From Candidatus Methanomethylophilaceae archaeon (GTDB lineage Archaea; Thermoplasmatota; Thermoplasmata; Methanomassiliicoccales; Methanomethylophilaceae): a stretch of DNA of 36,153 nt. Where the stretch lies: the NCBI GenBank assembly GCA_028694055.1, contig JAQUUA010000004.1, positions 1 through 36,153 of the forward strand. Direction: 5' to 3'. Shown here piece after piece: positions 1 through 36,153 of this stretch. Position 1 is the first letter of the stretch. Each line of letters begins with the position of its first letter. The position numbers were made by a program, and so were the translations under genes. The notes under the pieces were generated by a model. It was not told the origin of the DNA, searched no databases, and was given only the letters and a program-made list of their open reading frames with translations.

Positions 1-1423
1 CTTCGTTGCCGGTGCGGAAGGACTCCGCCAGCGTCTGCATGCGGGTGTCTTCTTCGTCGATGTAGCGGTGCAGGCGCTCCAGGATCTTCTGCTCCTGCAG
101 GAAGTGGGTGTGGGTGTTCCCACGGATGAACTGTCGGTTGTTCATGATGGCGTAATGCAGGGGCAAGGTGGTCTTCACACCCAGTATCACGTACTCGTAG
201 ATGGCGCGGCGCATCCTCTGGATGGCCTCCAGACGGTCTGACCCATAGGAACAGAGCTTGGATATCATGGAGTCGTAGTGGGCAGGGATGGTATATCCCA
301 TGTGCACACCGGAGTCCACACGGATGCCAGGTCCACCGGGGCTGCGGTATCGGAGGATCTTGCCCGGGTCGGCCCGGAAATCGTCCAATGGGTCCTCGGC
401 GTTCACCCGGCATTCGATGGCATGGCCCCGGATGCTGATGTCGTCCTGCTTCAGGGCCAGCGGTTTGCCGGCGGCGATGGCCAGCTGTTGCTTCACCAGG
501 TCCACGCCGGTGACCAGCTCGGTGATGGTGTGCTCCACCTGCAGGCGGGTGTTCATCTCCATGAAGTAATGGTTGCCTTCGGAGAAAAGGAACTCCACTG
601 TGCCGGCATTGCTGTAGCCGACGGTTCGGGCCACGGTCATGGCGGATTCGGTGATGGCTTCCCTGAGCTCATCGGTCATGACAGGGCAGGGGGACTCCTC
701 CACCAGTTTCTGGTAGCGTCTTTGGATGGAGCATTCCCGTTCGAAGAGATGGACCACTTCGCCATCGTTGTCGGCCAGGATCTGCACCTCGATATGCCGC
801 GGGTTGCGGAGATACTTCTCGATGAATATGGTGGCGTCCCCGAAAGCGGAGCCGGCGATACGTATGGCCTTCTCCAAGGCCTCCTCCAGCTCGTCCTCGG
901 AGTTCACTATTTGCATGCCGATCCCGCCCCCACCGGCGCTGGCCTTGGTGATTACAGGATAACCGATCTTCTCTGCCACTTCCCGGGCCTCGTCCAGGTC
1001 CTTGATGCCACCCTCGGTGCCCTCCAGGACCGGCACTCCGGCTTGGCGCATCAGGCGCTTGCTGCCGATCTTGGAGCCCATGGTCTCGATGACTTTGGAT
1101 CGGGGGCCTATGAACACCAGCCCCTCGTCCTCGCAGAGCTTGGCGAACTTGGAGTTCTCGGATAAGAATCCATACCCCGGATGGATGGCCTCCGCTCCCG
1201 CTTTGTGCGCTATCTCCACGATGCGTTCCATGTTGAGATAGCTGGAGGATGCCTTGCCCTCTCCGGCATGGAAGACCTCGTCAGCGTACTTCACGTGCAG
1301 GGCGTTCTTGTCTGGATCGGAGTATATGCCAACGGTCTCGATGCCCAGCTCCCGGCAGGCCCGCATGACGCGAATGGCGATCTCGCCGCGGTTGGCTATC
1401 AGTACCTTGTCGAAGTATGCCAT
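1..1423 (-). CDS. pycA: Pyruvate carboxylase subunit A (biotin carboxylase), 3' end cut by window
   Basis: This is the ATP-dependent biotin carboxylase subunit, which carboxylates the biotin carried by PycB using bicarbonate. The ORF track misses it because its stop lies outside the window. Translating the minus strand from the ATG at 1423 gives [20 protein letters not shown], the standard start of this family, followed by [10 protein letters not shown] and [15 protein letters not shown]. About 474 codons are visible; related subunits are about 450-500 residues, so only a short C-terminal piece is missing. A GGAGG Shine-Dalgarno sequence sits 8 nt before the ATG, and the gene begins 13 nt after the pycB stop, so the two are surely co-transcribed. 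An acetyl-CoA carboxylase role (accC) cannot be excluded from this subunit alone, but the PycB partner makes pyruvate carboxylase the best call. Confidence 0.93.
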
Positions 1424-1436
1424 GTGCGGAGCCTCC

Positions 1437-3173
1437 TCAGTCCACCAGCATCATGGTGTCGCCGCTCTGCACCAGGTCCCCGTTGGAAACGAAGATGTCC
1501 CTTACCGTTCCATCCCGAGGGCTGCGGAAAGGGTTCTCCATCTTCATGGCCTCCAATATGACCAAAGTGTCGCCCTTCTTCACCTTGCTTCCGCGCTGTA
1601 CGGGGATCTTGAGTACGATCCCGGTCATGTTGCTCTTGACCCCTCCAGGGAGGTCAGGGGCGGGAGGGGCCTTCTCGGCGCTGCCTTTGGATTCGGAAAC
1701 GGCGCCGTCCACGGAGACGATGCGCACCGAGAACATCTCCCCGTCCACCTCCACTTGCATGGAGGAGGGCATGGCCACGGCGGGAGCCAAGGTGCCGGGT
1801 TTCGGAGGAAGGCATTCACACTTCCTCTCTCCCTTCAGGAAGGATGGGGCCACAGCGGGGTATATGATGTAGCTGAGGACGTCCTCCTCCTTCTTCACGA
1901 AGCCCATGTCCATGGCTTCTTTCTTCATCTTCTCGTAGATGGGTTCCAAGAGGTCAGCGGGACGAACGGTGACCACCTCCGCATCACCGATGATGTGGCG
2001 GCGGATCTGCTCCGAGATGGTTTTAGGGGGTTTCCCGTACAATCCCAGGACATAGTCCTTGACTTCTTTGGTGACATTCATGTACCTCTCTCCGGCCAGC
2101 ACGTTCAGGATGGCTTGGGTTCCTACAATCTGGCTGGTGGGGGTAACCAAGGGTGGGAATCCCAGGTCCTCACGTACCTGGGGTATCTCCAGAAGCACCT
2201 CTTCCAAACGGTCGTAGGCGTCCTGTTCCTTCAATTGGGAGATCATGTTGGATATCATTCCCCCTGGGAGCTGATAGAGCAGCACACCGGAGTCCACTCG
2301 CTCTGAGATGGGGTCCACCAGGCCACCGTACTTCTCTCTGAGCTCCATGCAGAGGCCACGGGGCTTCATCAGCCCGTTCAGGTCGATGCCGGTGTCCCTA
2401 GCGGTCCCCTGCACGGCGGCGATGATGCTCTCCGTGGGCGGCTGGGAGGTGCCGAAGGCGAAGGGAGACATGGCGGTGTCCACGATGTCCACGCCAGCCT
2501 CAATGGCCGCCTGATAGCTCATGGGCGCCAAGCCGCTGGTGGAGTGGGAGTGCAGACATACCATGATGTCCAATTTGTCCTTAATGCCGGAGACGATCTC
2601 CACCGCGGCCTGAGGGGTTATGAGGCCAGCCATGTCCTTGATGGCGATGGAGTCGCATTCCAATGCGTAAAGGTCCTCCGCCATCTTGATGAAAGTGGCA
2701 CTGTCGTGCACCGGGCTGGTGGTGTAGCAAATGGTCCCCTGCAGATGCGCACCGTTGTTATGGACCTCCACCATGGACTTCTTCATGTTCCGGAGGTCGT
2801 TAAGGGCGTCGAATACCCGGAAGATGTCCACTCCGTTGTAGGAGGCGGCAGCCACGAACTTCTCCACCACGTCGTCAGGGTAATGGCGATAGCCAACCAG
2901 GTTCTGACCGCGCAGCAACATCTGGATAGGGGTCTTGTCCAGAACGCTCTTGAGCTTCCTCAGGCGTTCCCAAGGGTCCTCCGCCAGGAATCGCATGCTG
3001 GTGTCGAAGGTTGCCCCTCCCCAGGCCTCCAGGGAGAAGAATCCCCGGGAATCCATGCTCTGGGCGAAGTCCAGCATATCGTCCGTGCGCATGCGGGTAG
3101 CGATCAACGACTGATGGGCATCACGTAGGGTCGTGTCGGTTACCTTTAGTCTGGTCGTGGTTTTAGGGGACAT
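1437..3173 (-). CDS. pycB: Pyruvate carboxylase subunit B (carboxyltransferase plus biotinyl domain)
   Basis: This subunit transfers the carboxyl group from biotin to pyruvate, giving oxaloacetate. The N-terminal HMGL-like carboxyltransferase domain starts with [15 protein letters not shown] conserved carboxylase domain follows, and the C-terminal biotinyl domain carries EAMKMEN with the biotinylated lysine at about K544 of 578. The ORF track extends to 3224, but the extra 17 residues resemble nothing in the family. The ATG at 3173 ([18 protein letters not shown]) is the likely start, although no strong Shine-Dalgarno sequence precedes it. pycA follows 13 nt downstream, and the biotin transporter and ligase genes lie just upstream on the same strand. 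An oxaloacetate decarboxylase alpha subunit has the same architecture, but no membrane beta/gamma subunit is nearby. Confidence 0.94.
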
Positions 3174-3240
3174 GAGAGTGACTCGGTGAGTTGTGAAAAA
3201 AACTGTTTCAGCGTAAATCTTCAATACAGTATTAAAGATT
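3174..3240 (-). promoter_or_regulatory. Probable pycB promoter region
   Basis: This 67-bp AT-rich gap lies between the ecfT stop and the pycB ATG. Read on the minus strand it contains a TATA-like CTTTAATA around 3230-3238, about 60 bp before the ATG, which predicts a leader of roughly 30 nt. pycBA may therefore be transcribed independently of the transporter genes as well as by read-through. This is an inference from sequence only. Confidence 0.45.
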
Positions 3241-3873
3241 TTAGTAATAAGACAAAATCGCAGTAGTTAACACCAATAACGATGACAAAGCCAGCAGATA
3301 ATCGATTCTTGCGGTGTGGAAGTGCGGCTCTATCTCACCTCCACGAATGTAGCCCCTTACCGTGAGCATCTTCGCCATCTCTTCCGTGCGCCGGAGCTGG
3401 TTCATGACGATATTGGCCGCCAGAGGGAGGATGGAGAACACCGAGAACTTCATCCCCTTCACGGCCATGGCCTGACGCACTTGCTGTATATCCTGCTTGA
3501 TCAATCCCAGGCTCTGCATCCCCATCTCCGCGGTGAGGCCGATATCGAATCCGATCCGCTTCCCCATCAGCCACACTGAGACATCCAGTAGCTCTCCGTC
3601 CTGCCTCTGGCTGTAGGCCCAGGCAGCTATGAGCAGTATGGCTATCATGCGTACCATGTAAGAGAATCCCTCTCCTCCGCTCAGCTCCGACACTAAGGAT
3701 GTGATGGCAATCATCACCATCACCCAGAGGAGTATACGGGGGTGGGGCAAGGCCTTCCAACGCGGTGTGAGCAGGAGCCACCAAGCCAGAGTCGCCAGTG
3801 CCCCATAGAGACTGATGAATGCCCCGGCGGAAAGCACTATGGTGGTCAGGATCCTCAATCTCGCATCCTGCAT
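3241..3873 (-). CDS. ecfT: ECF transporter T component (CbiQ/EcfT family), biotin uptake
   Basis: This is the membrane scaffold of an energy-coupling factor transporter, linking the two ATPases to the substrate-binding BioY. The 210-residue product has hydrophobic segments at about residues 7-33, 46-60, 75-87 and 190-208. Its cytoplasmic helical region holds the two coupling motifs of this family, seen here as VKG (in RQAMAVKGMKF) and VRG (in AKMLTVRGY). The first is thus a Lys variant of the usual X-R-G. The gene overlaps the preceding ATPase gene by 19 bp and ends the transporter block. BioY upstream makes biotin the likely substrate. The equivalent gene in bacterial biotin systems is bioN. 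Confidence 0.88.
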   Translation of the reverse strand: MQDARLRILTTIVLSAGAFISLYGALATLAWWLLLTPRWKALPHPRILLWVMVMIAITSLVSELSGGEGFSYMVRMIAILLIAAWAYSQRQDGELLDVSVWLMGKRIGFDIGLTAEMGMQSLGLIKQDIQQVRQAMAVKGMKFSVFSILPLAANIVMNQLRRTEEMAKMLTVRGYIRGGEIEPHFHTARIDYLLALSSLLVLTTAILSYY

Positions 3874-4547
3874 ATGGCCTCCCTGGCGTCCTTATGGGTG
3901 ATGTTCTCCGGTCTGGCCCCCGACTGCAATGTTTGACGAATGTAGGGGGGAGCCCCTTGCCATGCCGCTATGGATCCCGGCACCGTTCCATGATGGATGA
4001 GACGTCCGTATTCCACATGCGACAAGGTATCGACCCGGGGCAAAACCGACCTCTCGTGGGAGAACAACAATGTTATCTTCCCTTTTCGGTCTTCGATGGC
4101 CCGGCAAAGCTGGCTCTTGGCCACGCAGTCCAGGGAGCTGAAGGGTTCGTCGAGGATCAGGAGGTCGGGGTCCCGAGCCAGGACACAGGCTAGATTGAGT
4201 CTCTTCAGGCCGCCCCGGCTGAGATGCAGAGGATCGCTGCCTCTCCGATCATCCAAACCGATTCCAGGAAGCACTTGCTCAGGGTCCAGGCCCCATGAGC
4301 GGACCTCATCATCCAGTCTCGAGGCGGTGATATGGTGCTCTGGGAACTGGAAAGACATCAGCACATCCCCCACTCCTTCCTTGTCCAAGCGACCTTGGTA
4401 AGGAATCAGTGACGCCATGGCCAAGGCCAAGGTGGTCTTGCCGCTCCCCACCTGTCCGCTTATCATGTGCACCCCTGGGCCGAATGAGGCTTGGCAAGCA
4501 ACTTGGAACCCGCCTCTTGCCACAATTATGTCCATCTCCATCCTCAT
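3855..4547 (-). CDS. ecfA2: ECF transporter ATPase, second copy (altered signature motif)
   Basis: This is an ABC-type ATPase of the biotin ECF transporter, 230 residues long. Visible motifs are Walker A GQVGSGKTT (about 31-39), Q-loop FQFPEHH (Q67), Walker B LLILDE (about 129-134) and the H-loop histidine in FSHE (H164). The ABC signature is LSRGG (109-113) instead of LSGGQ/E, with Arg replacing the first glycine. The family forms a head-to-tail dimer, so this damaged signature would face the ATP bound by the other subunit. The gene overlaps its partner by 4 bp and ecfT by 19 bp. About 60 C-terminal residues after the H-loop match the usual EcfA length. Confidence 0.88.
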   Translation of the reverse strand: MRMEMDIIVARGGFQVACQASFGPGVHMISGQVGSGKTTLALAMASLIPYQGRLDKEGVGDVLMSFQFPEHHITASRLDDEVRSWGLDPEQVLPGIGLDDRRGSDPLHLSRGGLKRLNLACVLARDPDLLILDEPFSSLDCVAKSQLCRAIEDRKGKITLLFSHERSVLPRVDTLSHVEYGRLIHHGTVPGSIAAWQGAPPYIRQTLQSGARPENITHKDAREAICRMRD

Positions 4548-5212
4548 GGTCCCATCCTCCAGCTGTTTGGATAGAAACAGCTCCCTTCCAGGGCGTGGAA
4601 GACCTCCTGAGGGGGGCCATGCTGGACCACTCTCCCGTTATCCAGGAACAGCACCTCATCCGCTTTCGCTGCCAGATCCATGTCCTGGGTGCAGAAGACA
4701 GTCTGGAATCCGGAATGCAAGATGGAATCAGAAATCAAAGAAGCGCATCTTTCGTCCAGATGGCTGTCCACTTCGTCCAGTATCAGCAGCCTTGGGGGAT
4801 TCACCACCGCCGCGGCATAGGCCACCAGGGCCTTCTCCCCTCCAGAGAGCTCTGCAGTGGCCCTGTCCCATAGATGCAAGGCCCCTAGGGACCGCATGGT
4901 CTCCCGGGCCATGCGCTCAGCCTCTGCTACCGGTACATATGTGAATCGCAAAGAGGAGCATACTTCATCAAACACCCGTGAGAACAGTATGGTGTGGTCT
5001 GGGAACTCTCCCACCCATCCTACCCGCAGCGTCCGAGGCTCTTCCCCGTCCACGGTGATGCTTCCTTCTTTTGGCCGGTCGATGCCTGCCAAGAGTTCCA
5101 GCAGGCTGGTCTTGCCTGCACCGTTCCTCCCGATCAGGGCTACCTTCGGTCCAGCGATGGTCAAGGAAGGTATCTCCAGGAGATGATGTCTGAGTCCCTC
5201 GATATGGATCAT
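4544..5212 (-). CDS. ecfA1: ECF transporter ATPase, first copy (H-loop His and Q-loop Gln replaced)
   Basis: This is the other ABC-type ATPase of the biotin ECF transporter, 222 residues long. Walker A is GRNGAGKTS (28-36), the signature LSGGE (122-126) is intact, and Walker B LLILDE (142-147) keeps its catalytic Glu. Two positions are unusual. The Q-loop reads GEFPDH, so Glu69 aligns with Gln67 of the second ATPase. The H-loop reads CTQDMD, so Gln176 replaces the switch histidine. The start ATG overlaps the bioY stop as ATGA, and the end overlaps the second ATPase by 4 bp, so the block is translationally coupled. The assignment to biotin uptake rests on BioY next to it. Confidence 0.88.
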   Translation of the reverse strand: MIHIEGLRHHLLEIPSLTIAGPKVALIGRNGAGKTSLLELLAGIDRPKEGSITVDGEEPRTLRVGWVGEFPDHTILFSRVFDEVCSSLRFTYVPVAEAERMARETMRSLGALHLWDRATAELSGGEKALVAYAAAVVNPPRLLILDEVDSHLDERCASLISDSILHSGFQTVFCTQDMDLAAKADEVLFLDNGRVVQHGPPQEVFHALEGSCFYPNSWRMGP

Positions 5213-5721
5213 TCCAACCTCTTTCCGATACGGTAGGCGGCAAAGAGCTTCACTGCGTCACCTGGGATGAACGGGACGGCCCCCAGCAAGAACGATTCCA
5301 GTAAAGGTATGGAAGCCGAGAATGAAAGCCAGGAGACCCCGCAGGCGTATATGGCCAAGGTGGCTAGAATCAGGCCGCCTATCCGTACAGAACGGCTCTC
5401 GCTCTCGTACGATAAGCCGGCCAGAGCAGCTGCCGGGATGAATCCTATCAGGAAACCTCCCGTTGGGCCCAGCAGGACGCCCACTCCCGCCGTGCCGTTA
5501 TGGAACAGAGGCAGGTTCAAGGCTCCTAGGGCCACGTAGAGGAGGACGGGTATGGCGGCATGCTTCCTCATCACCACGCCGGCCAGCAGCACGAAGAAGG
5601 TCTGCAGGGTCAGAGGCACGGGGAAGAACGGGATGGACACCCAGCTTCCTGCCGCGATGAGGGCGATGAACGTGGCGCTATAGGAAAGAAGGCTGGCGCG
5701 GTTCACATTCTCCACGCTCAT
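5209..5721 (-). CDS. bioY: BioY, biotin-binding S component of the ECF transporter
   Basis: This is the substrate-capture membrane protein for biotin. The roughly 170-residue, strongly hydrophobic product shows the BioY landmarks PFFPVPLTLQTFFVLLAG near the N-terminus, LGPTGGFLIGF in the middle and PFIPGDAVKLFAAY near the C-terminus. About six membrane segments are expected. The ORF track starts at a GTG at 5724; the ATG directly after it (5721) is the more natural start, and the two differ by one residue. The gene lies 34 nt after birA and overlaps the first ATPase by 4 bp. This placement ties the ECF module to biotin and not to another vitamin. Confidence 0.95.
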   Translation of the reverse strand: MSVENVNRASLLSYSATFIALIAAGSWVSIPFFPVPLTLQTFFVLLAGVVMRKHAAIPVLLYVALGALNLPLFHNGTAGVGVLLGPTGGFLIGFIPAAALAGLSYESESRSVRIGGLILATLAIYACGVSWLSFSASIPLLESFLLGAVPFIPGDAVKLFAAYRIGKRLE

Positions 5722-5755
5722 CACCTATCCGGAAGCCTTCTGAGCCGTGGGGCGT

Positions 5756-6763
5756 CTAGAAGATGTCCCCGGCGAACACTTTCTCGATGACCCCGTTGTC
5801 CTTGCGGACCAAGAGGGCGCCGTGTCTATCGATTCCCACGGCCTCCCCTCGCACCGTCTTCAACAGGGTCTTGACCTGCACACGGCGGTTCAGGGACAGG
5901 CAGATGCTCTTCCACTCCCTCAGGATGGTGTCGTACTCCCCGCTCTCCAGTTGCAGGATGCGCAACTCCAGCTCCTTGAGGACCCTGGCCAGCAGTCGGT
6001 TCCGGTCTATGGTCTCGCCCATCTCGTCCTTCAGGGACACGGCAATGTCCCGCACCTCTTCAGGGAGGTCGGCGATATCGATGTTGGCATCTATGCCCAT
6101 CCCCAGGAGGACGTAGTTCACCTCATCGTCATCCACGGAAATCTCCTGCAGTAACCCTGCCACCTTCTTGGAGCCGATGAAGATGTCGTTAGGCCACTTT
6201 ATGAGGGCGCCGATGTCGTACTCCCTGCGGATGGCACGGGCTATGGCCACAGAGCCAGCCATGGTGACCATGAACAAGCGGTCCACTGGTATCTTGGGCT
6301 TCAAGAGGACCGTGGCCCATATGCCCCCTCGGGGCGAGAACCATTCCCGTCCCATGCGCCCCTGTCCTCCAGTCTGCTCCTCTGCCAGAACAACCAATCC
6401 ATGCAGCTCTTGGGGGTCGCCCTTCTCGGCCATGTCCTTGGCGATGGACAAGGTGGACGGGGTGTTGTCGCGGTAGACGGCCTGATGGCCGATGAAACGG
6501 GTGCGGAGTTGGCGCTTAAGCTCGTATGGCAGGAGAAGGTCGCTACGCCCAATCAGACGGTGGCCTTCGGCAGAGGACTCGATGTCATAACCTAGGCTGG
6601 ACAAGTCCTCAATCAATGCCGCCACCTCGGACGGGTCCACCCCCAGCGTCTCTGCCATCGCCGTGCTGGGGACGGCTTGCTCTGTGCCCTCAAGCATGCC
6701 CAAAGCCTCAAATGCCTTCTCATTCATCTCAAACACCTTCTTCCCAAGTGGTGAACGGGTCAT
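5756..6763 (-). CDS. birA: Biotin--protein ligase with N-terminal winged helix (BirA, group II)
   Basis: This enzyme activates biotin with ATP and attaches it to the lysine of the PycB biotinyl domain. The ligase core shows GGQGRMGREWFSP (about 132-144, the biotinyl-AMP loop), KWPND (189-193) and KKVAGLLQE (199-207), then the small C-terminal domain. Residues 13-75 look like a winged helix-turn-helix, as in bifunctional ligase/repressors, so it may also repress this gene block when biotin is plentiful. The start is uncertain. ATG 6763 has only an overlapping GGTGA, while the in-frame ATG at 6727 (MNEKAFEALGML) has GGTG about 8 nt upstream and fits the usual N-terminus. It is the first gene of the biotin block. 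Confidence 0.94.
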   Translation of the reverse strand: MTRSPLGKKVFEMNEKAFEALGMLEGTEQAVPSTAMAETLGVDPSEVAALIEDLSSLGYDIESSAEGHRLIGRSDLLLPYELKRQLRTRFIGHQAVYRDNTPSTLSIAKDMAEKGDPQELHGLVVLAEEQTGGQGRMGREWFSPRGGIWATVLLKPKIPVDRLFMVTMAGSVAIARAIRREYDIGALIKWPNDIFIGSKKVAGLLQEISVDDDEVNYVLLGMGIDANIDIADLPEEVRDIAVSLKDEMGETIDRNRLLARVLKELELRILQLESGEYDTILREWKSICLSLNRRVQVKTLLKTVRGEAVGIDRHGALLVRKDNGVIEKVFAGDIF

Positions 6764-6942
6764 TCACCGGGGAGCGCAGATGAGGTGAGATCCTCGTTCG
6801 GATACCAAGTATGCGCCTCATCCGTATCATCCCCGTTTGATACTATGTATTAGGTTGTTTATCAGTTTATTGATGTCAATCAGGATTTAATGTCCCAATA
6901 AGGCCAATGGCTCACGGCAACGAAGCAGGGGATGAACATCCC
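6764..6942 (-). promoter_or_regulatory. Intergenic region upstream of birA with possible promoter and operator
   Basis: This 179-bp gap lies between the HAD-like gene and birA, both on the minus strand. Its distal half (6840-6900) is AT-rich and offers TATA-like stretches on the minus strand, such as AATAAACTG and CTAATACATA. It contains a short perfect inverted repeat ATTGA-TG-TCAAT (6869-6880). GATGAGG (6779-6785) and CCTCATC (6816-6822) form a second, widely spaced inverted pair. Because BirA has a helix-turn-helix, either could be an autoregulatory site. No gene or RNA was recognised here. Confidence 0.35.
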
Positions 6943-8061
6943 TTAGGTGAGGTCGCCGCCACGGCCGTAGAGCTTCATGCGATACAGCTCGCTCCGGAAA
7001 GCCACATCATCGACGTTGTGACGGTCCACACGTATCACCGGAGGGAGCTCCTCCGGGAAGACGTGCAGCATCTCCTTCAGAAGGTAACGGTCCGGGAAAT
7101 CCGTTTTCTCCAAGCTTTCCCGGTCCCAGGCATCCACCAGGTCATAGACTGCCTCCAGTCCTCCGTTGTAGAAGGCAGCGGCCAGAACCGACACCACCAC
7201 GGCATGCGGCGCCATGACGGCTACGTTGGATTCCCTCACCGCATAGGCGTTCCCGTTGAACGACACCGACAACCCGCCGGAGTCCCGTACCAGGTCCATG
7301 GCCTGGAAGTCAGTTATACCTCCGCCCACGTACATGGTTTCGTCCAGATCTATCATGGTCTTGCGGCGGACGTCCAGGACGGAGTAGGCTTTCTCATTGC
7401 CCCCTATAGGGTTCACAGAGCCCACCAGCTCGTGCACGTCCATGGTCAGCATGTAATCCCAGAAGATCTCGTCCAGACGTGTTATTGTGGCTTGGTCGCG
7501 GGAGGAGAAATCGGAAAGCCCCACGGCAGCCGCCGGTATCTCTGGCACCGGCATGGCGGAGATCTCTTCCGCCAGATCGCGTATCTCCTTCTTCTCCAGG
7601 TCGTCCACCTCCACAGAATCCATCTGCATCTGGGTACAGTAGACGTTGCTGAAGGGGAAGTCTATCTCGTCGCATACGGCCATCATATGATGTTCGTAGG
7701 CGTTGGTGATGATGAATGAGGGCATCAAGCTGTTTAGGTAGCGCATGGTCTTGGCGGCACCTTGAACGAGGTCAAGCCTGTCCCGGGAGAACTTGAGTAT
7801 GGAGCTGTCCGTGGCCCCATAGGCGCACAGGAATGGGAGTACGAGCTTCAGGGTGTCGCCCGCTTTGTAGTTCTCTCGGTTGAATACATAGGATTGGATG
7901 TCATCGTAGCGGGATACGATGCTGAAGAGACGGTCCCCGTCAGGGACGAAGCTCTCACAGAGTTGGTAGGCATTGTCGTTGTTGGTCACCAGTCCTCGGC
8001 ATGTGCCAATGAACTGCTTGTTCTCGATTAGACCCAGCTCCTCCAAGGGATTGAACTCCAT
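6943..8061 (-). CDS. EhaR-like HAD-superfamily protein, probably catalytically inactive
   Basis: The 372-residue product resembles the archaeal HAD family often annotated as energy-converting hydrogenase subunit R (COG4030-like, from memory). Shared stretches are NDNAYQL, FVPDGDRLFSIVSRYDDI, YKAGDTLKLVLPFLCAYG and SGGLSVSFNGNAYAVRE. HAD enzymes need an Asp nucleophile in motif I (DxD/DxE) and an acidic motif IV (GDS..D). Here motif I reads FIGTCRG, with Thr and Arg at the acidic positions, and motif IV reads VGGGITD, losing the first Asp. It therefore looks like a pseudoenzyme with an otherwise intact fold. It starts 2 nt after the formyltransferase stop, so the two should act together. No hydrogenase genes are nearby. 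Confidence 0.7.
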   Translation of the reverse strand: MEFNPLEELGLIENKQFIGTCRGLVTNNDNAYQLCESFVPDGDRLFSIVSRYDDIQSYVFNRENYKAGDTLKLVLPFLCAYGATDSSILKFSRDRLDLVQGAAKTMRYLNSLMPSFIITNAYEHHMMAVCDEIDFPFSNVYCTQMQMDSVEVDDLEKKEIRDLAEEISAMPVPEIPAAAVGLSDFSSRDQATITRLDEIFWDYMLTMDVHELVGSVNPIGGNEKAYSVLDVRRKTMIDLDETMYVGGGITDFQAMDLVRDSGGLSVSFNGNAYAVRESNVAVMAPHAVVVSVLAAAFYNGGLEAVYDLVDAWDRESLEKTDFPDRYLLKEMLHVFPEELPPVIRVDRHNVDDVAFRSELYRMKLYGRGGDLT

Positions 8062-8063
8062 GT

Positions 8064-8897
8064 TCAGAACTCCCCCTCTTCCAAAGAACGGTCGATCTGT
8101 CTGGAAAGGTCGTAAGGCCCATCCAGTTTCCGGTCGCCGGCGTAAAGCGATTGATCCTCGATCCTCACCACTCCCTCGGCGAAGAGTTTGATGCTGTACA
8201 CCACCAGGGGCAGCTCACGGCGGAAACCTTCCGTCCGTATCCTCTTGAACAATGGCTCCTCAGTTCCCTCATTTTCCTTGATGGACTGGAGGGTTTCATT
8301 CTGGAGTTTCTGATCCATGTTCTCCCAGAGCCGATCGAAGCCCGATCCTCGTAGAGGGAAGCGACAGTATGTCAGGGCGGCGCCTCGGTCCCATTCCGGG
8401 GTGCACAGATGCATCATGGTCCCCTGCTCTTCTGCCCCGGACTCTATAAGTTCCCAAATGACCTCCTGCCAGGTGCCTTTTGGACCGTCCGGGAGGGCAG
8501 GATGGAGGTTCATGAGGTCATAGGTCTGGCAAGTCTCATCGTCCACCCAGAGCATGTAACCTGCCAATATCCCCAGGTCGAAATCGTAGGGTTCAAGCAG
8601 GCGGCGCATCTCCTTGCCGTACTCGTTCCTCCAAGATTCCGGGTCGCTGTCCAGGAGTTCAGCTCGGAACTTCTTCCAGGAAAGGGTGACCAACGGTATG
8701 CCATAGGACCGCACCATCTGGAAGAACTCCTCCCTCTGCTCCCGTCGAGGGTTGTCCTCCTCTTGGTTGTCCCAATTACAGAACACGAAGGCCAGCTCCA
8801 CGTCCAATTTGCCTTTGGATTTGTGGTCCATGACCGTGCGCAGCAAATTTCGGGAGCCTGCGCCCCTTCCCGTGGAGAACCAGCCGAGTCTCATCAT
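8064..8897 (-). CDS. Formyltransferase-family protein (PurN-like), substrate unknown
   Basis: This is a member of the formyl_transf_N fold shared by glycinamide ribonucleotide formyltransferase and relatives. It has the N-terminal WFSTGRGAGSRNLL. The catalytic triad appears intact when numbered from the track start at 8903: N132 and H134 in MNLHPALPDGPKGTW, and D172 in PEWDRGAAL. A C-terminal extension of about 90 residues beyond the catalytic domain is unlike canonical PurN. The track starts at GTG 8903; ATG 8897 or 8894 (MRLGWFSTG) is more likely, with GGGTGG just upstream. It is followed 2 nt later by the inactive HAD-like gene and preceded by archease. No purine genes are in the window, so calling it PurN would be premature. 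Confidence 0.75.
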   Translation of the reverse strand: MMRLGWFSTGRGAGSRNLLRTVMDHKSKGKLDVELAFVFCNWDNQEEDNPRREQREEFFQMVRSYGIPLVTLSWKKFRAELLDSDPESWRNEYGKEMRRLLEPYDFDLGILAGYMLWVDDETCQTYDLMNLHPALPDGPKGTWQEVIWELIESGAEEQGTMMHLCTPEWDRGAALTYCRFPLRGSGFDRLWENMDQKLQNETLQSIKENEGTEEPLFKRIRTEGFRRELPLVVYSIKLFAEGVVRIEDQSLYAGDRKLDGPYDLSRQIDRSLEEGEF

Positions 8898-8948
8898 AGC
8901 CACCCGCCAGAATTATGGTCATCCTACATTAAGATTGTATCTTGCTAC

Positions 8949-9353
8949 TTAGAGGTCGAAGATAACGGTAAGTTCCGGAACCGAGGGGTTCACTCTCAGC
9001 ATATGGTATGTCACAGCCTTGATCTCCGTCCGCAAAGAATGCCGGAGAGGATCTATCCTTTCGCCCTTGGCACGGCAGATGACGCGGTCGTTTTTGAATG
9101 TGACATGGAACTGTTTCAACAACAATGACTCTGCGTCATGCAGATAGAGCAACTCGGAAAGCAGACCGAAAAGGCGCTGCTCATGGTCATCACCATCCGA
9201 TTCCACTTCGAATTCCTCCTGCAGCGACACTTTCTCCAGGTCCGTCATCTGATCGAACATGGCGGAGGCGGCATCCTGGAAGCACTCCTCCAGAGTGGGG
9301 GCGTGACAACGTATCATGAGGTCAGCGGTGTGCTCCACCTTCTCATAGGCCAT
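8949..9353 (-). CDS. Archease (RtcB tRNA ligase activator)
   Basis: Archease helps the RNA ligase RtcB acquire GTP/guanylylation competence during tRNA splicing and RNA repair. The product shows the family N-terminus MAYEKVEHTADLMIR, then LEECFQDAASAMFDQMTD, LLSELLYLHDAESLL, GERIDPLRH and EIKAVTYHMLRV, ending in VIFDL. The length of 134 residues is typical. The ORF track extends upstream to 9404, but those 17 residues are not part of the family, so ATG 9353 is chosen. RtcB is not in the window. It may be co-transcribed with the downstream formyltransferase, 51 nt away. Confidence 0.93.
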   Translation of the reverse strand: MAYEKVEHTADLMIRCHAPTLEECFQDAASAMFDQMTDLEKVSLQEEFEVESDGDDHEQRLFGLLSELLYLHDAESLLLKQFHVTFKNDRVICRAKGERIDPLRHSLRTEIKAVTYHMLRVNPSVPELTVIFDL

Positions 9354-9443
9354 GACAGGTCGTAGATGCATCCTGCTTATCACTGTTTGCCTCATGGAGG
9401 GCAAATGGAAATGATTATATGAGGAAAAACAGTGAGGTTGGCC
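9354..9443. promoter_or_regulatory. Divergent promoter region, archease / nadX
   Basis: This 90-bp gap lies between two divergent genes. On the plus strand a TATA-like GATTATATGA (about 9412-9421) lies some 25 bp before the nadX ATG at 9444, suggesting a very short leader. However, a GAGGT Shine-Dalgarno sequence is also present 5 nt before that ATG. Read on the minus strand the same AT-rich patch (CATATAATCA) lies about 60 bp before archease and could serve both directions. Confidence 0.45.
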
Positions 9444-10250
9444 ATGCGACTCCTCATCGTGGGTTGCGGCTTCATCGGAAGCACCATCGCCAAGGCCGCA
9501 GATGGCATGGACGAGGTGGAATCCATATCACTTCTGGATAGCAACATCGACAAGATGGAGGCTCTCACGCTTTCCCTCAACAAGGCAAAGGCCATCCCTG
9601 ACATGGAGGCCGGCATCGATGAATGTGACCTGTTGATCGAGGCCGCCAGCCAAGCTGCTGCCAGAAAGATATTGCCGTTGGCCCTGTCCAAAGGAAAGGA
9701 CTGCATGGTCATGAGCGTGGGTAGCTTCGTGGACGATACGTTCCGAGAGTCCATGTTACAAGAGTCCCGCCGTACCGGTTCTCGCATCTTTATCCCCTCC
9801 GGTGCCATTTGTGGAACGGACGGTCTACGCTCCGCATCCATGTCCGATTTGGACGAGGTGGAACTGGTCACCACCAAAGGGCCAGACAGTGTCGATGGCG
9901 TGCCTTATCTGGTTCAGAAAGGCATCGACGTACACTCCTTCACCGCTGCCGCCATGGTATTCCAGGGAAGTGCCAGGGAGGCGGTGCAGGCTTTCCCCCG
10001 GAACGTGAACGTCGCCGCCACCGTCAGCCTACTAGGGGTCGGGTTCGACCGCACCCGGGTCAGTGTGGTCATCGACCCACATACAAAATGCAACAGCCAT
10101 GAGCTGATAGTCAAAGGGGCCTTCGGTGAGATGCATTGCGAGACCCGTAACTATCATTCACCCGATAACCCGGCCACCAGCTATCTGGCTGGACTCTCTG
10201 CGGTATCTGCTCTCAGACGGATAGTGGCCAATGAATGGACGGGGGTCTAG
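9444..10250 (+). CDS. nadX: L-aspartate dehydrogenase
   Basis: This enzyme oxidises L-aspartate to iminoaspartate with NAD(P)+, the first step of quinolinate and NAD synthesis where aspartate oxidase is absent. The Rossmann motif is LLIVGCGFIGSTIA. Family motifs follow: EAASQAAARKILP, MSVGSFVD, IPSGAICGTDGL, NVNVAATVSLLGVG and KCNSHELIVKGAFGE with the catalytic histidine, then NPATSYLAGLSAVSALR. The track starts at GTG 9432, but ATG 9444 has GAGGT 5 nt upstream and gives the standard MRLLIVGCG start, 268 residues. nadA and nadC are not in this window. It leads a plus-strand run with pepQ, tldD and tldE. Confidence 0.93.
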   Translation: MRLLIVGCGFIGSTIAKAADGMDEVESISLLDSNIDKMEALTLSLNKAKAIPDMEAGIDECDLLIEAASQAAARKILPLALSKGKDCMVMSVGSFVDDTFRESMLQESRRTGSRIFIPSGAICGTDGLRSASMSDLDEVELVTTKGPDSVDGVPYLVQKGIDVHSFTAAAMVFQGSAREAVQAFPRNVNVAATVSLLGVGFDRTRVSVVIDPHTKCNSHELIVKGAFGEMHCETRNYHSPDNPATSYLAGLSAVSALRRIVANEWTGV

Positions 10251-10287
10251 AACCGGTGTTCTCGGTAAACAGCGGGTGTGGTGGGTC

Positions 10288-11376
10288 ATGACCGTTTCCA
10301 GGGCCAAGAGGGTCATGAGCCGTGCCGAAGGAGTGGACGCAGTGGTGATCGTCAATTCCCAAGAACCATACCTGGATCCTACTTTCCGTTACCTCACCGA
10401 TAACCAGTCCGGCTTATTCGAAGGTTGTCTCCTGATCCTGCACCCAGATGGAAGCATGGACGCAGTGGTCAGTCGCATGGAGGAGGCCTCGGCGAGGAGA
10501 GGGGAAGGGAGGGTGCATACCTATCAGACTTTGAAGGAGAGGGAGGCCCTAATCACTGAGCTCCTGCAGGGGTGCCGTCGCATCGGCATCAACAGTGGCT
10601 TCATAACAGTTCGTAACGCTGATTCCCTGCAAACGTTATTGCCCTCATCAGAGCTCGTCGACGCCTCGGAGGCCATCTCCGCCACCCGTAGCATAAAGGA
10701 CGATCGGGAGATATCCCGGATCAGAGAGGCTTGCCGCATCAGTTCGATGGTCGCAGACAGGATACCATCGCTATTACATGAAGGGGTCACGGAGATGGAG
10801 GTCCGTAATCAGATAGACATCATGATGCGTGACGGAGGAGGACACGACAACGCCTTCCATACCATCGTGGCATTCGGGGAGGGCGCCGCTGAACCGCACC
10901 ATGACCCCTCCCAACGGGCTCTACGGAAAGGGGACGTCGCCCTCTTCGATTTCGGTTGCCGTTTCGAAGGCTATTGTTCAGACCTTACCCGCACCGTGTT
11001 CTTCGGCCAGCCAGACCCGCGGCTGGCTAAGGCCTATGCCACTGTGAGCAAGGCCAAGCAAGAGGGTATGTCCCTCATCCGAGCGGGCGCCAAAGCCTCC
11101 GATGTGGATGCTCAGGCCAGGAAGGTCATAGATGATTCGGAGTTCAAGGGTCTTTTCACCCATTCCTTCGGACACGAGATCGGCATGAGCGTTCACGAGG
11201 GGGGCTCCCTCAGCTCCCGTTCCGCGCTGATTCTCCGTGCCGGGATGGTGGTCTCCTCGGAGCCGGGGATATACATCGACGGATTGGGCGGGATAAGGAT
11301 TGAGGACACAGTCCTGGTCTTGGAGGACGGCTGCGAGCCTTTGACGGATTTCAATCAGTCCATGACGGTGATCTGA
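10288..11376 (+). CDS. pepQ: Xaa-Pro aminopeptidase/dipeptidase, M24 family
   Basis: This is a metallopeptidase removing residues N-terminal to proline. A creatinase-type N-terminal domain (about residues 1-125) precedes the pita-bread M24 domain. All five metal ligands are visible: Asp in LFDFGCRFEGYCSDLTRT (two Asp), His in HSFGHEIGMSVHEGG, Glu in SSEPGIYI and Glu in GIRIEDTVLV. The track begins at 10231, inside nadX; ATG 10288 (MTVSRAKRVMSRAEGVDAV) with GGTGG just upstream is more likely. Its TGA shares one base with the tldD ATG (TGATG), so the peptide-handling genes are coupled. Confidence 0.9.
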   Translation: MTVSRAKRVMSRAEGVDAVVIVNSQEPYLDPTFRYLTDNQSGLFEGCLLILHPDGSMDAVVSRMEEASARRGEGRVHTYQTLKEREALITELLQGCRRIGINSGFITVRNADSLQTLLPSSELVDASEAISATRSIKDDREISRIREACRISSMVADRIPSLLHEGVTEMEVRNQIDIMMRDGGGHDNAFHTIVAFGEGAAEPHHDPSQRALRKGDVALFDFGCRFEGYCSDLTRTVFFGQPDPRLAKAYATVSKAKQEGMSLIRAGAKASDVDAQARKVIDDSEFKGLFTHSFGHEIGMSVHEGGSLSSRSALILRAGMVVSSEPGIYIDGLGGIRIEDTVLVLEDGCEPLTDFNQSMTVI

Positions 11377-12746
11377 TGGAGGGCCTCCTTCAGCAGGCGC
11401 TTAAACGCATGGAGGTCGGAGACATTGATTTCTGCGATGCCCGTTACCAACGCATCAACGATCTGAACATCCGCAGCCTCAATGGCAGCCTGCGTGAGAT
11501 GTCTGACCGTGGCATGGCCGGGGTATCTCTCCGAGCCCGTTGCGGAGGCGGTTGGGGTTTCGCATCCACCACGTCCTTGGATGGTGATTCCATCAAGGCC
11601 GCGGCAGACAAAGCCGTCCGGAACGCTCTTGCCACTGGTATGGAAGGGCCATTGCTGGAGCCGATAACGTTGAGGAGGCGTTCGAAAGCGGATGCCAGGA
11701 TCCATCCCCACAGCATATCGTTGGAGGAGAAGGTGGCCACAGTTCTGGAACTGGACTCTGCACAATCCCGGGAGGGTGTGATCAACAGGGTGGCTTCCTA
11801 TGTCGAGGAGATAAGGGAGAACCTCTTGCTGAACTCTTACGGCTCTGAGGTCGGTTGGGAGGAGGTCCGCACCCGGCTCCGGGCCATGAGCATCGCCTCC
11901 GACGGCAGCCGTCTGGAGCGCTACTACGACGGCCCGGACGCTTCCGCCGGATTCGAGACCGTGCGGCAGACAGACATCGTGGCCTTGGGAGAGCGGACGG
12001 CAGAGGAGGCAGTGCGTTCACTGAAGTCCATCAAGGCCCCCTCTGGCATGATGACCGTGATATCAGACCCCATGGTCACTGGCCTTCTGGCGCACGAGGT
12101 CATGGGGCATGCCTCGGAAGCGGATGAGGTGGTGAAGAAGAGGTCTTTTCTCAGCAACATGGTGGGCAAGCAGGTCGGCAGCGACCTGGTGACCCTGGTG
12201 GATGACGGCTCCCTGAAGGGGGCACATGGCTACATACCGTTCGATGACGAGGGCACACCCTCCTCCCGCACCGTGGTCATCGAGGATGGAGTCTACAGGA
12301 ACTTCCTGCAGAGCCTGGAGACCGCTGCCCACATGAACGTCGCGCCTACGGGTAATGGCCGATGCGAGAATTTCTCGAGGCGCAACTGGGTGCGCATGAC
12401 CAACACCTTCATCGAGGCCGGTGACTGGAACCTAGAAGAGATGATAGCAGGTGTCGAGGAAGGCATCCTGTGTGAGAAGATGATAAACGGAATGGAGGAT
12501 CCGGTGGGCGGTGGTTTCGAAGCCAAGGTCCTGCGGGGACACCTCATCAGGAACGGCCGCATCGCTGATATGGTGCGTTCATTCACACTCACCGGCCGGG
12601 CCTTGGAGATCCTGGGCACCGTGGATGCGGTGGGGGATGACCTGCAGCACGATGGTGGATACTGTGGTAAAGGCATTGAGGATTGGGTACCGGTCTCCTC
12701 CGGGGGCCCGCATATCCGTTCCCGGATGATCGTGGGAGGTGGATGA
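11376..12746 (+). CDS. tldD: TldD metalloprotease subunit
   Basis: TldD is the zinc-bearing, catalytic half of the TldD/TldE heterodimeric peptidase, known to process unstructured peptides and peptide-derived products such as microcins. The HExxxH zinc motif is visible as HEVMGHASEADEV (about H240-H245). Other family stretches are SLRARCGGGWGFAST near the N-terminus, FDDEGTPSSRTVVIEDG, and the C-terminal region with GGFEAKVLRGHLIRNGRIADMV. The length of 456 residues is normal. The start overlaps the pepQ stop by one base, and tldE begins immediately after the stop, so the pair is co-translated in the expected order. Confidence 0.94.
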   Translation: MEGLLQQALKRMEVGDIDFCDARYQRINDLNIRSLNGSLREMSDRGMAGVSLRARCGGGWGFASTTSLDGDSIKAAADKAVRNALATGMEGPLLEPITLRRRSKADARIHPHSISLEEKVATVLELDSAQSREGVINRVASYVEEIRENLLLNSYGSEVGWEEVRTRLRAMSIASDGSRLERYYDGPDASAGFETVRQTDIVALGERTAEEAVRSLKSIKAPSGMMTVISDPMVTGLLAHEVMGHASEADEVVKKRSFLSNMVGKQVGSDLVTLVDDGSLKGAHGYIPFDDEGTPSSRTVVIEDGVYRNFLQSLETAAHMNVAPTGNGRCENFSRRNWVRMTNTFIEAGDWNLEEMIAGVEEGILCEKMINGMEDPVGGGFEAKVLRGHLIRNGRIADMVRSFTLTGRALEILGTVDAVGDDLQHDGGYCGKGIEDWVPVSSGGPHIRSRMIVGGG

Positions 12747-14069
12747 ATGGACATCCGACAGATCAACGATGCCGCTATACGCATGGCAGGGCCCGACCAA
12801 GGGATGGAATGCTACTCTGTGCTGTGTGAGACCGTCTCCGTCTATGTCGATGATTCCAAGGTGAGCCTGGTGGAGCACAAGACCGAGAAAGGATTGGCCA
12901 TCCAGGTCCTGCAAGGAGCTCGCCTCTGTGCCGCCTCTTCCACTGTCAACGAAGAAAGGGACATCCGTCGCTGTGTGGACCGGGCGATGGCTGCCACCAA
13001 GCTCGCTCCTGACGATCCTCGGGTAAGGGGTTTCGTCCCTCCCCGGTCCCCGTCCCTTCCTGAACTGAATGTCAACGACCGTCGTATCCATGGAATGGAG
13101 GCGGGGGAGCTGGCTTCCTTGGCCATGCAGATCGTGGAAGGATGTGACGCCAAGGTCCCGCGTGGCCTCCTGCGGGCCTCCCGTATCGAGACTGCAGTCA
13201 GCAACACCATGGGCACCGATGTGTGGAGTGAGAGCACCGCGGTCTACGCCCACTTCACATCCATGCTGGACGACCCCTCTCCGGGAGAGGGGACGGAGAG
13301 CTATCACGGTACCCATCTGGACTTTGACCCATCTCGGCTGGGAGGGTCCCTCCGGGCCAAGGCCCGGCATTCTGCCCAGGCCCGGAACCAGAAGGGCCGG
13401 TTGCAGGGTTTGGTCATCATTCCCCCTTCCGAATTGGGGGACATGTTACTATCGTCGGCCGGCTCGGCCTTGAACGGGGAGAACGTGGTGAATGGACGAA
13501 GCCACTGGAGGGGGAGCCTAGGCCAAGACGTGGCATCTCCAGAAGTCACCTTGGTCGACGACCCTCGAATCCCCGGGCCGCTCTGCTCTCGTTTCGATGA
13601 CGAAGGCACCCCGGCCAAGGCCAAGACTCTGGTGCAAGCAGGGGTGCTGCAGTCCTTCCTCTATGACAACTATAACGGAGACTCCACCGGAAACGGCATG
13701 AGGAGGTCTGCCAGCGATGCCCAGGGTTCATACAATCATGCGGTGTCCATCAAGGCCATGAACCTCTGCCTCCTCCCGGGCAGAGGAGGAGTGGAGGACC
13801 TGATATCCCAGACGGACCAAGGAATCCTGGTGGAGAAATTCGCCTGGCCAGAGGCTGACCCCTTCACAGGAAGGTTCGCCTTGGAAGTCCGTTGCGGGCT
13901 CGTGATCCGGAAAGGGGAGGTGGTGGGTTCAGTGAAGAACGCCCTCCTCACCGGGAACATGTTCGATGCCCTGAAACAGGTGGAGTCGATCGGTGCCGAC
14001 ACGGTCTGCACCGGAAACGTGAGCATCCCCACGGTCAGCTTCCGCGGGATGGAGCTGGTCGGGAACTAG
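12747..14069 (+). CDS. tldE: TldE/PmbA, non-catalytic partner of TldD
   Basis: TldE pairs with TldD and lacks the zinc motif. No HExxxH is present; the matching region reads SELGDMLLSSAGSALNGENVV. Family features are VYVDDSKVSLVEHKTEKGLAIQVL near the N-terminus, FDDEGTPAKAKTLVQAGVLQSFLYDNYN and the C-terminal EVRCGLVIRKGEVVGSVKNALLTGN. The ATG directly follows the tldD TGA. The gene ends convergently with a cyclophilin-like gene, the two TAG stops being folded into one CTAG palindrome (14066-14069). Confidence 0.92.
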   Translation: MDIRQINDAAIRMAGPDQGMECYSVLCETVSVYVDDSKVSLVEHKTEKGLAIQVLQGARLCAASSTVNEERDIRRCVDRAMAATKLAPDDPRVRGFVPPRSPSLPELNVNDRRIHGMEAGELASLAMQIVEGCDAKVPRGLLRASRIETAVSNTMGTDVWSESTAVYAHFTSMLDDPSPGEGTESYHGTHLDFDPSRLGGSLRAKARHSAQARNQKGRLQGLVIIPPSELGDMLLSSAGSALNGENVVNGRSHWRGSLGQDVASPEVTLVDDPRIPGPLCSRFDDEGTPAKAKTLVQAGVLQSFLYDNYNGDSTGNGMRRSASDAQGSYNHAVSIKAMNLCLLPGRGGVEDLISQTDQGILVEKFAWPEADPFTGRFALEVRCGLVIRKGEVVGSVKNALLTGNMFDALKQVESIGADTVCTGNVSIPTVSFRGMELVGN

Positions 14070-14440
14070 AAGGCCTTCTCAAGATGGATGAAGCTGCCGT
14101 CCCCGCTCCTCTCCAGGGCGCGACAGTCTCCAAGGAGCCGTCCGATCCTCTTCACCGGGTAAGCGCTCACGGGCCGCCCATCCTCAGCGCTCAGAGGGGT
14201 GGGTCCGAAGAAAAGGCAGAGGGCTCGGGCCTGGGGCCAATAAGCGATGTCCCCTGCCTCCAGCACAGTAACGTCACCCTTCACAGAGGTCTCCAAGGGC
14301 AGTTCGAAATAGATCTGGTCCCCCAGCATGTTCAAGCGTCCTTCGAACGGGAGGGAAAGCCAGAGCTCATCGCTGAGGTCGGATCTCTCCAGCTCTGCCA
14401 TGAAGGTCCCAGCACGGGTCCGAACGGACATCTTGGACAT
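14066..14440 (-). CDS. Cyclophilin-like fold protein (TM1367/DUF369 type)
   Basis: This 124-residue product resembles the small cyclophilin-like family found in archaea and Thermotoga. Recognisable pieces are LPFEGRLNMLGDQIYFELP, EAGDIAYWPQARALCLFFGPTPLS and the C-terminal VKRIGRLLGDCRAL. Members have a cyclophilin-like beta barrel, but prolyl isomerase activity is not established and the ligand is unknown. GGAG lies 6 nt before the ATG. It is 37 nt downstream of ilvC on the same strand and so may be transcribed with it. Why it should accompany branched-chain amino acid synthesis is not evident. Confidence 0.7.
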   Translation of the reverse strand: MSKMSVRTRAGTFMAELERSDLSDELWLSLPFEGRLNMLGDQIYFELPLETSVKGDVTVLEAGDIAYWPQARALCLFFGPTPLSAEDGRPVSAYPVKRIGRLLGDCRALERSGDGSFIHLEKAF

Positions 14441-14477
14441 TTCTCTCTCCGGAAAAATGAGTATGAAAGTGGTTTGA

Positions 14478-15464
14478 CTATTTCCTCTCGAAGAGGGAGC
14501 GGATCTGCTTGCCTACGATCTCGATCTCTTCCTCTCCTTCGGCCTTCTCCATGGCCTTGAGGTTCTTGAGACCGTTCTTCCACTCCGCCCTCCAATCGTC
14601 CTTGAATTTGCCAGACTCGATGTTGGCTAGGATCTCTTTCATCCCCTTCTTGGACTCTTCGGTTATGACTTTGTCACGAGCGGTGAGGCCACCGAACTCC
14701 GCGGTGTTGGAGACCACTTCCCACATGCGCATCAGTCCGCCGTCCTGGATGAGGTCCACGATGAGCTTCAGCTCATGCAAAACCTCGAAATAGGCGATCT
14801 CTGCCGGGTATCCACCCTCGCGCAGGGTCTCGAAGCCGGCCTTGATGAGGGCGGTGACACCACCGCAGAGCACGGCCTGCTCGCCGAAGAGGTCGCTCTT
14901 GCATTCGAATTCGAAAGTGGTCTCGAAGACCCCGGCCCGGGTGGAGCCGATCCCCTTGGCCAATGCCAATGCAAGGTTTTTGGCATTTCCGGAGAAGTCC
15001 CTCTCCACGGAGATGAGGGCGGGGACCCCGAATCCCTCTAGATAAGCCACTCTCTCCATGTCTCCGGGGGACTTAGGGGCCATCATGATGACGTCGATGC
15101 CTTCGGGAGGGTCGATGAGCCCGTAGACTATGGAGAATCCGTGAGCGAACTCCAAGGCGGAACCCTTCTTCATGTTGGGAGCGATCTGGTCCCGATAGAC
15201 GTCCGGTTGCACCTCATCCGGAAGCAGAACCATCACCACGTCGGCTCCCTTCACAGCATCAGGTATCTCGGCCACTTTCAAACCGTCTTCCTGAGCCTTC
15301 TTCCAGGAGGGTCCGCCCTTGCGCACACCCACCACGATGTCCAGTCCGGAATCGTGCAGGCAGAGGGCCTGGGCCCTTCCTTGTGCACCGTATCCGACCA
15401 CGGCGACCTTCTTACCGTCCAGAACGCCCATGTCCACATCAGAGTCGTGATATATCTTTACCAA
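14478..15464 (-). CDS. ilvC: Ketol-acid reductoisomerase (class I)
   Basis: This enzyme converts acetolactate or acetohydroxybutyrate to the dihydroxy acid in valine, leucine and isoleucine synthesis, using NAD(P)H and Mg2+. The Rossmann motif is VAVVGYGAQGRAQAL, the cofactor loop VRKGGPSW suggests NADPH, and AHGFSIVYG carries the catalytic-region histidine. MMAPKSPG and the metal ligands in ETTFEFECKSDLFGEQ are present. The track's ATG at 15533 adds 23 residues not found in the family. A TTG at 15464, preceded by GGGGTGA with 4 nt spacing, gives KIYHDSDVDMGVLDGKK, the standard start, and the usual length of 328 residues. It lies downstream of ilvB but after a strong hairpin. Confidence 0.94.
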   Translation of the reverse strand: MVKIYHDSDVDMGVLDGKKVAVVGYGAQGRAQALCLHDSGLDIVVGVRKGGPSWKKAQEDGLKVAEIPDAVKGADVVMVLLPDEVQPDVYRDQIAPNMKKGSALEFAHGFSIVYGLIDPPEGIDVIMMAPKSPGDMERVAYLEGFGVPALISVERDFSGNAKNLALALAKGIGSTRAGVFETTFEFECKSDLFGEQAVLCGGVTALIKAGFETLREGGYPAEIAYFEVLHELKLIVDLIQDGGLMRMWEVVSNTAEFGGLTARDKVITEESKKGMKEILANIESGKFKDDWRAEWKNGLKNLKAMEKAEGEEEIEIVGKQIRSLFERK

Positions 15465-15531
15465 TTCTTCACCCCGTAACAGATTATGGGGGCCGCAGCC
15501 CCTAAATCGTGAATCAGATGAATATTTCATC
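15465..15531 (-). promoter_or_regulatory. ilvC upstream region: palindromic TATA-like box and leader hairpin
   Basis: The inverted repeat GATGAATATTTCATC (15517-15531, 6-bp arms) contains a TATA-like core about 55-65 bp before the TTG start. Between it and the start, GGGGC-CGCA-GCCCC (15489-15502) can form a 5-bp stem near the expected transcript start. These could be an ilvC promoter with an operator and a leader hairpin. The reading is speculative, since neither element was matched to a known regulator. Confidence 0.35.
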
Positions 15532-15535
15532 ATCT

Positions 15536-15573
15536 GAGAAAAAGGTATCTATGGGCCGACCGGGGTCGGCCCA
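15536..15573 (-). terminator. Hairpin plus T-run downstream of ilvB
   Basis: Just past the ilvB stop is a perfect inverted repeat, TGGGCCGACC (15552-15561) and GGTCGGCCCA (15564-15573). On the minus strand a CTTTTT run follows a few bases later (15536-15541). This looks like an intrinsic terminator. Archaeal termination mainly needs the U-run, so the stem may instead stabilise the ilvB transcript or act as an attenuator before ilvC. Confidence 0.6.
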
Positions 15574-15577
15574 GGTC

Positions 15578-17242
15578 TCAGAAGCAGCAACGCCCCTTGA
15601 TGATGTCCAGGTTCGGTTGCGGCGGGAGCATGGGTAGGATGTCCTCTTCCGGGTCGGTTTTGATGTCCAGGATGAAAGGCTTCCCAGAAGCCAAGGCCAC
15701 TTGGAAGGCCTCCCGGAGCTCAGAGGGTCTGTCCACATGCATGCCGTCCGCCCCGAAGGACTGCGCCAGCTTCACGAAGTCCGGGTTGGATTTGTAGAGG
15801 GTGGTGCCGGAGTATCGTTGGTTCCAGAACAGCTTCTGCCATTGCTTGACCATCCCCAGCCATCCGTTGTTCATCAGGCATATGACCACGGGTATGTCCT
15901 CGGCCACGGCGGTGGCCAATTCCTGTATGACCATTAGCAGGCTGCCATCCCCAGCCACATCTATGACCTTTTTCTCTGGAAGGGCCACCTTGGCTCCGAT
16001 GGCGGCAGGGAATCCGAATCCCATGGTGCCGAAACCGCCGGAGCTGATGAATTGACGAGGATGACGAATCTTGAGATGGTGCGCCGCCCACATTTGATTC
16101 TGGCCCACTTCGGTGGTTATGATGGTGTCATCGTCCAGGATGCGGTTGAGCTCGAACATGACTTTCTGGGGTGCGATGGGAATCTGGTCCAGGTCCTTCT
16201 CGCAGGCACAGGTCTTCTTCAGGTTCTCCATCTTTTTACTCCAGGCCTCGCGACGGCTGGAGTGAATAAGCGTCAAGATGGAAGCGAGAGCGGTCTTGGC
16301 GTCCGCAAGGATACTGGCTGCGGTCTGGGGGTGTTTACCCAGCTCCACCTGGTCGATGTCGATATGGATGACCTTGCAATCCATAGGGAACTTGTTGTGG
16401 CGTCCGTGGGTGCGGTCCGAGAAACGGGTGCCGACGGCGATGACCAGGTCAGCATCGGTCATGGCCTTCAAGGCGCTCATGCGGCCATGCATGCCGGGGA
16501 ATCCCAGGCACAGGGGGTGCTCGTCCGGTATGGATCCGATTCCCATAAGGGTGACGACCACAGGAGCCCAAAGGGTCTCGGCCAATTTGATCAGTTCTGC
16601 AGAGCCGTTGGCGGAGATCACTCCTCCGCCCGCGATTATGAGTGGCCGCTCAGCCGACATCATCAACTTGGCGGCCTTGCCGATGTCGGACAAGTTCTGG
16701 CGATGGTCCAAAGGAGGTAGCTCCACCTTCAGGCGGCTTTCCTCGATCTCGGCATTCATGGTGTCCACCGGAAGATCGATGTGCACCGGCCCCTGTCTTC
16801 CCGTGGAGCAGATATTCCAACCCTGCAGTATGGCCTCGGGGAGGTCATGCACATCCAAAACCCTGTAGTTGTGCTTGGTGATCGGCATCATGAGGCTGAA
16901 TGAGTCCGCCTCTTGGAATGCGCCCATGCCCAGATCAGCAGAGGAGACTTGACCGGTGAGTACGATGAGCGGGGATGAATCGGCGTAGGCGGTGGCGACA
17001 CCGGTGACGAGGTTCGTGGCACCAGGGCCAGATGTGGCCAAGCAGACGCCCGGTTTCCCCAAGGCACGGGCATATCCGTCCGCCATATGCGCGGCGCACT
17101 GCTCGTGTCGTACCAATATCTGCCGGATGGGGGAATCCAATAGTTCATTGAATATCGGAATAACCGGTCCGCCCGGATACCCGAACATGGTGTCCACTCC
17201 CTGGCCCTCCAACAGCTTCAGCAATGCCTTGGATCCTTTCAT
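15578..17242 (-). CDS. ilvB: Acetolactate synthase, large (catalytic) subunit
   Basis: This is a thiamine-diphosphate enzyme joining two pyruvates, or pyruvate and 2-ketobutyrate, in the first common step of branched-chain amino acid synthesis. Motifs are GVDTMFGYPGGPVIPIF, the catalytic Glu in RHEQCAAHMADGYARA, SGPGATNLVTG and VLTGQV. The ThDP/Mg motif runs GDGSLLMVIQELATA to MNNGWLGMVKQWQ. The length of 554 residues is normal. No regulatory subunit (ilvN/ilvH) follows; ilvC is next, 113 nt on. It has its own promoter region, shared divergently with the deacetylase-family gene. Related enzymes such as catabolic acetolactate synthase cannot be fully excluded, but the ilvC neighbour favours biosynthesis. 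Confidence 0.92.
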   Translation of the reverse strand: MKGSKALLKLLEGQGVDTMFGYPGGPVIPIFNELLDSPIRQILVRHEQCAAHMADGYARALGKPGVCLATSGPGATNLVTGVATAYADSSPLIVLTGQVSSADLGMGAFQEADSFSLMMPITKHNYRVLDVHDLPEAILQGWNICSTGRQGPVHIDLPVDTMNAEIEESRLKVELPPLDHRQNLSDIGKAAKLMMSAERPLIIAGGGVISANGSAELIKLAETLWAPVVVTLMGIGSIPDEHPLCLGFPGMHGRMSALKAMTDADLVIAVGTRFSDRTHGRHNKFPMDCKVIHIDIDQVELGKHPQTAASILADAKTALASILTLIHSSRREAWSKKMENLKKTCACEKDLDQIPIAPQKVMFELNRILDDDTIITTEVGQNQMWAAHHLKIRHPRQFISSGGFGTMGFGFPAAIGAKVALPEKKVIDVAGDGSLLMVIQELATAVAEDIPVVICLMNNGWLGMVKQWQKLFWNQRYSGTTLYKSNPDFVKLAQSFGADGMHVDRPSELREAFQVALASGKPFILDIKTDPEEDILPMLPPQPNLDIIKGRCCF

Positions 17243-17351
17243 CTCTATTCTCCACGTTGCCTGGTTGCCATGGGCAAATGCAACAAACCCCGTATAGGAT
17301 ATTGTTTAATAACCGTTCCCGTCGTTATGGTTACCAAGAAGTGAGTCCAGC
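17243..17351. promoter_or_regulatory. Divergent promoter region, ilvB / deacetylase-family gene
   Basis: This 109-bp gap separates divergent genes. The AT-rich block GGATATTGTTTAATAACC (about 17297-17314) can be read as a TATA element in both directions: TTTAATAA on the plus strand about 45 bp before ATG 17352, and TTATTAAAC on the minus strand about 65 bp before ATG 17242. No strong inverted repeat was seen. Confidence 0.4.
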
Positions 17352-18338
17352 ATGGTTATAATCCATCACGAAGACCTCATGGAGCACGACCATTGGCCCC
17401 AGCATCCGGAGTCTCCGTTCCGGTTGAGGAGCATCCGTAAGAAGCTGGAGCAGGAAGGGCTTTGGACCGAGGTGCAGGAGCCGGCCCCGCTCACGGATGA
17501 GGACCTCCTGAGGGTGCATAGCAGGGATCATGTGGATAGGATCAGGAAGGGAGGAAACATGCCCCTGGATCCTGACACCATGCTAAAGGACCAGACCTTT
17601 CAGCTGGCAACCTTGGCAGCCGCCGTGGCCACGGAGTCTGTGCAACGAGCCCTCAAAGGGGAGATGTCCTTCGCCCTCACCCGCCCTCCCGGGCACCATG
17701 CCCGTGCCAATCAGGCCGGGGGGTTCTGCTACTTCAACAATGTCGCCGTGGCGGTGGGAAAGGCCAAGGCGCGCACGGCCATCGTGGATCTGGATGCTCA
17801 TCACGGCAACGGCACGGAGGAGATCTTCTATTATCGGGATGATGTGCTATTCATCTCTCTGCATCAGATGGAAGGATACCCCGGGACCGGCCACCTGCAG
17901 GATGTGGGGGCGGAGCAAGGCTTGGGATACAACATCAACATACCGTTGGAGATAGGTTCAGGAAATCACAGCTATATGAAGGCCTACGAGGAGATAGTGG
18001 AGCCGATATTGCGGGCATTCTCCCCCGACCTGCTGATAGTGAGCCTAGGCGTTGATGCTCATTATTCCGACACCCTCTCGAACATGAACCTCAACACCCC
18101 CGGTTACCTATCCATCTGTCAACGTCTGATGAATTTCATGGACAGGCGGAATGTGGCCTTCGTTCTGGAAGGCGGATATCATCTACGGGCCACGGCAGAG
18201 GTGGTGGCGAGCGTAGTGTCCTCATTTCAGGGTAAGCAGATATTCCACGAGTATGCGGAGGAGAGGCCAGAACCTCCAGGCGCGGAAGGGAAGCTGATCC
18301 AAGCCAAGAAGGAGCATGGCAAACGCTGGACTTTGTGA
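17352..18338 (+). CDS. Histone deacetylase family protein (AcuC/HDAC-like zinc hydrolase)
   Basis: This is a zinc-dependent amide hydrolase of the arginase/deacetylase superfamily, removing acetyl groups from lysine side chains or small amines. The zinc and active-site motifs are complete: RPPGHHA (about 112-118), GGFCYFNNVAVA, DLDAHHGNGTEE (Asp and His ligands), the second Asp in VSLGVDAHYSD, and EGGYHL with the catalytic Tyr. The length of 328 residues is typical of archaeal and bacterial members. The true substrate in archaea is usually unknown; acetylated chromatin proteins, other proteins and acetylpolyamines are all possible. gap follows 71 nt later on the same strand with its own probable promoter. 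Confidence 0.88.
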   Translation: MVIIHHEDLMEHDHWPQHPESPFRLRSIRKKLEQEGLWTEVQEPAPLTDEDLLRVHSRDHVDRIRKGGNMPLDPDTMLKDQTFQLATLAAAVATESVQRALKGEMSFALTRPPGHHARANQAGGFCYFNNVAVAVGKAKARTAIVDLDAHHGNGTEEIFYYRDDVLFISLHQMEGYPGTGHLQDVGAEQGLGYNINIPLEIGSGNHSYMKAYEEIVEPILRAFSPDLLIVSLGVDAHYSDTLSNMNLNTPGYLSICQRLMNFMDRRNVAFVLEGGYHLRATAEVVASVVSSFQGKQIFHEYAEERPEPPGAEGKLIQAKKEHGKRWTL

Positions 18339-18409
18339 GGAAACGTTATTTTACCGTTAGGGAATACACCATTCATAGATTTAGGATCCAAATGGGAGGA
18401 ACCATTGTC

Positions 18410-19426
18410 ATGAAAGTAAAGGTCGGCATCAACGGGTACGGAACCATAGGCAAAAGGGCCTGCACAGCCATCGGACTGCAGGATGACATGGAGATTGTGG
18501 GGGTCACCAAGACCAGGCCCACCTATGAAGCCAAGATGGCGAACGAACTGGGCATACCCCTATACGCCTCTGGCAGCGAGGGTAGCGCCCCATTCAAAGC
18601 CGCCGGCATCGACACCGCTGGTACCCTGGAGGACCTACTTTCCAAGGTAGACATCATCGTGGACTGTACGCCAGGAGGGGTGGGCGCCGATTACAAGGAG
18701 GTCTATGCCAAAGCCGGTGTCAAGGCTATCTTCCAAGGTGGAGAGGACCACGGCACCGCCGGGGTGTCTTTCAACTCCACTGCCAACTACCAGGAATCAT
18801 GGGGGATGCAGTTCTCACGGGTGGTGTCTTGCAACACCACTGGGCTCCTACGTACCCTATTCCCGCTGGATAAGGAGGTCGGCATCCAGAGCGTCTATGC
18901 CACCCTCATCCGTCGCGGTGCCGACCCTGGAGACAGCAAATCCGGCCCCATAAATGCCATCGAGCCCTCCCTAAAGCTCCCCACCCATCATGGCCCGGAT
19001 GTGCAGAGCATCATGCCCTGGCTAGACATCCACACCATGGCCGTAAAGGTTCCGACCACCCTCATGCACCTCCATACCGTAGTGGTGAAGTTCAAGAGGA
19101 ACGTGGCCACGGAAGAGGTTCTGGCGGTCTGGGAGAAGGCCCCCCGCCTCTGCATGGTCAATGGCAAGGAAGGCATCAAATCCTCCGCTCAGATCATGGA
19201 GTACGCCCGGGACCTGGCCCGCTCCCGTGGCGATTTGTTCGAGATTGCGGTCTGGAAGGACGGCGTGAAGACGGTAGGGGACACATTGTACTACTACCAA
19301 GCCGTGCACCAGGAGAGCGACGTGGTCCCAGAGATCGTGGACTGCATCCGTTCCATGTGCAAGCTGGAGAAGGACGCCGCCAAGTCCGTTCAGAAGACCA
19401 ACAGTGCCATGGGCATCCGCTTCTGA
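18410..19426 (+). CDS. gap: Type II glyceraldehyde-3-phosphate dehydrogenase (archaeal)
   Basis: This enzyme interconverts glyceraldehyde-3-phosphate and 1,3-bisphosphoglycerate, here probably mainly in gluconeogenesis. The archaeal type II family is clear from MKVKVGINGYGTIGKRA, VDCTPGGVGADYK, FQGGEDH, the catalytic Cys at about residue 141 in SCNTTGLLRTL, and LIRRGADPGDSKSGPINAI. Its 338 residues match the family. The track starts at 18335, overlapping the previous stop; ATG 18410, 10 nt after GGGAGG, gives the conserved N-terminus. A TATA-like GTTATTTTA lies about 60 bp upstream. pgk follows on the same strand, as expected for consecutive pathway steps. Confidence 0.95.
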   Translation: MKVKVGINGYGTIGKRACTAIGLQDDMEIVGVTKTRPTYEAKMANELGIPLYASGSEGSAPFKAAGIDTAGTLEDLLSKVDIIVDCTPGGVGADYKEVYAKAGVKAIFQGGEDHGTAGVSFNSTANYQESWGMQFSRVVSCNTTGLLRTLFPLDKEVGIQSVYATLIRRGADPGDSKSGPINAIEPSLKLPTHHGPDVQSIMPWLDIHTMAVKVPTTLMHLHTVVVKFKRNVATEEVLAVWEKAPRLCMVNGKEGIKSSAQIMEYARDLARSRGDLFEIAVWKDGVKTVGDTLYYYQAVHQESDVVPEIVDCIRSMCKLEKDAAKSVQKTNSAMGIRF

Positions 19427-19442
19427 GCCCCAACCCCTTTCC

Positions 19443-19464
19443 TTTTCTTCCCTTTGGAAGAAAA
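19443..19464. repeat. 9-bp perfect inverted repeat between gap and pgk, abutting a TATA-like box
   Basis: TTTTCTTCC (19443-19451) and GGAAGAAAA (19456-19464) are separated by CTTT. The left arm lies in a pyrimidine-rich tract after the gap stop and could help terminate gap. The right arm runs straight into ATGTATTTTAG (about 19465-19475), a likely TATA box for pgk. The repeat could therefore also be an operator over the purine-rich BRE. Confidence 0.5.
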
Positions 19465-19516
19465 ATGTATTTTAGTTGATGGCAATCTCCCTCGCATCCG
19501 TGTTGGGGAGACGATG

Positions 19517-20740
19517 ATGAAGGAGTTCAATACGCTGGATGATTTCGACTTCAGAGACAAGACCGTGTTGTTGCGGGTGGATATAAACTGCCCCTTGGAC
19601 AGGGAGTCCCTCATCATCACCAACGACTCCCGTATCCGTAAGATCGCCCCCACCGTCACCGAGCTGTCGTCCAAGTCGGCCAAACTAGTCATCCTCGCTC
19701 ACCAGAGCCGTAAGGGCAAATGGGACTTCATACCCCTGCAACAACATGCTGAGGCTCTGGCCCGATACACCCGGAGGGAGGTCCGTTTCGTTCCGGACAT
19801 CATCGGGAATCCCGCACAGGCCGCCATCAGATCCATGCAACCGGGGGAAATAATCCTCCTGGACAACGTCCGCAACCTAGACTGCGAGACAGAGAAGAAG
19901 AGCATGCAGGACCACTCCCAGTCGGAGCTGGTCAAAGCGTTGGCGCCATTGGCAGACTACTACATCTGTGATGCTTTCGGGGCTGCCCACCGTTCCCAGT
20001 GCTCATTGGTCGGTTTCCAGGCGCGCTTGCCATCTGCGGCCGGGCGTCTGATGGCCAAGGAGCTCTACGCCTTGCGCTCGGTATTCGATGAGCCGCGACG
20101 GCCCTCCACCTTCATCCTAGGAGGAGCCAAGTTCGGCGACTCCTCGCCTATGATAGACCATGTCCTGGGAACCGGGAAGGCAGACCGGGTCATCCTGGTC
20201 GGTTTGGCAGGGAACGCCTTCATCAAAGCCATGGGGGTGGATCTTGGATCGGCCAGTGAAGCGGCCTTGAAGGAAGAGTTCACGGACGCCAACCTGCAGG
20301 CCGCCAAGCAGATGCTCCAGAAGTACGGGCCAAGGATACTCTTGCCACAGGACATCGCCGTGGAGAAGGATGGGGAGAGGGTGGAGGTCCCGATTGGGGA
20401 CCTGCCATACTCGGAGCCGGCCTTGGACATCGGCAAGGCATCCATGGAGAAGTTCTGTAAGGTCATACAGTGCTCGGGAACATGTTTCATGTCCGGTCCG
20501 GCGGGGATGTATGAGAAGGTCGGCTTCGGCGAGGGGACCAAGGCCTTGATGCTGGCCATGATCGACAGCGGCGGTCAGGCAGTCATCGGAGGCGGACACA
20601 CCGTGGGTGCGGCCGACCTATTCGACCTCACAGACCGTTTCTCGTACGTGAGTACCGCCGGAGGGGCGTTGGAGACCTATCTCCTGGGTAAGCCCCTGCC
20701 GGCGGTGGAGGCGTTGAAGCACTCCTGCCGTTGTCTATAG
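19517..20740 (+). CDS. pgk: Phosphoglycerate kinase
   Basis: This enzyme transfers phosphate between 1,3-bisphosphoglycerate and ADP. Motifs are TVLLRVDINCPLD, NDSRIRKIAPTV, LVILAHQSRKG, ILLDNVRNLDCE, DAFGAAHRSQCSLVGF, LGGAKFGDSSPMIDHVL and the nucleotide-binding GGGHTVGAADLF. The length of about 407 residues fits archaeal enzymes. The track begins at 19454, within the intergenic hairpin. Two adjacent ATGs (19514, 19517) follow GGGGAG; the second has the better 6-nt spacing. It follows gap and ends convergently with dapL, the two TAG stops forming the palindrome CTATAG. Confidence 0.95.
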   Translation: MKEFNTLDDFDFRDKTVLLRVDINCPLDRESLIITNDSRIRKIAPTVTELSSKSAKLVILAHQSRKGKWDFIPLQQHAEALARYTRREVRFVPDIIGNPAQAAIRSMQPGEIILLDNVRNLDCETEKKSMQDHSQSELVKALAPLADYYICDAFGAAHRSQCSLVGFQARLPSAAGRLMAKELYALRSVFDEPRRPSTFILGGAKFGDSSPMIDHVLGTGKADRVILVGLAGNAFIKAMGVDLGSASEAALKEEFTDANLQAAKQMLQKYGPRILLPQDIAVEKDGERVEVPIGDLPYSEPALDIGKASMEKFCKVIQCSGTCFMSGPAGMYEKVGFGEGTKALMLAMIDSGGQAVIGGGHTVGAADLFDLTDRFSYVSTAGGALETYLLGKPLPAVEALKHSCRCL

Positions 20741-21889
20741 TCCCGATTCCTTCATGCGCTCCAGGGCTTCCAGGATCCGCTCCGATGGCTGGGTCAAGGC
20801 CACTCTCACGTATCCTTGTCCAGCGTCGCCGAATCCCACTCCCGGGGTGAACACCAGGCCCAGGTTCAACATCTTCTCTGTGAACTTCATGGAATCCATG
20901 CCGCAATCGAACCAGACATAGAATGTGGCCTTGGGCATAGGCACATCGAAGCCCATCTCCCGCAGTCCTTTCACCAGGATCTCCCGCCTCTGGGCGTAGA
21001 CCTCCATGTTCTCGGTGATGATGTCCGGTAGCTTGCGTCCCTTGTACATCCCCAAGGCGTAAGCCGCAGCCTCCTGGATGAACATCGGTGCTCCCGAGTC
21101 GATCTGGGACTTCACTTTCTTCAGGCCGGCTATGAGGCGTTCGTCGCCCACGGCGTATCCGATGCGGTAGCCGGTCATGTTGAAGGTCTTGGACAGTGAA
21201 CCGAACTCGATCACGTCCCTTCCGGCCTCCAACGCGGAAGGAGCCAGATATCCATCGAAACACATCTCGGAATAGGCGTTGTCGTAGCAGAATATGGTGT
21301 CCGTGTCCTTGCACCATTGCATGACGCTCTTGAGATAGTCCAGGTCGCATACTGCCCCGGTGGGGTTGTTAGGATAGTTCAGGTAGAGCATCTTGGCATC
21401 CGTGGGACACTCCGCGGTATCCAGGAGGAAGCCGTTCTCCGCTCGCAGGGGCACTTTCACTGGAATGGCATCGGACAGCACGGCAGCTCCGGCAGCGTAT
21501 ACCGGATAGGCCGGATCTGGGGAGATGACCTTCTCACCAGCGTTCACGAAGGCCTTGCAGATGTTTGCTATGGCCTCTTTGGAACCGATGGTGATGCACA
21601 CCTCCTTCCGGGGATCCACGTCCACACCGAAGCGGACCTTGTACCAGTCGGCCACGGCCTTACGGAGGTAGAACTCCCCGGCGCTGGAGGAGTAGGGGTG
21701 GTTCTCCGGCTTGGCCACAGCGTCCTGGACCGCTTTCACTATAGGCTCAGGGGTGGGGAGGTCGGGGTCCCCGATACCGAAATCGATGATGTCCACGCCC
21801 TCGGCCCTCTTGGCCTCTGTGAGCTCCTCCAGGCGTGCGAAGAGATATGGCGGCAGCTTCTGTAGTCTGTCAGCGAATTTGATTTCCAT
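20735..21889 (-). CDS. dapL: LL-diaminopimelate aminotransferase
   Basis: This is a PLP enzyme that converts tetrahydrodipicolinate directly to LL-diaminopimelate using glutamate, bypassing the succinyl and acetyl branches. It is a class I/II aminotransferase with FGIGDPDLPTP near the N-terminus, YPNNPTGAVCD, CYDNAYSEMCFDG, and the PLP lysine in FGSLSKTFNMTGYRIGYA. It ends with GYVRVALTQP. The assignment to DapL over other family I aminotransferases rests on the position as last gene of a lysine operon that contains dapA, dapB and dapF but no dapC, dapD or dapE. It starts 4 nt after dapF. Confidence 0.9.
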   Translation of the reverse strand: MEIKFADRLQKLPPYLFARLEELTEAKRAEGVDIIDFGIGDPDLPTPEPIVKAVQDAVAKPENHPYSSSAGEFYLRKAVADWYKVRFGVDVDPRKEVCITIGSKEAIANICKAFVNAGEKVISPDPAYPVYAAGAAVLSDAIPVKVPLRAENGFLLDTAECPTDAKMLYLNYPNNPTGAVCDLDYLKSVMQWCKDTDTIFCYDNAYSEMCFDGYLAPSALEAGRDVIEFGSLSKTFNMTGYRIGYAVGDERLIAGLKKVKSQIDSGAPMFIQEAAAYALGMYKGRKLPDIITENMEVYAQRREILVKGLREMGFDVPMPKATFYVWFDCGMDSMKFTEKMLNLGLVFTPGVGFGDAGQGYVRVALTQPSERILEALERMKESGL

Positions 21890-21893
21890 TGTT

Positions 21894-22721
21894 TCACCTC
21901 ATGAGTTTGCCCTTGAATACTATTTCGGCTGGCCCGTTCATGGTCACGGAGCGCAGCCCGCTCTCGACGGTGATGCGGAGCATGCCTCCGGGTAGGAAGA
22001 CCTCCACCGGGCTGTCGTAGGGGACTATGCCCTTCAAGGCCGCCGCCACCGCTGTGGCGCAGGCCCCGGTCCCACAGGCCAATGTCCATCCCGCCCCTCT
22101 CTCGAAGACCCGTACATACAGGCGGCCTCCCCTCTCGGTGACGAATTCCACATTGGTCTTGCGGGGGAACAGGGGATGGTGTTCGATGTACGGTCCCAGC
22201 TCCTCCACATCCTCGTCAGAGAGGTCGTCGAAGGTCACGAAGTGAGGGTTGCCCATGGACACCGCGGTCCCCATGACGTCCCCTACCGGTACCGGAAGGG
22301 GAGAGTCCAGGAACTGTCCGTCGCTGTCCATCGGTATGCGTCGGCAATCCAGCTCCGGTGCCCCCATGTTCACCTCCACCATGGTGACTCCGTTCTCCTC
22401 CTGGAGGTTTATGGACATCACCCCGGCCAGGGTGTCGATGGTCATGCTGCGATCCGTTACCAGGTCATGGTCGAAGAGGTGCTTGGCCATGCAACGGATG
22501 CCGTTGCCGCACATCTCGGCCTCCGAGCCATCAGCATTCATGATGCGCATGGCATAATCCGCCTTCTCCGACGGGCAGACGTACAGTATGCCGTCCGCCC
22601 CTACTCCGAAACGGCGGTCACAGACCTCGGTCACGAAGTCAGCATCCATGGGGATGCTGCCATCCAGGTTCTCGAAGAGGACGAAATCGTTGCCCAGCCC
22701 GTGGTACTTCCAGAAGTTCAT
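21894..22721 (-). CDS. dapF: Diaminopimelate epimerase
   Basis: This cofactor-free epimerase turns LL- into meso-diaminopimelate with two active-site cysteines. Both are visible: MCGNGIRCMAKHL (first Cys) and TLACGTGACATAVAAAL (second Cys). The start MNFWKYHGLGNDFVL and the paired-domain length of 275 residues are standard. The start overlaps the lysA stop by 4 bp, and dapL follows 4 nt later. It supplies the meso isomer to LysA, encoded just upstream. Confidence 0.96.
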   Translation of the reverse strand: MNFWKYHGLGNDFVLFENLDGSIPMDADFVTEVCDRRFGVGADGILYVCPSEKADYAMRIMNADGSEAEMCGNGIRCMAKHLFDHDLVTDRSMTIDTLAGVMSINLQEENGVTMVEVNMGAPELDCRRIPMDSDGQFLDSPLPVPVGDVMGTAVSMGNPHFVTFDDLSDEDVEELGPYIEHHPLFPRKTNVEFVTERGGRLYVRVFERGAGWTLACGTGACATAVAAALKGIVPYDSPVEVFLPGGMLRITVESGLRSVTMNGPAEIVFKGKLMR

Positions 22722-23986
22722 TGCTGCAGCCTCCCCGGCACGGTCTGGTGGCGCCAGATGTCATCCATGTCCTCCCTCTCCCGGATCAGCTCTGCTTGAC
22801 CCTGGTTCACCAAAGCCTCGCGGCAACGAGGCCGGGAGTTGTAATTGCTGCTCATCACGAAGCCGTAAGCACCGGCATCATAGACGGCCAAGAGGTCGCC
22901 CTCCTCCGGCTCCGGCAGAACCCGGTCCCGAGCCAGATAATCACCGGACTCGCATATGGGCCCCACCACATCGAACTTCCGCTCGCAGGCCCGATTGAAC
23001 TTGTTGGCGATGGCCACGTGGTGATAGGAGTCGTAGAAGGCAGGGCGGATGAGGGTGTTGAAACCGGCGTCCACCCCGATGAAGTTCTTCTCCGGGGTGG
23101 TCTTGATATCCACACAGCGGGTAAGCAGGACGGTGCTGTCGCAGATGATGTAGCGACCTGGCTCCACATAAAGGGTCTCGACCTCCGTCTCCTCCTTTAT
23201 CATGTCCGTTATGGTCATGGCCAGCTCATCCACTTCCATCACCGGGTCGTGTGGACGGTATGGGACGCCGATGCCGCCTCCCATGTCCAGGAAGCGTAGG
23301 GACAAACCCAGCTGGTCCTTGATTTCATTGACGGTGTCGATCATGATGCCGATCAAATCCATGAAAGGCTCCACCGATTGTCCGCCGGACCCAATATGGG
23401 CGTGCAGGCCTTGGGGTTCGAACCCTAGATCCAGAGCCTCACGGTAAGCATCGATTATACTCTCCCGCGGTATGCCGAACTTGGAACCTTTGGCCCCTGT
23501 CACCACCTTGGGGTGGTGGCCGGAGCCCACGCCGGGGGTGACCCGGAAGGATATCGGCACATCGGTGGATATTTCTGCCAGACGGCGTAGCTCCGAGAAG
23601 GAGTCCACGTTGACCGGCACACCGGCCTTAACCACCTGACGCAGCTCCTCTGTAGACACGTTCACACCGGTGTATAGGATACGGTCAGGACTGAAACCGG
23701 CCTTCATGCAGGTCTGCACCTCACCGATGGACACGGCGTCTATGCCGCTGCCCTCCTGCTCCAGGATCCGCAGTATCGCCAGGTTGCTGTTGGCCTTGCA
23801 GGCGTACATGATACGGGTGTCCATGTGCCGGGAGAAGGCGGAGTGGATGCGACGGTAGTTCTCTCGTAGAGCCTGCTCATCTGTGACGTAAAGCGGGGTG
23901 CCGTAGCTCTCCGCTAGGCCCCAGGCGGAAACACCGCCGATGATCATCTGATTGTCTTTAGACTCGAATTCTCTCACTTCAAACAC
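22718..23986 (-). CDS. lysA: Diaminopimelate decarboxylase
   Basis: This is a PLP-dependent decarboxylase of the alanine racemase fold, making L-lysine from meso-diaminopimelate. Visible features are YGTPLYVTDEQAL, the PLP lysine in YACKANSNLAIL, VNVDSFSEL, GLHAHIGSGG, and FLDMGGGIGVPY. VEPGRYIICDS and the substrate-binding GPICESGDYLARDR follow. The length of 422 residues is normal. It overlaps lysC upstream by 8 bp and dapF downstream by 4 bp. Confidence 0.96.
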   Translation of the reverse strand: MFEVREFESKDNQMIIGGVSAWGLAESYGTPLYVTDEQALRENYRRIHSAFSRHMDTRIMYACKANSNLAILRILEQEGSGIDAVSIGEVQTCMKAGFSPDRILYTGVNVSTEELRQVVKAGVPVNVDSFSELRRLAEISTDVPISFRVTPGVGSGHHPKVVTGAKGSKFGIPRESIIDAYREALDLGFEPQGLHAHIGSGGQSVEPFMDLIGIMIDTVNEIKDQLGLSLRFLDMGGGIGVPYRPHDPVMEVDELAMTITDMIKEETEVETLYVEPGRYIICDSTVLLTRCVDIKTTPEKNFIGVDAGFNTLIRPAFYDSYHHVAIANKFNRACERKFDVVGPICESGDYLARDRVLPEPEEGDLLAVYDAGAYGFVMSSNYNSRPRCREALVNQGQAELIREREDMDDIWRHQTVPGRLQQ

Positions 23987-25334
23987 CTATGTATTTCTCA
24001 TGCAGTTGCCGGATGACGCTGGTGGCATGGTCCATGGGGACCACGAAGTTCAGGGAGACATCGGATGCGCCCTCGGATATGAGCTCCACATTCGCTCCCG
24101 CCTCCCTCACCGCCCCGAATATCTCCGCTGAGGCCCCGCAACGGGCCAGGAGGTTGTCCCCCACCGCACATATGAGGCACATGTTGCTCTTGACATCGAT
24201 ACGGTCGATCTCCTCGCCCTCCAGGGTGTTCAGGTGACGGAGGGTCTCCTTGACATCCAGGTTGTGTATCAAGAGGGCGATGGTCGACAATGACGTGGAG
24301 ATGGCGTACAGGATGACCCCGGCATCGGCAATCTTGTCGATGATGCGGGCCACCATACGGGGCCTATATGCTATCTCCGCGGAATTAACAGTTATGATGG
24401 ACAGGTCCGACTTCATGGCCACGCTCCTGAGCAATTCCCCACGGGGGGCACGGAGATGATGGATTATGGTTCCGAAATCGTCAGGGTTGAAGGTGTTCTT
24501 CACCCGTAAGGGGATGTGCTTGCGCCTCACCGGTTCGATGGTGCGAGGATGCAGCACCTTGGCCCCGAAATAGGCCAGTTCTGCCGCTTCACTGTAGTTC
24601 ATCTCCTCTATCGTGCGTGCACCAGAGACGATGCGAGGGTCGGAGCTCATGAAGCCGTTGACGTCAGTCCATATCTCCAAGCAGTCAGCATCGATGGCGT
24701 GCGCCACCACCGCCCCAGAGTAATCAGAACCGCCACGACCGAAGGTCAGGGGCTTACCCTCCGGACCGCGCCCATAGAATCCCGTGATGATCGGGATCTT
24801 CCCTTCGTCCAGCAATGGGCGGACGTTGTAAGGCAGGTCCCGGCTGGTCAGAGAGAGCTCTGCCGATCCCAATCCTGGCATACCTGTGGCATGAATCCCG
24901 GCCTCCTCCGATGTCAAGGCCACCGAGTCCTGCCCCAGTTCACGTAGGTAGTAGCTCAGGGTCAAGGAGGAGAATCTTTCGCCTTGAGAGGAAATGTCGT
25001 CTCGGAAGTAAGGGTCCTTGTGGCTCTCTGGATCCCGGAGTAAGTACTCCAGGTTGTCCATGCGGCGGTCCAGCTCTTCTTGGTAGGAGGCGAACAGCTC
25101 CTCTCCCAATAATTGGGAGGCTACATCCAGATGCTTCTTCCGGAGCATGTCCACGGTCTCGGAGGCATTCAACTCCCCGCTGTCCAAGTGCCCTATCAGA
25201 TAATTGGTCACCCCGGACATGGCCGAGACCACCACCACGGTGGAATGCTTGCTCCGGATGATTATTTCCGCCGAACGCTTCAGAGCCTCTACGGAACCGA
25301 CGCTCGTGCCACCGAATTTCATTACCGTGATCAT
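23979..25334 (-). CDS. lysC: Aspartate kinase with C-terminal ACT domains
   Basis: This enzyme phosphorylates L-aspartate, the entry step to lysine, threonine and methionine. The amino-acid kinase domain begins VMKFGGTSVGSVEAL and includes SQGERFSSL, FYGRGPEGKPLTFGRGGSDYSGAVVA and EIWTDVNGFMSSDPRIV. The last 150 residues form two ACT domains (about 300-451), implying feedback control by lysine or threonine. The start overlaps dapB by 4 bp. Being inside a lysine operon suggests a lysine-directed isoform, but it may be the only copy. Confidence 0.95.
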   Translation of the reverse strand: MITVMKFGGTSVGSVEALKRSAEIIIRSKHSTVVVVSAMSGVTNYLIGHLDSGELNASETVDMLRKKHLDVASQLLGEELFASYQEELDRRMDNLEYLLRDPESHKDPYFRDDISSQGERFSSLTLSYYLRELGQDSVALTSEEAGIHATGMPGLGSAELSLTSRDLPYNVRPLLDEGKIPIITGFYGRGPEGKPLTFGRGGSDYSGAVVAHAIDADCLEIWTDVNGFMSSDPRIVSGARTIEEMNYSEAAELAYFGAKVLHPRTIEPVRRKHIPLRVKNTFNPDDFGTIIHHLRAPRGELLRSVAMKSDLSIITVNSAEIAYRPRMVARIIDKIADAGVILYAISTSLSTIALLIHNLDVKETLRHLNTLEGEEIDRIDVKSNMCLICAVGDNLLARCGASAEIFGAVREAGANVELISEGASDVSLNFVVPMDHATSVIRQLHEKYIGV

Positions 25335-26110
25335 AGGTTCAGCACCTCTCTCATGCTATGCAGTTCTCCATCCCTCTTATCTGCAATCCAGTTTATGGCC
25401 TCCACACATCCGCGGGCGAAGGCCTCCCTGGATACGGCTCTATGGGTGACTTCCAATCTCTCCATGTTACCAGCGAAGATGACGGTGTGGTCGCCCACAA
25501 CGTCTCCAGCGCGCAGGGAGTGTACCCCGATCTCCCTTCCTCTCTTCTCGGCCTTCCCCTCCCGTCCATGTCGGACGGCCTCTATTCCGGTGACCGCCTG
25601 CATGGCCCGAACGGCCTCCATGGCAGTCCCAGACGGGGAATCCTTCTTCTGATTATGATGTATGTCTATCAACTCGATGTCGTAACCCGGCAGGGATGAA
25701 GCCATCATCTCGCAGAGGCGCCAGAACAGGTTCACCCCCAGGGAGAAGTTGGCGGACATCAGCGCAGAATTGTTCGTCTTTTTCAGGGCTTCCTTCAGGG
25801 ACCGTACCGCCTCTTCATCCACGGCTGTGGTTCCCACCACCAGGTTGGTGTTGGTATCTGGGATAGAGGGTATGAGACGGGAAGCGGCATCCGGGGTCGT
25901 GAGGTCCACATAGACATCAGCATCTGCCAGGCATGACCGGACGGCATCCGGGCCGCAGGCCACCACGCCGGGGTACAGCTCCTTGCCGACATTGCCGCCC
26001 TGGCTGGAGACTATCGCTCCTGTCAGGTCCATTCGGGAGTCCTCCAGTATCAGCTGGCAAACCATGCGTCCCAGCTTACCGGTGGCACCTCCCACCACCA
26101 CATTGATCAT
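25331..26110 (-). CDS. dapB: 4-hydroxy-tetrahydrodipicolinate reductase
   Basis: This enzyme reduces the DapA product to tetrahydrodipicolinate with NAD(P)H. The Rossmann motif is VVVGGATGKLGRMV, and the active-site signature IDIHHNQKKDSPSGTAM contains the catalytic His and Lys. ANFSLGVNLFWRL and the C-terminal RAFARG-like segment (SREAFARGCVEAINWI) also match. The length of 259 residues is normal. dapA ends 12 nt upstream, and lysC overlaps the end by 4 bp. Confidence 0.95.
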   Translation of the reverse strand: MINVVVGGATGKLGRMVCQLILEDSRMDLTGAIVSSQGGNVGKELYPGVVACGPDAVRSCLADADVYVDLTTPDAASRLIPSIPDTNTNLVVGTTAVDEEAVRSLKEALKKTNNSALMSANFSLGVNLFWRLCEMMASSLPGYDIELIDIHHNQKKDSPSGTAMEAVRAMQAVTGIEAVRHGREGKAEKRGREIGVHSLRAGDVVGDHTVIFAGNMERLEVTHRAVSREAFARGCVEAINWIADKRDGELHSMREVLNL

Positions 26111-26122
26111 GGGCCAAACCTC

Positions 26123-27001
26123 CTAAACCAGTCCCAGCCCTTGGAGGACGGAACGTAGTTCCTCCTCATGCAATGGGCTCATGTCCATCAGAGGCAGCCT
26201 CAGGGTGCCGGAAGGCTTGCCCATCATGCGCATGGCGGCCTTGACCGGTATGGGATTGGGTTCCCGGAACAGGACCCGGAACAAGGGTAGGAGACGGAAA
26301 TGCATCTCCCTGGCCTTCACCAGATCGCCGGAGATGGCAGTCCTTACCATATCTCCCACCAAGCGGGGGGCGCAGTTGGAGCTCACAGATATCACACCTG
26401 ACCCTCCCATTGCCAACATGGCGAATGTCAAGGCATCGTCGCCGGATAGGACGCAGAAATCCTTGGGCCGGTTCGCAAGGATGGTCATTACCTGATCCAC
26501 ATCTCCGCTGGCCTCCTTTATGGCCGCCACATTCGGTAGCTCTGCCAGTCGAAGGGTGGTCTGGGCGGACATGTTGCTGCCCGTCCTTCCGGGCACGTTG
26601 TAAGGTATCAACGGGACAGAAATCGCCTCACTGATGGCCTTATAATGCCTATAGATGCCCTCTTGAGTGGGCTTGTTGTAATAGGGAGAGATGGACAATA
26701 CGCCATCCACCCCCAGGTCGGCAGCGCGCCGGCTGAGGTCGATTGCCTCCTGCGTGGAGTTGCTCCCTGCCCCGGCGATGACCTTCACCCTCTTGACATG
26801 GTTCATGACGATGCGTATGACTTCGATATGCTCGTCATGGGAAAGGGTGGCGGATTCTCCAGTGGAACCGCATGGGACCACTGCCTCCACTCCCTGCTCT
26901 TCCTGGTATTCCACTAACTCTCTCAATCCCTGCTCGTCTATGCTCCCGTCCTTATGGAAGGGCGTTATCAGGGCGGTTGCTGTTCCTGAGAACATATTCA
27001 A
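26123..27001 (-). CDS. dapA: 4-hydroxy-tetrahydrodipicolinate synthase
   Basis: This Schiff-base aldolase condenses pyruvate with aspartate semialdehyde. The start FSGTATALITPFHKDGSID, CGSTGESATLSHDEH, the Tyr in YNVPGRTGSNM and the Schiff-base lysine in AAIKEASGDVDQV are all standard. The length of 292 residues is normal. Its ATG overlaps the stop of the Lrp-family regulator by 4 bp, so regulator and first enzyme are translationally coupled. Asd, which makes its substrate, is not in the window. Confidence 0.96.
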   Translation of the reverse strand: MNMFSGTATALITPFHKDGSIDEQGLRELVEYQEEQGVEAVVPCGSTGESATLSHDEHIEVIRIVMNHVKRVKVIAGAGSNSTQEAIDLSRRAADLGVDGVLSISPYYNKPTQEGIYRHYKAISEAISVPLIPYNVPGRTGSNMSAQTTLRLAELPNVAAIKEASGDVDQVMTILANRPKDFCVLSGDDALTFAMLAMGGSGVISVSSNCAPRLVGDMVRTAISGDLVKAREMHFRLLPLFRVLFREPNPIPVKAAMRMMGKPSGTLRLPLMDMSPLHEEELRSVLQGLGLV

Positions 27002-27420
27002 TCAGCTCCAAAGTGTTCCTTGAGTATGAGGCGGGTCCGAGTGCTCAATATGGTGTCATTGTGCCTGACCCGCTCGATTATGTCGTTCAACTGCTGCGAT
27101 GATTCCACATCGACGATGATGATGATGTCCTGGTCTCCCGTGACCTCGAAGACCTCAGTGACGCCATCGAAGTTCGCCAGCTCTCTGGCGATCTCTTGGG
27201 TGTCGGTGTTCACATCGATACGAATCTCAACCAGCGCCTTGACGTTCTTGCTGCTGGTCTTGATGGTGAAACCCTTGATGATGCCGTCGTCGGTCATTCG
27301 CCTCACGCGGCTGCGGATGGTACCCTCGGACACATCCAGGTTGTTGGCGATGTCCACGAATGGACGTCGGGAATCTTTTTTCAATATCTCAACGATTTTT
27401 TCATCCAAACGGTCAATCAA
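26998..27420 (-). CDS. Lrp/AsnC-family regulator leading the lysine operon (LysM-like)
   Basis: This is a feast/famine-type DNA-binding regulator. The N-terminal winged helix includes LDEKIVEILKKDSRRPFVDIANNLDVSEGTIRSRVRRM, and the C-terminal RAM/ACT-like domain includes GVTEVFEVTGDQDIIIIVDV. The track runs up to 27504 without family similarity. A TTG at 27420, 7 nt after GGGGG, gives MIDRLDEKIV and about 140 residues, the usual size. It is the first gene of the dap/lys operon and overlaps dapA by 4 bp, so it most likely senses lysine, as LysM does in Sulfolobus. That analogy is inference from position, because the ligand pocket cannot be read here. Confidence 0.9.
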   Translation of the reverse strand: MIDRLDEKIVEILKKDSRRPFVDIANNLDVSEGTIRSRVRRMTDDGIIKGFTIKTSSKNVKALVEIRIDVNTDTQEIARELANFDGVTEVFEVTGDQDIIIIVDVESSQQLNDIIERVRHNDTILSTRTRLILKEHFGAD

Positions 27421-27446
27421 AGATTTTCCCCCAAGTTGATTGATTT

Positions 27447-27456
27447 CGTATATACG
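27447..27456. promoter_or_regulatory. Perfect palindrome at the expected lysine-operon transcription start
   Basis: CGTATATACG is a perfect 10-bp palindrome 27-36 bp before the TTG of the Lrp-type gene. It lies where transcription should begin if the TATA box at 27479-27488 is used. A related GTATATAATAT half-site overlaps that TATA box. Together they look like an autoregulatory operator. Confidence 0.4.
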
Positions 27457-27478
27457 GTTCTTGATAACAGAAAAACTG

Positions 27479-27488
27479 TATATAATAT
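27479..27488 (-). promoter_or_regulatory. TATA box of the lysine operon
   Basis: On the minus strand AAATATTATATAC is the best archaeal TATA-like element upstream of the operon. It predicts a start near 27455-27460 and a leader of about 35-40 nt that would include the GGGGG Shine-Dalgarno sequence. Confidence 0.5.
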
Positions 27489-27540
27489 TTGGCAATATCC
27501 TCACAAAAATAACGAAATCTGGAGAAATTTTGAAATTCGT

Positions 27541-27643
27541 AACAAAGAATATTTTTATGGAGACAACAGACTCAACCCGCTCGGGGTTTTTAATAGTTAC
27601 TAGCTCATGACTAACCCTCTACGAAGAACAGGAGGACGGTTTT
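27541..27643 (+). promoter_or_regulatory. copA upstream region with TATA-like boxes and a short inverted repeat
   Basis: The right half of the 223-bp lysine-operon/copA divergent gap holds AATATTTTTATGG (27549-27560) and TTTTTAATAG as TATA candidates. Between them is an inverted repeat AACCC-GCTCG-GGGTT (27574-27588), possibly an operator for a metal-sensing regulator. GGAGG at 27631-27635 is a strong Shine-Dalgarno sequence. No separate gene was recognised; a 51-codon frame from ATG 27607 resembles nothing. Confidence 0.4.
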
Positions 27644-30058
27644 CTGTTAGAGGAGAGGACCCTTACTATTTCTGGAATGACCTGCTCCCACTGTGCCAAG
27701 GAGGTGGAGTCCGCGGTAGGTTCTCTACATGGTGTGGAGCAAGCGGCTGTGAATCTTCCCACTGACACCCTCCGGGTGAGATTCCAAAAAGATGAGGTCG
27801 GTCTGGAGGACATCGAGGATGCGGTGCGCAAAGCCGGTTTCGATGTGCAATGGACCCGATCGAAGTTCTTGATTGAGGGCATGGATTGTGCCTCCTGCGT
27901 CCGTGGCTTGGAACAGGGTCTGGCCAGCAGGGATGGTGTCCGATCCGTGCGTGCTAACCTTTCAACTTCTGAGTTGCAGGTGGAGCACGATCCCAGGACG
28001 ATCAGCAACGCTTCGATCACAGCTTTGGTAGAGGAGATGGGTTTCGCGGTGGCTGGAGCAGAGGAAGAGGAATTCTACCGCCAGGAGATGGCCCAACAGC
28101 GTCGTCTCATCCTTGTGGCAGCCATCTTTGGCATCCCCTGCATGGTTCTGAGCATGGCATTCATGATGACCGACGTGTCACTGGGTATGAGCATGCAGCA
28201 ACAGCATTACCTCCTGTTCCTTCTTGCCACTCCGGTGCAGATATACTGTGGCCGACAATTCTATTCCGGGGCGTTATCTGCCCTCCGCAATCGCACCGCG
28301 AACATGGACACATTGGTGGCAATGGGCACCACAGCCGCCTACGTTTACAGCACGGCTGTGACCTTCTTCCATTCCTACTTCGGGCACGTCATGGTTTACT
28401 TCGAAGCGTCAGCCATGATCATCCTGCTCATCTTGGTGGGGAAGTATCTGGAGATGTACGCTAAAAGGGGGACCTCAGAGGCCCTCCGCAAGCTTATGGA
28501 TCTGCAGCCTAGGACGGCCAACGTCTTGAGGTCCGGGAAAGAGCTGACCATCCCGATTGAGTCTTTGCTGAAGGACGACATCTTTCTGGTACGTCCTGGC
28601 GAGCAGATACCCACAGATGGGGTGTTGATTGAAGGCAGATCGTCTGTGGATGAGTCCATGCTCACCGGGGAGAGCCTTCCTGCGGGTAAGAAGGAAGGAG
28701 ACGAGGTGTTCGGAGGGACTATCAACATCAATGGTAGCTTCCAAGCGAAGGTGACCCGTCTAGGCGGTGAGACCATGCTATCCCAGATAGTCCGCATGGT
28801 CGAGGACGCACAGCTGTCCAAGGCACCCATACAGCGTATCGCTGACCGGGTGGCTGCGGTCTTTGTGCCTATCGTCATCACGGCAGCCACCATCTCATTC
28901 CTTTATTGGTACTTCTTCGGCTTCTTCGATTACACCATCGACAACACCCGATTCGCCTTCTCATTGACGGCCTTCATCTCTGTGATGGTGATCTCCTGCC
29001 CCTGCGCCATGGGCTTGGCGACACCGACTGCCATCATGGTGGGCACCGGCAAAGGGGCGGAGCATGGAATTCTCATACGGAATGGGGCGTCCTTGGAAGT
29101 GGCTGGCAAGGTCAGTGTGATGGCCTTCGACAAGACTGGGACCTTGACCGTCGGTTCACCCGAGGTCACAGACGTCATCCCGTTCCAGGAAGAGGACATC
29201 ATCGCCCTGGCAGCCGTGGGGGAAAGACGTTCGGAGCATCCTCTGGCCAAGGCCATACTGGCGAAGGCAGGCGGTGGCCCCTCTCCCGATTCATTCATTA
29301 ACATCCCAGGGCGAGGCATCGGTTTCCAGCACGGAGGAGCAGAGTACCTACTGGGGAACGATGCCCTATTGGATGGTCATAGGGAAGAATCCCGCGCCCG
29401 GGAGGAGATGGACAGGCTGGCCGCTTCCGGCAAGACTCCCATGGTTCTCATCCGTGGCCACGAAACCCTGGGTGTTATCGGTATCGCGGACACCATCAAG
29501 CCGGATGCTCGGGAGGCGGTGGCGGCGCTCAAGAAGATGGGCATACGTTCTGTGATGATCAGCGGGGACCGCAAGGCCACGGCAGAGGCCATAGCCCGCG
29601 AACTGGGGATCGAAGAGGTCATGGCCGAGGTGCTTCCCAACGAGAAGGCAGAGGCTGTGTCCATACTGATGTCCCGCGGCGACGTTGTGGCCATGGTGGG
29701 TGACGGGGTGAACGACGCTCCGGCCTTGGCCACCGCGGATATCGGCATCGCCATGGGAGGCGGAACGGATGTGGCCGTGGAGACTGCGGACATCGTTCTG
29801 GTGAAGGACAGCGTCATGGACGCAGTGGCATCGATTCAACTGTCCAACAAGACCTTCTCCAAGGTCAAGCAGAATCTATTCTGGGCGTTCATCTACAATA
29901 TCGTCTGCATACCGCTGGCCGCGGGTTTGTTCTATCCCTATCTAGGTGTACTCCTGCCACCGATAGCAGCCGCGGCCGCCATGGCGTTCAGCGATGTTAC
30001 CGTGGTCGGGAACGCCTTGTTGATGAAGCGCTACACGCCACCGGTTCTAAGGACCTGA
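27644..30058 (+). CDS. copA: Copper-transporting P1B-type ATPase with two heavy-metal domains
   Basis: This is an ATP-driven copper exporter in the cytoplasmic membrane. Two HMA domains carry GMTCSHC and GMDCASC. These are followed by membrane segments, the CPC metal site in [12 protein letters not shown], the phosphorylated Asp in DKTGTLT, the HP motif SEHPLAKAI and [11 protein letters not shown]. The track starts at ATG 27677, which would remove the first strand of HMA1. The frame is open back to a TGA at 27608 and encodes [13 protein letters not shown], but contains no ATG, GTG or TTG. CTG at 27644, 8 nt after GGAGG, is my tentative start. TM8 reads [14 protein letters not shown], with Asp where MxxSS is the usual Cu+ pattern. 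Confidence 0.92.
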
Positions 30059-30379
30059 ACCCTCAGGAGGGAAGCGGAAGCGGATGCGGGGGAAATCCAC
30101 CACAACGCCTTCCAAGACCTTCACGCCTTCGATCTCCAACAACTCCTGTTTCTGAGAGGACCTCTCGTATCCGCCCATATATCCTCCCAGTCGGCCATCG
30201 GAAAGCACCACCCGATGGCAAGGGGTGACGATGGGCTCCGGGTTCTTGGATAGCAGCCTGCCCAGGGCCCTTGCACTCCCGGGGCGACCTATCGCTTCCG
30301 CCAGATCGCCGTAGCTGCAGACCCTGCCGGGAGGTATCCGCCTCAAGCGGGACCATACGGCCTCCTCCAGCTCAGTCAT
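30047..30379 (-). CDS. ogt: O6-methylguanine-DNA methyltransferase domain protein, N-terminally short
   Basis: This is a suicide repair protein that takes alkyl groups from O6-alkylguanine. Only the C-terminal DNA-binding/active-site domain is present: [39 protein letters not shown] with the Arg finger, then [19 protein letters not shown] with the reactive Cys. Because PCHRV is kept, it is not an alkyltransferase-like (Trp) protein. ATG 30379 overlaps the mscS TGA (ATGACTGA) and gives 110 residues; the track's 30406 start lies inside mscS. Its end overlaps the convergent copA gene by 12 bp. Full-length Ogt is usually about 160-180 residues. Confidence 0.88.
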
Positions 30380-31922
30380 CCTTCTTCTCCCTGATCCAGA
30401 TGTCACGCTGCGGGAAAGGTATCTCTATGCCATACTCGCGGAAGTTGGCATCGATGCTTTCTCTGAGTTCTCCCAATATTCGGTAATGGTCACGGAAGTC
30501 AGCAACCCATGTGAACAGTCGGAAATTCAGCGAGGAGTCCCCAAAGCCCAGGAAGCGTACTATGGGCATCTCGTCCGGGGTCTTCAAGACCTCAGGATGA
30601 TCCATGGCGGCTTCCATCATGGCCTTCTTCACCATGGAGATGTCGGAACCGTACGCCACTCCGATATCGACCTTGGCCTTGTAGCGAGCGTCGGGGCGGA
30701 GGACGTTGACGATCTTGCTGTTGGCCACCACATCGTTCGGGATGGTGAAATACTGTGGGTCGAAGGTGTTGTAGAACGTGGTGCTCCTCATACCTACCCT
30801 CACCACCTCCACCACAATCCCATCATCCATCTGTAAGAGGTCACCCTCCTTGAAAGGCCTCTCGATGAGGAGTGAGAGTCCAGCGAAGAATTTTTTCAAG
30901 GTGTCCTGAGCACCTAGGGATATGGCTAGACCCAGGATACCGGCGCCGGTGAGGATGACCATGATGTCGAAACCCAAAACGGAAAGCACACCCGACAGGG
31001 CGCTCAGTGAGATCGACATCAGACCGATCCAGTTCATGAGGGGCAATAGGGAGAGGTCATTATCCATCAGTCTCTTGGAATTGAATTTGATTAGCAGGTG
31101 TCGGACTATAATCTTGTAGAGGGCCCAGGATATCTTGGCACCGAGGAGGATGTACAGAACCATGGATATAGAGCCGACTGCGATGAGAGTGGCCTCGTCC
31201 GCACCAATGATGGAGAATGATTGGACGATGCCGAAAAGCAGTACCACCAGGAGTACCGGGGTGCGCATTATCTTCAAGGTCTGGTTGTAGAAAGCCGTTT
31301 TGCTGGCTAGCTCCCTCCTCAGGATCATCGGCAGTACGAAGGCGTAAAGGGAAACCGCGATAATGCCATACAAGGCCATGGTAACGAGCAAGGCTCCCAA
31401 AGGACCATCCAGCGGATATGGCAGGGTGTTGACGAACACACCCAAGATGTGATTATAGGAATCTTCACCGGAATAGATGGAGCTGATGTCCAGAGTCACA
31501 TTGAATGACAACAGCTCGGATTGGGAGACATCGGAGAGGTTGGTGACGGTGATCAGAACTTCGGCATGAACCATGGTGCTAGAGGAAAGTCTACTGGCAG
31601 TCATGATGAGTACCAACCTCTCCCCACTGCCGGGGTCGACCTGCACTGTTCCAGTTTTACCGAAAAACTCCAGTTGATAGGAATCGAGATGCGAAGCCCC
31701 ATCTTGGAAATCCAGCTCTGCCTGGACATGCACGGGTGAGCTGTCATTGTTGTAGATGTACCATGACCATTCCACCTGATTTCCAGCCGCGGTTTCCATA
31801 TCCAGTGACTCGTTCTCAATCACCACGTTCACCGAGGAGGCCTGGGCAGGAGCCACTGGCAAGAGTATGACCAATGCGACGGCTATCAATGCGAAAAAGA
31901 ATGTCCACAGCTTGCCGTGCAT
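30372..31922 (-). CDS. MscS-family mechanosensitive channel with secreted N-terminal domain
   Basis: This is a small-conductance mechanosensitive channel releasing solutes on osmotic downshock. Residues 1-28 form a signal peptide (LPVAPAQA, then SS). About 30-165 is a beta-rich extracytoplasmic domain with repeated NVTL/VTNLSD-like strands, resembling an Ig-like or CARDB-like fold. Several membrane segments follow (roughly 178-340), then the pore-lining helix and MscS core TGAGILGLAISLGAQDTLKKFFAGLSLLIERPFKEGDLL. The cytoplasmic vestibule ends at KKDD. The length of 516 is well above the 286-residue E. coli MscS because of the ectodomain and extra helices. The ogt gene overlaps its stop. Confidence 0.9.
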   Translation of the reverse strand: MHGKLWTFFFALIAVALVILLPVAPAQASSVNVVIENESLDMETAAGNQVEWSWYIYNNDSSPVHVQAELDFQDGASHLDSYQLEFFGKTGTVQVDPGSGERLVLIMTASRLSSSTMVHAEVLITVTNLSDVSQSELLSFNVTLDISSIYSGEDSYNHILGVFVNTLPYPLDGPLGALLVTMALYGIIAVSLYAFVLPMILRRELASKTAFYNQTLKIMRTPVLLVVLLFGIVQSFSIIGADEATLIAVGSISMVLYILLGAKISWALYKIIVRHLLIKFNSKRLMDNDLSLLPLMNWIGLMSISLSALSGVLSVLGFDIMVILTGAGILGLAISLGAQDTLKKFFAGLSLLIERPFKEGDLLQMDDGIVVEVVRVGMRSTTFYNTFDPQYFTIPNDVVANSKIVNVLRPDARYKAKVDIGVAYGSDISMVKKAMMEAAMDHPEVLKTPDEMPIVRFLGFGDSSLNFRLFTWVADFRDHYRILGELRESIDANFREYGIEIPFPQRDIWIREKKDD

Positions 31923-31978
31923 GCCACTGTTAGGTGTTCTTTCAATATTATTTTTCCCACAGGGTGAAGATTTTTATC
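31923..31978. promoter_or_regulatory. Divergent promoter region, mscS / prepilin peptidase
   Basis: This 56-bp gap contains CAATATTATTTTT (about 31943-31955). On the plus strand it sits about 26-30 bp before ATG 31979, suggesting a nearly leaderless transcript. On the minus strand AATAATATTG lies about 25-30 bp before the mscS ATG at 31922. One AT-rich block may thus serve both genes. Confidence 0.45.
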
Positions 31979-32863
31979 ATGCATCCCCATCCGTCCATGA
32001 TGGACGTCTTGGATATCTTCCGGGTGGCCTTGGCCCTGATAGTCTTGACTATGGCCTCCCGTCAGGATCTGAGGGAGCGGATGGCGGAGGACTACCACTG
32101 GATAATCATAGGTGTAGCCGGATTGGTTTACCTTTCCTATTTAATCATCAGTCAGTCTCTTCCCGGGGAATTCTTACTGCTCGTATTGGCAATGGCCATT
32201 CTTTTCGCTGATATTTTTTGGGAGCGCCCAGAAGGGCAGTGGGTTTTGTCCATTCTGATCTATGGTGTGGCCTTGTTCCTGTTGGGGGTGGTCACCATCC
32301 AATTCTATGGAGATGCTCGATTCTGGCCCTTCATGACCGTTCCGGTTTTGTTCTTCTTGTTCCTTCTATTCTATATGTTCGATATTATTAAAGGCGGGGC
32401 GGACGCCAAATGTCTGATTGCCATAGCCTTGCTCTTCCCAGACTATCCGATGATCTTCGGGCTTCCTCTCATAGCAGTACCGTCGTCCGTAGCCGCTGTT
32501 GTTCTGCCCTTCGGATTAATGGTGCTCTTCCATGCCGCCCTCTTCACTGTGTTATCGGTGTTCTATAACCTTCAGCGCAATCTAAGGGCAGGTGATTGGC
32601 GGTTCCCCCAACTCTTCTTGGGATACAAAGTCTCCATACCGGAGGCCAAAGCCGGTCAGTATTGGCCCATGGAGAAGATCAGCAACGGGAAGGTGGTCCT
32701 GACCCATAGTCCCCAGGACGATGCCCAGGGGATATTCGAGGCTTTGACGTCATTCGGCAGGGATGAGGTATGGGTGACGCCCAAGATACCATTCCTAGTT
32801 CCCATAACCTTGGCAATGATGTTCCTGGTTTCAATGGGAAACCTCATGTTCTTCCTGCTTTGA
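31979..32863 (+). CDS. Prepilin/preflagellin-type peptidase (A24 family)
   Basis: This is a membrane aspartyl protease that cleaves class III signal peptides of archaeal pilins or archaellins. It is strongly hydrophobic, with membrane segments at about 10-26, 36-54, 59-74, 83-100, 110-130, 143-185 and 270-294. The two catalytic aspartates fit A24: D30 in MASRQDLRER, after the first membrane segment, and D142 in the GxGD-type motif GGADAK. An approximately 80-residue soluble segment (about 195-265) precedes the last helix. The track begins at 31934; ATG 31979 is preferred from the TATA position. No pilin, secretion ATPase or archaellum gene is in the window. Confidence 0.82.
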   Translation: MHPHPSMMDVLDIFRVALALIVLTMASRQDLRERMAEDYHWIIIGVAGLVYLSYLIISQSLPGEFLLLVLAMAILFADIFWERPEGQWVLSILIYGVALFLLGVVTIQFYGDARFWPFMTVPVLFFLFLLFYMFDIIKGGADAKCLIAIALLFPDYPMIFGLPLIAVPSSVAAVVLPFGLMVLFHAALFTVLSVFYNLQRNLRAGDWRFPQLFLGYKVSIPEAKAGQYWPMEKISNGKVVLTHSPQDDAQGIFEALTSFGRDEVWVTPKIPFLVPITLAMMFLVSMGNLMFFLL

Positions 32864-33500
32864 ATGAACACCGTGTCTCCAGAGGACAGCCCCTGCAGAT
32901 GGGTAGTTTACGACAATGTTCCTTGGCCAGCTCCACCAACAGAGCATACAGGTCCCCGAGTGCCAGGGAATCCGGCCCTAATTCCTCCTCCATCTTTTTC
33001 CTCATTGCCTCATAGTCCTGGGAAGAGCAGGCACCAGTGCGGTTAAGGACCCGTAGGCAATAGGAGGAAGCCACGAAAACGGGGCGTCCTCCTCCATATA
33101 GCAGTATGGAATCCGCCGTCTCTGGCCCGATGCCCGGCAAGGACAGGAGCTCCTCACGGCATTCATCAAGCTCACCTTGAAGCATGTGAGATATTTCTCC
33201 TCCATGGGTGTCAAGCACATGACGGGCCAGGGATTGGAGGCGATGAGCCTTCTGTCGGTAGAAACCGCAAGGGCGGACCAACTCTTCCAGGATATGGATG
33301 TCCGTTTCCGCTAGCCGTTCCACATCCAGCAGGCCATGGTCTCTGAGGGAGTCCAAGCAAAGGAGGACGTTCTCCCAACGGGTCTGCTGGGTGAGAATGG
33401 CTCCCAGGGCGACCTCGAATGCCGAGGAGCTCGGCCACCAGGACTGCACATCATATTCATTCCTCAGGAGTGAGAGCACCTCTTCGATGGTCCAAGGCAA
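32844..33500 (-). CDS. Endonuclease III-like HhH-GPD protein lacking the catalytic Asp
   Basis: The product has the HhH-GPD fold and iron-sulfur cluster of DNA glycosylases, close to the COG2231-type endonuclease III relatives. Visible are ALGAILTQQTRWENV, the helix-hairpin-helix LPGIGPETADSILLY and the cluster cysteines in CRKLPICRGCPLETRC (C-x5-C-x2-C-x5-C). The catalytic Asp normally lies 18 residues after the Lys position of the hairpin (as in VDTH or VDAY). Here that stretch reads VFVASSYCLRVL, with Ser in its place, so glycosylase activity is doubtful. The track starts at 33560 inside amrS; TTG 33500, 7 nt after GAGGT and 10 nt after the amrS stop, gives 218 residues. Confidence 0.83.
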   Translation of the reverse strand: MPWTIEEVLSLLRNEYDVQSWWPSSSAFEVALGAILTQQTRWENVLLCLDSLRDHGLLDVERLAETDIHILEELVRPCGFYRQKAHRLQSLARHVLDTHGGEISHMLQGELDECREELLSLPGIGPETADSILLYGGGRPVFVASSYCLRVLNRTGACSSQDYEAMRKKMEEELGPDSLALGDLYALLVELAKEHCRKLPICRGCPLETRCSFKAGRT

Positions 33501-33510
33501 GCATCCGACC

Positions 33511-34518
33511 TCACAGTATGATGTCCAATCTTTTACCGCAGATCTGGCAATGGCCATCATCCATCTTCAGTACCTTGGTCTCATAACCACGACGGTTTAC
33601 AATCATCTCTCCGCAGGATGGACAGTAGGTATGGGAATCCACATGAACAGGAGCGTTGCCGATGTAGACATATTCCAAACCTTCCCCGTAGGCGATATCC
33701 CTGGCGGCCGCAAGGGTCTCCAGAGGCGTGTCAGGGACATCCATCATCAGATAGTCCGGATGGAAGCGGGTGAAGTGCACAGGAACGTTCAAGCCCAGCT
33801 CCGTGGTCACCCATTCGCAGAATTGGGTTATCTCATCTGGGTCATCGTTTCTACCCGGTATCACCAGATATGTAAGCTCTAGGTGTATCCCGCGGGAATA
33901 GACGAATCTCGCCGCCTCCAGTACTGGAGCCAATGCTGCATGGCAGGTGTTGCGGTAGAACTCGTAGCTGAATCCTTTGATGTCGATGTTCATCCCCTTG
34001 ATGACCTCGCAGAGCTCCTGCAGAGGGGGAAGGTTGACATATCCGTTGGTGACCAGTATCCCATGCAGGTCATCCTGGCCCCTGAGGACGTCAACCACAT
34101 ACTCCTGCCATATCGTGGGCTCGTTGTATGTGAAGGCCAGGTTGCGTATCCCTTTGCTCCGGCAGAGGTCACGCAGTTTCTCTGGCTCCATGAACACCGT
34201 GTCCCTTTCGCCGATCTTGGTCTGTGATATGGTATGATTCTGACAGTGGTCGCAGGATAGGTTGCAACCCAGGCTTCCGACCGAGAGGACCTCTTCCCCC
34301 GGATGGTAATGGTACAAGGGCTTCTTCTCCATAGGGTCTATGTTCAGGGACGAGACCTGCCCATAGTTAACCGCCTGCAGGATGTCTGGGCCGGCCCTTC
34401 TGGTACCGCAACGTCCTCTGGATCCTTTTTGAATCACACAGAAGTTGGGGCATAGAAGGCAACGGTAGCGTCCATTAACGACCTCATAATATCGGGACTC
34501 AACGGCGGAAGTGTTCAT
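33511..34518 (-). CDS. amrS: AmmeMemoRadiSam-type radical SAM enzyme (AmrS)
   Basis: This is a radical S-adenosylmethionine protein of the AmrS family, which is linked genomically to Memo and AMMECR1 proteins; the reaction is not settled. The radical SAM cluster motif is GCNLSCDHCQN (CxxxCxxC). An N-terminal pair of cysteines, CLLCPNFC, and a C-terminal zinc-ribbon-like stretch, YCPSCGEM and CQICGKR, flank the barrel. Other family stretches are FTYNEPTIW, LVTNGYVNLPPL and IPGRNDDPDEI. The track starts at GTG 34530; ATG 34518 (MNTSAVESRYYE) with AGGTGA upstream is a little better. It overlaps thiL by 20 bp. Neither Memo nor AMMECR1 is in this window. Confidence 0.9.
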   Translation of the reverse strand: MNTSAVESRYYEVVNGRYRCLLCPNFCVIQKGSRGRCGTRRAGPDILQAVNYGQVSSLNIDPMEKKPLYHYHPGEEVLSVGSLGCNLSCDHCQNHTISQTKIGERDTVFMEPEKLRDLCRSKGIRNLAFTYNEPTIWQEYVVDVLRGQDDLHGILVTNGYVNLPPLQELCEVIKGMNIDIKGFSYEFYRNTCHAALAPVLEAARFVYSRGIHLELTYLVIPGRNDDPDEITQFCEWVTTELGLNVPVHFTRFHPDYLMMDVPDTPLETLAAARDIAYGEGLEYVYIGNAPVHVDSHTYCPSCGEMIVNRRGYETKVLKMDDGHCQICGKRLDIIL

Positions 34519-35452
34519 AGCCTTGGTCACCTAGGCTAAATATTGAGCTATCTCTGATTAATACGTTTTCATGACCGTCCACCACCCTGCCGATGATGGT
34601 GAAATCCACGTCCAGGGCATGCACGTGACCAAGGAGCTCCTTGCGGATGGTGAACAATAGCTCGTATTCACCACCGAAATTGAGCATGAGTTCCTCTTCT
34701 GGCACGCCTTCCTCTATCAACCGGGAGACGTGTGGCCCGGCAGGAAGCGATTCCCAGAGGATCTGCATACCTACGCCGCTGGCCTCCGATACCTGCGCCA
34801 CAGAGGCGGATAGACCATCGGATAGATCCATACAGGCGCTCACGGCGCCGCTTCTAGCCAGGTCCCGACCCTCCCTCAATCGAGGACGAGGACGGAATAG
34901 GGTCATCCTGGCGGATGGGAGGTCCAAACCTTTCTGGATGGAATAGAAACCGGCAGCCGCCTCGCCCAGATGCCCAGTCACCGCAACCAGGTCCCCTACC
35001 TCGGCCCCCTTCCTGCTGAGGATCTCCTCTCTCTTCAAGACTCCCAGGGCAATGCCGGCCACCAGGCCTTCTCCGTTCTTGGTGTCCCCTCCGATGATGG
35101 GTGCCCCATTGGCACTGGCGCACTCCTGCATCCCGGCCACGACCTCTTGCAGATCCTCCACCTCCATGTCCTCAGGCATGGCCATTGCCGAGAGGAAGCC
35201 GATGGGTTCAGCACCCATGCTGGCGAGGTCGCTGAGGTTCACCGCGACCGACATCCATCCGAAATCACTCAGGGTCATGCCCTCTGGCATATGGCGGCGG
35301 AAGCTTACAAGGTCAGTGCTGACTACCAGACACTGATCACCCAGATCTATCACGGCGGCGTCATCGCCCGGTCCGATCAGCACATCGCTACCGATCATGC
35401 CTTTGATGATATCCACCAGGCGCCTCTCCCCCATCTCCTTGAGCTTGGCCAT
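34499..35452 (-). CDS. thiL: Thiamine-monophosphate kinase
   Basis: This enzyme phosphorylates thiamine monophosphate to the diphosphate cofactor, which acetolactate synthase in this window needs. It has the PurM/ThiL fold with IGPGDDAAVIDLGD, VVSTDLVSFRRHMP, AVNLSDLASMGAEPIGF, GGDTKNGEG, CMDLSDGLSAS and FGGEYELLFT. The last motif is one acidic residue shorter than the common GGEDYELL. The length of 317 residues is normal. It leads a minus-strand unit thiL-amrS-HhH protein with overlapping or near-overlapping junctions. The functional link among the three is not evident. Confidence 0.94.
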   Translation of the reverse strand: MAKLKEMGERRLVDIIKGMIGSDVLIGPGDDAAVIDLGDQCLVVSTDLVSFRRHMPEGMTLSDFGWMSVAVNLSDLASMGAEPIGFLSAMAMPEDMEVEDLQEVVAGMQECASANGAPIIGGDTKNGEGLVAGIALGVLKREEILSRKGAEVGDLVAVTGHLGEAAAGFYSIQKGLDLPSARMTLFRPRPRLREGRDLARSGAVSACMDLSDGLSASVAQVSEASGVGMQILWESLPAGPHVSRLIEEGVPEEELMLNFGGEYELLFTIRKELLGHVHALDVDFTIIGRVVDGHENVLIRDSSIFSLGDQGYEHFRR

Positions 35453-35566
35453 ATGCCTGTTCCCAGGTCAAGGCATGAGATAACCTTTTCTGTCCCTTTA
35501 ACCAGAAATTCCTCGCTAACGAATATTTCTAAATATCCATCTACATACCGAACGACGGTTCTGGCG
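35453..35566. promoter_or_regulatory. Divergent promoter region, thiL / larA-like gene
   Basis: This 114-bp gap contains GAATATTT-CT-AAATATCC (35521-35538), an 8-bp inverted repeat with one mismatch. It overlaps the likely TATA box of the larA-like gene and sits about 30-45 bp before its ATG. On the minus strand, GGTTAAAGGG and GGTTATCTC are weak TATA candidates for thiL. Confidence 0.4.
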
Positions 35567-36153
35567 ATGAAGTTGGATATCAGATACGGTCGGGACGGCC
35601 ACGAGACGGTCCGCATACCGGATGAGTGTCTCATCGGGGTATTCTCTCCCAATGAGGTCGAGGCCCTGTCGGCAGACGATGAGATAGAGGCCGCTCTGGA
35701 CAGTCCCTTCGGCGCCGAGGGCATCGAGGCTTTCCTGCAAGGGGGGAAGGACGTGGTCTTCATCGTCAATGACGGCACCCGGCCCACGCCCACGGCCCAG
35801 GTGCTCCAGGCTTTGTCTCGTCGTATGGACCTCCGTAAGGCCCGTTTCCTCATCGCCACTGGAACCCATCGGGCACCGACGGATGAGGAGTACGACTTCA
35901 TATTCGGTGAGCTCTACGAGTCTCTTCGGGACCGTATTCATTCCCACGATTGCCTTAAAGATTCCATGGTGGACTTAGGTTCCTCCAAGAACGGCACGGT
36001 GATGGAAGTCAACCGCATGGCCGTGGAGGCGGACCGTCTGGTGATCATAACCAGTGTGGAGCCGCATTATTTCGCCGGTTACACCGGAGGTCGGAAGTCC
36101 TTCCTCCCCGGGGTGGCATCTTTCCGCACCGTGGAACAGAACCATCGTTTGGC
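35567..36153 (+). CDS. larA: LarA-family (nickel-pincer lactate racemase-like) protein, 3' part beyond window
   Basis: The gene is absent from the ORF track because its stop lies outside. From ATG 35567 the product reads MKLDIRYGRDGHETVRIP, then VNDGTRPTPTAQVLQAL, LIATGTHRAPTDEEY and VEPHYFAGYTGGRKSFLPGVAS. These match the LarA superfamily, including the histidines (GTHR, PHYFAG) and the lysine (GGRK) that anchors the nickel-pincer cofactor in lactate racemase. About 195 of the expected 420 or so residues are seen. Many family members racemise or epimerise other 2-hydroxy acids, so the substrate is open. No cofactor synthesis genes (larB, larC, larE) are visible. Confidence 0.88.
   Translation, partial: MKLDIRYGRDGHETVRIPDECLIGVFSPNEVEALSADDEIEAALDSPFGAEGIEAFLQGGKDVVFIVNDGTRPTPTAQVLQALSRRMDLRKARFLIATGTHRAPTDEEYDFIFGELYESLRDRIHSHDCLKDSMVDLGSSKNGTVMEVNRMAVEADRLVIITSVEPHYFAGYTGGRKSFLPGVASFRTVEQNHRL

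Follow-up and report, generated by a model that had tools for sequence, protein, structure and literature searches.

HAD proteins form one of the largest enzyme superfamilies, and in one member, the phosphoserine phosphatase (PSP) of M. jannaschii, the key residues are D11, D13, S99, K144, D167, and D171. The closest described relative of the protein analysed here is AF1437 of Archaeoglobus fulgidus (PDB 1Y8A), an uncharacterised HAD protein of the same family by sequence and fold. AF1437 retains intact motifs (TDWEGP and GDSISD), whereas the present protein reads TCRGL and GGGITD. The SerB and ThrH phosphoserine phosphatases offer the next best folds, and their motifs II to IV align. Unlike them, the present protein has a larger cap and C-terminal part and lacks the catalytic acids. 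The product of the adjacent gene, a formyltransferase (FT), resembles the PurN GAR transformylase in its Formyl_trans_N domain and in the N-x-H-P and Asp residues. It differs from PurN in carrying additional C-terminal sequence, for a length of about 280 aa, and in its coupling to HAD and PfkB-family genes.

Phosphatase folds maintained after the loss of catalytic residues, a state like that of the present protein, are represented by STYX, MK-STYX, the PTP D2 domains, and PHLPP2, in which the fold is reported to be used for binding or regulation. Those examples act among the protein phosphatases of eukaryotes and have other folds, whereas the present case concerns archaea and a HAD protein encoded in a metabolic operon. 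A literature search on HAD pseudoenzymes found nothing to the point. To our knowledge, a replicated series of conversions from HAD enzyme to pseudoenzyme is rare.

The window is a stretch of 36,153 nucleotides from a Candidatus Methanomethylophilaceae archaeon (contig JAQUUA010000004.1), whose genome is a 1.33 Mb draft, 84% complete. Methyl-coenzyme M reductase is present in 53 of 61 genomes, this one included, in keeping with Methanomassiliicoccales. Elsewhere in the window, positions 1437-6763 hold an apparent biotin block, with a biotin protein ligase (Pfam) followed by BioY-, ECF-transporter-, and pyruvate-carboxylase-B-like ORFs (by eye). Two adjoining ORFs at 11376-14069 resemble a TldD/TldE-type pair by eye, and 20735-27001 on the minus strand carries a run that looks like the lysine/aspartate pathway (aminotransferase, dapF-, lysA-, aspartokinase-, dapB-, and dapA-like, by eye).

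A SerB-type HAD protein and its active site

The features of the HAD gene are as follows.

6943..8061, minus strand: HAD protein with a degenerate active site (SerB-type, AF1437 family), 372 aa, ATG start
7990..8013, minus strand: motif I, FIGTCRGL, residues 17-24; T20 for the nucleophile D, R22 for the acid E
7699..7713, minus strand: motif II, IITNA, residues 117-121; T119 kept, S/T in 48/48 of the family
7387..7404, minus strand: motif III, GGNEKA, residues 220-225; K224 kept, 47/48 of the family
7309..7329, minus strand: motif IV, VGGGITD, residues 245-251; G247 for the metal-ligand D; D251 kept, 48/48

The first-pass annotation placed this ORF at the correct coordinates and strand, and a homologue is present in 59 of 61 relatives. 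In a sequence search, AF1437 was the only clear solved relative (E 2e-24). A profile of homologues from the order and class matched 1Y8A at 3e-55, with phosphoserine phosphatases weaker, and SerB motifs II to IV aligned in the profile search. An AlphaFold2 model built on a 41-sequence alignment reached a mean pLDDT of 91. Its top fold match in the PDB was again 1Y8A (TM 0.91 by target length), with SerB structures next and ThrH lower down. Similarity to AF1437 in sequence and fold is significant across most of the protein's length. Because the sequence, profile, and fold matches all lead to 1Y8A, and the latter two then to phosphoserine phosphatases, the window protein is a SerB-type HAD protein. 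No Pfam family matched it, even at E 1, and its score against the SerB equivalog TIGR00338 was 13.2 bits, below the cut-off of 144.15. A match to AmmeMemoRadiSam protein B (NCBIfam, 15.5 bits, below cut-off) was rejected since the profile and fold searches point to HAD. The first-pass annotation had called the protein EhaR-like; no Pfam or NCBIfam model named COG4030/EhaR matches it. A literature search on COG4030 returned no paper, and searches on EhaR and AF1437 gave unrelated matches only.

The reference state of the active site was taken from named bacterial and archaeal homologues, the best 80 of 462 relatives when an intact sequence served as the query for ranking. Motifs I and IV were not directly selected for, since the peptide patterns in the scan came from elsewhere in the protein. 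The named loci come from Dehalococcoidia and other Chloroflexota, Ammonifex, Desulfotomaculum, Methanocellales, Methanophagales, Altiarchaeota, Hydrothermarchaeota, and others. Among these best 80 of 462, motif IV reads GDSITD without exception, and the 79 loci that include motif I all read D-[LM]-E-G-P there; none of these homologues from outside the order has non-acidic residues at these positions. The class-level outgroups (families f19, f20, and f23) are intact as well.

Alignment with the homologues places T20, R22, and G247 at the family's D, E, and D positions. It bears out the first-pass reading that motif I (FIGTCRG) has Thr and Arg for its acids and that motif IV reads VGGGITD in place of VGDSITD. 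The intact motif I given there, SDCEGP-like, was close: members of the order read TDGEGP, TDCEGP, or SDGEGP. With TCRGL and GGGITD, the window protein is related to the AF1437 family by descent but does not share its active site.

Measured against what an active HAD phosphatase needs, the nucleophile Asp (T20) and the metal-binding Asp of motif IV (G247) are absent, while the Ser/Thr of motif II (T119) and the Lys of motif III (K224) are present. In the alignment, K224 falls in the part of M. jannaschii PSP that contains the Lys of motif III. In HAD phosphatases, the lost residues are the nucleophile, general acid/base, and metal ligand, and the retained Ser/Thr and Lys hold the phosphate. Judged by these residues, the window protein very probably has no phosphatase activity. 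As the alignment has it, the missing acids are not a sequencing error, because close relatives lack them too. Out of 58 positions invariant in intact homologues, 11 are altered in the window protein, and all three catalytic ones are included (chance 0.005), which argues that their loss is more than random drift.

Loss of the catalytic acids across the order

Families and genera are coded f and g; the family of the window is f1 (48 sequences). The nucleophile D is kept in one of the 48 and is otherwise S, N, T, G, E, or C. The second acid position carries R, L, Q, W, or other residues, with E or D in three of 48, and the first Asp of motif IV (position 247) is kept in one of 48, being mostly G or S and also T, C, or N. 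Retained throughout or nearly so are the motif II S/T (48/48), the motif III K (47/48), and the last D of motif IV (48/48). The first-pass annotation had asked whether close relatives share the changes. By the f1 alignment they do, and the loss of the active site is family-wide rather than special to the window gene. The sole nucleophile exception is L048 (1501-2592), which reads LDCDGV, a D-x-D, with the metal ligand lost (GSDVDD). This D-x-D may be a retention or a reversion.

This pattern also bears on whether the protein could be an enzyme of altered chemistry, in which a changed substrate is attacked by a different residue, such as cysteine 21, or by a water that D251 activates. T119, K224, and D251 are indeed kept, and a cysteine lies between the two lost acids in 30 of the 48 f1 members. 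However, position 20 (S, N, T, G, E, C) and position 247 (G, S, T, C, N) vary freely, which is unlike a new catalytic site, and cysteine 21 is not constant and also occurs in an intact motif, TDCEGP (L065). Altered chemistry is therefore very unlikely. A C-x-C that many f1 members have in motif I was separately considered as a new metal site and dropped, as it is missing in many others, the window protein included.

Outside f1, partial states of motif I occur: SDLQGP (g15), SECEGA and SECDGA (g21), SLDGA (g28), SNGEGP (g26), SNCEGT and STVEGS (g23), and TNCNGP (f4). A tree of the order made by a quick method with the motif columns excluded requires five or more switches of state, intact versus lost. 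They are read as losses because the outgroups are intact, which gives a minimum of five losses of the intact site within the order. In one g26 sequence (L010), a single one of the 58 invariant positions differs from the intact set, and it is the nucleophile itself (D20N). This fits the expectation if catalysis goes first.

The adjacent formyltransferase and a three-gene cassette

Two further features lie directly upstream of the HAD gene.

8064..8903, minus strand: PurN-like formyltransferase FT, directly upstream of HAD; Formyl_trans_N, 44.8 bits
8949..9404, minus strand: ORF taken to be archease-like; usually the next gene upstream of FT in f1 (4 kb loci)

In the window, the TGA stop of FT lies 2 bp ahead of the ATG of the HAD gene. 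Aligned to the E. coli GAR transformylase, FT keeps the active-site N-x-H-P and Asp, and the catalytic N, H, and D are conserved in 57 of 58 members of the order and outgroups. Its score against the PurN equivalog TIGR00639 (45.6 bits) does not reach the cut-off of 150.1. FT is directly upstream of HAD in all 49 testable f1 loci, with gaps of -82 to 17 bp that fall within 25 bp in 48 of them; two other f1 pieces stop at contig edges and were left out of this count. In g15, g21, and f6, HAD is kept without an adjoining FT, so FT is not the sole reason for its retention.

A dead phosphatase whose role has nothing to do with FT, such as one that binds RNA or some other protein, its place beside FT being inherited operon order, would account for the genomes with HAD and no adjoining FT, and the archease-like gene is a steady neighbour too. 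Against it stand the near-touching ends of FT and HAD in every testable f1 locus, the pairing of the two in bacteria, and their joint absence in g22, which lead us to regard an FT-unrelated role as unlikely. The two g22 genomes (G049 and G055), both only about 80% complete, lack HAD, FT, and the cassette kinase described below.

Each f1 genome sampled has at most one PF00551 gene, and that one is FT. PurD is present in f1, and a search for PurT as the alternative GAR transformylase gave no relative above cut-off. FT is the best candidate for the f1 GAR transformylase on these grounds. That it serves these cells in this role, though far below the PurN equivalog cut-off, is about evenly balanced. 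Three bacteria that carry the cassette were also inspected, Ammonifex and two Dehalococcoidia; their PF00551 genes besides FT resemble Fmt or a relative of it, and no ordinary PurN was seen. A literature search on purN in Methanomassiliicoccales or Dehalococcoides found nothing to the point. As a separate observation, two classes of PurN-like formyltransferase occur in the order (G037-G060): an operon type in f1, f3, f4, and f5, and a second, diverged one that is about 42% identical and is located elsewhere in g15, g21, and f6. One genome (G057) has both.

In the named loci from the best 80 of 462 relatives, 36 of 79 have FT as the immediate upstream neighbour of HAD, and 52 of 79 have a gene for a PfkB-family kinase near HAD and in the same orientation, in most cases directly downstream. 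Ahead of FT there is often a gene for a PHP-domain-like protein. In Dehalococcoidia, the cassette often sits between efp and clpP/tig (names by eye; loci L102-L181). Some methanogen-like archaea have the order HAD-PfkB-Ftr, and f23 has FolC-, MeTr-, and MetF-like genes nearby (names by eye in both cases). From these neighbours, we infer that the cassette is tied to formyl and pterin chemistry. As read from gene order, the cross-domain cassette of formyltransferase, HAD, and PfkB kinase is new in this analysis; no paper describing a cassette of PHP-like protein, PurN-like formyltransferase, HAD, and PfkB was found in the literature search.

Within the order, the presence of the kinase follows the state of the HAD active site. 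The cassette kinase is found in f3, f5, f6, and g25 (E < 1e-45 in all but g19, where the copy is more diverged) and was not found in f1, g15, g21, and f4. All 18 scored genomes with an intact HAD have it, and 48 of 52 with a degenerate HAD lack it, the four exceptions being in g26, g23 (two), and g19. A prediction made in advance was correct for four of four genomes: an intact one (g27) with the kinase and degenerate ones (g28, g21, and g15) without. Two to three independent contrasts are concordant and none is discordant, numbers so few that a sign test cannot reach significance. The correlation suggests why catalysis became dispensable.

Retention, selection, and a proposed role

All 44 good genomes have the HAD gene, which is retained in at least a dozen genera, with reading frames open in nearly all. 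In one f1 genome (G212:C7:10929-12203), the HAD match is split in two, possibly a frameshifted or broken copy. The first-pass annotation expected low dN/dS, and in close pairs of f1 the value for HAD is 0.05-0.11 (pairwise, Nei-Gojobori), about that of the neighbouring FT with its intact active site (0.06-0.18 in the same pairs). In an intact f5 pair, the comparison of HAD and FT gave 0.026 and 0.049. Wider pairs in g4 and g12 have medians near 0.4, considered unreliable since dS is apparently underestimated at such divergence. A loss common to orthologues in a gene under purifying selection, as expected of a pseudophosphatase, is what is found.

Over longer times, the picture differs between parts of f1. 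In the subclade of the window (g1, g9, and g14), HAD and FT have diverged to the same degree, with identities of 70.9% for HAD and 68.7% for FT. Among the other f1 members (44 of 48), HAD has diverged much faster (43% versus 68% for FT), and on average 29 of the 58 once-invariant positions have changed. Raised long-term divergence together with low dN/dS in close pairs indicates that the long-term constraint on HAD is weakened or shifted in most of f1, with short-term selection still strong. Weakened constraint and a new role would each account for the faster divergence.

Slow decay would explain several of these observations: with the kinase gone, the phosphatase would have no substrate, and the gene would be a relic yet to be deleted. 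The rate at which HAD outpaces FT in most of f1, the many altered invariant positions there, and the absence of all three genes from g22 agree with this. A relic, however, would not be expected in every good genome and in so many genera with open frames, nor with close-pair dN/dS at or below that of FT, nor diverging no faster than FT in the subclade of the window itself. These points make slow decay distinctly improbable.

The overall explanation that fits best, and that we consider probable, is a maintained pseudophosphatase acting as a probable phospho-ligand-binding partner of FT. Its first half is the reading given in the first-pass annotation and is supported by the family-wide loss, the low dN/dS, and the invariance of the acidic residues outside the order. 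The ancestor would have been a Mg-dependent SerB-like HAD phosphatase, working in a cassette whose two other genes encoded a PurN-like FT and a PfkB-family kinase. In the methanogen lineage of the window, the kinase would have been lost, and HAD would have lost its nucleophile (D20T), second acid (E22R), and metal ligand (D247G), keeping its fold and cap, Asp251, and, for phosphate binding, Thr119 and Lys224. Its present role would most likely be non-catalytic, as a subunit or regulator of the adjoining FT, with a phosphorylated compound as ligand that resembles either what the ancestral enzyme acted on or what FT acts on.

The grounds for proposing a non-catalytic FT partner are the coupling of the two genes and the retention of the residues that bind phosphate. 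A physical or regulatory partnership of HAD with FT falls a little short of an even chance, and phospho-ligand binding by the window protein is a somewhat more tentative suggestion. A broader and rather doubtful scheme would unite FT, HAD, and PfkB in a single cross-domain pathway or complex, so far undescribed, with control over formyl transfer; the kinase would add a phosphate to a ligand and the phosphatase would remove it. In methanogens without the kinase, the phosphatase would have become, repeatedly and in parallel, a dead sensor subunit of FT.

Intact, one-residue-changed, and fully degenerate orthologues coexist within one methanogen order, and with such a series the steps of the conversion become directly testable. 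The conserved cassette of formyltransferase, HAD, and PfkB, common to methanogens, Dehalococcoidia, and other anaerobic bacteria, hints at a function in one-carbon or purine metabolism.
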